This document shows, one piece after another, positions 1 through 64,000 of a DNA stretch of 64,000 nt. Under the pieces are notes generated by a model that ran no database searches, was not told the origin of the DNA, and worked only from the letters and a program-made list of their open reading frames with translations. A program made the position numbers and the translations under genes. Source of the DNA: Paenibacillus sp. sptzw28. Lineage in GTDB: Bacteria > Bacillota > Bacilli > Paenibacillales > Paenibacillaceae. The stretch spans positions 1,445,501 through 1,509,500 of the forward strand of contig NZ_CP080545.1 of NCBI RefSeq assembly GCF_019550795.1, given 5' to 3'. Position 1 is the first letter of the stretch, and each line of letters begins with the position of its first letter.

Positions 1-2
1 TG

Positions 3-956
3 CAAGCAGAAGTAAACCGTCATGCCGCGTCGAGCGTCATCCAGGTAAAAAAGCCGTCACGACTCGCTAATGTTGTCCGAGAGCTTCAAAAAAACAAGCA
101 CTACTACTTGTTGATGAGTCCGTACATGCTGATTTTCTTCACTTTTACGGTCATTCCAGTCGTCATCTCGCTGGCACTCAGTTTCTTTTATTTTAACATG
201 TTGGAGTTTCCGAGATTCGTAGGCTGGCAGAATTACTCCCGATTGTTCCTTGGCGACGATGTGTTCATGATCGCTCTGAAGAATACGTTCATGTTCGCAG
301 TCGTGACCGGCCCGGTCAGCTATATCGCGTGTTTCCTCTTTGCCTGGATTATCAATGAACTGTCGCCCAAGGTCAGAGCGTTTATGACCCTTGTGTTTTA
401 TGCGCCGTCCATTTCGGGGAACGTTTTCTTTATTTGGCTGATCGTATTCTCAGGAGACAGCTACGGTTATTTGAACGGGTTCCTCATGAAATTCGGTTTT
501 ATTCTCGAACCGATTCAATGGCTTTCGAACGAACAATATATTCTGGCTATTATTATCATAGTCCAGTTGTGGCTTAGCCTGGGCACCAGCTTCCTGGCCT
601 TCATCGCAGGTCTTCAGACGATCGACCGTTCGCTGATCGAAGCGGGAGCAGTAGACGGCATCAAGAACCGCTGGCAGGAATTATGGTTCATCACGCTGCC
701 GTCCATGCGGCCGCAGCTGATGTTCGGAGCCGTTATGCAGATTACCGGCTCGCTTGCGGTCGCCGATATATCGATCGCGCTAGCCGGATTTCCAAGCGTT
801 AACTACGCGGGGCATACCATCGTAACGCACTTGATGGACTTCGGCACAATCCGCTTCGAGATGGGTTACGCATCCGCTATCGCGACAGTGCTCTTCTGCA
901 TTATGATCGGCTCCAATAAGTTGACGCAAAAACTGTTGCGAAAGATAGGTGAATAA
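3..956 (+). CDS. Sugar ABC transporter permease (MalF/UgpA-like), 5' truncated by window
   Basis: Membrane subunit of an ABC importer for a sugar or oligosaccharide, with about six hydrophobic segments. The inner-membrane permease signature is near nt 637-715 (EAGAVDGI followed by LPSMRP), the loop that contacts the ATPase. The frame is open to the left edge, so the ATG at 108 is probably internal and the true start lies outside the window. It is followed after 2 nt by the second permease, forming a pair. No ATPase gene lies in the operon, so a shared MsmX-type ATPase is likely (family knowledge). The substrate cannot be read from sequence. Confidence 0.85.
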   Translation, partial: QAEVNRHAASSVIQVKKPSRLANVVRELQKNKHYYLLMSPYMLIFFTFTVIPVVISLALSFFYFNMLEFPRFVGWQNYSRLFLGDDVFMIALKNTFMFAVVTGPVSYIACFLFAWIINELSPKVRAFMTLVFYAPSISGNVFFIWLIVFSGDSYGYLNGFLMKFGFILEPIQWLSNEQYILAIIIIVQLWLSLGTSFLAFIAGLQTIDRSLIEAGAVDGIKNRWQELWFITLPSMRPQLMFGAVMQITGSLAVADISIALAGFPSVNYAGHTIVTHLMDFGTIRFEMGYASAIATVLFCIMIGSNKLTQKLLRKIGE

Positions 957-958
957 AA

Positions 959-1834
959 TTGGTCATGAGGATGCTAACTGTACTCCGGACCCCCAGGCGG
1001 TTGAACCGATCCTTTGCCGTCAGTTTTTTACTGTTCGCGCTTCTTGCCGTTTTCGGCGCGTTTATGGCGCTTCCGCTCATCTATGCGGTCAGCAACGCAT
1101 TCAAGCCGCTTGACGAACTGTTTATTTTCCCGCCGCGGTTTCTGGTCAACAATCCGACGCTGGACAATTTCTTCGACCTGTTCGCCCTGATGGGGAACTC
1201 GTGGGTGCCGCTGTCCCGTTATATCTCCAACACCCTCTTTATTACGGTCGTGGGGACGGCTGGACATATTTTGCTGGCGTCTGCGGCGGCCTATCCTCTG
1301 GCGAAATATCGATTTTGGGGATCAAAGACACTGTTCTCTATCGTAATTTTGTCCCTCATGTTCTCCGGACATGTTACCGCGATACCGAACTATATGGTCA
1401 TGTCCTGGCTCGGCTGGGTCAACACGCACGCCTCGGTGATCGTGCCGTCACTCGCCTTCCCACTCGGACTGTTCCTCATGAAGCAATTCATGGAACAGAT
1501 TCCGGATGCGCTGCTGGAAGCGGCCAAAATTGACGGGGCTAACGAATACCGGATTTATTGGAGCATCGTCATGCCGAACGTGAAGCCCGCATGGCTGACG
1601 CTAATGATTTTGCAGTTCCCCGCATTATGGGGGACCGACGGAGGCAACTTCATATATAGCGAGAATCTGAAGACGCTCCATTACGCGCTTGGCATAATCT
1701 CGGCAGGCGGCATCGCCCGCGCAGGCGTTGGAGCGGCGGTCGCACTTCTCTTGATGATCGTTCCGATTACGCTCTTTATCATCTCGCAGAGCAGCGTCAT
1801 GCAGACGATGGCAACCTCCGGGATGAAAGAGTAG
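959..1834 (+). CDS. Carbohydrate ABC transporter permease (MalG/UgpE-like)
   Basis: Second permease of the pair, 291 aa, with six predicted membrane spans and the EAA loop seen as EAAKIDGANEY...MPNVKP around nt 1517-1590. The start is a TTG at 959, with an in-frame ATG at 965. An AGGTG at 946-950 could serve either start. The spacing to the preceding gene is 2 nt and implies translational coupling. Proteins of this family form a heterodimer with the upstream MalF-like partner in the cytoplasmic membrane. Confidence is high for family, low for substrate. Confidence 0.85.
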   Translation: MVMRMLTVLRTPRRLNRSFAVSFLLFALLAVFGAFMALPLIYAVSNAFKPLDELFIFPPRFLVNNPTLDNFFDLFALMGNSWVPLSRYISNTLFITVVGTAGHILLASAAAYPLAKYRFWGSKTLFSIVILSLMFSGHVTAIPNYMVMSWLGWVNTHASVIVPSLAFPLGLFLMKQFMEQIPDALLEAAKIDGANEYRIYWSIVMPNVKPAWLTLMILQFPALWGTDGGNFIYSENLKTLHYALGIISAGGIARAGVGAAVALLLMIVPITLFIISQSSVMQTMATSGMKE

Positions 1835-1849
1835 AAAGGATGAGACGCG

Positions 1850-3316
1850 ATGTTGAGCAGCATATATAAAGCAAGGACATTTGTACTCACGACGCTCATC
1901 TGTTTGCTAAGCATTGGAATGGGAAGCGCGATCGTTCATGCCGAAGAAACTCCCAAATCCTATAATTATTCCTACTGGGGAGACGCAGTCGCCTCGCCTT
2001 TGGCCTATCGGGCAACGGCCCTCTTGAACGGCGACAGTCTGGGAGTCGGATCATTTAAGGAACCGAACGATATACACGTTACGGCAGACAATCAAATTTA
2101 TGTGCTGGACTCCGGCAATAATCGAATCGTGGTGATGGATGCGAGCTTCAAGCTGGTTCGAATTATCGATTCCTTTGAAGTGAATGGAAAACCCGATAAG
2201 TTTATGAGCCCGCAGGGCCTGTTTGTAACCGAAGACAAGCATATTTACGTCGCTGATACGGGCAATAATCGAATTGTCCATCTCGATTCGAATAGCAAGC
2301 TTGTGAAGGTGATCGAGAATCCTCAATCCGAGCTGTTTCAGGAGAAATTCCAATTCCAACCCGCTCGAGTTGTTGTCGATAAGGCCAAGCGGATTTATGT
2401 CATGGCCGTCGGCGTATTTGACGGATTTATGGAATTTAACGCTAATGGCGAATTTTCGACGTTCATCGGTGCGAACCGCGTAAGGGTCGACCCAGCCGAG
2501 TTGTTATGGAAACGGCTGTCGACCCGCGCCCAGCGGAGTCAGATGGCCCAGTTTACGCCTACGGAATTCACGAACCTGGATATTAACGATGAAGGCTTTA
2601 TTTATGCGACGAACGGGGACAGATTTGGCGATACGATCAAGAAATTAAATGCTCAGGGAAACGATATTTTGAGGCGAACGGGGTATTTCAGCCCGCGCGG
2701 CGACATCGCTGCCACGTCTCAGATGGACGCTTCGAGATTGATTGACATCGATGTCGCGGACAGCGAAATCTATTCGGTGCTAGATTCCAGGCACGGACGG
2801 ATTTTCACTTACAACGGCGATGGATATCTCATGTATGTGTTCGGCGGTCTGGGCAACCGGCTGGGCGAATTCAAAACGCCGTCAGCCATCGAGCGTGTAG
2901 GAGATCAATTTCTCGTTCTGGATAAGGGGCTCGGTGAGATCACTTTATTCGAGACAACGGAATACGGCCGGACCCTCAACGAAGCCGTTCGAAGCTACTA
3001 CAGGGGCGATGAAGAGGCGGCCTTCGCCTTATTCCAGAAGTCGATTAATATGAACGCCAACCTGGAATTCGCGTATGCCGGAATCGGCAAAGCGCTGCTT
3101 CGGCAAGGGAAATACGCAGAGGCGATGAAATATTTTAAGGAAAGCAAGGATCAGCTGGGCTATTCGAAGGCATTCCTGCTTCATCGCAAGGAAGTGCTGC
3201 GCGGATACTTTCCTTCGATCATGACCGGCATTGTCTTGATTGCGCTCGGCACGATCGCGTTCAGGAAGCTCCGGCATTGGAAAGGGGGAAGGAAACATGC
3301 CGCAATTGAACAGTGA
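1850..3316 (+). CDS. Secreted, membrane-anchored NHL-repeat protein with TPR
   Basis: 488 aa. A signal peptide (residues 1-31, ending in IVHA) is followed by NHL-type beta-propeller blades; two clear ones show IYVLDSGNNRIV (about residues 77-90) and IYVADTGNNRIV (about 129-142). A TPR pair lies at about 385-440 (YAGIGKALLRQGKYAEAMKYF). One membrane span at about 454-475 precedes a basic tail. The propeller should therefore face outside, tethered by the C-terminal span. An AAAGGA precedes the ATG, and the gene starts 15 nt after the permease gene. NHL propellers usually bind ligands or partners; a sensor or scaffold role beside the permeases is inferred. Confidence 0.8.
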   Translation: MLSSIYKARTFVLTTLICLLSIGMGSAIVHAEETPKSYNYSYWGDAVASPLAYRATALLNGDSLGVGSFKEPNDIHVTADNQIYVLDSGNNRIVVMDASFKLVRIIDSFEVNGKPDKFMSPQGLFVTEDKHIYVADTGNNRIVHLDSNSKLVKVIENPQSELFQEKFQFQPARVVVDKAKRIYVMAVGVFDGFMEFNANGEFSTFIGANRVRVDPAELLWKRLSTRAQRSQMAQFTPTEFTNLDINDEGFIYATNGDRFGDTIKKLNAQGNDILRRTGYFSPRGDIAATSQMDASRLIDIDVADSEIYSVLDSRHGRIFTYNGDGYLMYVFGGLGNRLGEFKTPSAIERVGDQFLVLDKGLGEITLFETTEYGRTLNEAVRSYYRGDEEAAFALFQKSINMNANLEFAYAGIGKALLRQGKYAEAMKYFKESKDQLGYSKAFLLHRKEVLRGYFPSIMTGIVLIALGTIAFRKLRHWKGGRKHAAIEQ

Positions 3317-3932
3317 ACTGCTTAAACACCCGTTTTATCTGATTCTACACCCATTTAACGGCTATTGGGATTTGAAGTATGATTGGAACAAAAAAAATAA
3401 TCTGATCGTTTCCTTCTCAATCTTGTTCCTCTTGGTCGTTACCAATATCATGAGCAGCCAGTATAGCGGTTTCCTCGTCAATATATACAATCCCGCTGAC
3501 ATGAACAGCTTGATGGAGGTTCTGTACGTACTGCTTCCGGTGTTGTTCTGGTGCGTGGCCAATTGGTCGCTCACGACCTTGATGGACGGGGAAGGGAAAT
3601 TTGTCGAAATTTTCACGTCGACCTGCTTTGCCTTTATTCCTATGGTCATCATCCCATTTCCATGGATTTGGTTAAGCAACGTCATCTCGATCCAGGAAAC
3701 GAGCTTTTATTATTTCTCACACAGCGTCGCCGTTATTTGGTCATTATATCTGTTGTTCGTCGGGAATATGACGGTTCATCAGTTTACGCCTTCAAAGACC
3801 ATTGGCACTCTTCTGTTATCGGTTATCGCTATGGGGTTTCTGGCGTTCCTGTGTTTGCTTTTCTTCAGCCTGATTCAGCAAATCTTATCATTTGCAATAA
3901 CTATTTACCAGGAAATTGACTTGAGAAGTTAA
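3297..3932 (+). CDS. YIP1-family-like integral membrane protein
   Basis: 211 aa with five hydrophobic segments (about residues 38-54, 73-95, 105-130, 140-158 and 170-198), the general shape of YIP1-domain proteins. The start is set at the ATG at 3297 because GGGGGAAGGAAAC immediately precedes it. The frame can be read further upstream, but that part is a basic stretch overlapping the previous gene. The gene overlaps the 3' end of the NHL gene by 20 nt, so the two are coupled. No catalytic motif is seen. Function is unknown; it probably works with the neighbouring NHL and DUF5696 proteins in the membrane. Confidence 0.7.
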   Translation: MPQLNSELLKHPFYLILHPFNGYWDLKYDWNKKNNLIVSFSILFLLVVTNIMSSQYSGFLVNIYNPADMNSLMEVLYVLLPVLFWCVANWSLTTLMDGEGKFVEIFTSTCFAFIPMVIIPFPWIWLSNVISIQETSFYYFSHSVAVIWSLYLLFVGNMTVHQFTPSKTIGTLLLSVIAMGFLAFLCLLFFSLIQQILSFAITIYQEIDLRS

Positions 3933-3952
3933 GGAAGGAGGCATGCGCAGCC

Positions 3953-6508
3953 ATGAATATGAAAAGATATGCTTTGCTGACTTCGTTATTTCTGTTCGGA
4001 ATAATGACTGCTGGGTGTGCGGGCTCCGGTTCTGACAAACAAACGGAGGCAAATCGCTCTGTTGCAGCAGAATTTGTGAAGGGTACGGCTCTTGCCGTTT
4101 CCTTCACGGATCCTCGAGTTGCAGGTATGAAAGGTGTTGCAGCCAATAATCGTCTGCAATTATTCGCAGACGATCAGTCGGGAGTTATTGCCGTTCTCGA
4201 TAAAAAAAGCGGAGAAGTATGGTACAGCAACCCGCCGGAGCGAGAATCCGATAAACTGGCGACAGGAATTAACAAGGATTTATTATCCGCTCAATTAAAA
4301 CTCGATTTCCTTAACTCGTTCAGCCAGCTCAGCTCGGTCAACTCCTATACGGATAGCGTCATTCATAAGCAAGTCAGATTCGAAAGCATTCCTAACGGCA
4401 TTCGAGTGACTTATCAATTCGGAACGGACGAGAAAACGGTTGACGATATTCCAAGCAAGCTGACTAAAGCGCGCTTGGATGAACTTAAGGGGAAAGTGGA
4501 TAAAACGGGACAGCGCGCGCTGATGATTGCCTACCAAGAAAGCGATGACCCTTCTGTGTATGTGCGAAATGAATCTCTGTCCGGAATTCAACTGAAACGG
4601 ACTCTCCAGGCATTCGATGATGCCGGCTATACGGCTGAAGATTTCCAGAAGGATCTCGAGGCGTTTCATCTGGAGCAAACCAAACCCGAACCGCGTATAT
4701 TCCTTGCCTCGATCGAGTATACCTTGGATGACGATAGCCTCGTGGTCAAAGTGCCGGTTTCCGGCATTCATTACCCGGACGAATATCCGATCAGCACGGT
4801 ATCGGTTCTTGGTTTCTTCGGCGCAGAAGGAGAGGGGACAGAAGGCTCATTATTGGTTCCGGACGGATCCGGGGCGCTTATTCATTTCAACAATGGCAAA
4901 ATCAAATATCCGTCATACAAACAAAGTATCTATGGATCCGATCTAACGATGGAGAGTGTCAAAGACAGCGTCTGGGAAGAAAACGCCAGACTGCCGGTAT
5001 TCGGAATGATTCGCAGAGATGCAGCCTTTCTCGGTATTATTGAAGAAGGCGAGTCAGTTGCAAGCGTAAATGCAGACGTAAGCGGCAGACTGAATGGCTA
5101 TAACTATATTTATCCAAGCTTTCAAGTGATCAATAATGGCCAAGTCTCCCTGGACGCGAACGGAAAGGAACGTTCCTTGCCCCGGTTTCAAAAGAATCCG
5201 ACAAAATCGGACTTTACGATCCGTTACGCTTTTCTGAGCGGGGATGAAGCTACTTATTCCGGAATGGCACAGTACTATCAACAGTATTTGATCAAAACGC
5301 ATGGACTTCCCGAATTGAAGTCGGCAAGCGATTCAAATTCCGTGGATGTGCCGTTTTATTTGCGACTGATCGGAAGCATCGCCAAAAATAAGCATGCGGT
5401 GGGAATTCCCTATAAGTCGCTCGAACCTCTGACAACCTTTAAACAGGCAGAGGATATCGTAAATCAGGTGCAGGAACGCAATATTCGCAATATTAAGCTT
5501 CAGTACTCGGGTTGGTTTAATAAAGGACTTGATCATCAGGTTCCGGATCATGTCTCGGTCGACGGAGCTGTAGGAGGGAGCAAAGCGCTTCGGGAATTTA
5601 TCTCCTTCGCCCGTGATAAGAACCTTGCCTTTTTCCCAGACGTCTACATCGCAGAGGCGCGTACAAGCGATGGCTTCGATGTAACCAAGGAAGCTTCCAG
5701 AACATTAAGGGGAGAACCTGCCGTGATCTATCCGATTGATCCGGTCTCGAATCAGCGTGACCGCAGCAAAGCTCCGTTCTATGTTGTATCGCCGCGCTAT
5801 ATTCCGAAGGTTGTGGACTCCATGCTGAACGGACTGAACGGCTATCGCCTTGAAGGAATATCGCTGCGGGATCTGGGCAACAGGTTGAATACCGACTATC
5901 GGACAGATCATCAGATCGACCGGACGGAGTCTGAGACGATATCGGAACAGGCGCTGGCCAAGGTACGCGAACGGAATCTTGAGATTATAGCGAATGGCGG
6001 CAACGCCTATACGTTTCCGTACGTTACAGATATTACGAATGCGCCGATGACGAATAGCGGGTTCAAGATCGAAGACGAAGAAATTCCATTCTATCAAATG
6101 GTCGTTCACGGATATATCGACTATACGGGCATGCCTTATAATCTGGCGACCTTCACCGACATGAACCAGTATATATTGAAGTGTCTGGAATATGGATCCG
6201 GCGTTTACTTCGAATGGATTCACGAATCGAATGACAAAGTTAAGGATACGGATTACGACGACTTGTATGCCGTTCATTACGAGCAATGGCTGGATCAGGC
6301 TGCTCAGATCTATGGGAATGTGAATGAAGTCTTAGGCAAAGTGCAGAACCAGAAGATGATTTCGCACGAGAAGTTGAGCAACGGCGTCTTCAAAACCGTT
6401 TATGAGAACGGTATCTATGTTATTGTGAACTACAATCGATCAATGGTACAGGCGGATGGCATAAATGTTGAAGCCGAAGGCTATGTAATGGGTGGTGTAC
6501 AAAAATGA
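3953..6508 (+). CDS. DUF5696-type large surface lipoprotein
   Basis: 851 aa. The N-terminus is a lipoprotein signal (MKRYALLTSLFLFG, then TAGC), so the protein should be anchored outside the membrane. Residues from about 480 to 780 have the alternating strand/helix look of a TIM barrel (GIPYKSLEPLTTFKQAEDIV, LQYSGWFNKGLDHQVPDHV, FPDVYIAEA, ANGGNAYTFPYVTDI), resembling glycoside-hydrolase-like domains. The aromatic and acidic residues in those strands would allow glycan binding or cleavage, but no established active site can be assigned. A strong AAGGAGG lies upstream. The stop overlaps the next permease start (ATGA). The DUF5696 name is from memory of Paenibacillus annotations. Confidence 0.7.
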   Translation: MNMKRYALLTSLFLFGIMTAGCAGSGSDKQTEANRSVAAEFVKGTALAVSFTDPRVAGMKGVAANNRLQLFADDQSGVIAVLDKKSGEVWYSNPPERESDKLATGINKDLLSAQLKLDFLNSFSQLSSVNSYTDSVIHKQVRFESIPNGIRVTYQFGTDEKTVDDIPSKLTKARLDELKGKVDKTGQRALMIAYQESDDPSVYVRNESLSGIQLKRTLQAFDDAGYTAEDFQKDLEAFHLEQTKPEPRIFLASIEYTLDDDSLVVKVPVSGIHYPDEYPISTVSVLGFFGAEGEGTEGSLLVPDGSGALIHFNNGKIKYPSYKQSIYGSDLTMESVKDSVWEENARLPVFGMIRRDAAFLGIIEEGESVASVNADVSGRLNGYNYIYPSFQVINNGQVSLDANGKERSLPRFQKNPTKSDFTIRYAFLSGDEATYSGMAQYYQQYLIKTHGLPELKSASDSNSVDVPFYLRLIGSIAKNKHAVGIPYKSLEPLTTFKQAEDIVNQVQERNIRNIKLQYSGWFNKGLDHQVPDHVSVDGAVGGSKALREFISFARDKNLAFFPDVYIAEARTSDGFDVTKEASRTLRGEPAVIYPIDPVSNQRDRSKAPFYVVSPRYIPKVVDSMLNGLNGYRLEGISLRDLGNRLNTDYRTDHQIDRTESETISEQALAKVRERNLEIIANGGNAYTFPYVTDITNAPMTNSGFKIEDEEIPFYQMVVHGYIDYTGMPYNLATFTDMNQYILKCLEYGSGVYFEWIHESNDKVKDTDYDDLYAVHYEQWLDQAAQIYGNVNEVLGKVQNQKMISHEKLSNGVFKTVYENGIYVIVNYNRSMVQADGINVEAEGYVMGGVQK

Positions 6509-7416
6509 AATCCATACTTAAACCTCGCCTGTTGAAAAGGTCTTACGCGGAAAAAAAGGCACTATGGGGTTTTCTTTACGTTTTGCCATGGCTGCTTGGA
6601 TTTCTTCTCTTTTTCTTTGTCCCTTTGTTGAATTCATTGCGATTCAGCTTCAGTTCGATTACGGCCAATTCAGACGGGATAATAGTTAAATACATTGGAT
6701 TCAAAAACTACGTGGAAGCCTTGACGATAAACACAAGCTTCAACCGCGTTTTGACCGAATCGATTGTGAATATCGTGGTCAATATTCCGTTGATCGTCAT
6801 TTTCAGTTTATTCCTCGCGGTGTTGCTGAACCAGAAATTCATCGGTAGATCCGCTGCCCGGGCGATTTTCTTCCTTCCCGTTATTCTGGCATCCGGCATT
6901 ATTATGAATCTGGAGAGTACAAGCCTGGTGCAAGCGATAAGCGATGCAAGCTCAGGGGCAAAGGTCGTTCATTCGCTACAGAGCTTCGAATTGGAGAAGC
7001 TGATGCTGCAAGCCGGGGTTAGCGATTGGATCGTCAGCTACCTCACAGGTTCCGTTGACCGTATCTATCAGATCGTTAGCCAATCTGGCGTTCAGATTCT
7101 GATTTTCCTCGCGGGAATCCAGACCATCTCGCCGCAGCTGTACGAAGCCTCCAAGATGGAAGGGGCAACCGGCTACGAAGCCTTCTGGAAGATTACGTTC
7201 CCGATGGTCAGTCCGCTTATTCTGGTCAATGTGATTTATACCATTGTAGACTCGGTCTCCACCAACAAAATAACGGATTTGATTCTGGACACCGGTTTTA
7301 CTACTTTTAATTTCGGACTTAGCTCGGCGATGGCAACGATCTATTTTCTGACCGTTGCTCTAATCTTACTGATAAGCACTTATCTGATATCGAGGAAAGT
7401 TTTTTATTATGATTAG
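6505..7416 (+). CDS. Sugar ABC transporter permease, second pair
   Basis: 303 aa, about six membrane spans starting at LWGFLYVLPWLLGFLLFF (residues about 14-31). The EAA loop is visible as LYEASKMEGATGYEAFWKIT near nt 7140-7200. It overlaps the DUF5696 gene by 4 nt (ATGA) and the next permease by 8 nt or is adjacent to it, depending on that gene's start. This is a second complete permease pair within one operon, which is unusual. Either two importers are co-expressed, or this pair serves another role with the lipoprotein. Substrate unknown. Confidence 0.85.
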   Translation: MKSILKPRLLKRSYAEKKALWGFLYVLPWLLGFLLFFFVPLLNSLRFSFSSITANSDGIIVKYIGFKNYVEALTINTSFNRVLTESIVNIVVNIPLIVIFSLFLAVLLNQKFIGRSAARAIFFLPVILASGIIMNLESTSLVQAISDASSGAKVVHSLQSFELEKLMLQAGVSDWIVSYLTGSVDRIYQIVSQSGVQILIFLAGIQTISPQLYEASKMEGATGYEAFWKITFPMVSPLILVNVIYTIVDSVSTNKITDLILDTGFTTFNFGLSSAMATIYFLTVALILLISTYLISRKVFYYD

Positions 7417-7429
7417 GGGGGATGTACGA

Positions 7430-8374
7430 GTGAGCTATTCCCGACTGTTATCGATAGAATCCTGGAAAAGGTGGATTTGGTCATTCATCCGTCTTGTATT
7501 GATTGCAGGACTGTCATTTTTGATTTTGTATCCGATCTTGCAAAAAATTTCGACAGCGATTAAAGATAAGGAGGATCTATATTCGCCGATCGTGGTGTGG
7601 GTTCCCGTCCATTTTACTTGGGACAATTTCAAGCAAGCGATCATGATTATGGATTACTGGGAAACATTGGTCAATACCTTTGCGCTGTCAATCTCTACTA
7701 CAATCCTTACCGCGATAACTTGCGCTTTGGCTGGTTACGGATTTGCACGGCTTAAATTCAAAGGAAGCAATCTGCTGTTTGCCGGAGTCATTCTGACCAT
7801 ATTGGTTCCGCCTTCGACGATTCTCATTCCCCTTTATCTCAATCTGAAGGATTTTACGCTGATGGGACTAATTCCATTGCTTACCGGCAAATCCGCCAAT
7901 CTGCTTAATACCTACTGGCCGTTCATACTGACAGCCTTGACAGCCAACTCGCTGAAGGCGGGACTTTTTATTTTTATATTCAGACAATTTTTTCGGGGAA
8001 TCCCCAAAGAGATCGAGGAGGCCGCATATATTGATGGCGCAGGGGTCGGGAAGACGTTTACGCGAATCATGCTCCCGAACGCGCTCCCGGCGATTATCAC
8101 CGTGCTGCTCTTTTCGTTCGTGTGGCAATGGAATGACAGCTTCTTTACGACAACGTATTTGGCTTCAGGCAAGGTCATGTCCGTGCAGCTGGCTGCCTTG
8201 CCATACAACCTAAACAATCTTGATCGAGGAGGTTCCTCTCAGTTAGATCCTTTCTATTTGAGCATGGTGCAGGATACAGGCATTCTGCTCGCTATCCTGC
8301 CGCTTATTATCATTTATTTCTTTGTGCAGCGGTACTTCGTTGAAGGGATCGAGCGCACAGGCATTGTCGGCTGA
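7430..8374 (+). CDS. Carbohydrate ABC transporter permease, second pair
   Basis: 314 aa from the GTG at 7430, chosen because AGGGGGGAT at 7415-7423 sits about seven bases upstream; an in-frame ATG at 7409 has no such site. MalG-like, with six spans and the EAA loop EEAAYIDGAGVGKTFTRIML near nt 8015-8075. Compared with typical members it has an extended periplasmic-side segment between spans (GLIPLLTGKSANLLNTYW). It is the last gene of the operon, followed within 15 nt by a strong terminator. Confidence 0.85.
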   Translation: MSYSRLLSIESWKRWIWSFIRLVLIAGLSFLILYPILQKISTAIKDKEDLYSPIVVWVPVHFTWDNFKQAIMIMDYWETLVNTFALSISTTILTAITCALAGYGFARLKFKGSNLLFAGVILTILVPPSTILIPLYLNLKDFTLMGLIPLLTGKSANLLNTYWPFILTALTANSLKAGLFIFIFRQFFRGIPKEIEEAAYIDGAGVGKTFTRIMLPNALPAIITVLLFSFVWQWNDSFFTTTYLASGKVMSVQLAALPYNLNNLDRGGSSQLDPFYLSMVQDTGILLAILPLIIIYFFVQRYFVEGIERTGIVG

Positions 8375-8386
8375 TCAGCCGACCGC

Positions 8387-8434
8387 AAACCGATCGATTA
8401 CCAGGTAATAACGCCCGGTATCGATCGGTTTTTT
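8387..8434 (+). terminator. Intrinsic terminator of the two-permease-pair operon
   Basis: A 12-bp perfect inverted repeat (AAACCGATCGAT ... ATCGATCGGTTT) is followed by a run of T. It separates the transporter operon from the YesM/YesN genes. Confidence 0.85.
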
Positions 8435-8450
8435 GGCGTTTAATATATTA

Positions 8451-8479
8451 TTTTTATTAAAGTATTTGTGAGGTATAAT
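8451..8479 (+). promoter_or_regulatory. Candidate promoter of the yesM-yesN-binding protein genes
   Basis: A perfect TATAAT lies at 8474-8479, about 50 nt before the histidine kinase start. The -35 region is only T/A-rich, so the call rests on the -10 and on its position just after the terminator. Confidence 0.4.
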
Positions 8480-8529
8480 TTGAACAGGGACCTTGGACAA
8501 ACGATAACGGAGCAGAAAGGAGACCTGGA

Positions 8530-10338
8530 ATGGGAAGCAAGATCCTCGCCGCGGTTAGGAAAACGAACAATATCCGGCTCAAGAACAAGATGATCATTTC
8601 CATCGTGATAGTGGTGTTCATCCCGGTTCTTCTCGTGGGCATTATCTTGACGGCTTCCTACCGTCAGAATGTACTAGATCAGGCTACACAGCAAACCATG
8701 AACAACGTGGATAAGATCAAGAAGCACGTAACGGACATTCTTCGGATGCCGATTGAAATATCGAACAACTTGCAAGTCGACGACAGGTTTTCTAATTTAG
8801 TCAATTCCCGCTATGAGACCACGTTCGACCTGGTGACAGCATACTGGGATTTTCACTATTTCCGGGACTACGTGCAGCTATACAAGGAAATTCAAAGCGT
8901 CCGCTTCTATACAGACCCTCCGATGCCGCTTAGCAATTGGGACTTTTTAAGCGCGGATGAGTCTGTCAAGAACTCGGAATGGTATCAGGAGGCGTTGGAC
9001 AAATCCAGTTCGTCCATCGGGTGGCATTACATCACGGACGAGACGAAGGAAAATCGCCCTTATCTCAGCCTCGTTCGCAGGATTGATTTTCCGTTGTACC
9101 GTTCCCACGGGGTGCTGGTCATCAATTTGGATCAGGATGAACTCAATGGGATTCTAAGCCAGGAACCGTTCGATACGATGATTTTCGATGAGAAGGGCTT
9201 AATAGTCGCTGCCAAACAACCACAATGGGTCGGACGGAATATCGACAGCATGGATTTTGCCAAGGATTTGAGCGATAGACCGGCTGGCGCTTACGAGTTT
9301 AATTATGAGGGGAAGCCCTCGAAGATTGTTCTGGAGGAGGTGGTTCCGCCATTTAGCCGGAACGGGCTCAAAGTCATTTCGGTCTTTACGATCGACAGTA
9401 TCGTGAGCGAAGCAAACCGGGTCAGCAGGTTGGGGTTCACCATCATTGCGGTCAGTTTGTCCATCGCGATCGTTCTCATTTACTTCACCTCCTCCTTTTT
9501 GTCCCGAAGACTGCTTCTGCTTAATAAGGTGTTGAACAAGGTCTCAATGGGCAATTTGAACGTGAAGTCGGATGTGGACGGAAACGATGAAATTGGCACG
9601 TTATCTAAACAGTTCAACCATATGCTAGCCAGCATCCGGAGTCTGATGGAAGAAGTGAGAGAGTCCCACATGCAGAAAAACCTGCTGGAGCTGCGGCAGC
9701 GCGACATCAAGCTGAAGATGATGGCGAGTCAAATGAACCCGCACTTTCTGTTCAATGCGCTGGAGTCTATCCGAATGAAAGCGTTTGTGAGGGGAGATAC
9801 GGAGATCTCCAATGTCGTGCATCTCTTGGGGAAACTGATGAGGCGCAGCATTGAAATCGGAGACCGCAAAATCACGCTCAAGGAAGAGCTTGATATTGTG
9901 AGCTGCTACTTGGAACTTCAGCAATTCCGTTTCGACGATGAACGTTTGACCTACAAGCTCCATCTGGATCATTCGGCAATGAGCGTGGAGATTCCGCCGC
10001 TCATCGTTCAGCCTCTAGTGGAAAATGCTGTGGTGCACGGGTTGGAGGATGTTGAAGAAAGGGGAATTGTAATCATCGGTACGCGTGTGGAGTCGGACCG
10101 AGTAGTGATTATGGTGGAGGATAACGGGTGCGGCATACCGGAAGGTAAAATGCGGGCAATCGAGCATTCATTTCTGGATATGGAAGATGCCGAGGAGCAT
10201 CGGATAGGACTCCGCAACGTGCATCAGCGCCTTATTCTGACTTACGGAGAAGGGTTCGGGCTAAAGCTAGAATGCCCGCCGGGATCCGGTACGCGCATAA
10301 CATTTTCCATACCGTTGGGAGGAAATTTGCATGTATAA
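8530..10338 (+). CDS. YesM-type sensor histidine kinase
   Basis: 602 aa. Layout: membrane span at about residues 22-44, extracellular sensor region (about 45-295, Cache-like by length), second span (about 297-320), HAMP linker (about 322-375), then a His_kinase/HATPase core. The phospho-acceptor is probably H405 in QMNPHFLFNALESIRMKA. Further marks are an N-box-like PLVENAVVHGLE and a G-box DNGCGIPEGK. The start follows a good AAAGGAGA. It overlaps the response regulator by 8 nt. Such pairs sense extracellular sugars or binding proteins and control nearby uptake genes (family knowledge). Confidence 0.92.
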   Translation: MGSKILAAVRKTNNIRLKNKMIISIVIVVFIPVLLVGIILTASYRQNVLDQATQQTMNNVDKIKKHVTDILRMPIEISNNLQVDDRFSNLVNSRYETTFDLVTAYWDFHYFRDYVQLYKEIQSVRFYTDPPMPLSNWDFLSADESVKNSEWYQEALDKSSSSIGWHYITDETKENRPYLSLVRRIDFPLYRSHGVLVINLDQDELNGILSQEPFDTMIFDEKGLIVAAKQPQWVGRNIDSMDFAKDLSDRPAGAYEFNYEGKPSKIVLEEVVPPFSRNGLKVISVFTIDSIVSEANRVSRLGFTIIAVSLSIAIVLIYFTSSFLSRRLLLLNKVLNKVSMGNLNVKSDVDGNDEIGTLSKQFNHMLASIRSLMEEVRESHMQKNLLELRQRDIKLKMMASQMNPHFLFNALESIRMKAFVRGDTEISNVVHLLGKLMRRSIEIGDRKITLKEELDIVSCYLELQQFRFDDERLTYKLHLDHSAMSVEIPPLIVQPLVENAVVHGLEDVEERGIVIIGTRVESDRVVIMVEDNGCGIPEGKMRAIEHSFLDMEDAEEHRIGLRNVHQRLILTYGEGFGLKLECPPGSGTRITFSIPLGGNLHV

Positions 10339-11908
10339 AGTGCTAGTGGTCGACGACGAACCGGCAATCCGGCAGGGGCTTCTGAAAATTGTCGATTGGG
10401 AAGCGCTCGGCTTCTTCGTAGTAGGAGACGTCTCAAACGGAAGAAAAGCGGTTGCCCTCCATCAGGAGCTTTCTCCTGAACTGATCGTCATTGATATCCG
10501 GATGCCGGGCATGGATGGTCTTCAAGCGATCCGCGAAATTCGCAAGACGGATGGGGATTGCCAATTTCTTATCCTGAGCGGATACGCCGATTTTGCCTAC
10601 GCCAAGCAAGCCATCGAGATGAACGTGAGCGGCTATGTGCTCAAGCCGATCGATAAAAAGGAACTAAGGGAGGAACTGCTGCGCATCAGAGCCAAACTGG
10701 ATCAGTTGTCAGGTCGCGCAAAATTGTCCGAATTCCATACCGATGCGCTACGGGAGGAACTTATCCTCAAGTTGATCGCGGCTGAAGCTGCAGACGCTGC
10801 GGAACTGGAAAGCGAACTTGTGCACTTAACCAGCTTCGCAGGGAAATCCAAGCAGATTCTGTTGGTTGAGGCGGAGGACTTCTCTAATGCAGGACCTGGA
10901 TATCTGGAGTCGGTCAAGACGAGATGGCTGGAAGCCGTGGAGGCGGAGAGCCTCGGGTACGGGTTTCAGACCGGACCGTATATCGGATTCCTGTTGAAGG
11001 AAGATCTGAACCGGTCCGACGTCAAAAACGAATGGACCCGGCTTCTGCAAGACGCCTGCGGGCATAAGCTGGGCTTCACTGCTGCCGCTGGACAGATTGT
11101 CTGTGAACTTGCGGATATCCGTCAATCGCACGAGGGTGCCTTGAGATTGTTGGAAAACCGCTTCCTGCTTGCTGAAGGGCAGATCCACATGGCGACGGAA
11201 CCGGTCTTAAGCCATTTTGCGACGGAGCCGAACAGGCATGCTCCTCCGAATTTGGAGGCGCTCTCAACCAAGCTGTTCTATATGCTGGATCTCGGTAGAG
11301 GCGAGGGGGTGGCGGAGACGCTTGAAGAAGCGGGAAGGGCAATTGCGGCTTACGATTCTTCCGAAACCGCGATCAAGACTGGCCTGGCCCAAGTGTTGTC
11401 CGTTGCGCTGAGCAATCTGGCGGCTCTCCATCAAAGCGTCAATATCCAGGATTATGCGCCTCTGCTTGCCGAGATTCACCAGCACAGCCATTACGATAGG
11501 GTGATGAGCGCCGCTAATTCCCAGCTCGCCGAACTGGCGGGAAGACTGGGAGGGGACGGCAGCCTGCCTGTGGTCAAGCAAGTGATGGATTTTATCCAGC
11601 GGCATTACCATGAAAATCTAAAGCTGGAGACGATGGCGGAGATGTTCAATTACAACAAGGGGTATTTGGGCAGAATGTTCAAGCAGCATACAGGAGACTC
11701 GTTCCATACCTTCTTGGATAAGGTCCGTATTCAGCAAGCGAGCCGTCTCCTCAGGGAAGGACACAAAGTCTACGAGGTCTCGGAGCTCGTAGGTTATCCC
11801 AATGTGAGTTATTTCCATAGCAAATTCAAGAAATATGTAGGAGCTTCCCCATCTTCGATCAAAGGGGCTCCTCCCAAGGCCAAGACCTTTTCGCTGGAAA
11901 CATCATAG
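10331..11908 (+). CDS. YesN-type response regulator with AraC DNA-binding domain
   Basis: 525 aa. A receiver domain (residues 1-120) carries the acidic pair DD8-9, the phospho-acceptor D55 in IVIDIRMPG and a conserved K after LKP. A long middle region follows (about 130-410). The C-terminal AraC double helix-turn-helix occupies about 415-515 (YNKGYLGRMFKQHTGDSFHTFLDKVRI and VGYPNVSYFHSKFKKYVGASP). It is the cognate partner of the overlapping YesM kinase. It probably activates the binding-protein gene 26 nt downstream and the upstream transporter operon. It is also one candidate for binding the conserved two-box element found at 14123, 18241, 23811 and 28676. Confidence 0.92.
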   Translation: MYKVLVVDDEPAIRQGLLKIVDWEALGFFVVGDVSNGRKAVALHQELSPELIVIDIRMPGMDGLQAIREIRKTDGDCQFLILSGYADFAYAKQAIEMNVSGYVLKPIDKKELREELLRIRAKLDQLSGRAKLSEFHTDALREELILKLIAAEAADAAELESELVHLTSFAGKSKQILLVEAEDFSNAGPGYLESVKTRWLEAVEAESLGYGFQTGPYIGFLLKEDLNRSDVKNEWTRLLQDACGHKLGFTAAAGQIVCELADIRQSHEGALRLLENRFLLAEGQIHMATEPVLSHFATEPNRHAPPNLEALSTKLFYMLDLGRGEGVAETLEEAGRAIAAYDSSETAIKTGLAQVLSVALSNLAALHQSVNIQDYAPLLAEIHQHSHYDRVMSAANSQLAELAGRLGGDGSLPVVKQVMDFIQRHYHENLKLETMAEMFNYNKGYLGRMFKQHTGDSFHTFLDKVRIQQASRLLREGHKVYEVSELVGYPNVSYFHSKFKKYVGASPSSIKGAPPKAKTFSLETS

Positions 11909-11934
11909 ATATTTAGAGTGGGGGGCGGCATTTC

Positions 11935-13623
11935 ATGAATGTCAGCAAAACAAAAGTGGCATGTCTTTTAATGATCGGAGCACTTCTTGTTGCCGCCGGC
12001 TGCAGCAACAGCTCGGACTCCGATAGCTCCAGCAGTCCTGACGCATCGCCGAACAAAGATCTCACACCCATGACGATCACTTTTGCAGCAGGCGACAATA
12101 ACCCGCTTTGGGACGACATGCAAAGCGAGGTCGGGAAGCTCATTACGGAAAAAACCGGCATTTCGATCAAAGCGCAATTCCCGATGAGCGGCAATGACAC
12201 GGATATATTCGCGCTGATGGTGGCAAACAACGAATATCCTGATATTGTTTCAGCCAAAGGCAGCGTGGGCAAGCTGAAGGACGCCGGCGCATTGATCGAT
12301 TTGACGCCGCTCATTGAAGAGCATGCGCCGAACATCAAGAAGCTCTATGGAGAATACATGAAACGTTTGCGCTGGAGCAATGACGACCATGGCATTTATG
12401 TCCTGCCGTCAGCACCGGTAAACCAAACCTACTTCAAGGCAGGAACGGGCTTCGAGCTGCAGCACGCAGTGCTGAAGGAGCTTAACTATCCACAGATCAA
12501 GACGGTGAAGGATTTCGAGAATTCGCTCAAAGCTTATTATGACAAGCACAAGACCACGGCCGACGGTCAACCGATCATTCCCTTGTCCCTGAACGGAGGG
12601 GAATGGCAGTTTTTAATTAGCGTCACCAACCCGGCCGTCGCAACGACTGGCGGGCCGGATGAAGGCGAATTTTATATCGATCCGGATACTTATGAGGCGA
12701 AGTTCCATTACCTGCGCCCGGAAGAGAAGGAATACTTCCGATGGCTGAACCATATGCACGACATCGGCTTGCTGGACCCGGAGAGCTTCGTCCAGAAGTA
12801 TGATCAGTACAGGGCGAAGATTGCCAGCGGACGCGTTCTGGGACTCATCGATGCTGATTGGGACTTCGCCGGTGAAGTAGCTGTATTGAAGAAGGAAGGC
12901 AAGTTCGATCAAACCTATGCCCACTTCCCGGTTACCTTGAATGAAACTTACAAAAGGCATGATTTTCAGAGCACCGGATACTTGGCGGGTACTGGCATAT
13001 CGATCACGAAGAGCGCCAAAGACCCTGTTCGCGTCATCAAGTTCCTTGATTTTCTGGCGTCAGATGAAGGGCAAGTACTGCTGAACTGGGGAATCGAAGG
13101 CAAGCATTATAAGGTGGAAAATGGTAAACGCGTCATTCCGGAAGACATTCTGAATATGAAAGTCAATGACAACCAAAACTTTAAGAAGACGACCGGTGTA
13201 GATATGTACCGATTTGGACAGAGCTACGGTGACGGGGTGAAGGATCCAACGGGCAACTATTACACCACCGTCTTCCCGGAACAAATCGAGAAGGAATACA
13301 CCCAAGCGGACAGGGAGACATTGGCTGCTTACAATATTAAAAGTTACAAGGATCTGTGGCCGTCCGAGAAAGAATTCCCGGTTAGACCGTGGGGAGCGGC
13401 ATGGAACATCAACATGGAGACCGGCTCTGAAGCGAATGCCATCTTCCAAAAGTGCCAAGACATTACGAGGTGGCACATTACCCAAGCGATTCTGGCAGAG
13501 CCGGAACAATTCGACGCTATATGGGACGTCTTCATGAAGGAGCTGGAGAAAGCAGGCGTCGAGAAGCTGAACGAAGAGTTTACCAAGCTGGTGAAAGACC
13601 GCGTGAAACTTTGGAATGAATAA
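11935..13623 (+). CDS. Extracellular solute-binding lipoprotein (LplA-like)
   Basis: 562 aa. A lipoprotein signal with lipobox VAAGC at residues 19-23 is followed by a Ser/Asp-rich linker (CSNSSDSDSSSSPD) and a two-lobe sugar-binding fold typical of the large LplA/YtcQ group. A GGGGGG ribosome site precedes the ATG. It sits 26 nt after the YesN gene and ends with its own terminator. The binding protein would deliver an oligosaccharide to a permease pair, most likely one of the two pairs upstream. The ligand cannot be told from sequence. Confidence 0.88.
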   Translation: MNVSKTKVACLLMIGALLVAAGCSNSSDSDSSSSPDASPNKDLTPMTITFAAGDNNPLWDDMQSEVGKLITEKTGISIKAQFPMSGNDTDIFALMVANNEYPDIVSAKGSVGKLKDAGALIDLTPLIEEHAPNIKKLYGEYMKRLRWSNDDHGIYVLPSAPVNQTYFKAGTGFELQHAVLKELNYPQIKTVKDFENSLKAYYDKHKTTADGQPIIPLSLNGGEWQFLISVTNPAVATTGGPDEGEFYIDPDTYEAKFHYLRPEEKEYFRWLNHMHDIGLLDPESFVQKYDQYRAKIASGRVLGLIDADWDFAGEVAVLKKEGKFDQTYAHFPVTLNETYKRHDFQSTGYLAGTGISITKSAKDPVRVIKFLDFLASDEGQVLLNWGIEGKHYKVENGKRVIPEDILNMKVNDNQNFKKTTGVDMYRFGQSYGDGVKDPTGNYYTTVFPEQIEKEYTQADRETLAAYNIKSYKDLWPSEKEFPVRPWGAAWNINMETGSEANAIFQKCQDITRWHITQAILAEPEQFDAIWDVFMKELEKAGVEKLNEEFTKLVKDRVKLWNE

Positions 13624-13634
13624 GTTGATCCTTT

Positions 13635-13673
13635 AGCGGTCGGGCGGAGGCTTACCTTGCCCGGCTGCTTTTC
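13635..13673 (+). terminator. Intrinsic terminator after binding-protein gene
   Basis: An 11-bp stem (AGCGGTCGGGC with GCCCGGCTGCT, two G-T pairs) is followed by TTTTC. Confidence 0.7.
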
Positions 13674-13751
13674 ATATAGCGCGTTTTTAATACAAAAGAC
13701 GCCAATAGACTTAACCATCTAAATGTGCTACTATTTTTTGTTATATTTTTT

Positions 13752-13765
13752 TGAAAACGCTTTCT
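13752..13765 (+). promoter_or_regulatory. cre-like CcpA site
   Basis: TGAAAACGCTTTCT matches the catabolite-response consensus TGWNANCGNTNWCA at 13 of 14 positions. It lies just before the chimeric AraC/GH31 remnant, so the original regulator gene was probably under glucose repression. Confidence 0.5.
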
Positions 13766-13780
13766 TTTTGGGGTGCTTGA

Positions 13781-14038
13781 ATGCTCAGAACAAGATTTCC
13801 AAACATATTCAGAAGCTTTCTTATATCGTATATGATCATTCTGTTAATTCCGAATGTGGCCGGATATATCTCATATCGGGCGGCAATATTCCAGAATGAC
13901 GATAAGGTCTGCTGGACGGATGCGCGCACAGGAAATACTTTCGAAGGTGGACAGACCATCCATCTTGAAGCTCCTCTAAGCTCGATTCCAGTATTTTTAC
14001 GGGATGGCAAACAAGCGTATCTCATCGGAAAAATATAA
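13781..14038 (+). pseudogene. Chimeric remnant: membrane AraC regulator N-terminus fused to GH31 C-terminus
   Basis: 85 codons in one open frame. The first 30 residues (MLRTRFPNIFRSFLISYM, then IILLIPNVAGYISY) look like the first membrane segment of AraC regulators with a membrane sensor half. From about residue 42 the sequence switches to the C-terminal beta-sandwich of GH31 alpha-xylosidases or alpha-glucosidases (WTDARTGNTFEGGQTI, then APLSSIPVFLRDG). A deletion from inside the regulator gene to near the 3' end of a GH31 gene explains this. The product is unlikely to be functional. A hairpin terminator follows. A hybrid short protein under new selection cannot be excluded. Confidence 0.75.
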
Positions 14039-14072
14039 TAGTCTAGTTTGCTATAGCAAGCGGACATTTACG

Positions 14073-14106
14073 TGCTCCCCCTGTACTATCGTGCAGGGGG
14101 CAGTTT
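14073..14106 (+). terminator. Intrinsic terminator after the GH31 tail
   Basis: CCCCCTG (14077-14083) pairs with CAGGGGG (14094-14100), followed by CAGTTTTA. It is probably the original terminator of the lost GH31 gene. Confidence 0.7.
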
Positions 14107-14122
14107 TATCCAGTAAAAAGAA

Positions 14123-14185
14123 GTCTATATAATGCTACTCTATGTCCTGAAACTGCAGGTTTAATGTTATAACATCATATATAAT
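14123..14185 (+). promoter_or_regulatory. Conserved two-box element plus -10 (copy A), upstream of LplBC-like permeases
   Basis: Box 1 GTCTATATAATGCTACT and box 2 TGTCCTGAAACTGCAGGTTT span 14123-14162. A TATAAT lies at 14180, exactly 57 nt after the first base. The -35 position falls inside box 2 and is a poor sigma-A hexamer, as expected for an activator-dependent promoter. The stretch 14107-14381 holds no gene apart from this promoter, a leader and a cre-like site. Confidence 0.75.
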
Positions 14186-14297
14186 CCGTATTGAAGGAGA
14201 AATTCAAGAAACTCGGAGTGCGGATAGAAGAATCAACACGGCGAATATGGGGGTTTAGCATGAAGGCCGACTACAGACAATAAATTGGATTTGAAAA

Positions 14298-14311
14298 AGA
14301 AAGCGGTTACA
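14298..14311 (+). promoter_or_regulatory. cre-like site in transporter leader
   Basis: AGAAAGCGGTTACA matches TGWNANCGNTNWCA at 13 of 14 positions. It lies about 110-125 nt downstream of the presumed transcription start, a position where CcpA can act as a roadblock. Confidence 0.5.
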
Positions 14312-14411
14312 CTTTGGTGGCGCTACTTTCATGATACTCTACGATGAGGACACAAAAAATATAGAGGGAGTTGTTGTTGAGATGTCAAATCAACCGGGCA
14401 GGGGGAACGAT

Positions 14412-15368
14412 ATGGGGGCGAAACTGAATGGTCAAGCTTATACGACAGCTGCGATGAAGCAGTTTCAGTTTAAAGAAAAATATAAATTGTTCCTCATGGC
14501 TTTGCCTTTTCTGGTACTCGTCTTTTTGTTCTCTTATTTGCCGCTTTACGGCTGGATTTATGCCTTTTTCGACTACAGGCCTGCCATTCCGCTGTCCAAG
14601 ACCGAGTTTGTAGGGTTTCAGTGGTTTACAACGTTGGTGTCAAATAAGTACCAGATGGAGGAAGTTCTCCGAGTATTGCGTAACACATTCGCGATCAGTT
14701 CGCTTGGCCTTCTGACTTCGGTTCTTCCGGTTATCTTCGCGATTTTCCTGATGGAAATAAAGAGCACACGATTTAAGAAAACTGTGCAGACGCTTACAAC
14801 GCTGCCGAACTTTATCAGTTGGGTGCTGGTGTACTCCTTCGCCTTTATGTTGTTTTCTGTTGACAATGGCTTCCTGAACAATTTGCTCATAAACATGGGC
14901 CTGATCGAACGGCCGCTGAACATTCTGGCATCGGACAACCACACCTGGCTGTCTATGACGTTGTGGGGGGTATGGAAAGGACTCGGCTGGGGAGCGATCT
15001 TGTACATTGCCGCGATTACGGGCATCGATCCGGAAATGTATGAGGCGGCGAGAGTGGACGGAGCAGGCCGGTTCCGGCTGATGTGGCATGTGACGGTTCC
15101 AGGGGTTATGCCGACATTCTTCGTGCTGCTCATACTCGGGATCGCGGGTTTTATCAATAATGGATTTGAGCAATATTTTGTATTCTCGAACGCGATAAAC
15201 ATGAATAATATCGAGGTGCTTGATCTATATGTGTACAACGTCGGTGTAGTGAACAATAACTTCGGGTTCGCGACAGCGGTCAGCATTCTGAAATCGATTG
15301 TCAGCTTGATCTTGCTGTTTGCAGCCAACAGCCTGTCAAAGCTGGTTCGCGGCGAAGGCGTTATCTAA
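14412..15368 (+). CDS. LplB/YteP-like polysaccharide ABC transporter permease
   Basis: 318 aa from the ATG at 14412, chosen for AGGGGG six bases upstream. In-frame ATGs at 14382 and 14331 are possible, with poorer sites. Six spans begin at LFLMALPFLVLVFLFSYLPL, with the PLYGW motif usual for LplB proteins. The EAA loop is YEAARVDGAGRFRLMWHVTV near nt 15036-15095. It is the first gene of a permease-permease-binding protein operon driven by promoter copy A. Together with the next gene it should import oligosaccharides released by the locus enzymes (inference). Confidence 0.87.
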   Translation: MGAKLNGQAYTTAAMKQFQFKEKYKLFLMALPFLVLVFLFSYLPLYGWIYAFFDYRPAIPLSKTEFVGFQWFTTLVSNKYQMEEVLRVLRNTFAISSLGLLTSVLPVIFAIFLMEIKSTRFKKTVQTLTTLPNFISWVLVYSFAFMLFSVDNGFLNNLLINMGLIERPLNILASDNHTWLSMTLWGVWKGLGWGAILYIAAITGIDPEMYEAARVDGAGRFRLMWHVTVPGVMPTFFVLLILGIAGFINNGFEQYFVFSNAINMNNIEVLDLYVYNVGVVNNNFGFATAVSILKSIVSLILLFAANSLSKLVRGEGVI

Positions 15369-15392
15369 GTCGACCTAGGAAGGAGAACCGAT

Positions 15393-16277
15393 ATGAGGAT
15401 TAATAACAGGATTACAATTTTTGACATATTTAACTATACGCTGTTTGCCTTATTTACTTCTGCTTGTTTCTTTCCGTTTTATTATTTGTTCATCAATACA
15501 ATCAGCAGTAACGACTTGAGCAGCAGAGGACTCGTTATGTTCTACCCCAAAGAGATTCATTTCGACAACTATATCCAAGTGTTCAAGATTCCTGGGCTGG
15601 GCCAAGCCACGCTAGTATCCTTTGCACGCACTTTGATCGGCACTGCGCTGACCGTGGCCGCTTCGGGTTTTCTTGGTTACTTGTTTTCGAAACCTACCAT
15701 GTGGGGACGCAAGTTCTGGTACCGTTTCCTCATCGCCACGATGTACTTTAATGCCGGCTTGATTCCGTGGTTCCTGATCATGCTTAAGCTTGGCTTCGTC
15801 AACAATTTCCTGGCCTATATTGTGCCTGGGATCGTCTCGCCATTCTTTATTATCCTCGTCAAAACGTTTGTCGAGTCGACGCCGATTTCCCTGCAGGAAT
15901 CGGCGCAACTCGACGGAGCCGGCAATATGACGATCTTCTGGAAGATCGTCATGCCGTTGATCACGCCGATTCTAGCCACGATCGCCATCTTCTCGGCCAT
16001 CGGACAGTGGAACTCGTTCCAGGACACGTTGTTCCTGGTAACAGATCAGAACCTGTTTACGCTGCAATTTATCCTGTATCGCTATTTCAACGGAGCGACA
16101 TCGCTGGCAACTCTGTTGCAGTCCGGGGCTTCCGATACAAATCTGGCCAATATTCAGACGGCTACTTCGATTCGGACGACGGTTTCGATGGTTGTCGTCA
16201 TTCCGATATTGCTCGTCTATCCGTTCTTCCAACGATTCTTTGTCAAAGGAATCATGATCGGGGCTGTTAAGGGTTAA
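15393..16277 (+). CDS. LplC/YtcP-like carbohydrate ABC transporter permease
   Basis: 294 aa, with AGGAAGGAG upstream of the ATG. Six membrane spans; the EAA loop is LQESAQLDGAGNMTIFWKIV around nt 15891-15950. The C-terminus FFVKGIMIGAVKG is the characteristic ending of LplC/YtcP permeases. It is paired with the preceding LplB-like gene (24 nt gap) and followed after 129 nt by the binding protein. A shared ATPase from elsewhere is expected, as none is encoded here. Confidence 0.88.
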   Translation: MRINNRITIFDIFNYTLFALFTSACFFPFYYLFINTISSNDLSSRGLVMFYPKEIHFDNYIQVFKIPGLGQATLVSFARTLIGTALTVAASGFLGYLFSKPTMWGRKFWYRFLIATMYFNAGLIPWFLIMLKLGFVNNFLAYIVPGIVSPFFIILVKTFVESTPISLQESAQLDGAGNMTIFWKIVMPLITPILATIAIFSAIGQWNSFQDTLFLVTDQNLFTLQFILYRYFNGATSLATLLQSGASDTNLANIQTATSIRTTVSMVVVIPILLVYPFFQRFFVKGIMIGAVKG

Positions 16278-16406
16278 ATGGTGAGTACTAGCAAGGGGGT
16301 GAGGCGGGTCGTTGTACGCATGAAAAATTTGTCAAATGGGAGTCAGCATTCTTAGCAATGAAAGAGAAGGTTTTTGCAGATATATGACAAGGAGGGTAAC
16401 AAACAC

Positions 16407-18149
16407 ATGAAAAGAAACAAATGGACAGCGGCTGCTGTCGCGATGATCGCCATGCTTGTATTCTTATCCGCGTGCAGCGGATCCGCTGGAACCAACTCGG
16501 CAACCAACTCGGGCAATAACACAGGAACGGAAGTAAGCACCGATCCTTCGAAGCAACCGGAGATCACGCTGAACGTATTCTCGAACCTGTCCAACTATAC
16601 TGGCGAGCAACCGGGTTGGTTTGGGAAGTTGATCAAGGATAAATTTAACATCAAATTAAACATTATCTCCGGCGGGCAGCAAAGAGCTGCTACGATGATG
16701 GCCTCCGGTGATTTAGGCGACATCGCGATCGCAATCGATATAGTGGATGCTTCCAAAGCCGGATTACTGCTGGATTGGAACAAGGATGGCCTGCTTGACA
16801 AATACGGCCAGGACATTAAGAAATATGCCGGTCAGGCGCTCGAAGCCAACAGCAAGCAGTATGGCGGCGGCACGGCGATTTACGCTATCGGTCAAAACGT
16901 CGGCAGCGGCAGCGGTCCGAGCGAAGGCGCCAATATGACGTTTGGCCCGTGGCTTCGTTGGGACTTATATCAACAACTGGGAAGCCCGGAAATCAAGACG
17001 CTGGAAGACTACCTTCCCGTTGTCAAAAAAATGCAGGAGCTTAGTCCGAAGAGTGATTCCGGCAAGCCTACGTACGGATTTTCGCTGTGGTCGGACTGGG
17101 ATGGGGTGATGGCGCTGAACCCCAAGGTTATGGCTCAATTCTATGGCTATAATGATGGAGATGGCTTCAATGACGCCGAACTGATGATGACGAAGGCCGA
17201 TGAAGCGAAATGGCAAGGCTTGCTCGACGAAGACAGCTACTACATGAGAGGTTTGAAATTCTTCTTTGAAGCGAATAAGATGGGGCTGCTTGACCCAGAT
17301 TCTTTGACGCAGAAGTTCCCCGACGTGACCAACAAGTATAGTGACGGACAAATTCTATTCGCGCAACTCCCGTGGCTTACCGATGGCTACAACACCGAGA
17401 AGCACGTAAACGCAGGTAAAGGCTTCGCGTTCGTGCCATTCGCCGAAGAGAAAATGTCTTCTGCTGGATTCTCGCCTTATGGCGGCACTTGGTATTGGTC
17501 TATTGGCGCGAAGACAAAATATCCGGAGCGCGTGATGCAATTCATGAACTGGATGTTCTCGCCGGAGGGCGTTCAGGAAACCCATATAGGTCCAAAGGGT
17601 TTGCTGTGGGATATCGTGGATGGCAAGCCGACTCTGACCGAATTCGGATACAAAGCGGTCTCCAACTCCGTCGATATGCCTGCCGAATACGGCGGCGGTC
17701 TGTTCAAGGACGGAGTAAACCAAATGAACAACAGAACGGTTAATCTGTCCATGATCAATCCGGAAACAGGGGAACCGTACGATTACTCGATGTGGACCTC
17801 TTATTTGAACAACAATCCGAATCCGGTCACGAAGAGCTGGCGGGACGCTATGGATGCACTGACGGTGAAAGACTATGTTGTGAAGAACAACAAAGTAGCC
17901 GTGCAGCCTCCATACTTTAGCGATAAAGCTAAAACGCAGGAACCGTCCGACATTAAGCAGAAGAAAGCCGAAGTGGGCAAAGTCATCAAGGAATATTCCT
18001 GGAAGATGATGTTCGCGAAGAACGATAATGAGTTTGCCAGCTTAAAAGAGGCTATGGTATCGAAAGCCAAAGGCCTGGGCTACGACGATGTTATTAAGTT
18101 CCAAGTCGATAATTACGAAAAAACGGTCGGAGCAGCCTTGAAAAAGTAA
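16407..18149 (+). CDS. Extracellular solute-binding lipoprotein (LplA-like)
   Basis: 580 aa from the ATG at 16407, set by AAGGAGGGT nine bases upstream; an open extension to 16374 lacks a site. The signal MKRNKWTAAAVAMIAMLV ends in the lipobox LSAC, followed by a Ser/Asn/Thr-rich linker. The body is the large LplA-type binding fold. Placed third after the permeases, it completes the importer of the polysaccharide locus. The ligand is probably a xyloglucan- or xylan-type oligosaccharide, judged only from neighbouring enzymes. Confidence 0.88.
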   Translation: MKRNKWTAAAVAMIAMLVFLSACSGSAGTNSATNSGNNTGTEVSTDPSKQPEITLNVFSNLSNYTGEQPGWFGKLIKDKFNIKLNIISGGQQRAATMMASGDLGDIAIAIDIVDASKAGLLLDWNKDGLLDKYGQDIKKYAGQALEANSKQYGGGTAIYAIGQNVGSGSGPSEGANMTFGPWLRWDLYQQLGSPEIKTLEDYLPVVKKMQELSPKSDSGKPTYGFSLWSDWDGVMALNPKVMAQFYGYNDGDGFNDAELMMTKADEAKWQGLLDEDSYYMRGLKFFFEANKMGLLDPDSLTQKFPDVTNKYSDGQILFAQLPWLTDGYNTEKHVNAGKGFAFVPFAEEKMSSAGFSPYGGTWYWSIGAKTKYPERVMQFMNWMFSPEGVQETHIGPKGLLWDIVDGKPTLTEFGYKAVSNSVDMPAEYGGGLFKDGVNQMNNRTVNLSMINPETGEPYDYSMWTSYLNNNPNPVTKSWRDAMDALTVKDYVVKNNKVAVQPPYFSDKAKTQEPSDIKQKKAEVGKVIKEYSWKMMFAKNDNEFASLKEAMVSKAKGLGYDDVIKFQVDNYEKTVGAALKK

Positions 18150-18176
18150 TCAACAAGAAATGAACTGACATCTAAT

Positions 18177-18212
18177 TTCCGTGAGCGTAATAAGCTTGCG
18201 GAATTTTTTTTT
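18177..18212 (+). terminator. Intrinsic terminator after binding protein
   Basis: TTCCGTGAGC pairs with GCTTGCGGAA (two G-T pairs), followed by a long T run. Confidence 0.8.
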
Positions 18213-18240
18213 AGCTAAGCCCGGCGCCTGAAATACAAAT

Positions 18241-18303
18241 GGCTAAATCATGCTATTCGATGACCTGAAAATCAAGGTTCAAGTCTATGCCGTGTTTTAT
18301 AAT
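18241..18303 (+). promoter_or_regulatory. Conserved two-box element plus -10 (copy B), upstream of GH43
   Basis: Box 1 GGCTAAATCATGCTATT and box 2 TGACCTGAAAATCAAGGTT precede TATAAT at 18298, again 57 nt from the first base. Box 2 contains a partial palindrome CCTGA-aaa-TCAAGG. Confidence 0.75.
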
Positions 18304-18356
18304 CGAATGGAAGGACTACGGTATTATCAAACATTAGATTGATTAGGAGCTGTAAC

Positions 18357-19889
18357 ATGGAGACGTGTAGCATCGCGACGTATAGCAATCCAGTAATTCC
18401 AGGCTTTTATCCCGACCCGAGCATCTGCCGTGTCGAAGATGATTATTATTTGGTAACAAGCTCGTTTGCTTATTTTCCTGGAGTCCCCATATTTCACAGC
18501 AAGGATCTTGTCAATTGGCGCCAGATCGGACATTGTCTCACTACCGAGCAGCAATTGCCGCTGGCCAACACCTGGTTATCGGGAGGGATTTACGCCCCAA
18601 CGATCCGCTATCACGACGGCTGGTTCTATATGGTCACGACGAATGTGAGCGGGGTCGGCAACTTCTATGTTCGCAGCCAACAACCGGAAGGTCCTTGGTC
18701 TGAGATGATTACTGTCGCGCAGGATGGCATTGATCCATCTCTATTATTCGATGAAGATGGCAGCGTATACTTTCAATCCACTTGTTTCGGCAATGAAGGC
18801 TATGGCATTTATCAATGCGAGATTGATATATCGACCGGGAAATTGCTGACAGAGAGTCGTCTAATCTGGAGGGGAACGGGCGCAGCGCATCCGGAAGCGC
18901 CTCATCTTTACAAGATCAACGGACTTTTTTACTTGTTGCTTGCCGAAGGCGGGACGGAATACGGTCATATGGTGACGATAGCGAGAAGCGACGCTCCATA
19001 TGGACCGTACGAACCATGTCCCCATAATCCGATTCTTTCTCACAGAAGCATGAAGAGCAGCATACAGGCAACAGGGCATGCAGATCTGGTACAGGCGCAT
19101 GACGGCAGCTGGTGGGCGGTTTTCTTGGGTGTCAGACCTGTCTCATATCCCTACCGGCATCATTTGGGCAGAGAGACGTTTCTGGCGCCCGTGTCATGGA
19201 CGGCTGATGGCTGGCCAATCATCGGTAATGGGGGAAGTGTCGAGAGCGTCATGGATGCTCCGCAGTTGACGGAGGTCCGGTGGCAGACTAACTCAACCAG
19301 AGATGATTTTGACGATTCAACCTTAGGCTTCGACTGGGTATTCCTGCGGAATCCGGATCCGTTATGCTGGTCGCTCAGCGAATCTCCCGGTAATCTTGTA
19401 CTGCGCGGAACCGAGGCGTCGCTCGACGATTCCGGCGCTCCCGCCTTTGTAGGTCGTCGTTTGCGCCACTGGTCATGCAACATTTCCACCTTGCTGGATT
19501 TCGAACCGCAGCACGAGGGCGAGGAAGCCGGACTTACCGTATTTATGAGCGAAAGATATCATTACGATCTGGCTGTAATGCGCAAAGAAGGTCGCAAGGT
19601 GATCGTATTCCGGCGAACCGTAGGATCCATGAGGATGGAGCGCACGCTGGAATGCTTAGAGGGTCCTGTCGTTCTTAAGATTGAAGCTCATCCGGAATGG
19701 CTTCATTTCAAGATTCAGCAGAATCAATCCAATGTCCTTGAATTGGGGTCTGGAGAAACGCATCTGCTCTCAACGGAAGTAGCGGGTGGCTTTACAGGAG
19801 TAATCATTGCGATGTACGCGGTCTGCGAAACGGGGCAGGGTTCTCCGGCATGCTTTGATTGGTTCGAATATGAGCCATTGAACGGATGA
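18357..19889 (+). CDS. GH43 beta-xylosidase / alpha-L-arabinofuranosidase (XynB-like)
   Basis: 510 aa without a signal peptide, so cytoplasmic. The start at 18357 follows TTAGGAGC. The five-bladed GH43 domain (residues 1-310) shows the catalytic base D20 in PGFYPDPS and the likely general acid E180 in AHPEAPHLY. A C-terminal beta-sandwich (about 320-505, DUF1349/GH43_C2-like) follows, as in XynB-type enzymes. It probably removes xylose or arabinose from imported oligosaccharides. It is a single gene between promoter copy B and its own terminator. The exact substrate needs biochemical data. Confidence 0.87.
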   Translation: METCSIATYSNPVIPGFYPDPSICRVEDDYYLVTSSFAYFPGVPIFHSKDLVNWRQIGHCLTTEQQLPLANTWLSGGIYAPTIRYHDGWFYMVTTNVSGVGNFYVRSQQPEGPWSEMITVAQDGIDPSLLFDEDGSVYFQSTCFGNEGYGIYQCEIDISTGKLLTESRLIWRGTGAAHPEAPHLYKINGLFYLLLAEGGTEYGHMVTIARSDAPYGPYEPCPHNPILSHRSMKSSIQATGHADLVQAHDGSWWAVFLGVRPVSYPYRHHLGRETFLAPVSWTADGWPIIGNGGSVESVMDAPQLTEVRWQTNSTRDDFDDSTLGFDWVFLRNPDPLCWSLSESPGNLVLRGTEASLDDSGAPAFVGRRLRHWSCNISTLLDFEPQHEGEEAGLTVFMSERYHYDLAVMRKEGRKVIVFRRTVGSMRMERTLECLEGPVVLKIEAHPEWLHFKIQQNQSNVLELGSGETHLLSTEVAGGFTGVIIAMYAVCETGQGSPACFDWFEYEPLNG

Positions 19890-19921
19890 TGCACAGCTCG
19901 AATATTCAAGCTTCATCTGTA

Positions 19922-19965
19922 AGTGGCCCATGAATTTATTCATGGGCCTACTCGGTTTTTGAAGT
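19922..19965 (+). terminator. Intrinsic terminator after GH43
   Basis: The near-perfect inverted repeat AGTGGCCCATGAAT / ATTCATGGGCCTACT (one bulge) is followed by CGGTTTTT. Confidence 0.85.
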
Positions 19966-19971
19966 TATAAT

Positions 19972-20011
19972 GTCTCTAATGTGCTATTACAATGACTAGA
20001 TAATCAAGCGG
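19972..20011 (+). promoter_or_regulatory. Truncated conserved two-box element (copy E), -10 lost
   Basis: GTCTCTAATGTGCTATT and ATGACTAGATAATCAAG match the two boxes (one extra base between them). The sequence then departs into GH95-like coding sequence. At +57 it reads TATTGC within that sequence, not TATAAT. The promoter therefore seems to have been cut by a deletion. Confidence 0.65.
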
Positions 20012-20250
20012 GGCGGTTTCGAGGTCGATATTGCCTGGAAAGACGGATATGTTGCCGAGGCCGAACTGAGAGCGACGCGGAATGCTCTGTGCAGCATGCG
20101 CGTTCGAGCGCCATTCGCGTAACGCTGGCAGACGGCTCTTTGCAGGCTCAAAGCGATGGTGCGTCGGTGTTGAAGTTTCAGGCGTTCGTAGGGGAGACTA
20201 TTCTATTAGGGCTGTGCGATAAAAAACGAAGAATGATCAAACACAGTAGG
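20008..20250 (+). pseudogene. GH95-like 3' remnant, frameshifted
   Basis: The first part reads RGGFEVDIAWKDGYVAEAEL, then RATRNALCSM, up to a stop at about 20121. A second frame then continues as AIRVTLADGSLQAQSDG and VLKFQAFVGETILL. This pattern matches the C-terminal domain of GH95 alpha-L-fucosidases as remembered, broken by one frameshift. About 1.9 kb of an expected gene is missing. The fragment directly abuts promoter element copy E and ends just before the next GH43 gene. It cannot encode an active enzyme. Confidence 0.65.
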
Positions 20251-20261
20251 AGGAAGAAGAG

Positions 20262-21701
20262 ATGACCAAGGATATTAGAAAAGGGGACTTGGGGAACGGC
20301 ACCTATCGGAATCCGGTGTTAGCCGGAGATTATGCCGATCCTTCCGTATTGCGACTAGGCAACGACTATTACATGACACATTCCAGCTTTACATTCGCCC
20401 CGGGGCTCTTGATCTGGCATTCGAGGGATTTGGTCAACTGGCGTCCGGTTGGCAAAGCGCTGGATCGCTATATCGGGGATGTCTGGGCGCCGGATTTCAT
20501 TGTGTATGAGGGTACGTTTTATATCTATGTGCCTGTGGACGGGAAAATCGTGGCGCTAACTGCGCCGGCACCCGAAGGACCATGGGGCGAGCCTGTCCAG
20601 TTAGGCTTGGAAGCGATTGATCCGGGGCACGTTGTCGACCAAGAAGGCAACCGGTATTTGTATACCGGCGGCGGTTATATGACCAGGCTTTCCAAAGACG
20701 GTCTTTCGATTGAAGGGGAAACCGTTCACGTCTATGACGGATGGGAGTTTCCGGATGAATGGGTGGTGGAAGGAAAGTTTCTTGAGTCGCCCAAGTTATT
20801 CTATCGTAACGGTTATTACTATCTGACGTCCGCTCAAGGCGGAACATCCGGTCCTCCGACGAGCCATATGGTTATATCCGCGCGTTCCAAAAACCCGTGG
20901 GGGCCGTTCGAGAACTCCCCATACAATCCGATCATTCGCACCGAAAGCCGTGATGAGCGCTGGTATTCGAAAGGGCATGGCACCTTGGTCGATACGCCGA
21001 ACGGAGAATGGTGGATCCTGTACCATGCTTACGAAAAAAATAACTATCCATTAGGCAGGCAAACGTTACTGGAGCCGATTGAATGGACGGCAGACGGTTG
21101 GTTCCGAGTACCGGAGGACATTTCCACAGATCAACCGATTGCCAAGCCGGATGGTGCGGCTGTCAAGCATGGCTTGCCGCATTCCGATTCCTTCACATCG
21201 GATCGGCTAGGGCTGCAATGGAGTTTCTTTAGGCAGCATGACAAGGAACGATATGCGTTTACGGGAGATGCAATTGTGCTCCATGCTTCAGAGGGTGTGT
21301 CGCCGCTCGTCTTTATGCCGGAGGATCACAATTACGAGGTTACCGTGGAGGTAGTCATTGAAGCGGGCAGCCAGGGAAGACTGCTGCTCTTCTATAATCA
21401 AATGTTTTATAGCGGCATGGGGATTTCTGAAGAAGGGATCTATGGCATACTTCGCGGATGGCCTGCGCCGTGCATTCCATTCAATGGAAAAAGTGTTCAT
21501 ATGCGATTGCGCAATTTAGAGCATGAGGTCATCTATTTCTATAGTCATGACGGCAGCACATGGCAGAAGCTTCCGCATTCGTTCGAAGCATCTGGTTTCC
21601 ATCACAATGCGCTGGGAGGCTTCCTGGCCTTGCGAATCGGATTGGACACTTGCGGGGATGGGAAGGTTTTGTTCAAAAACTTTCAATACCGGAGTCTTTA
21701 A
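20262..21701 (+). CDS. GH43 glycosidase with C-terminal beta-sandwich
   Basis: 479 aa, no signal peptide, AGTAGGAGG upstream. The GH43 propeller (about residues 12-290) carries the catalytic D26 in GDYADPSVLR and a candidate general acid E175 in FLESPKLFY. A C-terminal beta-sandwich (about 310-478) resembles the accessory domain of XynB-like enzymes. It belongs to a different GH43 subgroup from the gene at 18357. It heads a three-gene group with two esterase-type genes. Its original promoter (copy E) is apparently broken, so current expression is uncertain. Confidence 0.82.
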   Translation: MTKDIRKGDLGNGTYRNPVLAGDYADPSVLRLGNDYYMTHSSFTFAPGLLIWHSRDLVNWRPVGKALDRYIGDVWAPDFIVYEGTFYIYVPVDGKIVALTAPAPEGPWGEPVQLGLEAIDPGHVVDQEGNRYLYTGGGYMTRLSKDGLSIEGETVHVYDGWEFPDEWVVEGKFLESPKLFYRNGYYYLTSAQGGTSGPPTSHMVISARSKNPWGPFENSPYNPIIRTESRDERWYSKGHGTLVDTPNGEWWILYHAYEKNNYPLGRQTLLEPIEWTADGWFRVPEDISTDQPIAKPDGAAVKHGLPHSDSFTSDRLGLQWSFFRQHDKERYAFTGDAIVLHASEGVSPLVFMPEDHNYEVTVEVVIEAGSQGRLLLFYNQMFYSGMGISEEGIYGILRGWPAPCIPFNGKSVHMRLRNLEHEVIYFYSHDGSTWQKLPHSFEASGFHHNALGGFLALRIGLDTCGDGKVLFKNFQYRSL

Positions 21702-21726
21702 GAGGCTCCAACGTTCAGGGGGCAAT

Positions 21727-22521
21727 ATGAATACGATTGAATTATGGTCTGGAGCATCCAAAGAAAGCATTGGCGATGAGAACCAGGGATGTCCAAGTTT
21801 GAGTGCATACCCTGTGCATGGAAAAGACCAAAGCCCTGCAGTCATCGTATGTCCGGGCGGGAGATATTTCAGACGAGCCGCGCACGAAGGCGAGCCGGTT
21901 GCCAAGTGGTTAAACGGGCTCGGCATATCCGCTTTCGTCCTGAATTATCGTGTATCGCCGTATCAACATCCGATTCCGCTTCAGGATGCGCAGCGGGCTG
22001 TACGAACCGTAAGACATTATGCAAAGGATTGGAACATCGATCCTGAGCGAGTCGGCATTTTGGGCTTTTCCGCAGGCGGTCACTTGGCATCCGCAACGGG
22101 CACTTTGTATGACACAGGAGATAACCAGTCATCCGATCCGATAGAAAGACAGAGCAGCCGTCCGAATTTGCTAATCTTGTGTTATCCGGTCATCACATTC
22201 GGAGCGTATGGTCATCGACCGTCCATGCACCATCTGCTTGGCGATTCTCCGGATGAATCGCTTGTTGCTTTATTGTCCACGGAAAAGAAAGTGACAGAAG
22301 ACACCCCGCCAACGTTTCTCTGGCATGCGGCGGATGATGAGAGGGTTCCGGTTGAAAATAGTTTGCTTTTTGCCGGAGCTCTTAGCCGCCATCAGGTGCC
22401 TTTTGATTTGCATGTATTTGAAAGCGGCGGACATGGACAAGGTTTAGCCGAAGGTCATCCTGAAGTGAAGGCTTGGCCGGAACTCTGTGAGGCATGGCTA
22501 AGAAAACGAAATTTTGTATAA
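21727..22521 (+). CDS. Alpha/beta-hydrolase, probable acetyl esterase
   Basis: 264 aa from the ATG at 21727, chosen for AGGGGG just upstream; the frame is open further upstream but would overlap the GH43 gene. The fold shows the oxyanion motif PGGRYFRRA (about residue 45), the nucleophile S115 in GFSAGGH, an acid in HAADDERVP and the catalytic H in SGGHGQGL. No signal peptide is present. The BD-FAE/axe-like esterase group and the neighbourhood suggest removal of acetyl groups from imported oligosaccharides. Confidence 0.82.
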   Translation: MNTIELWSGASKESIGDENQGCPSLSAYPVHGKDQSPAVIVCPGGRYFRRAAHEGEPVAKWLNGLGISAFVLNYRVSPYQHPIPLQDAQRAVRTVRHYAKDWNIDPERVGILGFSAGGHLASATGTLYDTGDNQSSDPIERQSSRPNLLILCYPVITFGAYGHRPSMHHLLGDSPDESLVALLSTEKKVTEDTPPTFLWHAADDERVPVENSLLFAGALSRHQVPFDLHVFESGGHGQGLAEGHPEVKAWPELCEAWLRKRNFV

Positions 22522-22578
22522 CGATACGCTTCACTGAATGGCATAAAGCTGCAAACAATAGACAGGGGGAAAGTATCC

Positions 22579-23715
22579 ATGTGGTGGAGTTCTTATGCTT
22601 CGGCGACGGTTCAATCTACGGCCAAAAATTTTATGATGAAAAGCGAATCACCTTTTACCCATACGTACAGAGCTTACATCAAGACAACGGAATCCGGGGA
22701 ATTAAAGCTGAGATTCTGGTGCAGCAACCTGGTAGATTCTACATGGGCAGACGGCTCTGAATCGAGCGCCAATCTGATTGGAGGCTCGTGGAAAATCGAG
22801 TCCGCTTACATTGCTAATGGCGGGAGGCTGCCTGATGGAAGCGTTGTAGAGGGTACGCAAATTCCGGTAACGTTCGATTCGTCGATCGCTAGGTTGGTTA
22901 TGCCGGGAGAAAAGTTTTGGAGCGATGCCGCCCGGATCATGATCCCGGAGGAGCATTATTTGGTATTTTCGTGGACGATTACGACATTGGCTGCTGGCGT
23001 AAGCTTTCCCTACAATACGGAATGCCCATTGGTGTCCGCCTACGATGCGCCCGGGAATGCAGCGGGCCAAAGCACAGCCGACGGTTTCCAAAAATCCGCA
23101 AATTGTCTGTTTCTGCCGGATTTCATCGGCTGCGAGCGTGAGGGAGCAAAGCGTATTGCGTTCTTGGGCGATTCCATCACCCAGGGTGTGCGAACGCGCC
23201 CCGACGCTTATGAATACTGGGTTGCCCGCATTGCGGAGGGGCTTGGCCCGGAATACAGTGTATGGAATCTCGGTTCGGGGTGGGCGCGAGCTTACGATGC
23301 CGCAAGCGACAAGGCTTGGCTAAGCAAAGCCAAGCAAAGCGATGAGGTTGTCATAGCATTGGGGGTCAACGATATAAGTACGACCAGACGAAGCGCCCTT
23401 CAAGTGCTGGAGGATCTGCAAACAATTGTGTCCATCCTTAAAGGCAGCCGTATCGATATGTCAGTCATCCTTTGCACCGTCCCCCCTTACAATCTGACCG
23501 ACGCGCAGGAGCTTGTCTGGAGGGATGTGAATCAGGCAATACGAAGCCATGCTATTGCCGGAGTCGATCGAATATTCGATATTGCGGAAGTACTCTCGCA
23601 AGCGACTCCTCGCGATAACCTGATAATACCTGAATATATGTCGAACGAGTTCGATGCGCATCCGAATGGTAAAGCAGGGTCTGCTATTGCCTCAGCTTTC
23701 TCGGCATGGTATTGA
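22579..23715 (+). CDS. SGNH/GDSL hydrolase, probable carbohydrate esterase
   Basis: 378 aa, AGGGGG upstream. An N-terminal beta-rich domain (about residues 1-185) precedes an SGNH domain. The nucleophile is S199 in FLGDSITQG, the block III Asn is in LGVNDIS, and the catalytic pair D359/H361 is in FDAHPNG. No signal peptide is seen, so it is probably intracellular. With the preceding esterase and GH43 it would complete deacetylation of imported oligosaccharides. A terminator follows. Confidence 0.82.
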   Translation: MWWSSYASATVQSTAKNFMMKSESPFTHTYRAYIKTTESGELKLRFWCSNLVDSTWADGSESSANLIGGSWKIESAYIANGGRLPDGSVVEGTQIPVTFDSSIARLVMPGEKFWSDAARIMIPEEHYLVFSWTITTLAAGVSFPYNTECPLVSAYDAPGNAAGQSTADGFQKSANCLFLPDFIGCEREGAKRIAFLGDSITQGVRTRPDAYEYWVARIAEGLGPEYSVWNLGSGWARAYDAASDKAWLSKAKQSDEVVIALGVNDISTTRRSALQVLEDLQTIVSILKGSRIDMSVILCTVPPYNLTDAQELVWRDVNQAIRSHAIAGVDRIFDIAEVLSQATPRDNLIIPEYMSNEFDAHPNGKAGSAIASAFSAWY

Positions 23716-23748
23716 ATGAGAGCTGCCTATTGAGTCTGTATTAAACAC

Positions 23749-23786
23749 GCGGTAAGGAGACATCTTCTCCTAACCGCTTTTTTTTA
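23749..23786 (+). terminator. Intrinsic terminator after SGNH gene
   Basis: GCGGTAAGGAGA pairs with TCTCCTAACCGC (one A-A mismatch), followed by about nine T. Confidence 0.85.
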
Positions 23787-23810
23787 CCAAAAAAAGCTAT
23801 GGTCTTATAT

Positions 23811-23873
23811 GTCTCTATCGTGCTATTTTATGTCCTGAATATCAAGGTTTATGATCAAGCTGTGTCATATAAT
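23811..23873 (+). promoter_or_regulatory. Conserved two-box element plus -10 (copy C), upstream of GH9
   Basis: Box 1 GTCTCTATCGTGCTATT and box 2 TGTCCTGAATATCAAGGTTT precede TATAAT at 23868, 57 nt from the first base. Confidence 0.75.
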
Positions 23874-23881
23874 CATTTCCA

Positions 23882-23895
23882 AGTATACGCTTTCA
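23882..23895 (+). promoter_or_regulatory. Weak cre-like site near the GH9 transcription start
   Basis: AGTATACGCTTTCA matches the cre consensus at 12 of 14 positions and lies 9 nt after the -10 box. Confidence 0.35.
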
Positions 23896-23927
23896 TAGAA
23901 GAAAACGATAAAAAGGGGACTTGCTAG

Positions 23928-26828
23928 ATGAAAACAAGGAAAAAGTCGCGTGGATTCACCAAATCAATCATTTCCTTATTGGTGTTCGTTTCGCTTCTGC
24001 TGACCTGCGCGTTTCCCGCTGCAGCTGATGAGAACGATCCGTTTCTGCCTCCCGGAGGCGCGGACTGGAACAAGCTGAAGGAACTCGCGATCAATGATTT
24101 TGCATGGAATTACGGCAGCCAGTCAACGAATGAAACGTATCTGGGCCAGGCAGCGAGGAAAATCGCTGTCGACAGCTTTTGGGGAGCCAATTATATCCTG
24201 AACGGTTGGCAGACGTTGGATATAAGCCCGTACGAAAATGGTACATTAGAGTTCGATGCGGTTGGAGCGGTTGGCGGCGAAACCTTCTCCGTGGGATTTG
24301 TAGATGTCGTCACGGAACGGTTGGTGGACGGAGAGTTTTTCACGGATAACGATAAGCATCCGTATCAAACCTCTGTGACTGCATCGATTCCGTTAGGAGA
24401 GGAGCTTACAACAGAATGGAAACATTATTCTGTTCCGCTGAAGGATATCTTTGACTCCAACAGCATTTTCAGTAGTTCCAGTGTGCAGATGCTGAACTTC
24501 ACCGGGGATAACAATCCGAAAACGTTCTGGATCAGCAATATTGTCATCAAATCGCCGGATGAGGCGGCAAGCTATGCTCCGATCAAGGTGAACCAGGTCG
24601 GTTATATTGTTAATAGCGAGAAATACGCTCTGGTGAGCGGCTATTACGACGAGCTGACTGCGGTGCCCGGCACACCTTTTCAAGTGAAAAAGGCATCGGA
24701 TATGAGCGTTGCTTACTCCGGCGCGTTGTCCTTGGTCGCAGCCTATGATGCTTCCTCCGGGGAGAAGGTGCTGAAGGCGGACTTCACCGGCCTGAACGAA
24801 CCGGGCGAATATGTGCTGACTGTGGATGGGGTCGCTGAACCTTCCGTTGCCTTCCAGATCGGCGATGGCAGCATTTACAGCACCCTTTTGAAAGATGTGC
24901 AGAAGTTCTTCTACTTCCAGCGCGCCAATGAGGATCTGTTAGCGGAACACGCAGGGATCTTCGCCAGGACCGGCGATCGCAAGGAAGACCAGAACCTTCC
25001 GTTCCAATCCAATCCGACGATCACGAAGGATGTTTCCGGCGGATGGTGGGATGCCGGCGACTTGGGCAAATATGTCACAGTGGGAGCGACAGCCATCTCT
25101 GATCTCCTCTGGGCATACGAGAGCTTTCCGAGCCAATTCCAGGATCATTCGATGAATATCCCGGAAAGCGGAAACGGCATCCCGGATCTGCTGGACGAGA
25201 TCAAGGTTGAAACGGATTTTATTCTCAAAATGCAGGATGAGGCCACAGGAGGCTTCTATGCTTTCGTCAATCGGGAGCATTCACCTGATCGCTATATCAT
25301 GGATGGAACGGCAAGCAATAGACTCATACCGACGTTCCACACCGGCGCTGCAGTTGGCGCTCTGGCTCATGCGTATATCGTCATGAAGGATGTTCCTGGG
25401 TTGACGGATTATGCCGAGACGTTGAAGGCTGCCGCTCTCCGCGGATGGAACTATCTGGAGCAGCATCCGGAATTCATCCCGCAGCCGGATGGTCCATACT
25501 ACTCTTCCAGCGATGTGAACGACCGCTTCTATGCCGCAGCGACGCTGTACCGGGCAACCGGAGAGCAAGTGTATAACGATTACGTCGTCGCTCATTACTT
25601 GAATTTCGCTTCTATTTTCGAGGATGAAACGTTCTCGCACAATATCGGCTCCTTGCAAAGGATGGGATTCTACCATTACATGATGGGGGATCAGCCGAAC
25701 GCCGCAGTGAAGACATGGTTTACCGATAAATTTGTACAATGGCGTGACATTCTCATCAATGCCAATAGGAATAAATCGGTGTGGGGAAATGCCACCCTGG
25801 ATGATTTTTATTGGGGAGCGAACTCCAATAATGCCGGCGTTCCGGTTGGCCTCGCGATCGGCAGCCGCATTCTCGGCCTGTTTAATGAAGAAGACCTTAA
25901 GGTAGCCGCCAGCAATCTGAACTATCTGCTTGGGATTAACCCGCTTCAGATGAGCTATATTACCGGGCACGGAGAGCGCCGTGTGACAAGAACCATCCAT
26001 GAAGTTTACAATGGCGACTTTCTCTTGGAGATGCCCAGCGGTTACATGCCTGGCGGTCCGAACAACAACGGACGCTATACCTTCAGCGGCAAGGCTTACA
26101 ACAATTCCTCTATCGACTGGGAAACCAATGAGCAAGCCTTGAATTACAACTCGCCCCTGACCTTCTTGGTTGCGATGTTGTCCGAATCGAATTCTGCTCC
26201 AGCCGTCTCGATCACCTCGTATGAGGAAGGCCAGGCAATCCATTTAAATAATCCGCGGATTGACTGGACGTTCCTTGACGCCGACGATGCGGATGTACAA
26301 GCCGCCTATCAGGTTCAAGCCTCCAGCAGCGATTGGGAGACGGTTGACGTGGACAGCGGTGAACTGGCTGGCGCATCCGGTTCATACACATTGGATGGAT
26401 TGGAGGACGGAGATTGGTCGATCAGGGTTCGATTGAAGGACAATCGGGGCGACTGGTCGGAGTGGGCGTACAGAAGCTTGATCATTGATACGGTTGCTCC
26501 AACCCTGAATGTTGTCCTGGATAAGGAAACATTGTGGCCGGCCAACAATCGTCTGGTTAAGGTGACGGCAACCGTAGAAACTGCGGATGAGTCTCAAGTG
26601 GAATTGCTGTCTATTACGCCGAGCGTAGCCGTCGACAGCTATGAATCTATGGTACAAGAGGCAGATTTCGGCACATCCGATACGGAATTCATGCTTCTGG
26701 CCAAAAAAGCAAAGGGTAAAGAGCCTCTAGTTTATACCATTACTTATAGAGCGATAGATCAAGCAGGGAATGTTACGGAAGCATCTGTCACCGTCACGGT
26801 TCCCCATGATCAGTCAGGAAATAAATAA
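23928..26828 (+). CDS. Secreted multidomain GH9 endoglucanase
   Basis: 966 aa. A signal peptide (about 1-33, ending FPAAA) precedes a beta-sandwich carbohydrate-binding-like domain (about 40-215), a CelD_N immunoglobulin-like domain (about 220-315, IKVNQVGYIVNSEKYALV) and the GH9 (alpha/alpha)6 domain (about 325-755). Catalytic residues visible are D375/D378 in GGWWDAGDLGKY and the acid E735 in DWETNEQALNYNSP. Two Ig/Fn3-like domains follow (about 760-955). The enzyme should cut the beta-1,4-glucan backbone of cellulose, mixed glucan or xyloglucan outside the cell. An AAGGGGA site and promoter copy C lie upstream. Confidence 0.9.
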   Translation: MKTRKKSRGFTKSIISLLVFVSLLLTCAFPAAADENDPFLPPGGADWNKLKELAINDFAWNYGSQSTNETYLGQAARKIAVDSFWGANYILNGWQTLDISPYENGTLEFDAVGAVGGETFSVGFVDVVTERLVDGEFFTDNDKHPYQTSVTASIPLGEELTTEWKHYSVPLKDIFDSNSIFSSSSVQMLNFTGDNNPKTFWISNIVIKSPDEAASYAPIKVNQVGYIVNSEKYALVSGYYDELTAVPGTPFQVKKASDMSVAYSGALSLVAAYDASSGEKVLKADFTGLNEPGEYVLTVDGVAEPSVAFQIGDGSIYSTLLKDVQKFFYFQRANEDLLAEHAGIFARTGDRKEDQNLPFQSNPTITKDVSGGWWDAGDLGKYVTVGATAISDLLWAYESFPSQFQDHSMNIPESGNGIPDLLDEIKVETDFILKMQDEATGGFYAFVNREHSPDRYIMDGTASNRLIPTFHTGAAVGALAHAYIVMKDVPGLTDYAETLKAAALRGWNYLEQHPEFIPQPDGPYYSSSDVNDRFYAAATLYRATGEQVYNDYVVAHYLNFASIFEDETFSHNIGSLQRMGFYHYMMGDQPNAAVKTWFTDKFVQWRDILINANRNKSVWGNATLDDFYWGANSNNAGVPVGLAIGSRILGLFNEEDLKVAASNLNYLLGINPLQMSYITGHGERRVTRTIHEVYNGDFLLEMPSGYMPGGPNNNGRYTFSGKAYNNSSIDWETNEQALNYNSPLTFLVAMLSESNSAPAVSITSYEEGQAIHLNNPRIDWTFLDADDADVQAAYQVQASSSDWETVDVDSGELAGASGSYTLDGLEDGDWSIRVRLKDNRGDWSEWAYRSLIIDTVAPTLNVVLDKETLWPANNRLVKVTATVETADESQVELLSITPSVAVDSYESMVQEADFGTSDTEFMLLAKKAKGKEPLVYTITYRAIDQAGNVTEASVTVTVPHDQSGNK

Positions 26829-26845
26829 GCTTGTTTAGAAGCTTG

Positions 26846-26876
26846 ATACCTCCGACCGGAATGGTTCGGAGGTATT
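26846..26876 (+). terminator. Hairpin after GH9 gene
   Basis: ATACCTCCGACC pairs with GGTTCGGAGGTAT (one bulged base). The T run after it is weak, so it may act partly as an mRNA-stabilising hairpin. Confidence 0.6.
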
Positions 26877-26970
26877 TCAGGTGAGATGTCCATATCATGA
26901 TCGATGTTGCAGTATCATTTAATGTATGCGCTTTTATGAAGAAAAAGACTTTAAAAAGAAGACTATCAAG

Positions 26971-27252
26971 ATGAAAACAAAGAAAAAGTCGCTTCGCATC
27001 ATCAAACAAATCATTTCCTTATGTATGTCCGTTTCACTGCTGCTGTTGTGTGCGCTTCCCGCCACAGCTGCTGACGACGATCCTTATCTGCCTCCCGGTG
27101 GTGCGGATTGGAACAAGCTAAAGGATCTCGTGATCAATGATTATAAATATGGCCACGGCAATACGGTAACCGATGAAACCTATCTGGGCAAGGCAGCGAA
27201 GAAGATCGAAACCAACGGCTCCTGGGTGGCCAGCAGAGCGCCGTGTGACAAA
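26971..27252 (+). pseudogene. 5' remnant of a duplicated GH9 gene
   Basis: The ATG at 26971 begins a signal peptide and N-terminus nearly parallel to the intact GH9 gene (LPPGGADWNKLKDLVINDY, then TYLGKAAKKIE). At about residue 88 (nt 27232-27240) the sequence jumps to the codons for the GH9 C-terminal part in another frame, and this frame stops shortly after. The ribosome site is also degraded: the intact gene has AAAAAGGGGAC where this copy has AAAAAGAAGAC. About 1.8 kb of catalytic domain is missing. Confidence 0.85.
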
Positions 27253-27443
27253 AACCATTCATGAAATTTACAATGCAGACTTTCTCTTGGAGATGCCCAG
27301 CGGTTACATGCCTGGCGGTCCGAACAACAACGGACGCTATACTTTCAGCGGCAAGGCTTACAACGGTTCCTCTATCGACTGGGAGACCAATGAGCAAGCC
27401 TTGAATTACAACTCGCCCCTGACCTTCTTGGTTGCGATGTTGT
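27236..27443 (+). repeat. Near-identical copy of nt ~25974-26181 (GH9 3' coding region)
   Basis: About 200 nt encoding the GH9 acid motif region are almost identical between the intact gene and the remnant about 1.26 kb downstream. This indicates a recent tandem duplication or gene conversion, and a substrate for recombination. Confidence 0.8.
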
Positions 27444-28372
27444 CCAACTCGAATGAAGCCACCATTCAACTTGAAGCCGAACAAGCTGAGCTGTCAGGCG
27501 GGGTTAAGGTCAATACCAATCATCCAGGATACACGGGCAGCGGCTTTGTGGATGGATACTGGAACTTTGGAGGAACAGCGACTTTTACCGTTAACGTTCC
27601 GGCTGCAGGGAAATACAAAGTAACCGCACGTTACGGCAATGCCGCTTTCAATCCGGCTACAGTGAGTCTTATTGTGAATGGAACGAAAATCAAGCAAACA
27701 AGCTTGCCTATGCTTGCGAACTGGGATACATGGGGCAATCAAACGGAAACGGTGACATTAAATGCCGGCGTCAATACGATCGCTTACAAATATGGCGATA
27801 CGGGAATCATTAACCTTGACCATATTCGGGTTTCTCCTGCGCCAATTGAAGCGGAAACTGCGACCAGGCTAGGATTCGCTTCTGTCTACAATGACTCCTC
27901 AGCGTCAGGCGGTCAGGCGGTTGAGTATCTTCATGTGAGCGGAAATGGCATTCAGTTCAACAATGTTCCTGCTGCAACCAGCCTTACTGTGAGATACGCT
28001 GCCACTAACTCGGGTACGTATAGTATGTACGTGAATGGGGTCAAGACAAAGACCATCAGCTTCACCGGGAATGGCCAATGGAATGGTGCCTACACTAGCG
28101 TAACCGTGCCGGTCAATATCCCTGCAGGCGCGACATTGAAGTTCCAATATGATGCCGGAGATTCGGGCTGGAATGTAGACTATATTATATTGGCGCAGGG
28201 CGATCAATTATTTAGAGCAGAGGAGAACTTCGTAAAGCCGATCGGCAGGACCGTTTTCTATAATGACACGCTTTGGCTGGCGTTGTCCGGCAGCGGGGCG
28301 GAGTTCAAGTTTAGGGGCACAAAGGCGCAAATTACGATAAAAGGCGACCAGGTTGCGTTAGGGCAGACAGAT
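27236..28372 (+). pseudogene. 3' GH9 remnant fused to two CBM35/6-like modules and a CE2 N-terminal domain
   Basis: The open frame starts with the GH9 tail (RRVTKTIHEIYN, YMPGGPNNNGRYTFSGKAY, the acid-bearing DWETNE), then changes after VAMLSNSNEAT. Two carbohydrate-binding-like modules follow: IQLEAEQAELSGGVKVN ... INLDHIRV and IEAETATRLGFASVYND ... GWNVDYIIL. Then comes FRAEENFVKPIGRTVFYND, resembling the jelly-roll domain of CE2 acetyl esterases. No signal peptide or start signal belongs to this frame. The GH9 part lacks the DAGD half of the active site, so no GH9 activity is possible. Confidence 0.7.
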
Positions 28373-28656
28373 TATGATTGTTATAAATCTTGGGACGAAC
28401 GACTATTCGTATACGAAAGATGATCCGGTGAAGCAGGCTGAGTACAGAGATGCCTATGTCGAATTCCTGAAGCAGGTTCGATCGCGTAATGCGAATGCGC
28501 ATTTGATGTGCACCCTGGGCATAATGGGGGATGCTCTTTTCCCGATGGTGGAGCAAGCAGTCGCAGCTTATTCGGATGAAACCGGCGATACCAATATTTC
28601 GGCTATGAAGTTTGACGTTCAATCGGCTGGGATGGTAGGTTCGAATTGGTGCGCCA
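28366..28656 (+). pseudogene. CE2/SGNH esterase catalytic remnant
   Basis: A shifted frame encodes VINLGTNDYSYTKDD (SGNH block III-like GTND), VEFLKQVRSRNANAHLMC and VEQAVAAYSDETGD, typical of the catalytic part of CE2-like esterases. The GDS nucleophile block is absent and the sequence breaks off near SAGMVGSNW before the terminal D-x-H block. It continues from the CE2-like N-domain just upstream, so two deletions or one deletion plus a frameshift removed the core and the end. Promoter copy D starts about 20 nt after the break. Confidence 0.7.
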
Positions 28657-28675
28657 TTGTCTTGTGTGCTCATCT

Positions 28676-28738
28676 GTCTATATTGTGCTATTTGTTGACT
28701 TGAAAATCAAGGAAATTAGTATGAAAGCGCTATATAAT
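28676..28738 (+). promoter_or_regulatory. Conserved two-box element plus -10 (copy D), upstream of GH2, with cre-like site
   Basis: Box 1 GTCTATATTGTGCTATT and box 2 TGACTTGAAAATCAAGG precede TATAAT at 28733, 57 nt from the first base. TGAAAGCGCTATAT at 28722-28735 (12 of 14 cre positions) overlaps the -10, suggesting catabolite repression by promoter blocking. Confidence 0.75.
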
Positions 28739-28794
28739 TAGTGATTAGAGAGGTTTACCATACCGCCTCTCAAACAATCTGAGGCCCGTGTTGA

Positions 28795-31818
<3,024 letters not shown>

Positions 31819-31832
31819 CTGGGAGTATTACG

Positions 31833-32191
31833 ATGAATGAATCGATCAGAAACTCAGCGCATATTGTACCGTCGGCAAGATAGCTGGCATGGCAGGAATT
31901 GGAGTTTTACTCCTTTATTCATTTCGAGATTAACACTTTTACGGATAGAGAATGGGGGCTTGGCGACGAGGCCACGGCGCTCTTCCATCCTGCCGCGTTC
32001 GATGCGAAGTAATGGGTGGAGGTATGCAAATCTGCCGGAATGACCGGATTGATCCTGACTTGCAAGCATCATGACAGATTCTGCCCCGGCCTAGCGCCTA
32101 CACGGAGCATTCGATTAAACATAGCCCATGGCGCGGCGGGAATGGCGACATCGTCAAAGAAGTATCGGATGGCTGCCGACGGAAACGATAA
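31833..32191 (+). pseudogene. GH29 alpha-L-fucosidase-like 5' remnant
   Basis: Read from the ATG at 31833, the frame shows [51 protein letters not shown] and, after a frameshift near 32085, SAYTEHSIKHSPWRGGNGD and IVKEVSDGC. This is the N-terminal third of a GH29-like fucosidase. Two in-frame stops replace likely Gln codons (TAG before LAWQ, TAA before WVEV). The remainder is gone and the sequence runs into GH42-like coding sequence. Non-functional. Confidence 0.75.
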
Positions 32192-32552
32192 GCGGCCCTT
32201 CCGGATGCTGGTTTCCGATGTGGCGGACCCCGCAGCCCGGATTTATTGGGGCCTTCGCTTGGCAATGCATTGCCCGCGGCGCCGATACGCTCGTTCATTT
32301 CCGGTGGCGAAGCGCTCCGTATGCTGGAGCCTGCGGGCGCTGAGACGGTTGCTTGGTATGAGGACGATTTCTATGCGGGTAAAACGGCTGTGAAGGTTCA
32401 TTCATATGGGAAGGGTAAAGTTTACTATATGGGTATCGTTGCCGAGGAAAGCTTCTAACTGGAATTATTCGGGAAGGCTGCCGATGGAGCGGGTCTAACC
32501 CGATTTACCGGTTTGCCATCTTGACCCGTATGCGGTTGAAATCGTCAAGTTA
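32192..32552 (+). pseudogene. GH42 beta-galactosidase-like remnant
   Basis: One frame reads FAWQCIARGADTLVHFRWRS (a GH42 barrel motif). A second frame continues AGAETVAWYEDDFYAGKTAV, then HSYGKGKVYYMGIVAEESF, similar to the GH42 trimerisation domain. The N-terminal half and the segment between the two parts are missing. It is directly joined to the GH29 remnant. The family call is from remembered motifs; other beta-galactosidase-like families are possible. Confidence 0.6.
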
Positions 32553-32639
32553 GTCGAAGAATTTGGTGGAATATCCATTGCTGCGACTGTTTAAAACGAA
32601 TGAAATTCGGATAAGGCGATTGCCGTATACGATGCAGTT

Positions 32640-33169
32640 AGCGGCAATGAAGTTGCGCTCCAACACGGGCACTCGAAATTCCTACCGCATCGTAATCTTC
32701 GGCCAACTGGCAAACGATACGGCGGTAGTCATCGATGCGTTTTCGCCAATCCTCCCATTTTTCCTCAGTCGCCCCGACTTTCAATATAAACGGCTCGCAT
32801 AGCACCAATCCTGCGGAAGGCAACCTCTCCTTCGTCTCCGCAAGCAAATGCCGGTACGCTCTCTCGAAACGGTCGACCGAACATTCCGACATAGTCCACC
32901 AAACGTCGTTGACGCCGATCAAGATGCTGATAAGATCCGGATTTAAGCGGATCGCGTCATCGTCCTAGCGGGCGTACAAATCGCAACCCGGTTGCCGCTG
33001 ACGCCCCGGTTGATAAAATGAGGCCGGTTGCAGGCCAATTCGAAGCCGAGCTTGCAATGGTAAATGCAAAGCCATGCCCCAAAATGGGATTCGGGTCCTC
33101 GTTGCGGTCACGGTTGCCATCGGTAATGGAATCGCCTTGAAACAAAATCGTTTGTCGTCTTGGATTCAT
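32640..33169 (-). pseudogene. SGNH hydrolase, frameshifted and interrupted
   Basis: Starting from the ATG at 33169 on the minus strand: NPRRQTILFQGDSITDGNRD (nucleophile block), then after a frameshift KLGFELACNRPHFINRGVSG, then after another DLYAR-stop-DDDAIRLNPDLIS, ILIGVNDVWW, LCEPFILKVGATEEKW. The stop is TAG where a Trp codon is expected. All main blocks except the terminal D-x-x-H are recognisable, so the loss is fairly recent. It lies downstream of and in line with the GH5 genes but beyond their terminator. Confidence 0.8.
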
Positions 33170-33210
33170 AATTGATTTTCCTTTCGTTATTGGATATTTT
33201 TTGGCAGCAA

Positions 33211-33255
33211 GAAGGGAGTCCTGCCGTACGCACGGGCGTAAGGCAGGACTCCTTA
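33211..33255 (-). terminator. Intrinsic terminator of the GH5 operon
   Basis: On the minus strand GGAGTCCTGCC pairs with GGCAGGACTCC across a 16-nt loop, followed by CTTCTT. The stem is 11 bp and perfect. Confidence 0.75.
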
Positions 33256-33276
33256 ATTCCCGAAACGAATCCGGCT

Positions 33277-35001
33277 CTACGATGCTGTGCCCGTGATGCT
33301 CGTGCCGTTCTTCGTAATCGTGTATTCGATGATGGCGCCGCTCCAGAAGTGGAACTTCAGAATCACCGTTCCGTCGTTCACCTCGTTGAAGAAGCTCTGT
33401 GTAAGCGTGATTTGATTTGTAGCATAAGATGGTTTAAATGTTCGGGCGAACTCCTTGAACGAAGTCCAGTTATGCGGACCGGCGTTGCCCCCTTCAGCAT
33501 ACACGGCCTCCATCGTAGCAAGTCGGTCGCCGTTGAAGGCGGTCGGAATCGCAAAGCTTGCTGTGGTGCCTTCCACGTTTTGCAGCACAGGCGTGTCATT
33601 GTACATGACATAGAAGGTCCAATCTGCCCCCTTGTTGAACTCCGCTTTCAATACGGCTGCCTCGCCGAGTTCGGCCGATTCGGTCAGCTTGGCGAGATAA
33701 CTTGCTTTGAGGGTCAGGTTTTCGCCGTTCAACTCATAATCTTTGCCTTTCATCAACTTATAGTCTCCGGCCTTAATGCCGGTCAGAACATTGCCGTTCA
33801 AGCTCAAGGGCATTACGGCGTCCTGCGCCGGGGCGTCTTTCCTTACGAAGATCAGATCGGATTCGGCCGTGGAAGAGCGGCTCTTCAAGCTTGCCATGAT
33901 CAGATTGTAGAGCTCCGGATCGTTCCACTCAAGCGTTCTGCGGTCAAACCGCCCGCCGTTGTCCCACAGCATAAGGGTAAGCTTGTTCTCTATGGATTTA
34001 TAGGTGAAATACTCTAAAAACTTCAGCATTTCGCCATGCTGAGGCACACCTTCGCTGAACGGCGTTTTGAAAGGTACAGCATCCCAGCCGAGCAGTCCGA
34101 ATTCGCCTATGACAACGGGAATTCCTTTCGATACGAACGTACTATATACATTGTTAGCCATTGTATCGATATCGTTAATCGTTAATTCTTCAAGCTTCGG
34201 GAAGCCCGCAATGTTTACGCTGAACGGCCAGAAGCCGTAAAAATGAATGGTAGCGATCAAATTCGGATCGTTCAGATCGGCAATCGTGCTTGCAAGCGAA
34301 TCCACATGCTCTTGCGAGTGATTCGTAAATAACGTCGGCAGCACGAGCGGACGAACGTCATTGTTGCCTCCCGACGCTCTTACAATATGTACGAAGGATT
34401 TGTTAAACTCATCTAGAAATGCGTGCTGCGTCGCCACATCAACGTTTTCAAATAACGGTTCGTTGATGCTTTCGAACATCAGCTTGTTGGAATGATTCTT
34501 AAAGCGGTCGGCAACTTGCGTCCAGATCGCATTATATTGGGCCAATACGGCGTCATGATTCTCCGGCGCCTTGCTGACCCACATCCAGGAGTCGTGGTGA
34601 ATGTTGATCATGACATACAGTCCCTCTTGCAGCGACCAGTCGACTACTTGCTGTACACGGTCCATCCAATCAGGATTGATCGTATAATCCGGTGCGCCGC
34701 CCATCCGCCCGCTCCATGTAATCGGAATGCGGATACTTTTGAAGCCCTGTTTCTTAATTTCCTTAATGAATTCTTTGGTAACGATCGGGTTGCCCCAGGA
34801 CGTCTCGTCTCCATTATTTGGAGCATTTGTATTAAATGAATCAAATGTATTGCCCAGGTTCCATCCAGGCTGCATCGCACTGACATAAGACTGCATTTTG
34901 GTTTCTTGCTGGGAATCAGCGGCCGAGCTGACGAGTGGAAACATCGTCATGAGCAGGGCAACGACCAAGAAGACAGATAAATACGATCTTTTTGCTTTCA
35001 T
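33277..35001 (-). CDS. Secreted GH5 (GH5_4-like) endoglucanase/xyloglucanase with Ig and CBM46-like modules
   Basis: 574 aa. A signal peptide (about 1-28) precedes the GH5 barrel (about 35-370), with the GH5_4-type start QPGWNLGNTFD, the acid/base E171 in FESINEPLF and the nucleophile E290 in VVIGEFGLLG. A CBM_X2/Ig-like module (about 385-475, LNGNVLTGIKAGD) and a CBM46-like module (about 475-574, WTFYVMYNDTPVL ... FHFWSGAIIEYTI) follow. This order matches Bacillus halodurans Cel5B-type enzymes, which act on xyloglucan and mixed-linkage glucan. It is second in a two-gene operon, 37 nt after its paralogue. Confidence 0.88.
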   Translation of the reverse strand: MKAKRSYLSVFLVVALLMTMFPLVSSAADSQQETKMQSYVSAMQPGWNLGNTFDSFNTNAPNNGDETSWGNPIVTKEFIKEIKKQGFKSIRIPITWSGRMGGAPDYTINPDWMDRVQQVVDWSLQEGLYVMINIHHDSWMWVSKAPENHDAVLAQYNAIWTQVADRFKNHSNKLMFESINEPLFENVDVATQHAFLDEFNKSFVHIVRASGGNNDVRPLVLPTLFTNHSQEHVDSLASTIADLNDPNLIATIHFYGFWPFSVNIAGFPKLEELTINDIDTMANNVYSTFVSKGIPVVIGEFGLLGWDAVPFKTPFSEGVPQHGEMLKFLEYFTYKSIENKLTLMLWDNGGRFDRRTLEWNDPELYNLIMASLKSRSSTAESDLIFVRKDAPAQDAVMPLSLNGNVLTGIKAGDYKLMKGKDYELNGENLTLKASYLAKLTESAELGEAAVLKAEFNKGADWTFYVMYNDTPVLQNVEGTTASFAIPTAFNGDRLATMEAVYAEGGNAGPHNWTSFKEFARTFKPSYATNQITLTQSFFNEVNDGTVILKFHFWSGAIIEYTITKNGTSITGTAS

Positions 35002-35038
35002 AGGAACTCTCCTTTGGTTTCATGAATTGAGCAGATCC

Positions 35039-36724
35039 TTACTGGGGCAAACCTGTGAAACGGTTGCCCTTCATCGTTAACTGGTATTTGACAATGGCGC
35101 CGCTCCAGTAGTGAAACGTCAGGTTGATCGTTCCGCCTGTTGTTTCGGCGAAGAAGTTCGGTGTTATCATGATCGTGTTATTCGCATAGTCTGGCAAGAA
35201 TGCGTAAGCATACTCCTTATACGAGGTCCAGTTATGCGGGCCGGCGTTAGTGCCGTTCGTGTATACCGCTTCCATTGTGGCAAGCACATCCCCGTTGAAA
35301 GCAGTCGGAATAGCTAAGCCGCCGCTGGATGTACCTGATGCTTTTGATAGTACCGGCGTATTATAATAGCGGACACGGATTTTCCAATCGGGGCCCGAGT
35401 TGAAATGAGCCGACAATACCGCTTTTTGGCCGAACCCGCCTGTAGCGAAACCAGAAAGATAGCTTGCTTTAAGGGTTAACACGTTCCCGTTAACGGTATA
35501 GTCTGTGCCGGATACCAGCGTTTGATCGCCATTCTTAAGCGAGACAAAGCTGTTGCCGTTCAGGTTCAAGGTGATCGATTGGTCGCTGACCGGCTCGCCG
35601 CTCTTGATGAAGATCTGATCGAAAGACGTCGTCGAAGTGCGGCCTGTCAAGCTGTGCATGATAATATTGTAAAGCTCCTGGTCTCTCCACTCGTAGGTTG
35701 TGCGGTTAAAGTACGAGCCGTTATCCCACCACATCGTCGCAATGTCCTTCGACTGCGTAGCGTGGAGGAAGTATTCGAAATACTTAAGCATCTCTCCACG
35801 CTCGACGGTTTCCCTGTTCTTATCGTGACCGAGTATTCCGTATTCGCCTACGACAACGGGAATGCCCTTCGATACGAACGTATTATAGACATTGTTAACC
35901 ATTGTATCGATATCGTTTTTCGTTTCGGCATTAAACGTTGTAACGCCCGCGATATTTACAGCAAACGGCCAGAAGCCGTAAAAATGAACGGTAGTGATCA
36001 GATTCGGGTCATTCAAATTTTCTATCGTGGTTGCGAGCGAATTCAGATGTACTTGACTGGCATTCGTCATCAGAGACGGAAGTACAAGTGGACGAACCGC
36101 ATTATTGCCGCCGGACGCTCTTACAATGTTGAAGAAGGTCGTGTTAACCTCATCAAGATACGCGTGCTGCGTCGCCTCATCAACGTTTAGGTAATCGGGT
36201 TCGTTAGCGCTTTCAAACATTAGTTTGATGTCATGATTCTTGAAGCGGTTGGCGATTTGCGTCCATGCGGCTTCGAATTGTTCCATCACCGCATCATGCT
36301 GCGTAGCCATCGACGGCCTCATCCACTGCCACACGTCGTGAATATTGAGCATAACGTACAGACCCTCTGCGAGCGCCATGTCGACCACTTCTTCAACGCG
36401 ATTCAGGAACGCCGGATCAATCGTATAGTCAGGGGCGGCACTCATCCGCTGATTCCACGAAACAGGAATACGAATGCTCTTAAAGCCTTGCGCTTTAATT
36501 TCCTGAATGAATTCTTGGGTTACGGGCGGGTTGCCCCAGGAAGACTCGAAATCGGTTCCGATCGCCTCTAACGTGTTCCCCAGATTCCATCCGGGCTGCA
36601 TCGCGCTCACATACGTTTGCATAGGAGTTGCGGCAGAGGTCGAGGCCGGGTACGAAAACGAAAACGCAGTAAACAACAAAGCGATAGTCAACATCAACGA
36701 CAGGAAAGCTTTTGTTTTACACAT
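35039..36724 (-). CDS. Secreted GH5 (GH5_4-like) endoglucanase/xyloglucanase, paralogue
   Basis: 561 aa with the same architecture as the neighbouring gene: signal peptide (about 1-32), GH5 barrel (about 33-355), Ig-like module and CBM46-like module. Catalytic residues are E155 in ESANEP and the nucleophile E274 in VVVGEYGILG. The two proteins are clearly a tandem duplication but have diverged. One visible change is NIHHDSW in the partner against NIHDVW here, a one-residue loss next to a conserved active-site His. It is first gene of the minus-strand operon, with AGGGGAGGA before the start and a perfect cre in the leader region. Confidence 0.88.
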   Translation of the reverse strand: MCKTKAFLSLMLTIALLFTAFSFSYPASTSAATPMQTYVSAMQPGWNLGNTLEAIGTDFESSWGNPPVTQEFIQEIKAQGFKSIRIPVSWNQRMSAAPDYTIDPAFLNRVEEVVDMALAEGLYVMLNIHDVWQWMRPSMATQHDAVMEQFEAAWTQIANRFKNHDIKLMFESANEPDYLNVDEATQHAYLDEVNTTFFNIVRASGGNNAVRPLVLPSLMTNASQVHLNSLATTIENLNDPNLITTVHFYGFWPFAVNIAGVTTFNAETKNDIDTMVNNVYNTFVSKGIPVVVGEYGILGHDKNRETVERGEMLKYFEYFLHATQSKDIATMWWDNGSYFNRTTYEWRDQELYNIIMHSLTGRTSTTSFDQIFIKSGEPVSDQSITLNLNGNSFVSLKNGDQTLVSGTDYTVNGNVLTLKASYLSGFATGGFGQKAVLSAHFNSGPDWKIRVRYYNTPVLSKASGTSSGGLAIPTAFNGDVLATMEAVYTNGTNAGPHNWTSYKEYAYAFLPDYANNTIMITPNFFAETTGGTINLTFHYWSGAIVKYQLTMKGNRFTGLPQ

Positions 36725-36830
36725 AATTTCCTCCCCTGCTCTAATAAATTACAAGCTTGCTATCTTTCGAGAAACCGATTACAGCGACACTTCGCTCCTT
36801 TGTAGTTTTTTATGCACCTCCCTAAATTGG

Positions 36831-36844
36831 TGTAAGCGGTGTCA
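36831..36844 (-). promoter_or_regulatory. Perfect-consensus cre site upstream of the GH5 operon
   Basis: On the minus strand TGACACCGCTTACA fits TGWNANCGNTNWCA at every defined position, about 110 nt before the first GH5 start. Glucose repression through CcpA is expected. No copy of the two-box element was seen here, so these genes may have another activator. Confidence 0.6.
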
Positions 36845-36916
36845 TTTTTATTTTAACTGTGTGAACTTCCAGATAATACAATAAAAAATGCACCAAAAAT
36901 CATATCAAAATTGGAT

Positions 36917-37084
36917 TTAAACGATCTGATTGAGGCGGTTACGGATATACCGTCCGGGAGACACTCCTTACGATTTCGTAAATTGTCTGGTAAAGGAATA
37001 AATATCTCCATATCCAAGACTAACGGCTACGTGTTTGATGGGGAGTCCGGAAAGAAGCATCATTTTTGCCTGTTTCATTAAAAT
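36917..37084 (-). pseudogene. AraC-family C-terminal remnant
   Basis: On the minus strand, MKQAKMMLLSGLPIKHVAVS, LGYGDIYSFTRQFTKS, then a TAA stop, then GVSPGRYIRNRLN. This is the second helix-turn-helix of an AraC regulator with a premature stop where Tyr is usual. The N-terminal part is absent; upstream lies the divergent DoxX-like remnant. It fills most of the gap between the GH5 operon and 37103. Confidence 0.8.
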
Positions 37085-37102
37085 AAAAGGAAGGGGAGCC
37101 TT

Positions 37103-37442
37103 ATGTATATCATTTTAGTTATTTTACAAAGTTTTCTGCTCGTCTCCATGGTCTTTGGCGGCGGGAGCAAGCTGGCTGGTGCGAAAAATTTCGTTGATAT
37201 GTTCGAGTCGCTTGGACTGCCGGTTTCGAGTTGTCACGGGGTTCGTTCAACTAGCCGGAGCAGCCGGACTTGTGATCGGATACTGGAATCCGGTAGCAGC
37301 CGCATGGGCAGGCCTTTGGATTGGCATCACGATGCTGGTGGCATGCCTTTTACATTTCAGAGTGAAGCATCCTGTCGGAAGTGCGGCACCGGCCTTTATG
37401 ATTACTTTGATTGCAGCCACGTTGGTAGTCGTGCACTCATAA
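37103..37442 (+). pseudogene. DoxX-like membrane protein, frameshifted
   Basis: The frame opens with MYIILVILQSFLLVSMVFGG, then SKLAGAKNFVDMFESLGLP. After a one-base shift near 37225-37235 it continues in another frame as FRVVTGFVQLAGAAGLVIGY, then WAGLWIGITMLVACLLHF and ITLIAATLVVVHS. Together this is a full-length (about 113 aa) four-span DoxX-like protein. The start has a good AAGGAAGGGGAG site. A single indel breaks it, so a sequencing error is a fair alternative to true inactivation. Confidence 0.75.
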
Positions 37443-37629
37443 GGAATCATATGCAAAACCAATTTTGATAATTGTTGTACGCAGAGGCCGCCTGGATCAA
37501 GTCCCATGATCTGTGCGGTTGAGTTAATATACACCTTAAAGATATAATGTGAATATTAATTGGCTTTTCGCGATCCGATGCCGTAGGAATTGGCCAAGAA
37601 TGGGCCAATGAGTTTTGGTGATTGGGACC

Positions 37630-37673
37630 AAGGATGTCTCCGAAGCGCCGGTTCGCTTTGGACATCCTTTTTA
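37630..37673 (+). terminator. Strong hairpin terminator
   Basis: AAGGATGTC pairs with GACATCCTT, with an inner AAGCG/CGCTT stem, followed by TTTTATT. The stretch 37443-37759 otherwise shows no gene I can support. Confidence 0.75.
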
Positions 37674-37759
37674 TTATTCACTGCCAGAATTCACTGTTAT
37701 ACTATAAATAAGGTACTTTATCTTCTATTAAAGATCTATTCAACAGGCAGGTGACAAAC

Positions 37760-40015
37760 GTGAAAAAAACCAGGTTCAATTTGTTGGCTAAATTCTTGAT
37801 TTCTTATTTACTGGTCCTGTTGTTCCCTGTCATCGTTATCCTGTTCTACTATTATCCGTACTCAATGGATATCGTGAAGGAGAAACAAATGGAATGGAAC
37901 GCCCACATCACCGACCAAGTTATGAACTCAATGGATATATTCACCCGGTACGCGTACAATCTGCCGTCGGAGCTGGTGCAAAACCGGGAGATGAAGCTTT
38001 ACATGGCGAACGAAGAAGACTATCAAAAAGTTGTAATCTCGGAAGAAATGCGCAAATACAATGCGACGGATGCATTTATCGACAACATCTTTTTATACGT
38101 CAAAAGCACCGGCTATCTTTTTTCCAAGACTGGAAGCGCATACAGTGTTCATGATTTCGAAAGCCCGGGAGTCGGATATTATTACGAGGACTGGCCGAAC
38201 ATGTTCGAGCAATTGAACAGCCTGAGTGTGCCCACCGTCCGGCCTGTCGAGAACGTCATCGTTCCAGGCAAAAACCGGATGCGAATGCTGACCTTCCTGC
38301 TGCCGCTGCCCCTAGGCGGCACTAGCTCCCCCGGTTCGGTATTAATCATGGTAAGAGAAGAGACGATCATTCGAATGATGAAGTCGGTTTCCGAGGCTTA
38401 TAACGGGGACTTCTTTATCTTGGATCATAAAGGGAATCGGTTAGTCTCTTTGCGCGATACCTCCTACAGTCATTCGGACGATTTTCGCAAGTTAATATCG
38501 GGCTTGGACCAAAACAAGTCAGGATCAGGAACTTACAAGATGGGTGGCGAGTCTTATATCGTCTCGCACGACGTTTCGGATAAGAACGGTTGGCAATATG
38601 TCAGTTTGATACCTGTGGCGGAGACATTGCAGGATATCCGAACCATTCAGCGCAATACCGTTTTTCTATTTATTTTAATTCTGCTGCTTGAGGTGCTCGT
38701 CATTTATGTTTCTATACGCAAAAATTATCGTCCGATCAAAGGTTTGGTCAGTTTCGCCAGAAATATGTTTTTACCGAACGAACAAACGAAGATGAACGAA
38801 ATCGATACGATACGATTTGCGCTGGATCAGCTTTCCTCCGACAACAGCAAGCTGGACGAAAGAGTGAGAAGCACGCTTCCGATTATGCGGGAAAATCTGT
38901 TGTTTGAGCTGGTAAGCGGGCATTACACGACATGGGAGGACTTTCAAAGGGAGGCCGCTCCATACGGGTTGTCATTCAATTACCCCTTAGTTATGGTTGC
39001 TGTAATTTCCTGCGAAACGGAAGATAATCTGATCGGTACAGCTTCCGACTATTTCCGGATGAAGGAAAACGAGCTTCCGGAAGGTCTGCAAGGGTATTTT
39101 TTCAAAAGCATCTATAACCACGAAATCATTTTTGTCTGTTCCGGCAAACAGGATATGCAGTTGAAGACGTATCTGGGCTGCCTTCAGCAAGAGCTGGCCA
39201 TACGGGCAGGCATTCGTTCGCTGATTGGAATAGGGTCGCCGGAGCCGTCCCCGGAAGGGGTCCATCTGTCTTATTTGCAGGCTGTGCGCGCGGCCGAGCA
39301 TCTTCGCATCCGTAAGCAATACTCGGTTCTTGTTTTCGAGGAAATCGTTGTCCAGCAGACCGGTACGGTTTCCTATTTTGCGGAGCAGCTGCAATCGCTC
39401 GAGCTGTTCATATTGAAAAACGACATCACCGCAATCGAATCGGTCCTTGAGCGGATCATCGATTATATCGGCAATGACGGGACGCCTCCGCATATGGTGA
39501 GAACGGTATATTTGAATACAATCACCGTTATATTGGCAGGCTTGGACCGGTTCAGACAGGACGACCGGAGCTTGCTGCAGCTGTCCGAAGCTGCTTTCCA
39601 CCATCGTTATACCATCGAACAGATGGTAGGGATAATGCGGGAGAGCTGCGGTAAGCTGTGCGATTTCATTAGGAGCACGGTGCCGCCTTCCCGAACGGTC
39701 TCAATAGAAGAGATTTTGGCCTTTATAGAAAAAGAGGGGATGAATCCCGACTTTTCTCTGCAGCTGATTGCCGATCACTTCGGAATGTCGCTTTCGAACT
39801 TCAGCTATTACTTCAAGAAAACGATGGGGCAAAATTTCAAAGTGCACATCGACCGGCTTCGAATCCAAAAATCCATCGAGCTGCTTAGGAACACGGACGA
39901 GACGCTGGAATCGATCTCGCATCAGATAGGCTATTCCAATACGTCCAGTTTTATTCGTTCCTTCAAGAAAAACATAGGCACAACGCCGGGGCAATTCCGT
40001 GATTTGAGAATGTGA
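37760..40015 (+). CDS. AraC-family regulator with membrane sensor half
   Basis: 751 aa from the GTG at 37760 (AGGCAGGTG seven bases before); GTG 37751 is possible. One membrane span near residues 9-33 (FLISYLLVLLFPVIVILF), an extracellular sensor domain (about 35-295) and a second span (about 297-318) are followed by a cytoplasmic part. It ends in an AraC double helix-turn-helix (about 650-750: MSLSNFSYYFKKTMGQNF, IGYSNTSSFIRSFKKNIGTTP). Such proteins sense extracellular signals and directly control an adjacent transporter operon. The next genes, a binding protein and permeases, are the likely target. It is also a candidate for the two-box regulon. Confidence 0.9.
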   Translation: MKKTRFNLLAKFLISYLLVLLFPVIVILFYYYPYSMDIVKEKQMEWNAHITDQVMNSMDIFTRYAYNLPSELVQNREMKLYMANEEDYQKVVISEEMRKYNATDAFIDNIFLYVKSTGYLFSKTGSAYSVHDFESPGVGYYYEDWPNMFEQLNSLSVPTVRPVENVIVPGKNRMRMLTFLLPLPLGGTSSPGSVLIMVREETIIRMMKSVSEAYNGDFFILDHKGNRLVSLRDTSYSHSDDFRKLISGLDQNKSGSGTYKMGGESYIVSHDVSDKNGWQYVSLIPVAETLQDIRTIQRNTVFLFILILLLEVLVIYVSIRKNYRPIKGLVSFARNMFLPNEQTKMNEIDTIRFALDQLSSDNSKLDERVRSTLPIMRENLLFELVSGHYTTWEDFQREAAPYGLSFNYPLVMVAVISCETEDNLIGTASDYFRMKENELPEGLQGYFFKSIYNHEIIFVCSGKQDMQLKTYLGCLQQELAIRAGIRSLIGIGSPEPSPEGVHLSYLQAVRAAEHLRIRKQYSVLVFEEIVVQQTGTVSYFAEQLQSLELFILKNDITAIESVLERIIDYIGNDGTPPHMVRTVYLNTITVILAGLDRFRQDDRSLLQLSEAAFHHRYTIEQMVGIMRESCGKLCDFIRSTVPPSRTVSIEEILAFIEKEGMNPDFSLQLIADHFGMSLSNFSYYFKKTMGQNFKVHIDRLRIQKSIELLRNTDETLESISHQIGYSNTSSFIRSFKKNIGTTPGQFRDLRM

Positions 40016-40066
40016 GATGCATTTTTTGAAGATATGCAATTTTTGATTTGTTCAAAAACTGTGTAT

Positions 40067-40104
40067 TTGCAACCGTTTTCATGCTGTAAATATAAGCGCT
40101 TTCA
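40067..40104 (+). promoter_or_regulatory. Promoter with overlapping cre-like site upstream of binding-protein operon
   Basis: TTGCAA at 40067, a 17-nt spacer and ATATAA at 40090. TATAAGCGCTTTCA at 40091-40104 matches cre at 13 of 14 positions and overlaps the -10, so CcpA would block polymerase. Confidence 0.5.
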
Positions 40105-40284
40105 AAAATTGATGATCGCTCAAAAACTGTCCGTATACGGTCCTGAGGCGATTCGGTTAGGGTAAGGGTGCACAGCATATTCACCCGGCGAACGGGGGGG
40201 AGGTTACGAGGTTCAACTTGATGCCGGGAGCGGCAATAAGCCGCAGCGAAGTTTATGTACATTCTATATGTTGGGGGTTATGCA

Positions 40285-41916
40285 ATGCGTAATAAGTTCA
40301 TGATTTTCTTGTCGGTGATTACGGTATTGGCACTTGTACTCTCCGGATGCAGCGGTTCCGGCTCCAATTCCGGCAACGGCGGCGGGGATACGAACGGATC
40401 CACTTCGGGGGATGCAGGCGGCAGCGGCGGTAAAGTTAAATTAACGGCTATCATGGTCAAGCACCCTCTCACGAAACCGCTCGCACAAATGGAATGGCTG
40501 AAGAAAGCGGAGGATGCCGCAGGTGTTGAAATCGAGTGGCAGGAGATTACCGCCGACTGGGGACAGAAGAAAGGTACAATGCTTGCCAGCGGCGATATTC
40601 CGGATTTGTTTGTCGGAGCCAATGTTATTACGGACGCTGATTTTGCACAATTCTCAGGTCTGTTCCAGGATTTGACCGAATTGCTGCCGAAGGCTCCGAA
40701 TGTCCAGGCGATGTTCGAAGAGAAGCCGGAAACGAAAGTTATTGCAACGCAGCCGGACGGAAAAATTTACGGCCTGCCCAAATACCAAAGATTCTGGCCT
40801 GCCTCTGCAACAAGACAATACATTAATCAAAAGTGGCTGGACAATCTGGGGTTAAAGATGCCCACAACCTGGGATGAATTATATGATGTACTCGTCGCTT
40901 TTAAAGAAAAGGACGCTAACGGAAACGGCGATCCGAACGATGAGATCCCGATGGATTGGCCTGGCGGCATTGGAGGATACTTCAATCCGGCCGTTCTACT
41001 CGGGAGCGAGGGTATTACTTTAACGGATGGAAGCGGCAATGGTTATTTTGTTGAAGACGGTAAAGTGAAGAACTTCCTGATCGACGAGCGCTATAAAAAT
41101 CTGGTTGTCTTCCTAAACAAACTGTATAAAGCCGGTTTGATCAACCCTGAAGTATTTACTCATGATTACACGAAATACCAATCAGTCGCCCGCGGAACGG
41201 GAGATACGGCGAAGGTCGGCTTTACGTGGGGCTGGGTAGCATCGGACAGATTCGGCGAGCAGCTTGCACCGCAATATACGTCGATGTCGCCGTTAACGGT
41301 CGATTCTACGACGAAAGCTTCCTGGAGCTATGATTACAATTCATTAAATTATGGTTCCAACATGGTTGTCATGTCGGCCAAAACGAAAAATAAAGAAGCT
41401 GCCATAAGATTTATCAATGAATTGTATAACCCTAAAGTGAGCATGCAGGTGTTATTCGGTTCAATCGGCCCGAACATTAAGGATAATGGAGACGGCACTT
41501 ACAGTGTACTGCCGCCGAGTGATCCGAAGATGGATCCGGGAACATGGAAGTGGACATCAACAATGGCTGATGCAGGACCTATGTATATTGCCGATTCGTT
41601 AAATTTGAAGCTGGGCAAAGATATGCAGGAGGTTCTCACGCAGTCGGAACCGCTGAAGAACGCTTTGGAGGTAGACCCGAAGAAAGATGTATTCCCGGGC
41701 ATGTTCATCAAGTATACGACTCAGGACAACAACACAATGAGCCTTAACAACACGAACGTGATGAATCTGGCCAATACCAGATTTGCGAAGTGGGTCATTA
41801 AAGGCGGAGTTGAATCCGAGTGGGACAACTATGTGAAAGAGAATCAAAAAGCCGGCTTGGAACAAAACATTGAAATCATGCAAAAATACTACGACGACTA
41901 CATGAGCAAAAATTAA
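40285..41916 (+). CDS. Extracellular solute-binding lipoprotein (LplA-like)
   Basis: 543 aa from the ATG at 40285, chosen for GGGGG ten bases upstream; an open extension to 40255 has no such site. The signal MRNKFMIFLSVITVLALV ends in the lipobox LSGC. A Gly/Ser/Asn-rich linker follows (SGSGSNSGNGGGDTNGSTSG). The body belongs to the large LplA-type binding family. It is first gene of a binding protein-permease-permease operon downstream of the AraC regulator. Two strong hairpins separate it from the permeases and should raise its expression relative to theirs. Confidence 0.9.
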   Translation: MRNKFMIFLSVITVLALVLSGCSGSGSNSGNGGGDTNGSTSGDAGGSGGKVKLTAIMVKHPLTKPLAQMEWLKKAEDAAGVEIEWQEITADWGQKKGTMLASGDIPDLFVGANVITDADFAQFSGLFQDLTELLPKAPNVQAMFEEKPETKVIATQPDGKIYGLPKYQRFWPASATRQYINQKWLDNLGLKMPTTWDELYDVLVAFKEKDANGNGDPNDEIPMDWPGGIGGYFNPAVLLGSEGITLTDGSGNGYFVEDGKVKNFLIDERYKNLVVFLNKLYKAGLINPEVFTHDYTKYQSVARGTGDTAKVGFTWGWVASDRFGEQLAPQYTSMSPLTVDSTTKASWSYDYNSLNYGSNMVVMSAKTKNKEAAIRFINELYNPKVSMQVLFGSIGPNIKDNGDGTYSVLPPSDPKMDPGTWKWTSTMADAGPMYIADSLNLKLGKDMQEVLTQSEPLKNALEVDPKKDVFPGMFIKYTTQDNNTMSLNNTNVMNLANTRFAKWVIKGGVESEWDNYVKENQKAGLEQNIEIMQKYYDDYMSKN

Positions 41917-41926
41917 ATCAAGTGCC

Positions 41927-41969
41927 GGAAGATGCTGCCGCCGTCCTTAAAGACGGCAGAGCATCTTCC
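41927..41969 (+). terminator. Intercistronic hairpin 1
   Basis: GGAAGATGCTGCCGCCGTC pairs with GACGGCAGAGCATCTTCC (one bulge), followed by only TT. It probably acts as a partial terminator or RNA stabiliser rather than a full stop. Confidence 0.7.
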
Positions 41970-41977
41970 TTAAATCG

Positions 41978-42030
41978 CCTAAGCTTACGGAGCAAGGTTT
42001 CGCCTGCGATTCTTGCTCCGTAAGCTTAGG
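41978..42030 (+). terminator. Intercistronic hairpin 2
   Basis: A perfect 19-bp inverted repeat, CCTAAGCTTACGGAGCAAG at 41978-41996 and its complement at 42012-42030, with a 15-nt loop and no T run directly after it. It lies between the binding-protein and permease genes. Confidence 0.8.
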
Positions 42031-42059
42031 GCTCAACACTACTTTTTAGGAGAATGCCT

Positions 42060-43028
42060 ATGAGCTCTCAAACGATTGAGATTGGCGGCAATAAGGACGC
42101 AGCCGGAGTTCGGTCCGCGAAGAAGCCGACGGTTATTAACACGTTCAAGCGGGACTATCAGTTGTGGATCATGATATTTCCGGCAATTGCCGTTATCTTC
42201 ATATTTAATTACATCCCGCTGTATGGCGTTCAACTGGCTTTCCGGGATTATGACTTCAGCAAAGGGATTACCGGAGGAGAATGGCGGGGACTATATTACT
42301 TTGACCAATTTATTAACAGCTATTTGTTTGCCGATTTAATGAAGAATACATTTTTCATCAGTCTTGCAACGATTATCATCGGTTTTCCCGCGCCTATTAT
42401 ACTGGCGCTTATCCTGAATCAGATCCGAAGGAAAAAGTTAAAGCAAATCATGCAAACCACCGTGTATTTACCTCACTTTATTTCGATCATTGTACTGGTG
42501 GGAATGCTGAATGTCCTGTTATCGCCGGAAACGGGCATTGTCGGATATTTGATGAAGTCCGGCGGAATGGGCGATATTAATCTGCTCGCTTCGACCACTT
42601 CATTTATCCCAGTATATGTGCTCTCCGACATCTGGCAGCATTGCGGGTGGAACAGCATTATCTATCTGGCTGCGCTTTCGACTGTCGATCCGCTATTGTA
42701 TGATTCCGCGAAAATGGACGGCGCCAGCAGGTGGCAAACGATACGTTATGTAGACATACCGGCTATCGTTCCGACGATGATTATTTTGTTTATTCTCAGC
42801 ATGGGCGGGATACTCGGCACAGGCTTTGAAAAAGTCTTTCTGATGCAAAATTCATTGAATCTCCCTGTATCGGAGGTTATTGCAACGTACGTTTACAAGA
42901 TCGGCATTATGTCGAACCAGTTCAGTTACGCTGCAGCAATCGGTTTGTTCAATACGGTCATTAATTTTATTTTCCTGTTTGCCGTGAATGCCATTGCAAA
43001 GAGAGCTTCAAACATGAGTTTGTTCTAA
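42060..43028 (+). CDS. LplB/YteP-like polysaccharide ABC transporter permease
   Basis: 322 aa from the ATG at 42060, set by AGGAG seven bases upstream; an ATG at 42054 is too close to it. Six spans start at LWIMIFPAIAVIFIFNYIPL, with the PLYGVQLAF motif typical of LplB. The EAA loop reads LYDSAKMDGASRWQTIRYVD near nt 42699-42755, with Asp-Ser in place of the usual Glu-Ala. The next permease starts 25 nt after its stop. It forms an importer with the binding protein at 40285. Confidence 0.88.
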   Translation: MSSQTIEIGGNKDAAGVRSAKKPTVINTFKRDYQLWIMIFPAIAVIFIFNYIPLYGVQLAFRDYDFSKGITGGEWRGLYYFDQFINSYLFADLMKNTFFISLATIIIGFPAPIILALILNQIRRKKLKQIMQTTVYLPHFISIIVLVGMLNVLLSPETGIVGYLMKSGGMGDINLLASTTSFIPVYVLSDIWQHCGWNSIIYLAALSTVDPLLYDSAKMDGASRWQTIRYVDIPAIVPTMIILFILSMGGILGTGFEKVFLMQNSLNLPVSEVIATYVYKIGIMSNQFSYAAAIGLFNTVINFIFLFAVNAIAKRASNMSLF

Positions 43029-43053
43029 ACGGCTGTCGAAAGAGGGAATGGCT

Positions 43054-43953
43054 ATGGGTATGAGTATAAGAGGTAAAAGTCCCAGTGAAATTATGTTCAG
43101 CATCTTTATGTTCGTGGTTTGCACGTTCATGTTTCTTATCGTTGCATATCCATTGTACTTTATCATCATAGCGTCGATCAGCGATTCCCAGCTCGTATCG
43201 ACAGGAAAGGTTTTTCTGATACCGAAAGGAATCAGCCTCTTCGGATACAAGGAAATATTTCAGGATCCGAGAATTTGGACCGGGTATAGAAACACTATGA
43301 CGTACACGATTCTGGGTACATTTGTGAATTTATTATTTACCTTGCCGGCTGCCTATGTACTATCCAGACGGGAATTTCGGGCAAGACGGTTTATTATGTT
43401 CTTCTTCGTCGTGACCTTGTTTTTCAACGGAGGCCTGATTCCGACTTACTTATTGATGAAGGGGCTGCATCTGACTAACACGATAGGGGTTTTTATTTTT
43501 CCATTCGCTGTGAATGTTTTTTATCTGATCATCGCACGAACGTTTTTTGAAACTTCTTTGCCCTCCGAATTGTATGAGGCGGCGGCGATAGACGGCTGTT
43601 CTCATTTCAAATTTTTCATACAAGTGGCCATGCCGTTGTCCAAAGCGCTTATATCCGTAATCGGACTTTATTATCTGGTCGGACATTGGAACGATTTCTT
43701 CACAGCTTTAATTTATATCCGAAGCAATGAATTGCAGCCGCTGCAGATTATATTAAGGGATATTCTATTATCGAATCAGGTATTTGCCAGCGGTGCAGGC
43801 GTGGGCGGAGATGCGGGAGGCTATGCGCAGAGATACGCAGACCAGATCAAGTACGGCGTCATCATCGTATCGACATTGCCGATTTTAGTGCTATACCCAT
43901 TTCTGCAGAAATACTTTGAGAAAGGCGTTATGATCGGCTCGGTCAAAGGCTGA
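43054..43953 (+). CDS. LplC/YtcP-like carbohydrate ABC transporter permease
   Basis: 299 aa from the ATG at 43054, chosen for AGAGGG seven bases upstream; 43048 is possible. Six spans, the EAA loop YEAAAIDGCSHFKFFIQVAM around nt 43573-43635, and the family ending FEKGVMIGSVKG. It is the last gene of the operon, followed by a hairpin terminator at 44031. No ATPase is encoded nearby. Confidence 0.88.
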   Translation: MGMSIRGKSPSEIMFSIFMFVVCTFMFLIVAYPLYFIIIASISDSQLVSTGKVFLIPKGISLFGYKEIFQDPRIWTGYRNTMTYTILGTFVNLLFTLPAAYVLSRREFRARRFIMFFFVVTLFFNGGLIPTYLLMKGLHLTNTIGVFIFPFAVNVFYLIIARTFFETSLPSELYEAAAIDGCSHFKFFIQVAMPLSKALISVIGLYYLVGHWNDFFTALIYIRSNELQPLQIILRDILLSNQVFASGAGVGGDAGGYAQRYADQIKYGVIIVSTLPILVLYPFLQKYFEKGVMIGSVKG

Positions 43954-44030
43954 TTGGCTAATAGTGTATACATCAGTTCCAATATGGTAAGTCTGATGCC
44001 GGTGATGAGAGGATGTTTGCATTTCAGTAT

Positions 44031-44056
44031 GAAAGGGGCCCACCGGCCCCTTTTCC
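44031..44056. terminator. Bidirectional intrinsic terminator
   Basis: A perfect stem GAAAGGGGCC / GGCCCCTTTTC with a 4-nt loop. It lies between convergent genes and has T/A runs on both sides. Confidence 0.8.
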
Positions 44057-44113
44057 TGCTGTTAAGGCCCTTCAAATTCAGAAACGCTGTCCATCTTCAG
44101 TTCACGGGAGCTT

Positions 44114-45277
44114 TCACGGCTTTATTATGTTAAATTGATCGTCCAGCAGCTCCCAGTTTTGCGGGAATGGTTCCCCAAGCACCCAATAAGCAACCCCATG
44201 AAGCCGATATTGCTTTACAAGGTTGAATTTAGCCTGCATGCTCTGTTCATTTTCAAACCAGACAACGTGATTTTTCCCGTTATCGTCCGTGTAATTGAAA
44301 TAAGGGGCCTGTGACGTGTTGTCGAAATTGACTTTTGCACCCTCCTTGACCGCTAAATCCGCCGCCTCCTGCGGTGCGGCTCTTTTTGCAAAAGGGCCGC
44401 CTTTTATATAAGGCAAGGTCCAATCATATCCGTAAAGAGGAGCTCCCATCACAATTTTATTGCGCGGAATGACCGACACGGCGTAATCAAGCACCTGCCG
44501 GACCTGCGGAATAGGAGACACCGCCATCGGCGGGCCGCCGGACCACCCCCATTCGTAGGTCATCAGAATGACAAAATCGGTGAGCTCGCCGTGTCTTTTG
44601 TAATCATGGGCGCCGTGCCACGGTCCGGTTTGCTCATCGCTCGTTTTCGGAGCCAATGCCGTGGAAACTTTGTAACCCGCTTTTCTTACCTGGGGAATAA
44701 TGGTCTCCAGAAAACCGTTATACAACCCGCGATCTTTCGCGCGTATATGTTCGAAGTCGATATTCAATGCTTTGTAGCCATTATCTTTCATTGTTTGGAG
44801 AACATTTTGAATCAGCCTTTTGGAGGCTGCTTTATCCGTGAATATGGTGTAAGCAACATCCGGTGAGAAGTTTCCTTCTGTAAAATTGGTGATGACCATC
44901 ATAGGAGCAGCGCCTGTTTTTCGCGTTGCCGCAAGAGCCTCTTCAGCCTTGAAGGGGTAGAAGCTGCCATCGGCTTTCACGCGGTAACTGAAAAAAGCAA
45001 TGTAGGATAAATGTTTCCCTACGTCATTTACATCGGACACGGCTTTACGGGCATCGACCGGTTCAAGAAACCCAATGGTATGAGTTGGAGTTTTTCCGTA
45101 ATTCGTTTCGAACGGCCGGATTTCTTTCGGTTTATTATCGTTCGTCTTGATTTGCTGGACACGAGGATGAGGATTTGTAACGTCCTTACGCTCTTCTGTA
45201 CCTTGTTTTTGAGCATTTCCGGCACATCCTGTAAAGGTCAAGGTAAGGGAGAGCATGAGGAGTAACAATTTTTTCAT
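44114..45277 (-). CDS. GH18-family lipoprotein (SleL/YaaH-like catalytic domain)
   Basis: 387 aa from the ATG at 45277, chosen for GAGGAGC nine bases upstream; the frame is open further but would be non-coding leader. The lipobox is FTGC (C18). The GH18 barrel has the catalytic NIDFEHI motif with D164 and E166. Further typical pieces are ILMTYEWGWSGGPPMAVSPI and MGAPLYGYDW. No LysM repeat is present, unlike SleL or YaaH. Related enzymes hydrolyse N-acetylglucosamine linkages in cortex or wall peptidoglycan. It is probably attached to the outer face of the membrane. Confidence 0.85.
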   Translation of the reverse strand: MKKLLLLMLSLTLTFTGCAGNAQKQGTEERKDVTNPHPRVQQIKTNDNKPKEIRPFETNYGKTPTHTIGFLEPVDARKAVSDVNDVGKHLSYIAFFSYRVKADGSFYPFKAEEALAATRKTGAAPMMVITNFTEGNFSPDVAYTIFTDKAASKRLIQNVLQTMKDNGYKALNIDFEHIRAKDRGLYNGFLETIIPQVRKAGYKVSTALAPKTSDEQTGPWHGAHDYKRHGELTDFVILMTYEWGWSGGPPMAVSPIPQVRQVLDYAVSVIPRNKIVMGAPLYGYDWTLPYIKGGPFAKRAAPQEAADLAVKEGAKVNFDNTSQAPYFNYTDDNGKNHVVWFENEQSMQAKFNLVKQYRLHGVAYWVLGEPFPQNWELLDDQFNIIKP

Positions 45278-45468
45278 AATAAGAACAGCTCCTCTTGTTT
45301 TTTTGTATTTTTCCAATTCAAGAGAAGGATTATCCGGAATGTTCATTCTTATCCAAAATGCAAGCGAACACAGAGGGAATAGGAAGTTAAGCGATTGAAT
45401 ATGATGTCGATGAGTCTCATAAATTCGTACAGGTAAGTTGGCAGCCTGCATAGGAGCGTGATGTCCGG

Positions 45469-46947
45469 TTGGATCCTTTAATCCCAACGTCACTTCCCCC
45501 TTATGAAATGGTTGAAATTATCAGAAACGGGCTCATTAAGACAAGGTTTCCGAAAACAATCATTATTGCAGGAGCAGGTCTGGCAGGTCTGGTCGCTGGT
45601 TCTTTGCTGAAGGATGCGGGTCACAGCGTGAAGATCATTGAGGCCAACACTCGGGTTGGAGGGCGGGTATACACCCTGAGGGCGCCGTTTACCGCCGGAT
45701 TATATCTGGATGTGGGCGCAATGCGCATTCCCGATTCTCATTATCTGGTACTCGAGTACATTCGGAAATTCGGCTTATCCATTGGGTCGTTTATTAACGA
45801 AACGCCTGAGGACACCATTTATGTGAACGGGATCAGGACCTGGCTGAAAAGCTACCGGAGCCAGCCGGATATACTGAATTATCCGGTAGCTCAGCACGAA
45901 AGAGGGAAGACCGCGCAGGAGCTGCTGAATATTGCGGTAGAGCCCATCCTTGAATTTATCAAGAAAGATCCTGGCCGACATTGGCCTCTGATTGAGAAAG
46001 AGTTCGATAAATATTCGATGTATACATTTTTGAAGTATCGCCCTCATCTGTTTGGGGCTCCTCTTTCGGAAGGGGCCATTGAAATGATCGGAGTACTGCT
46101 TGGCTCGGAAGGATACATGGAACAGTCCTTCCTGGACATTTTGCGATTTTTGAACACTTTGCGGGCGAATCGCTTTTACCAGATATCAGGGGGCAACGAT
46201 TTGCTGCCCCGAGCCTTTCTTCCCAAGCTGCATGAAAATATCATGTTTGAGCAAAAAATGACGAAGATTGTCCTGCATCAAGGCGGAGTAACCATCCACT
46301 CGTCTCATGAAGGAACTTTGGATACCTGCAGCTTTGCAGGCGATCTAGCAATTGTTGCTATTCCTTTTACCGTGATGAGATTTGTGGAGGTGGAACCGCG
46401 CAATTCTTTCTCGCACAACAAATGGAAAGCGATACGCGGGCTGCACTACGTGATAGATACCAAAATCGGGATCGAGTTCAAAAGCAGGTTCTGGGAAAGG
46501 GCCGGGCAAAAGGGCGGAAGGGCTATTACAGACCTTCCGATAAGGTTTACTTATTATCCAAGCCACGGGATCGGAACGCCGGGTCCGGCTGTCATTCTGG
46601 CAAGTTATACGCTTGGGGACGATGTAATGTCCTGGGATGGCCTGCCGAACGAAGAGCGCGTTCGTTACGCCTTAAAGAACCTAGCTGTCATTCACGGGGA
46701 TATTGTTTATCGTGAGTTTGTGAGAGGCACTTCCTTCAGCTGGGCCCAAAATCCGTACTCCTGCGGAGAATGGGCCATGTTCAAGCCGGGACAGCAAACC
46801 GAGCTTTACCCCTATATTGCAGCTCCGGAAGGGAATGTTCACTTCGCCGGGGAACATACAACGCTTACCCACGGCTGGATGGAGGGGGCCATTGAGTCCG
46901 GCATCCGTGCTGCCGTTGAAGTAAATGACCGCCCAAAACCAAGATGA
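45469..46947 (+). CDS. FAD-dependent amine oxidase / L-amino-acid oxidase family protein
   Basis: 492 aa. The FAD-binding Rossmann motif is IIIAGAGLAGLVAGSLL (residues about 31-47), with IIEANTRVGGRVYTL after it. A GAMRIP substrate-side motif and the C-terminal FAD motif VHFAGEHTTLTHGWMEGAIE are both present, as in flavin monoamine and L-amino-acid oxidases. The start is uncertain: TTG 45469 has AGGAG 12 bases upstream, and an ATG lies at 45508. The gene is divergent from the GH18 gene and ends at a hairpin shared with the convergent MATE gene. Confidence 0.85.
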   Translation: MDPLIPTSLPPYEMVEIIRNGLIKTRFPKTIIIAGAGLAGLVAGSLLKDAGHSVKIIEANTRVGGRVYTLRAPFTAGLYLDVGAMRIPDSHYLVLEYIRKFGLSIGSFINETPEDTIYVNGIRTWLKSYRSQPDILNYPVAQHERGKTAQELLNIAVEPILEFIKKDPGRHWPLIEKEFDKYSMYTFLKYRPHLFGAPLSEGAIEMIGVLLGSEGYMEQSFLDILRFLNTLRANRFYQISGGNDLLPRAFLPKLHENIMFEQKMTKIVLHQGGVTIHSSHEGTLDTCSFAGDLAIVAIPFTVMRFVEVEPRNSFSHNKWKAIRGLHYVIDTKIGIEFKSRFWERAGQKGGRAITDLPIRFTYYPSHGIGTPGPAVILASYTLGDDVMSWDGLPNEERVRYALKNLAVIHGDIVYREFVRGTSFSWAQNPYSCGEWAMFKPGQQTELYPYIAAPEGNVHFAGEHTTLTHGWMEGAIESGIRAAVEVNDRPKPR

Positions 46948-46978
46948 AGCCCTTCCTCGCGGAAGGGCTCTTCTTTTC
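46948..46978. terminator. Bidirectional terminator between convergent genes
   Basis: AGCCCTTCC-TCGC-GGAAGGGCT, followed by CTTCTTTTCC. It occupies the 40-nt gap between the amine oxidase and MATE genes. Confidence 0.8.
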
Positions 46979-46987
46979 CAATCCCGC

Positions 46988-48376
46988 TTATACCCCTACA
47001 GTCATGCCGCTCTGAGAAGATTCGCCCTCCAGCTGCTGTGCCGCCTCGGCGTTCCGGATATATTTGCGCCCTCTCCATCTTATGAGAGTCAGGATCCCGC
47101 GTACATATTCGTCTGCGATCATGCAGCAGTAAATGCCGATCAGCCCGAAGCCCCACTCAATGCCCAGCAAGTAAGAGCAGCCGGTAGCGACCAGCCACAT
47201 CGAAGTTAAAGACGTATACATGGTGAACCTTGTGTCGCCTACGGCATAAAGAGAGCTTCCAAGAGCCATATTCAGCATCTTCCCAGGCTGCAGAATGAGA
47301 TTTAATCCAAGCAGGGAAACGCACAATGAAATGATTTGCCGGTCGGATGTAAATAGACCAAGCAGTTTCGTACCGAACAGAAACAAGATAAGGGCATTTA
47401 CGAATACGATTGCAAGGCCAATATAGAGAACCCGGTACGCCCCGGAATAAGCTTCTCTCATTCTTCGCGCCCCGTAGAGGTGGGCGACCCGTATTTGGCC
47501 CGCTAATGCGAGCGAATAGCCTAGCATGAAGCAATACGACTCCAGTGTGTTCATATAAGTCCGGGCTGCCAGCTCCTTCGCCCCGAGTGAAGCGAGAAAG
47601 GAGAAAATGACCAGCTGGGTGAAGAGAAAGCAGGACATGTTTACGCCAAGAGGCCAGCCGATGCGCATTACGTCTTTGAACAGCTTACGATTAAACAACC
47701 GAATGTCCGCGATTCCAACCTTGCGACTAAAGGTGTTGAGAAATATTGTTATAAGGACAAGGGCTCCGATTAACCGGCTTATCAAGGTGGAAATCGACAC
47801 TCCTGTAAGTCCCCACTCAGGGAAGCCGAAGGCCCCGTAAATAAAAGCGTAATTCAACAGCACATGAATGACATTGATCCCGACCGCCGTATACATAGGC
47901 CCTCTTGTATTCCCGGTGTTGCGTATTACAGTGCTGAGTGTGGCTGTCAACGAGGTAAGAACCATACCCCCGCCGCTGATGGAAATGTAAATATCCGAGA
48001 GCGGCAGAAGATCATCGGGCAATTGAAGCAGCCTGGCTATAGCCCGCGGCTGAGTACAAAGCAGGATTGTTATAAGTAGACCGATCAGCGTGCTTGCTTT
48101 TACCGCCATAACGGCGATCGTCCGGGCTTCCTCTTCACGCTTGGCGCCGATTTTTTGGGCGATCAATATGCCCGCTCCTCCCGCAACCGTCATGAACAGA
48201 GTGGTCAACGCGTTAAACAGCTGGTTGGACAATCCGACAACCGCCACGGCATCGTCGGAAATATGGCTGACCATCCATGTATCCACCGTGCCGAGCAAAG
48301 TCTGCAGAAACAGTTCAATGAAAATCGGCCACGCAAGCATCCACAGCGTGTATTTGTTTTTATCGGGATTGACCAT
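46988..48376 (-). CDS. MATE-family multidrug/efflux transporter
   Basis: 462 aa from the ATG at 48376 (GCAGGAAAATCCT before it); the frame is open upstream into the repeat array, which I exclude. Twelve membrane spans arranged as two related halves, beginning with LWMLAWPIFIELFLQTLLGT and VDTWMVSH, the usual first-helix motif of NorM/DinF-like proteins. It exports organic cations or drugs with Na+ or H+ (family knowledge). Its upstream region is taken up by the palindromic repeat array, an odd setting for a promoter. Confidence 0.9.
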   Translation of the reverse strand: MVNPDKNKYTLWMLAWPIFIELFLQTLLGTVDTWMVSHISDDAVAVVGLSNQLFNALTTLFMTVAGGAGILIAQKIGAKREEEARTIAVMAVKASTLIGLLITILLCTQPRAIARLLQLPDDLLPLSDIYISISGGGMVLTSLTATLSTVIRNTGNTRGPMYTAVGINVIHVLLNYAFIYGAFGFPEWGLTGVSISTLISRLIGALVLITIFLNTFSRKVGIADIRLFNRKLFKDVMRIGWPLGVNMSCFLFTQLVIFSFLASLGAKELAARTYMNTLESYCFMLGYSLALAGQIRVAHLYGARRMREAYSGAYRVLYIGLAIVFVNALILFLFGTKLLGLFTSDRQIISLCVSLLGLNLILQPGKMLNMALGSSLYAVGDTRFTMYTSLTSMWLVATGCSYLLGIEWGFGLIGIYCCMIADEYVRGILTLIRWRGRKYIRNAEAAQQLEGESSQSGMTVGV

Positions 48377-48412
48377 AGGATTTTCCTGCTCTCCATGAAA
48401 TGTTCGCTGAAC

Positions 48413-48771
48413 CGCATTAACGGTTCGTGTACACAGAACCGAATGCGAAATTAACGCATTAACGGTTGTGTACACAGAACCGAATGCGAAATTAACGCAT
48501 TAACGGTTCGTGTACACACAGAACCGAATGCGATATTCACGTATTAACGGTTCGTGTACACACAGAACCGAATGCGAAATTCACGCATTAACGGTTCGTG
48601 TACACACAGAACCGAATGCGAAATTAACGCATTAACGGTTCGTGTACACAGAACCGAATGCGGTATTCACGCATTAACGGTTCGTGTACACAGAACCGAA
48701 TGCGAAATTAACGCATTAACGGTTCGTGTACACAGAACCGAATGCGAAATTAACGCATTAACGGTTCGTGT
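48413..48771. repeat. Tandem array of 8.4 palindromic repeats (unit 41-44 bp)
   Basis: Units start with CGCATTAACGG at 48413, 48455, 48496, 48540, 48584, 48628, 48670, 48712 and 48754 (last one partial). Each unit holds a near-palindrome with arms GCATT..CGGTTC and GAACCG..AATGC around GTGTACAC, so every unit can form a hairpin. Differences are few: an AC insertion in units 3-5, GAAATTAA against GATATTCA or GGTATTCA tails, and one lost base in unit 2. The 42-bp length keeps frame, so an open stretch reads RTECEINALTVRVH repeatedly; I treat that as a by-product. Confidence 0.9.
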
Positions 48772-48872
48772 GTGATGAATCAAATTATAGATGCTATAAT
48801 GTTAAACATGTATCAGTATTGGAACTTAAACTTTCAATTTTGAAACCTTTTGCAAGCGGAAGGAATGAGTCG

Positions 48873-49757
48873 ATGGACTTGATTCAATTAACCGTGCCGC
48901 CCATGCCGCATTACATGATGAGCGGACTTACGGAATATAGTCCGGGGAACAGACACGTAAGCCGAAGCAACATTCAGGTGTTCGATTTGCTGTTTGTTCT
49001 GCAAGGATGTCTGTTCATTGGGGAGGAAGATCGTCATTATGAGGTATCCGAGGGTTGCGCCTTGATTCTTCGGCCGGACTGCTATCACTATGCAACGGAA
49101 AGCTGCAGGGAGCGCACTTCCTATTATTGGCTCCATTTCCAGACGACGGGGAGATGGTCGGCCTCGGAAATCATGCTTCCTCTGCACCGCCCGGATAACG
49201 ATGAGGACCGGTCTTGGCTCACGCGTTCCTTCTCCACGCAAACCTTCCAGTTCCAAGTGCCGCAGTTCGCCAAGCTGCTGCAGCCGGACAAGCTGGAAGA
49301 CACACTCGGGCAGCTTGTTCAGCTGCAGCAAAGCGATCACTTAAGCGGAATCCGGTGGAAGCAGCAAATGCTTTTTCAGGAAACGCTTCAGCATCTGTCC
49401 GCATCCATCGAATCGCAAGGTTCATCGCCAAGAGTTGCCTGCGCCGAGCAGGCTGCGGCCTATTTGCGCAGCCATTACCGTGATGAAGTGAGCGCCAAGG
49501 CGCTGGGAGAGAGCCTTAATTTCCATCCCGTTTATATTGCCCGCTGCATGCAAAAGGAGTTCGGTTGTTCACCGGTGCAGTATGTGCTGCGGTACCGTAT
49601 CGAGCAAGCCAAGCTGCTGCTGCTGCAAACCGACTATACGATCGCGCGCATTGCCGAAGAGGTTGGTTTTAATCAAGCCGCGTATTTTACATCATGCTTC
49701 TCTAAGTATGAACGAATATCACCGCGTAAGTACCGGCAGCGTTTTGCACATGGATAA
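48873..49757 (+). CDS. AraC-family transcriptional regulator
   Basis: 294 aa from the ATG at 48873, with GGAAGGA before it; the open frame upstream runs into the repeat array. A cupin-like AraC-binding domain (about 10-140, FDLLFVLQGCLFIGEED, SEGCALILRPDCYHYAT) precedes the double helix-turn-helix (about 195-290: LNFHPVYIARCMQKEFGCSP, VGFNQAAYFTSCFSKYERISP). It is soluble and cytoplasmic. The target is unknown; the divergent MATE gene across the repeat array is one candidate. Confidence 0.88.
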   Translation: MDLIQLTVPPMPHYMMSGLTEYSPGNRHVSRSNIQVFDLLFVLQGCLFIGEEDRHYEVSEGCALILRPDCYHYATESCRERTSYYWLHFQTTGRWSASEIMLPLHRPDNDEDRSWLTRSFSTQTFQFQVPQFAKLLQPDKLEDTLGQLVQLQQSDHLSGIRWKQQMLFQETLQHLSASIESQGSSPRVACAEQAAAYLRSHYRDEVSAKALGESLNFHPVYIARCMQKEFGCSPVQYVLRYRIEQAKLLLLQTDYTIARIAEEVGFNQAAYFTSCFSKYERISPRKYRQRFAHG

Positions 49758-49842
49758 TGTATCCTGTCGAGTGTATTTGACGGCGGCGGTTCTTTGCATT
49801 ATGTTTGAAATCAGATATGTACAAGCTAAGGGGGATACCGGG

Positions 49843-50355
49843 TTGGAACGAAGGTTCGTTAAGCAATCGAGATGCTACAAAACCGCACGGATTTTCCCGA
49901 CGGACGTCAATAATCATAATACGCTGTTCGGCGGAAAGCTGATGTCCTACATCGACGATATCGCATCGATCGCGGCCTCGAAGCACTGCCGCTACTCCGT
50001 AGTGACGGCATCGACGGACTCCGTCGACTTCCTCTCACCGATCCGTCCTACGGATTCGGTCTGTCTGGAGTCCTTCGTGACATGGACCGGCACGACCTCG
50101 ATGGAGGTTTTCGTCAAAGTATTAACGGAAGACCTGAGAACGAGCGAACGCAAAATAGCGGCTACATCATTCCTCACCTTCGTCGCAAAGGACGATAATA
50201 ATAAGCCGGTCCGCGTGCCCCAAGTCATTCCGGAAACGGAAGAGGAGAAGAAGCTGCACGAAACGGCAGTCCAACGGGCCGAAATGAGGAAGCAAAGAAG
50301 GCTCGAGAGCGAGAAATTTGCGAATTATTTAACCATTCATTTTCCGTGGGAATAA
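49843..50355 (+). CDS. Acyl-CoA thioesterase, hotdog fold (YkhA/BACH-like)
   Basis: 170 aa from the TTG at 49843, selected because AAGGGGG lies eight bases upstream; an in-frame ATG at 49801 is the alternative. The hotdog signature is visible: DVNNHNTLFGGKLMSYIDDI followed by ASIAASKHC. Then come STDSVDFLSPIRPTDSVCLE and FVTWTGTTSMEVFVKV. Such enzymes hydrolyse acyl-CoA to free acid and CoA. A terminator follows at once. Confidence 0.85.
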   Translation: MERRFVKQSRCYKTARIFPTDVNNHNTLFGGKLMSYIDDIASIAASKHCRYSVVTASTDSVDFLSPIRPTDSVCLESFVTWTGTTSMEVFVKVLTEDLRTSERKIAATSFLTFVAKDDNNKPVRVPQVIPETEEEKKLHETAVQRAEMRKQRRLESEKFANYLTIHFPWE

Positions 50356-50362
50356 ACCAAAT

Positions 50363-50395
50363 GGTCATCCGAGACAATCGGATGACCGTTTTTTT
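50363..50395 (+). terminator. Intrinsic terminator after thioesterase
   Basis: A perfect 10-bp stem GGTCATCCGA / TCGGATGACC, followed by GTTTTTTT. Confidence 0.9.
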
Positions 50396-50441
50396 ATATC
50401 GGCTTGCCAAATGATTATATGAGCAATATTAATTATGACTA

Positions 50442-50471
50442 TTGCCATTATTAAGCCAATATACTTATAAT
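50442..50471 (+). promoter_or_regulatory. Sigma-A promoter of the deoR-MFS pair
   Basis: TTGCCA at 50442, an 18-nt spacer and TATAAT at 50466, about 50 nt before the start codon. Confidence 0.65.
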
Positions 50472-50519
50472 GTAATCGAAATTCCTTATTTCTATCGCCA
50501 TGAGGTGAGGTGAGATTGT

Positions 50520-51257
50520 GTGAAGCAAGAAGAGAGATTAGATCAGATTGCAGAAATACTGAGCCGGCAATCGCTCCTCACCGTCCAGGATATTTGCGAG
50601 TTGTTTCATGTATCGAGGGATACGGCAAGAAGGGATCTTGTTCTGCTTGAGGAGCAGGGCAGAATCACGAGGACTCGCGGCGGGGCTGTGTCGCCGAAGG
50701 TTCGCAGCTTCAGCAGCAGGCACCTCGATAATGAGCTTACGAAGAAAAAGATCGCCCGCGCAGCTTCCTCTTACATACAAGAGGGAGATGTTATTTTTAT
50801 GGATTCCTCTACAACCGTATCTTACCTGTCCGAATTTATCTCGGATATGAAGCTGACGGTCATCACTGCTTCCCTGCATATTGCCCAGAGTCTCGCTCGG
50901 ATGAAGCATGTTGAGGTTTATTTGCCGGGGGGCAAACTGAATAAGGAGGAACACTTTGTACAAGGCTCTATGGTGATCAAGATGCTGGAGCTGTTTCGGG
51001 CCGATCTGGCCCTGCTTGGAACCTGCGGCATACACGAAGGAGAAGTAGTCGTAATTGACGCGGAGGATTGCCTGGTCAAGCAGCAAATGATTTCCCGGTC
51101 GGAGAAAGTGCTGTTGCTAACCGACCACTCCAAAGTCGGGTTAAAGATGCCCTTCTGCGTAAGCCCGCTTAAAGATATTGATGTGCTCATTACCGATTCG
51201 GACACAGGGGAGAATCGATTAGGCTTGTCCCGTCCCAAGCATATCGAATGGGTGTGA
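50520..51257 (+). CDS. DeoR-family transcriptional regulator
   Basis: 245 aa, GTG start with GAGGTGAGG upstream. The N-terminal winged helix-turn-helix reads LTVQDICELFHVSRDTARRD, then LVLLEEQGRITRTRGG. The C-terminal DeoRC sugar-phosphate sensing domain (about 75-235) has FMDSSTTVSYLSEFI and LLTDHSKVG. DeoR repressors usually control an adjacent sugar gene and are released by a phosphorylated sugar. Here the partner is the MFS gene 51 nt downstream, likely in the same transcript. Confidence 0.88.
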   Translation: MKQEERLDQIAEILSRQSLLTVQDICELFHVSRDTARRDLVLLEEQGRITRTRGGAVSPKVRSFSSRHLDNELTKKKIARAASSYIQEGDVIFMDSSTTVSYLSEFISDMKLTVITASLHIAQSLARMKHVEVYLPGGKLNKEEHFVQGSMVIKMLELFRADLALLGTCGIHEGEVVVIDAEDCLVKQQMISRSEKVLLLTDHSKVGLKMPFCVSPLKDIDVLITDSDTGENRLGLSRPKHIEWV

Positions 51258-51308
51258 CTCTGCCACTGCCTTACGGGAAAAGCGCAGAATTTCAGGAGGA
51301 GATAAAGG

Positions 51309-52517
51309 ATGAAGGTTTTTTTATGGATCGGCTGTTTTTCCTATTTGCTGATCGGCTTGGCACACGTTGTAATGGGATCGGTTCTGGAAGAGCTGCTGCA
51401 GCATTTCCACAGAGATTACAGTGATGGCGGTCAGCTGATATTTGCCCAGTTCGCCGGATTTCTGGTCGGCGTCCTGACCGCTCCCTTGTGGTCCAAACGG
51501 CTTGGCCGACGGGGGTTGTTATTGCTCGCCTTCGGGACATTGACCGTCGGCGAAGCCGTCTACAGCTTTCTGCCCTCGTGGAATTGGATGATGGCGGCTG
51601 CGCCGGTTGCCGGGTTCGGCTTCGGTACCGTGGAAGCCGCTATCGGTGCTCTTGTGATGGAATACTTTAAAGAAAACAAGGCAATAGCGATGAGCCGGCT
51701 GGAGGTTTTCTTCGGCATCGGGGCTTTCGTTATGCCTCTGACAGGCAGTTTGCTTATTTCGATGGGGGCATGGAAAATGTCGTTCCCCATCTTGACCGTT
51801 TTGTCCCTGGCAATGCTTCTGCTCTGGTCGTTTACCTCTTTCGGATCGATGAATGCCGTATTGGCCAGACGGGACACAAGTCAAGAGGCGGCGTCCTCCC
51901 AGACCTATGAAAGAACGCCGCGGCGCGGTTTGCCGATCCTTGCGTTCATGTTGGTGTTTTTTGTCTTATATGTGGGCATCGAGATGAGCCTGGTGAATTT
52001 TCTCCCTTCGGTCCTCATTGAACATATCGGTACGAACAGCGCATTTGGAACCTTAGGAGTCACTTTTTTCTGGATGGCTATGGTTATCGGGCGGTTTTTT
52101 TCTGGGATTTTGGCTCAAAAATGGGGGTACGGAAGGTATCTGGTTATTACCGGCTTTGGGTCGCTGCTTTTTCTTGCCATATTACCGGTCATGACCGGAC
52201 TTGCCGGGAGCTATATCATAATTTTGTTGCTGGGACTTCTGATGGCGGGAATATTCGCAATGGCGCTCGTGTTCACGACCCATGTCCTGCCTGGCACCGA
52301 AGAGCGGACAACAAGCCTGCTTATCGCAGCCGGAGGCCTTGGAGGCGCACTGCTGCCGCTGTTAACCGGCGAGATCATGGATCGTTACCGATCGGTATTC
52401 ACGATATGGACGCTTGCCGCGTTAATGGCAGTCATGATGGCTATGCTCTTATACGCGATCCGTTACTCGAGAAGAGCTCATTTAGGGGTTGCTGTCTGTC
52501 CAACCGAAGCGCGATAA
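51309..52517 (+). CDS. MFS transporter
   Basis: 402 aa, twelve membrane spans, with AGGAGGAGATAAAGG before the ATG. The major-facilitator loop 2-3 motif is seen as APLWSKRLGRRGLLLL (residues about 57-72). The middle loop (about 185-205) is short and charged. Its position after a DeoR regulator suggests a sugar or sugar-derivative substrate (inference). The 3' end overlaps a minus-strand AraC remnant by about 40 nt, so the last dozen residues may have been acquired secondarily. Confidence 0.85.
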   Translation: MKVFLWIGCFSYLLIGLAHVVMGSVLEELLQHFHRDYSDGGQLIFAQFAGFLVGVLTAPLWSKRLGRRGLLLLAFGTLTVGEAVYSFLPSWNWMMAAAPVAGFGFGTVEAAIGALVMEYFKENKAIAMSRLEVFFGIGAFVMPLTGSLLISMGAWKMSFPILTVLSLAMLLLWSFTSFGSMNAVLARRDTSQEAASSQTYERTPRRGLPILAFMLVFFVLYVGIEMSLVNFLPSVLIEHIGTNSAFGTLGVTFFWMAMVIGRFFSGILAQKWGYGRYLVITGFGSLLFLAILPVMTGLAGSYIIILLLGLLMAGIFAMALVFTTHVLPGTEERTTSLLIAAGGLGGALLPLLTGEIMDRYRSVFTIWTLAALMAVMMAMLLYAIRYSRRAHLGVAVCPTEAR

Positions 52518-52657
52518 GCGGTTGGGCTTGGTTGCCCTTTGTTTTTAAATGCCTGGCTGAACCCATGAATAGAAGGATATCCAAGCGAATAGGCGATTTG
52601 CAGTATTGTTAAATTCGTAAAGCGGAGCAGACTTTTGGTCTTTTCCATTTCTTCAAG
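52478..52657 (-). pseudogene. AraC-family C-terminal remnant overlapping the MFS 3' end
   Basis: On the minus strand LEEMEKTKSLLRFTNLTILQ, IAYSLGYPSIHGFSQAFKN, KGQPSPTAYRA then a stop. This is the second helix-turn-helix and tail of an AraC regulator, about 58 codons without internal stops. The 5' end is cut at the terminator hairpin beginning at 52660. The overlap with the MFS coding end suggests a deletion that brought the two genes together tail to tail. Confidence 0.75.
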
Positions 52658-52659
52658 CT

Positions 52660-52699
52660 AAAGGGCGCCCCGCGGATGTAACCGCCATGGGCGCCCTTT
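52660..52699. terminator. Terminator hairpin between convergent genes
   Basis: A perfect 11-bp stem AAAGGGCGCCC / GGGCGCCCTTT around an 18-nt loop. It can serve both strands. Confidence 0.75.
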
Positions 52700-52740
52700 A
52701 ACAGCGCATCAAACGCCGCAGCCTGCCATAAGCGTCAGCC

Positions 52741-53712
52741 TTACGGCAAGTTTCTCCCGCGGGAGCTTCTATACAAGGCGTACCACTCTTCACGCGACAG
52801 GCGCAGCTCATTTGCGTCCTTACAGGCGCGGATTCGCTCTGTGTTGATCGTTCCGATCACCGGCTGTATACCCGCCGGATGAGTCATCAGCCACGCCAGC
52901 ACGATTGCCTCGGCAGTCGTGCTTTTCTCATTCGCCAGCTGCTGGACCAGCTTAGCGGTGTTCACAATGGATTCGCTTTCACTTTCGAGTGAGCGGCCGG
53001 AGTACCTGCCCTGTGCCAAAGGACCCCAGGATTGCAGCTGGATATTCTCAAGGCGGCAGAATTCCATCGTGCCTTCCGGGAATACATTGTCCCGCGCGGT
53101 CTCCTGATTCACGCTGACGGCGGTGTCGACGAAACCGAGCTTAAGCAAGCTCATCTCGAGCTGGTTGGCGACGAACGGCTCGTCGCAGTAAGCCTGGAGC
53201 AGCTTGATCTGGCCTTGACTCATATTCGATACGCCGAAGTGACGCACCTTGCCGCTTTCCTTCAAACGGCGCAGCGCGCTTGCCACTTCCTCGGGTTCGA
53301 TAAGCGGATCGGGTCGGTGCAGCAGCAATATATCGAGATAGTCGATGTCAAGGCGCTCTAATATGGCGTCGACGCTGTTCAGAATATGCACTTCGGAAAA
53401 ATCGAAGCGGTGCGGGTTCGTATCATCTGCAAAGCGGATTCCGCATTTGGATTGAATGATGATTTGCTCGCGAAGTCCCGGGCGCTCCTTTAATACCTTG
53501 GCGAATACGCGCTCGGCTTTGCCGGAGGTATATATGTCGGCATGATCAAACATATTGATGCCGATCTGCAGAGCCGCTTCGACCGCTTCGCGGCCTTCCT
53601 TGTAATGCTCTTCCGTAATCGGGCTCTGGTCCCAGCCGCCGCCCATTCGCATGCAGCCCAGAACAAGCTGGCTTGCGTTAATGCCGCGATTTTGAAGTGG
53701 AATCGTTTTCAT
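52741..53712 (-). CDS. Aldo/keto reductase (YdhF-like)
   Basis: 323 aa, an (alpha/beta)8 NADPH-dependent oxidoreductase. Typical pieces are LVLGCMRMGGGW at the N-terminus, NMFDHADIYTSGKAERVF (Asp and Tyr of the catalytic tetrad), IIIQSKCGIRF (catalytic Lys), DILLLHRPDPLIEPEEVA (His) and RHFGVSNMSQGQ. The C-terminal coenzyme-binding VIGTINTERIRACKDA is also present. The closest remembered family is Bacillus/E. coli YdhF. The substrate is unknown. Transcribed alone on the minus strand. Confidence 0.9.
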   Translation of the reverse strand: MKTIPLQNRGINASQLVLGCMRMGGGWDQSPITEEHYKEGREAVEAALQIGINMFDHADIYTSGKAERVFAKVLKERPGLREQIIIQSKCGIRFADDTNPHRFDFSEVHILNSVDAILERLDIDYLDILLLHRPDPLIEPEEVASALRRLKESGKVRHFGVSNMSQGQIKLLQAYCDEPFVANQLEMSLLKLGFVDTAVSVNQETARDNVFPEGTMEFCRLENIQLQSWGPLAQGRYSGRSLESESESIVNTAKLVQQLANEKSTTAEAIVLAWLMTHPAGIQPVIGTINTERIRACKDANELRLSREEWYALYRSSRGRNLP

Positions 53713-54077
53713 TTATTTGCCTCCGTCCGTCTGTGTTTAAAAAAAGGTTCATGCTTATTATAATTCCAGACGGTTCATCATTAAAAGTAGTGAAATTTAT
53801 GATATGTAATTATACAAAGTATATTTAGTATACCGGAGTATATAAAAGAGCTTTGAAGTTCGAGCCGGCCACCGCATCATTTGTATAGATTGAACAAAAT
53901 GATGGAACTCCCTCCCTTTATGTTGCGATCTCGACCTTCCACCAGGAAATGATTCCAACCAATCTGGTACAATACCAGACATCAATACCGGCGGCGTCGC
54001 CAATCTGTCATAATTCCGGACAATTGTCCGTTTTTTTGCGGAAAGGACGCTTTTGCAGATGCGTTTATTTGTTTTCC

Positions 54078-54086
54078 TGCTATAAT
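54078..54086 (+). promoter_or_regulatory. Extended -10 promoter of the ECF sigma gene
   Basis: TGCTATAATA has both TG and a perfect TATAAT, about 46 nt before the start. A short GGACAATTGTCC palindrome followed by seven T lies at 54018-54036. The rest of 53713-54131 shows nothing I can name. Confidence 0.5.
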
Positions 54087-54131
54087 AGATAATAAGGTGT
54101 TTTCACGACGGAGCGGCAAAGGAGAATTGCG

Positions 54132-54734
54132 ATGAACGAGGCTCAGTTGGTAATGTTATCGAGGCAGGGCGATCAACTCGCATTTAATCAGTTGGTGGAG
54201 CTGTACAAGGATAAGATCTTCAATATGGCGCACCGGATCCTCCGCAGCAAGACGGAATGCGAGGATGTCGTACAGGAAACGTTTCTCAAGGTATATTTGA
54301 ACTTGAACCGCTTCGACGAGGAAAAACGATTTTCCCCGTGGATTTTTCACATTGGCAAAAACATCTGCCTGGACCTGCTTCGCCGCAGGAAGGCCCCTTC
54401 GCTGCCGCTCGATCAGCCCGTCGTCGCCCGTTCCGATCAGAAGCTGTCACTGCATGAGGTTATCCCGAACACCGGACCGAGTCCGGAAGGAGAAGTAATC
54501 GAACGGGAGCTTTCCTCCAAGATGGCCGAGATGATCGATAAGCTGCCCGCGAAGTACAAGAACGTTGTATATCAGCGCTACGTGCTGGAGATGTCGATGG
54601 AAGACATCAGCCGGGCGAACAATATACCGGTAAATACCGTCAAATCGCGGATTCACCGGGGGAAAGATTTCATGAAGAAAAGATGGGGCAAGACGCTGCT
54701 TATTTACTCCATTCTGTTGTTTGGTTTCTTCTGA
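54132..54734 (+). CDS. ECF RNA polymerase sigma factor, SigW-like
   Basis: 200 aa, AAAGGAGAA upstream. Sigma region 2 occupies about residues 10-85 (DQLAFNQLVELYKDKIFNMA, ECEDVVQETFLKVY, FSPWIFHIGKNICLDLLRR). Region 4 spans about 130-185 (LPAKYKNVVYQRYVLEMSME, NIPVNTVKSRIHRGKDFM). It resembles SigW of cell-envelope stress. Two oddities: the protein ends in a hydrophobic tail (LLIYSILLFGFF), and no RsiW-type anti-sigma gene follows; a terminator comes instead. Either the anti-sigma is elsewhere or the gene was lost. Confidence 0.85.
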   Translation: MNEAQLVMLSRQGDQLAFNQLVELYKDKIFNMAHRILRSKTECEDVVQETFLKVYLNLNRFDEEKRFSPWIFHIGKNICLDLLRRRKAPSLPLDQPVVARSDQKLSLHEVIPNTGPSPEGEVIERELSSKMAEMIDKLPAKYKNVVYQRYVLEMSMEDISRANNIPVNTVKSRIHRGKDFMKKRWGKTLLIYSILLFGFF

Positions 54735-54774
54735 AATCGCCTTCTGAATTGTAATATCGGGTAAGCATAAAAAC

Positions 54775-54836
54775 AAACGCCTCTTTTTAAAGAAATGGAC
54801 TCAAATCCATTGCTTTGAAAAGGGGCGTTTCTTTGG
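54775..54836 (+). terminator. Long terminator hairpin after ECF sigma gene
   Basis: AAACGCCTCTTTT pairs with AAAAGGGGCGTTT, with an inner ATGGA/TCCAT stem, followed by CTTT. The stretch 54837-55029 shows no gene. Confidence 0.8.
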
Positions 54837-55044
54837 GAATAGCATATTAATTTCGGTCTATACCCAACAATATCATAAATCCTGTAACGGATAGCATTTG
54901 CTTTAGCGATTCGTACGGCAGATCATATCACCCATCGATTGAAATAAGGGTCGAAGTCGCCGTTTTCGTACACTGTGTGATACCGTCGTTTCATTGCCTG
55001 TGGTATGCTTTGTTTACATTAGGCTTACCAAGGAGGATGGGTAT

Positions 55045-55374
55045 ATGAGCGGTATTGCCAAGACCCCGCAGCCACCTTACTATGCTGTGATTTTCACCTC
55101 GGAACGGAAGGAAGGAGATAATGGCTACGGCAGCATGGCAGTGAGAATGGAAGAGCTTGCTTCCCGGCAGCCCGGTTTTTTAGGCGTGGAAAGCGCGCGT
55201 GATCAGAACGGATTAGGCATTACCGTCTCGTATTGGGAATCCCTTGAGGCGATAAGAAACTGGAAGGATCATGCCTCCCATAAAGCGGCCCAAGATAAAG
55301 GGCGAACAGACTGGTACGAGAGATACGGCTTGCGGGTAACGAAAGTAGAGCGGGATTATTTCTTTGAAATATAG
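55045..55374 (+). CDS. Antibiotic biosynthesis monooxygenase-domain small protein
   Basis: 109 aa from the ATG at 55045, with AAGGAGG eight bases upstream; the open frame before it is excluded. The ferredoxin-like ABM fold is suggested by YYAVIFTSERKEGDNGYG, ELASRQPGFLGVESARD and ITVSYWESLEAIRNWKDHAS. Proteins of this type are small dimeric monooxygenases or haem-binding proteins. Single gene with its own terminator. Exact role unknown. Confidence 0.8.
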   Translation: MSGIAKTPQPPYYAVIFTSERKEGDNGYGSMAVRMEELASRQPGFLGVESARDQNGLGITVSYWESLEAIRNWKDHASHKAAQDKGRTDWYERYGLRVTKVERDYFFEI

Positions 55375-55400
55375 GGTTTACTTTAATTTATTATGTTCCG

Positions 55401-55428
55401 GCGCCAGCACCATGCAGGCGCTTTTTTT
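55401..55428 (+). terminator. Intrinsic terminator after ABM gene
   Basis: GCGCC-AGCACCATGCA-GGCGC, followed by seven T. Confidence 0.8.
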
Positions 55429-55537
55429 GCTGTCTGCGGAAAATATATCCTTCATTGTAACTTCATCTGGGCGTGATACTCTTACCTCAGTTGAAGTCTC
55501 ATAATAACACGGAGGTGGAGGCTGAGCTCTTGGAACA

Positions 55538-55656
55538 ATGGGAAATAAAAAACTTGCAGCGGGAATGCTGAGTCTGGCGCTGCTGCTGACAGATGCGGTG
55601 CGAAGGCAGAGGATTCGGCCGCAGCTCAAGGAAATTCGGATAAGAAAACGGCGTAA
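55538..55656 (+). pseudogene. Small lipoprotein remnant with frameshift at the lipobox
   Basis: MGNKKLAAGMLSLALLLT is a lipoprotein signal. In the start frame the next codons read DAVRRQ; one base different they read GCGAKAEDSAAAQGN and SDKKTA with a stop at 55654. A single lost G in the lipobox explains this. The intact product would be a short lipoprotein of about 39 residues, or the start of a longer deleted one. It lies just before the adaptor gene of the MacAB-like set. Confidence 0.6.
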
Positions 55657-55709
55657 TTCATAATGCAGCGGTTTAATCCGGGAAATTTCAGAAGGGCGGG
55701 TAATCAGGG

Positions 55710-57152
55710 ATGAGAAAATGGTGGCTGCTGGGTATCGGCGTTCTGCTTGTCACTTCTGCCGTTATCTATTATTTCAAGCTGGGAACGAAGGATGAGGTTG
55801 CGGCGGCGGCGGCGGTCACGACCACTCAGGTGCGCAAAGGGACCATAGAAGTGAGCGTCAGCGGCACAGGAAGCATCGCACCTGCCGAGAAGGAGAGCGT
55901 CAAGTCCTCCGGAAAGCAGGGCACGATCGGACAGGTAAATGTCGCAGAAGGCGACAAAGTGAAGAAAGGCGCCGTCCTCGCAACGATAGAGGGTGAAGAC
56001 AATACGGATAAAATCAAGTCCGCAGAGGTGGATTTGGAGAAGAAGCTGCTGCAGCTTCAGAGCACGCAGGAGCAGTTGAAAAGCGCAGCCGACGATCAAA
56101 GCATACAAAATATAAAGCTGAACCTAGAGCAGCAGCAGCTTGATATCGACCAATCCAGAGAAACAATTGCAGAACTGAAGACAGCTGAAGCAGGCAGCAC
56201 GATCGTCGCACCGGTCGGAGGTAACGTGACAGCGGTCTCCGTCGCCGATGGAGATTCACTGGGCGGTGCGTCCGACCTGTTTGAAATTGCCGATTACGAT
56301 CATCTTAATATCGTGGTCAGTATTGACGAGCTGGATATTTCACAAGTGAAGCTCGGACAGACGGCAGCGATATCAGTCGATGCGATTACCGGTAAGACGT
56401 ATGCGGGTAAAGTCGTCAAAATCGCCGATGAGGGGACGTCGAGCAATGGTGTCGCATCTTTCGATGTAACGATTTCGCTTAGCAGCATAGAAGGCTTGAA
56501 ACCCGGCATGACAGCCGAAGCGAGCATTGAAGTTGAGAAGAAGGACAACGTGCTCATGCTGCCGATCGATGCAGTCCAGTCCTTTGGCAGCAGATACATG
56601 GTATTCCTGCCTGCCGGCAGCGAGACAACAGGTCAAACAGGAGCTGGGACAAGCGGTCAAAACAGCGGCCAAAACAGCGACCAAAACAGCGGTCTAACAG
56701 GCTCCCAGACCGGCGGTCAAGCAGGGCCCGGGTCCGGCAATCAGTCAGGAGGCCGAACAGGCAATGGCACTGGATACGGCGGTTCATCAGGTAATGGAGG
56801 GTATCAATTTGGCAGCGGGTCCAGGCGAACCGGTGACCGTAGTGCAAGCCGGTTCGGCGGCGGTGTTCCTCATGTCATTCAGGTAGGGATACACAATGAA
56901 GACTATATTGAAATTGTCTCGGGCTTAAATGAAGGCGACAGTGTAATTGTGCCGACTGTCACAGCGACCACTACCGCTGCCGGTCAACAGCAGGGCGCCG
57001 GTGGCTTCAGAGCAGGGGGCTTAGGCGGGTTTGGCGGCGGAGGATTCGGAGGCGGAGGCTTCGGAGGCGGACAGAGAAGCGGCAACACGCAGCGTTCCAG
57101 TAATTCAAGCGCACCAGGCGGTTCGAATAGCGGAGGAGGAGGAGGGCGGTAA
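55710..57152 (+). CDS. MacA/HlyD-family efflux adaptor with Gly-rich insertions
   Basis: 480 aa. One N-terminal membrane anchor (about 4-22), a barrel-sandwich/lipoyl part (VNVAEGDKVKKGAVLATIEG), a short coiled coil (about 103-160) and a beta-barrel region (IVVSIDELDISQVKLGQTAA) are as in MacA-like adaptors. The unusual part is a Gly/Ser/Gln/Asn-rich stretch (about 302-385) inserted after LPAGSETT, and a C-terminal Gly-rich tail (about 429-480) with FGGGGFGGGG repeats. The stop overlaps the next ATG by one base. With the ATPase and permease it forms a tripartite export system. Confidence 0.88.
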   Translation: MRKWWLLGIGVLLVTSAVIYYFKLGTKDEVAAAAAVTTTQVRKGTIEVSVSGTGSIAPAEKESVKSSGKQGTIGQVNVAEGDKVKKGAVLATIEGEDNTDKIKSAEVDLEKKLLQLQSTQEQLKSAADDQSIQNIKLNLEQQQLDIDQSRETIAELKTAEAGSTIVAPVGGNVTAVSVADGDSLGGASDLFEIADYDHLNIVVSIDELDISQVKLGQTAAISVDAITGKTYAGKVVKIADEGTSSNGVASFDVTISLSSIEGLKPGMTAEASIEVEKKDNVLMLPIDAVQSFGSRYMVFLPAGSETTGQTGAGTSGQNSGQNSDQNSGLTGSQTGGQAGPGSGNQSGGRTGNGTGYGGSSGNGGYQFGSGSRRTGDRSASRFGGGVPHVIQVGIHNEDYIEIVSGLNEGDSVIVPTVTATTTAAGQQQGAGGFRAGGLGGFGGGGFGGGGFGGGQRSGNTQRSSNSSAPGGSNSGGGGGR

Positions 57153-57895
57153 TGGAAGCGATACGAGAACCGTTACGAGAGCCGTTAATCCTCATCGACA
57201 CCCTGTCCAAAGAGTATAAGATGGGCGGCGAGACCGTTCACGCGCTGAGTGATATTTCACTACGCGTTGAGCACGGGGATTTTATTGCAATCGTCGGCCC
57301 GTCCGGCTCAGGCAAATCGACCTTGATGAACGTCATCGGCTGTCTCGACGCTCCCAGCTCGGGAAGCTATTGGCTTGACGGAGAAGAAGTGAGCAGGCTG
57401 CGCGAGAGCAAGCTTGCCGAAATCCGCAACCGCAAGATAGGATTTATTTTTCAAGGCTTCAACCTGCTTAACAAGCTGTCAGCTCTCGAGAATGTCGAGC
57501 TGCCTCTCATTTACCGGGGCATTCCGGCCAAGGAGCGCAGGGATCAAGCGGTCGAAGCGCTCCGCAAGGTAGGGCTCGAAGAGCGTGTCCGGCATAAGCC
57601 AAGCGAGCTGTCGGGCGGACAGCAGCAGCGCGTAGCGATCGCAAGGGCTCTGGCCGGCAATCCGCCTATCCTGCTTGCGGATGAACCTACCGGCGCGCTT
57701 GATACCCGCACAGGCGCGGAAGTAATGGGACTTATGAAGCAATTGAATCATCAGGGACACACCATCGTGCTTATTACGCATGATCCATCGATTTCGCAAC
57801 AAGCCTCCCGGGTAGTCCGCATTCAGGATGGACAAATCGACGAGGAAGGCGGTGAGAGACGTGAACGTCAGCCAAGCCTTCAAAATGGCGGTTAA
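57152..57895 (+). CDS. ABC transporter ATPase, MacB/LolD type
   Basis: 247 aa, cytoplasmic. Walker A is GPSGSGKST (residues 49-57), the Q-loop is GFIFQGFNLLNKLSALENV, the ABC signature is LSGGQQQR and Walker B is ILLADEPTGALD. The H-loop His is in VLITHD. It starts one base inside the adaptor stop (TAATG). It powers the MacB-like permease encoded next. Confidence 0.93.
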   Translation: MEAIREPLREPLILIDTLSKEYKMGGETVHALSDISLRVEHGDFIAIVGPSGSGKSTLMNVIGCLDAPSSGSYWLDGEEVSRLRESKLAEIRNRKIGFIFQGFNLLNKLSALENVELPLIYRGIPAKERRDQAVEALRKVGLEERVRHKPSELSGGQQQRVAIARALAGNPPILLADEPTGALDTRTGAEVMGLMKQLNHQGHTIVLITHDPSISQQASRVVRIQDGQIDEEGGERRERQPSLQNGG

Positions 57896-59033
57896 AAGCA
57901 TATTGGCGAACAAAATGAGATCGCTGCTCACAATGCTCGGCATTATAATCGGCGTTGCGGCCGTAATCGCCCTTGTCGGAGTCGGCCAAGGTACGACGAA
58001 GAACGTAACCGACCAGGTGCAGAGTCTCGGCACCAATTTGCTCACGGTCAATATAACCGGACGTGGTTCGAAGACGACGCTGGACTACAAGGAAGCGGAT
58101 GAGATCACCAACAATAGCGATATCGAATACGCCGCGCCGGTCAATCAGCAGAGCGGCTCCGCCAAGAACGGGTTGAAAAGCGTCGATGTAAGCGTCGTCG
58201 GAACGACTGCCGATTATCTGGATGTGAAAGAATATACGCTGGCAGCCGGAAGGTTCATTTCGCAAATCGACCTTGACTATTATCAGAAAATTGCCGTTCT
58301 CGGCTCAACGACGGCAACTGATCTGTTCGGCACGGCTAATGCGGTCGGACAGACGTTTCTCATCAATGGCGTCCGTTATAAAGTAGTCGGGGTACTGGCG
58401 TCCAAAGGTAGCTCGCTCACCGGATCGAACGACGAAGTCGTCATAATTCCGATTACAACTTCCGAACGTCTGTTCAAATCCAAAGGCGTCAAGACAATCA
58501 ACGTGCAAGTGGCGTCGCCGGATCAAATGAACAAAGTAATGGGCGAGCTTGTGACCGAGCTGAACAAGAAATTCCGCGGCGATACGAACAGCTACCGAGT
58601 ATTCAACCAGCAGGACCTGCTCAATTCCTTCAGCAGCATTTCGAATACGCTGTCGCTTGCACTCGGCGGGGTGGCGGCCATATCGCTGCTTGTCGGCGGT
58701 ATCGGAATCATGAATATTATGCTCGTGTCAGTCACGGAGCGGACCAGAGAGATCGGAATCCGCAAAGCGATCGGCGCCAAGAAAAAGGATATTCTGGTTC
58801 AGTTCCTTATCGAGGCTATCGCTCTCAGCGGCATCGGCGGCCTCCTCGGAGTCGGAATAGGGGTCGGGACAGCGCAGTTTTTGTCCAAGGCGATGAGCAT
58901 GACCGTCGTTTTATCGCTGCCGATCATCGGCTTGGCATTCGGATTCTCGGTCTTTATCGGCGTTGTCTTTGGACTGTTCCCGGCGAACAAAGCGTCCAGT
59001 CTGAGGCCGATTGAAGCTCTAAGGTTTGAATAG
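57861..59033 (+). CDS. ABC transporter permease, MacB/FtsX type
   Basis: 390 aa from the GTG at 57861 (GGTGAG just upstream); GTG 57852 is an alternative. It overlaps the ATPase gene by about 35 nt. The first membrane span (about 14-36, RSLLTMLGIIIGVAAVIALV) is followed by a large extracellular MacB periplasmic-core domain (about 40-255). Three spans form the FtsX domain (about 260-390, VGGIGIMNIMLVSVTERTRE, IGIRKAIGAKKKDIL). It would export peptides, lipids or antibiotics with the adaptor; the cargo is unknown. Confidence 0.9.
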   Translation: MNVSQAFKMAVKSILANKMRSLLTMLGIIIGVAAVIALVGVGQGTTKNVTDQVQSLGTNLLTVNITGRGSKTTLDYKEADEITNNSDIEYAAPVNQQSGSAKNGLKSVDVSVVGTTADYLDVKEYTLAAGRFISQIDLDYYQKIAVLGSTTATDLFGTANAVGQTFLINGVRYKVVGVLASKGSSLTGSNDEVVIIPITTSERLFKSKGVKTINVQVASPDQMNKVMGELVTELNKKFRGDTNSYRVFNQQDLLNSFSSISNTLSLALGGVAAISLLVGGIGIMNIMLVSVTERTREIGIRKAIGAKKKDILVQFLIEAIALSGIGGLLGVGIGVGTAQFLSKAMSMTVVLSLPIIGLAFGFSVFIGVVFGLFPANKASSLRPIEALRFE

Positions 59034-59046
59034 CGGTTTGCCCGCA

Positions 59047-59079
59047 GAGTGCGCACGTTCACCGTGTGCATTCTTTTTT
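59047..59079 (+). terminator. Intrinsic terminator after MacAB-like operon
   Basis: GAGTGCGCACG pairs with CGTGTGCATTC (G-T pairs included), followed by TTTTTT. Confidence 0.8.
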
Positions 59080-59155
59080 GTGCGCTTTTTCGATACGTAA
59101 TAACCCGATTATTTTATTTACGATGACCGGTTTGTCGGCTAAAGTAAGCTAATAA

Positions 59156-62299
<3,144 letters not shown>

Positions 62300-62312
62300 T
62301 GGAGTGAAAATC

Positions 62313-62360
62313 AAAGACGGTTTTGCTTTCAGCTTAAGCTGGGCAAAGCCGTCTTTATCT
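62313..62360 (+). terminator. Intrinsic terminator after lacZ-like gene
   Basis: AAAGACGGTTTTGC pairs with GCAAAGCCGTCTTT (one mismatch), with AGCTTAAGCT in the loop. Confidence 0.7.
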
Positions 62361-62440
62361 TCAGTCAGATGCCTCGGCAGGGCACCGGGGATGAGTTGGC
62401 AGCTTTGAATTTTATCAGCCCGGATAGAACGCAAGCGCAA

Positions 62441-62482
62441 CAAAAAAAGCAAACCGAAGCATTAGCTCCGAACGGTCTGCTT
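62441..62482 (-). terminator. Intrinsic terminator for the minus-strand adaptor gene
   Basis: On the minus strand AAGCAGACCGTTCGG pairs with CGAAGCATT-free arm CGGTTTGCTT, followed by seven T. Confidence 0.7.
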
Positions 62483-62498
62483 ATTTATATTGATATTA

Positions 62499-63545
62499 CT
62501 AGTTATCTATAATGACCTTCTGGCCTTCTTCCAGGCCTTTGATTACTTCGACTTCCGTTGTTGTTGTCAGTCCTGCCTGTACGTCAAGCTCTTTCACGCG
62601 GCCGCCCTCCAGAACTTGTACGGTGGTCCGGCCCAGAAAGGAGCGCAAGCTGGCCCGCGGGATGATAAGCACATTGTCCCTCTTCTCGATAAACAGCTTG
62701 ATATCGGCTGTTTCGCCTATTTTAAGCGCCGGCCTGGGCTGGTTAAGCGAAATGATAAGAGATTTCGCATTCTGCCTTTGAATCTTCTCATCAGTGGTTT
62801 TCGGCGCGGTGGACGGGGTCTGTGCGACTTTCCCTTTATATAATTTGTCGTCGATTTCGACCTCTACGTCCGTACCCTGCTTGACAGCGGCAATATTCCG
62901 AATATCCGTTGACTCATAAATAAGATTGACCGTGTTCGGGTCGGAGATGACTGCAATGTTTACATTAGCGGCTACCGGCTCGCTCGGGTCGAGTGTGTTA
63001 ACATACGTTACGACGCCGTTAATGGGCGATAGCAATAACGATTTCCGGTATTGCTTCTCCAACGAATCAAGAACAAGCTTCTCCCGGTCCAGATCGATTT
63101 GAGAGAGGCGAAGGTCGGTTTTGCCGGCCGCTTTCGATATGGCCCCTGTATACCTGATTTGCTTCTGCTCTACGGCAAGCCGCTGGAGCTTTATGCGAGT
63201 GGTGAGATCCCCTGTATCAAGCTCGGCGATAGGCGAACCGGCTTTTACGGAATCACCTTCCTGAACGAACATTTTTTTTACCCGGCCGCCGGACTCGGAG
63301 AACGAGACGGATGCGTTGCTGCCGGATACAGCCGTTGCTACAGCTTTTAAGTACTTTTCGATATTTCCTTTTCTTACCGGAGTAGTTTCGTAGGATTCCT
63401 CTTTCTTCTGCTGGACAGGCGGCTGAAGCGTTTCTTCTTCTTCCGGAAGAAGCGAGCATCCGCTGAGCAAACAAACGGCCAAGCATGCCGCCGCGGCGCG
63501 ACGGACAAAAGAACGCTGAAAATGAGTATGATGAATAATCCGCAA
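62499..63545 (-). CDS. HlyD/RND-type efflux adaptor lipoprotein
   Basis: 348 aa from the TTG at 63545, chosen for GGGGGGAAAAC directly upstream; ATGs at 63560 and 63602 are alternatives. The lipobox LLSGC is followed by an acidic linker (SLLPEEEETLQ). The adaptor body shows the lipoyl half-motifs (VKKMFVQEGDSVKAGSPIAE and LLSPINGVVTYVNTLDP), a short hairpin between them and a beta-barrel. The pump it serves is not obvious: the MacAB set at 55710 has its own adaptor, while an ABC exporter starts divergently at 63762. Confidence 0.82.
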   Translation of the reverse strand: MRIIHHTHFQRSFVRRAAAACLAVCLLSGCSLLPEEEETLQPPVQQKKEESYETTPVRKGNIEKYLKAVATAVSGSNASVSFSESGGRVKKMFVQEGDSVKAGSPIAELDTGDLTTRIKLQRLAVEQKQIRYTGAISKAAGKTDLRLSQIDLDREKLVLDSLEKQYRKSLLLSPINGVVTYVNTLDPSEPVAANVNIAVISDPNTVNLIYESTDIRNIAAVKQGTDVEVEIDDKLYKGKVAQTPSTAPKTTDEKIQRQNAKSLIISLNQPRPALKIGETADIKLFIEKRDNVLIIPRASLRSFLGRTTVQVLEGGRVKELDVQAGLTTTTEVEVIKGLEEGQKVIIDN

Positions 63546-63761
63546 TTGTTTTCCCCCCATAAATCCGCACATTCGGACAAGACAAGCCATATGCCTATCC
63601 AAAGCATAACGGTCAAATAAAGGAGTGTCAACGTTTTCATTTCCAGTTATTAGAGGGATGGCATTTTGAATTGCACAATCAACCGAAAGATGTTAGTTTT
63701 AGGAAAAACCTGCCCTGAATGCAGGGCTCCGGATTGAAACATCGTATTAGGAGGTTCTCCC

Positions 63762-64000
63762 GTGCTGCGTCGGTTTGTTTCTTATTATAACCCTTACAAA
63801 AAGCTGTTTCTACTTGATTTCGGATGCGCAGTTATGGCTGCCCTCATCGAGCTAAGCTTCCCAATGGCGGTCCAGTGGATGGTCGATAATCTGCTTCCCT
63901 CCCGCAATTGGCCGCTGATCGTTTGGGCGGGAATCGGGCTGCTCGCCTTATATTTGTTCAGTATGGGGCTGCAGTTTATCGTCAATTACTGGGGCCACAA
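63762..64000 (+). CDS. ABC exporter (membrane domain), 3' cut by window
   Basis: The first 79 codons only. A GTG start follows AGGAGG at 63750-63755. The opening LRRFVSYYNPYKKLFLLDFG, then AALIELSFPMAVQWMVDNLL, and a second span WPLIVWAGIGLLALYLF, are typical of the first two helices of half-size ABC exporters fused to an ATPase. Divergent from the adaptor lipoprotein. The ATPase part lies outside the window. Confidence 0.8.
   Translation, partial: MLRRFVSYYNPYKKLFLLDFGCAVMAALIELSFPMAVQWMVDNLLPSRNWPLIVWAGIGLLALYLFSMGLQFIVNYWGH

What the first reader, a model, noticed from the sequence alone, without database searches (positions are those of the whole stretch)
14123..28738. A fixed-spacing two-box promoter element defines a local regulon
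Four upstream regions (first bases 14123, 18241, 23811, 28676) share box 1 GTCTMTATnrTGCTATT and box 2 TGWCCTGAAAATCAAGGTT. In each case TATAAT begins exactly 57 nt after the first base (14180, 18298, 23868, 28733). The invariant spacing across unrelated downstream genes (LplB permease, GH43, GH9, GH2) shows one activator binding over a weak -35. Box 1 carries CTAT repeats one helical turn apart and box 2 a partial palindrome CCTGA-aaa-TCAAGG, in keeping with an AraC-type factor. A fifth copy is broken at 19972.
Basis: partly seen in the sequence, partly recalled or inferred. Interest (0 to 1): 0.78.

Follow-up and report, generated by a model that had tools for sequence, protein, structure and literature searches.

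The report
AraC-type operators of a hemicellulose regulon

Summary
The four sites are where stated, each with TATAAT at +57. Under the two patterns searched, the 6.1-Mb genome holds seven intact copies and the broken one, all on one strand within 42 kb. Three intact copies lie upstream of the window. In 116 distinct sites from 77 loci of named genomes, a -10 starts 36 or 37 nt after box 2 in 104, and -35 matches are poorer than in shuffled sequence.

The regulator is probably neither 10331 nor 37760. The element tracks a cupin/AraC protein encoded 5 kb upstream of the window: 98 of 103 element-bearing family genomes have it, against 11 of 103 for 10331 and 18 of 103 for 37760. In 63 of 77 named loci a site lies just upstream of that araC gene. 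The boxes share GNCNNNANNAT in direct repeat, 21 or 22 bp apart, like XylS, MekR and MtlR operators, with the inner half-site over the -35 position as at araBAD.

Verdict: new member of a known kind, with targets and probable regulator assigned. Binding, inducer and transcription starts are untested.

The parts
14123..14139 (+). outer half-site (box 1) of the operator before the LplB-type permease gene
   Evidence: matrix hit
14144..14160 (+). inner half-site (box 2), over the -35 position
14180..14185 (+). -10 box TATAAT
14331..18149 (+). probable target operon: two BPD_transp_1 permeases and a SBP_bac_1-like protein (below Pfam's cut-off); LplB/YtcP/LplA type
18241..18257 (+). box 1 before the GH43 gene
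18262..18278 (+). box 2
18298..18303 (+). -10 box TATAAT
18357..19889 (+). probable target gene: GH43 with GH43_C2 domain; likely ATG at 18357 behind AGGAG (mechanical ORF starts at TTG 18339)
19972..20010 (+). degenerate copy, 22-bp spacer, no good -10 at the expected place; upstream of the second GH43 gene (20262)
23811..23827 (+). box 1 before the GH9 gene
23832..23848 (+). box 2
23868..23873 (+). -10 box TATAAT
23928..26828 (+). probable target gene: GH9 with CBM30
28676..28692 (+). box 1 before the GH2 gene
28697..28713 (+). box 2
28733..28738 (+). -10 box TATAAT
28804..31818 (+). probable target gene: GH2 (LacZ-like)
10331..11908 (+).
37751..40015 (+).

Best explanation
The element is the operator and core promoter of a hemicellulose regulon controlled by a one-component AraC/XylS-family activator: a cupin sugar-sensing domain plus a two-HTH DNA-binding domain, encoded at G000:C1:1439618-1440595 on the minus strand, about 5 kb upstream of the window and inside the run of sites. 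Each operator has two half-sites in direct repeat (shared core GNCNNNANNAT) 21 or 22 bp apart, one per monomer of a dimer. The inner half-site covers the place of the absent -35 box, and a -10 box starts 36-37 nt after its first base, so the bound activator recruits RNA polymerase in place of a -35 (class II activation as at araBAD). A breakdown product of xylosyl- or arabinosyl-bearing hemicellulose, imported by the LplABC-type transporter, probably binds the cupin domain and switches on transporter, GH43, GH3, GH9, GH2 and esterase genes together. Shown by computation: the sites, their geometry, the genes behind them, their confinement in the genome, and co-occurrence and adjacency with this araC gene. 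Inferred: binding, dimer, activation, inducer.
For: Own genome: six 21-bp-spaced sites and one intact 22-bp-spaced site, plus the broken copy, all within C1:1432009-1474212 and none elsewhere under the two patterns; the araC gene lies inside that run. Family-wide (394 genomes): element at up to 2 mismatches in 103, reversed control 0 in every row; araC match at E<=1e-60 in 125, of which 117 at E<1e-100. Cross-table with the 117: both 98, araC only 19, element only 5, neither 272, Fisher p 5e-66. Of the 19 araC-only genomes, 16 do have a weaker or 22-bp-spaced site beside araC, 32-53 bits. None of the 8 genomes with only a weaker araC match (E 5e-61 to 6e-68; one of them, G107, a fragment) has the element. 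In 26 of 30 fetched orthologue loci, the own one included, and 63 of 77 named loci a site lies in the divergent region just upstream of araC. In the 1.55 Mb of those 77 loci there are 120 sites above 24 bits and none in one shuffle of each locus, maximum 20.2. A -10 of at least 5/6 stands at offset 36/37 in 104 of 116 distinct sites, against 0-6 at eight other offset pairs; the -10 was not part of the matrix. -35 worse than shuffled. First gene downstream, by best match to the own locus or singleton: GH43 37, LplA-type binding protein 34, LplB permease 13, another binding protein 7, GH5/GH9 7, GH3 6, singletons 9, no ORF 3, of 116. Direct-repeat similarity best at offset 21.
Against: No binding, footprint or expression data. 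Five element-bearing genomes lack a strong araC hit: two (G114, G156) keep only a remnant matching 31 C-terminal residues, two (G081, G091) show none in the 6 kb looked at, and one (G364) was not followed. Three araC genomes (G012, G131, G204) show no site above 20 bits in the stretch fetched. In 4 of 30 and 14 of 77 loci there is no site next to araC; 4 of 77 have no site at all, including the most distant relative (48% identity). The direct-repeat match is partial (6 of 17 columns), and its permutation p of 0.003 is for one offset, not corrected for the 26 tried. Genomes are related and the named loci overlap with the 394 genomes, so the Fisher p overstates independence. The looser matrix that rescued 16 genomes was not run on the 277 genomes without strong araC. 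GH assignments do not fix the substrate: the GH43 matches both beta-xylosidases and alpha-L-arabinofuranosidases.
Confidence: 0.85

Rival explanations
1. The YesM/YesN two-component system of the window (8530-11908) binds the element.
For: It lies inside the cluster, has an AraC-type DNA-binding domain, and all 11 of 394 genomes with its orthologue carry the element. Two-component AraC-type regulators of hemicellulose genes are known (PMC3572039 passages; PMC8579813 passages).
Against: 92 of 103 element-bearing genomes lack it, and 87 of 106 genomes with araC but without YesN have the element. Relatives G002 and G017 have the site beside araC but no ORF with YesN among its best two matches in the 40 kb around and no YesN match genome-wide at E<=1e-150.
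Confidence: 0.06
2. The AraC-type protein at 37751-40015 binds the element.
For: It is an AraC-family protein beside a transporter operon in the same window.
Against: Its orthologue (E<=1e-150) is in 46 of 394 genomes; only 18 of those have the element, and 85 of 103 element genomes lack it (odds ratio 2.0, p 0.048). The scans of the window show no element at its own transporter operon.
Confidence: 0.02
3. The cupin/AraC protein binds but works mainly as a repressor, or by looping, not as an activator.
For: The inner half-site covers the -35 position, so a bound protein could also block polymerase. A distant looping site was not looked for.
Against: The promoters lack a -35, so they should be weak without help. 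AraC-type regulators with sites upstream of the promoter were read as activators in C. bescii, and most characterised ones are (PMC8579813 passage).
Confidence: 0.05
4. The copies are a recently duplicated promoter cassette, alike by descent and not by selection for a binder.
For: The copies at 23811 and C1:1432009 also share their spacer (76%) and downstream 100 nt (79%, null 99th percentile 68%) and the signal-peptide start (sequence).
Against: All other pairs among the eight own-genome copies have flanks below the null 99th percentile, while 24 of 28 pairs exceed it over the 40-nt box region. The element persists beside araC in many species.
Confidence: 0.02

Closest known systems
AraC at araBAD, and the XylS, MekR and MtlR operators
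   Same: AraC/XylS-family protein; two half-sites in direct repeat. From the sites written in PMC4514859 (passages) I count a period of 21 bp for XylS and MekR and 22 bp for the two MtlR blocks. The inner AraC half-site (-35 to -51) overlaps the -35 (PMC11434276, figure legend). These match this element.
   Different: Half-site sequence differs (GNCNNNANNAT against TAGC-N7-TCCATA for AraC); many target promoters in one locus; a distant looping site was not looked for; inducer unknown.
AraC-type two-component regulators of hemicellulose genes (XydR and XygR of Ruminiclostridium cellulolyticum; those of Caldicellulosiruptor bescii)
   Same: Same job, local control of hemicellulose enzymes and transporters; AraC-type binding domain; in C. 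bescii tandem repeats with large spacers upstream of promoters (PMC8579813 passage; XydR from PMC3572039 passages).
   Different: Those are phosphorelay regulators with a receiver domain; this protein has a cupin domain and no receiver match. The XygR paper itself was not held; it is known here only through citing passages.
RhaS and RhaR (E. coli rhamnose activators)
   Same: Best-scoring named NCBIfam models, matched from about residue 53-69 to the end.
   Different: 143.2 bits against a cut-off of 288 for RhaS, so not a member of that equivalog; hemicellulose and not rhamnose genes downstream.
MsmR1 of Paenibacillus polymyxa SC2
   Same: AraC/XylS protein of the same genus linked to carbohydrate metabolism (PMC9722767 passages).
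   Different: 275 aa and reported as a global regulator with 96% of ChIP-seq fragments in coding regions; whether it is the orthologue of the protein here was not tested.

Membership tests
AraC/XylS-family regulator (the protein at G000:C1:1439618-1440595) | C-terminal domain with two helix-turn-helix motifs | tested here: met
   HTH_18 1e-25 and HTH_AraC 4e-24 with two stretches; solved AraC, Rob, MarA and YesN domains match
AraC/XylS-family regulator (the protein at G000:C1:1439618-1440595) | N-terminal ligand-binding/dimerisation domain of the sugar-regulator subgroup | tested here: met
   AraC_binding 1.5e-8 and Cupin_2 4e-8; RhaR N-terminal domain match
AraC/XylS-type dimeric operator | two half-sites in direct repeat about 21 bp apart | tested here: met
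   offset 21 gives the best mean similarity of 26 direct offsets, single-offset permutation p 0.003; spacing 21 in 73 and 22 in 43 of 116 sites. The match is partial, 6 of 17 columns
Class II activated promoter | inner half-site overlaps the -35 position; -35 poor; -10 present | tested here: met
Class II activated promoter | activator binding and transcription start shown by experiment | not testable with these tools
   no wet-lab data
YesN-type two-component regulator (10331) as the binder | orthologue present wherever the element is | tested here: not met
   11 of 103 element genomes
The 37751 protein as the binder | orthologue present wherever the element is | tested here: not met
   18 of 103 element genomes
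RhaS equivalog | score above the NCBIfam cut-off | tested here: not met
   143.2 bits, cut-off 288
MsmR1 of P. polymyxa | orthology of the protein | not tested
   no sequence of MsmR1 was compared

The most novel reading that the evidence does not exclude
A single ancestral operator beside the araC gene, the state still seen in the many family genomes with one pattern hit, was copied or re-created many times in one or two lineages until it governs a 42-kb hemicellulose locus of seven or more promoters. At least once it moved together with a secretion leader, and the locus later gained a YesMN system found so far only where this regulon exists. It would be a readable case of regulon growth by operator spread with near-fixed geometry.
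Probability: 0.35. Interest if true: 0.6.

Novelty: new member of a known kind. Interest (0 to 1): 0.45.

Why it matters
It assigns a probable regulator and a sharp operator code (two half-sites 21/22 bp apart, -10 at 36/37) to a hemicellulose regulon carried by 103 of 394 family genomes searched, and also seen in records titled Cohnella, Halalkalibacter and Clostridium. That lets targets be read from sequence alone, suggests a sugar-inducible expression system for Paenibacillus, and gives a natural series from one to a dozen sites per genome for studying how a regulon grows. It also shows that the regulators closest to the sites were the wrong guess.

Tried and rejected
Rejected: chance; the regulators at 10331 and 37760; a palindromic box 2 as the conserved core; a strictly invariant 57-nt spacing; promoter-cassette duplication as the general cause (one pair excepted); compensation between the two spacers, since both 21- and 22-bp sites prefer -10 offset 36.

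Led nowhere: literature on this element or regulator. Searches (sequence strings) listed, by titles and starts of abstracts, no paper that describes it in the held library; subscription papers are mostly missing. The pneumococcal RR07 and YesN motifs (PMC11034029 passages) do not resemble it by eye. In the passages found, the hemicellulase-regulation review (PMC10766802) and the JDR-2 paper (PMC4765114) name no such regulator or motif. MsmR1 orthology stayed open.

Limits and mixed criteria: the 98/19/5/272 table uses the pattern at up to 2 mismatches; the rescue of 16 of 19 araC-only genomes used a looser gapped matrix (>20 bits) that was not applied to the 277 genomes without strong araC. 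In the genus scan at 3 mismatches 10 hits lay outside the own genome; 5 (G002, G009 x3, G017) have a -10 at +57 or +58. Of the other 5, three were read: L012 and L016 have no TATAAT-like hexamer at +57, and L018 has none there in the stretch printed (my reading); L014 and L015 were not read. The reversed control of that scan gave 1 hit in 22 genomes. Alignment A1 used a first row cut at its C-terminus by my coordinate slip (9235 for 9115); the other nine rows are whole. One search printed only the best two matches of each ORF and only ORFs of 110 aa or more.
Full report
A matrix built from three of them finds the fourth far above everything else in the window. The element is 37-38 nt of two boxes; what lies between box 2 and the -10 is little conserved. 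Among the eight own-genome copies, only the pair 23811 and C1:1432009 has flanks above the null 99th percentile, while 24 of 28 pairs exceed it over the 40-nt box region.

The element is confined to one locus. The window is C1:1445501-1509500 of a single 6.10-Mb contig. With up to 3 mismatches the whole genome holds six copies, all forward, none in the reversed control. Two are upstream of the window, and their -10 boxes fall at +57 as predicted from the window sites. The seven intact copies precede a CE2-type esterase with CBM35, a GH3 with CBM6, a sugar-binding protein, the LplB-type transporter operon, a GH43, a GH9 with CBM30 and a GH2. The broken copy at 19972 precedes a second GH43; it has the 22-bp spacer and lost the end of box 2 and the -10 (my reading of the sequence).

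The regulator was found by following the element into relatives. In two same-genus genomes with one pattern hit each (G002, G017) the site lies between a permease or binding-protein gene and a divergent gene that is 68-71% identical to a cupin/AraC protein of the own genome, encoded 5 kb upstream of the window; no ORF in the 40 kb around has YesN among its two best matches. Across 394 family genomes that protein has a match at E<1e-100 in 117, the element occurs in 103, and 98 have both. The 10331 response regulator occurs in 11 and the 37751 protein in 46, of which 18 have the element. Sixteen of the nineteen apparent exceptions with araC but no pattern hit have a weaker or 22-bp-spaced site beside araC; three have none in the stretch fetched. 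Exceptions in the other direction are five genomes, two of them with an araC remnant.

Named genomes agree. Of 77 araC loci, 73 hold at least one site and 63 hold one within 400 bp upstream of araC, pointing away from it; 14 do not. Carriers by record title include, beyond Paenibacillus, Cohnella, Gorillibacterium, Halalkalibacter hemicellulosilyticus and a Clostridium (52% identity); a Ruminococcus bin at 48% has none. One carrier is titled Neobacillus mesonae, but its contig length and araC position are those of G147, which the genome set places in the window's own family, so the title may be wrong and I do not count it as an outside carrier. The set is not independent of the 394: L156 has the contig length and araC position of G009, which is thus Paenibacillus methanolicus BL24.

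Geometry. A -10 of at least 5/6 starts 36 or 37 nt after the first base of box 2 in 104 of 116, against 0-6 at eight other offset pairs; the -10 was not part of the matrix. TTGACA at the usual distance is matched less well in those 104 than in shuffled sequence (1.57 against 2.58 of 6). The half-sites share G, C, A, A, T and T at columns 0, 2, 6, 9, 10 and 16 of 17 when laid 21 bp apart, the best of 26 direct offsets by mean column similarity; the permutation p of 0.003 is for that one offset. This is the layout of XylS and MekR operators (21-bp period counted from their written sites), MtlR (22) and araBAD, where the inner half-site overlaps the -35 (passages in PMC4514859 and PMC11434276). 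If transcription starts about 6-7 nt after the -10, box 2 lies at about -48 to -32; that start is assumed.

Function. Of 116 sites the first gene downstream is a GH43 in 37, an LplA-type binding protein in 34, an LplB-type permease in 13, another binding protein in 7, a GH5 or GH9 in 7 and a GH3 in 6; 9 are singletons and 3 have no ORF. The own GH43 is closest to a solved beta-xylosidase, then to arabinofuranosidases BoGH43A/B; that these come from a xyloglucan locus is recalled. So the regulon serves uptake and cleavage of xylosyl- or arabinosyl-bearing hemicellulose; xylan and xyloglucan cannot be told apart here. The inducer is probably a product of these enzymes (inference).

What is new. 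The protein family, the operator layout and the kind of regulon are known. The nine literature searches named under Tried and rejected listed no held paper that describes this motif or regulator. The finding is therefore a new member of a known kind; its interest is in the sharpness of the code, the regulator assignment against the nearer candidates, and the range from single-hit genomes to genomes with up to a dozen sites.

Noticed in passing
23811-23990 and L009:1509-1690: The GH9 promoter, 5' leader and signal-peptide start (MKTRKKS) are a near copy of those of the CE2-type esterase upstream of the window (site 95%, 100 nt after the -10 79%): a promoter and secretion leader duplicated together.
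   Followed up: partly
10331-11908: The YesN orthologue (E<=1e-150) occurs in only 11 of 394 family genomes and all 11 carry the element, so the two-component system may have been recruited to an existing regulon.
   Followed up: partly
L185, L186 (unnamed relatives G114, G156): The operator and -10 are intact but only a match to 31 C-terminal residues of the araC gene was found beside it.
   Followed up: partly
33277-36724: Two adjacent GH5 enzymes with CBM_X2 and CBM46 on the minus strand lie in the same locus without a copy of the element in the window scans, although 5 of the 116 sites in named relatives precede a GH5 relative of 33277.
   Followed up: no
3953-6508: A DUF5696 protein sits inside the transporter gene run that follows the C1:1440813 site; its role is unknown.
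   Followed up: no
L143: A record titled Neobacillus mesonae MER 107 has the contig length and araC position of G147, a genome placed in the window's own family; the title may be a misnaming.
   Followed up: no
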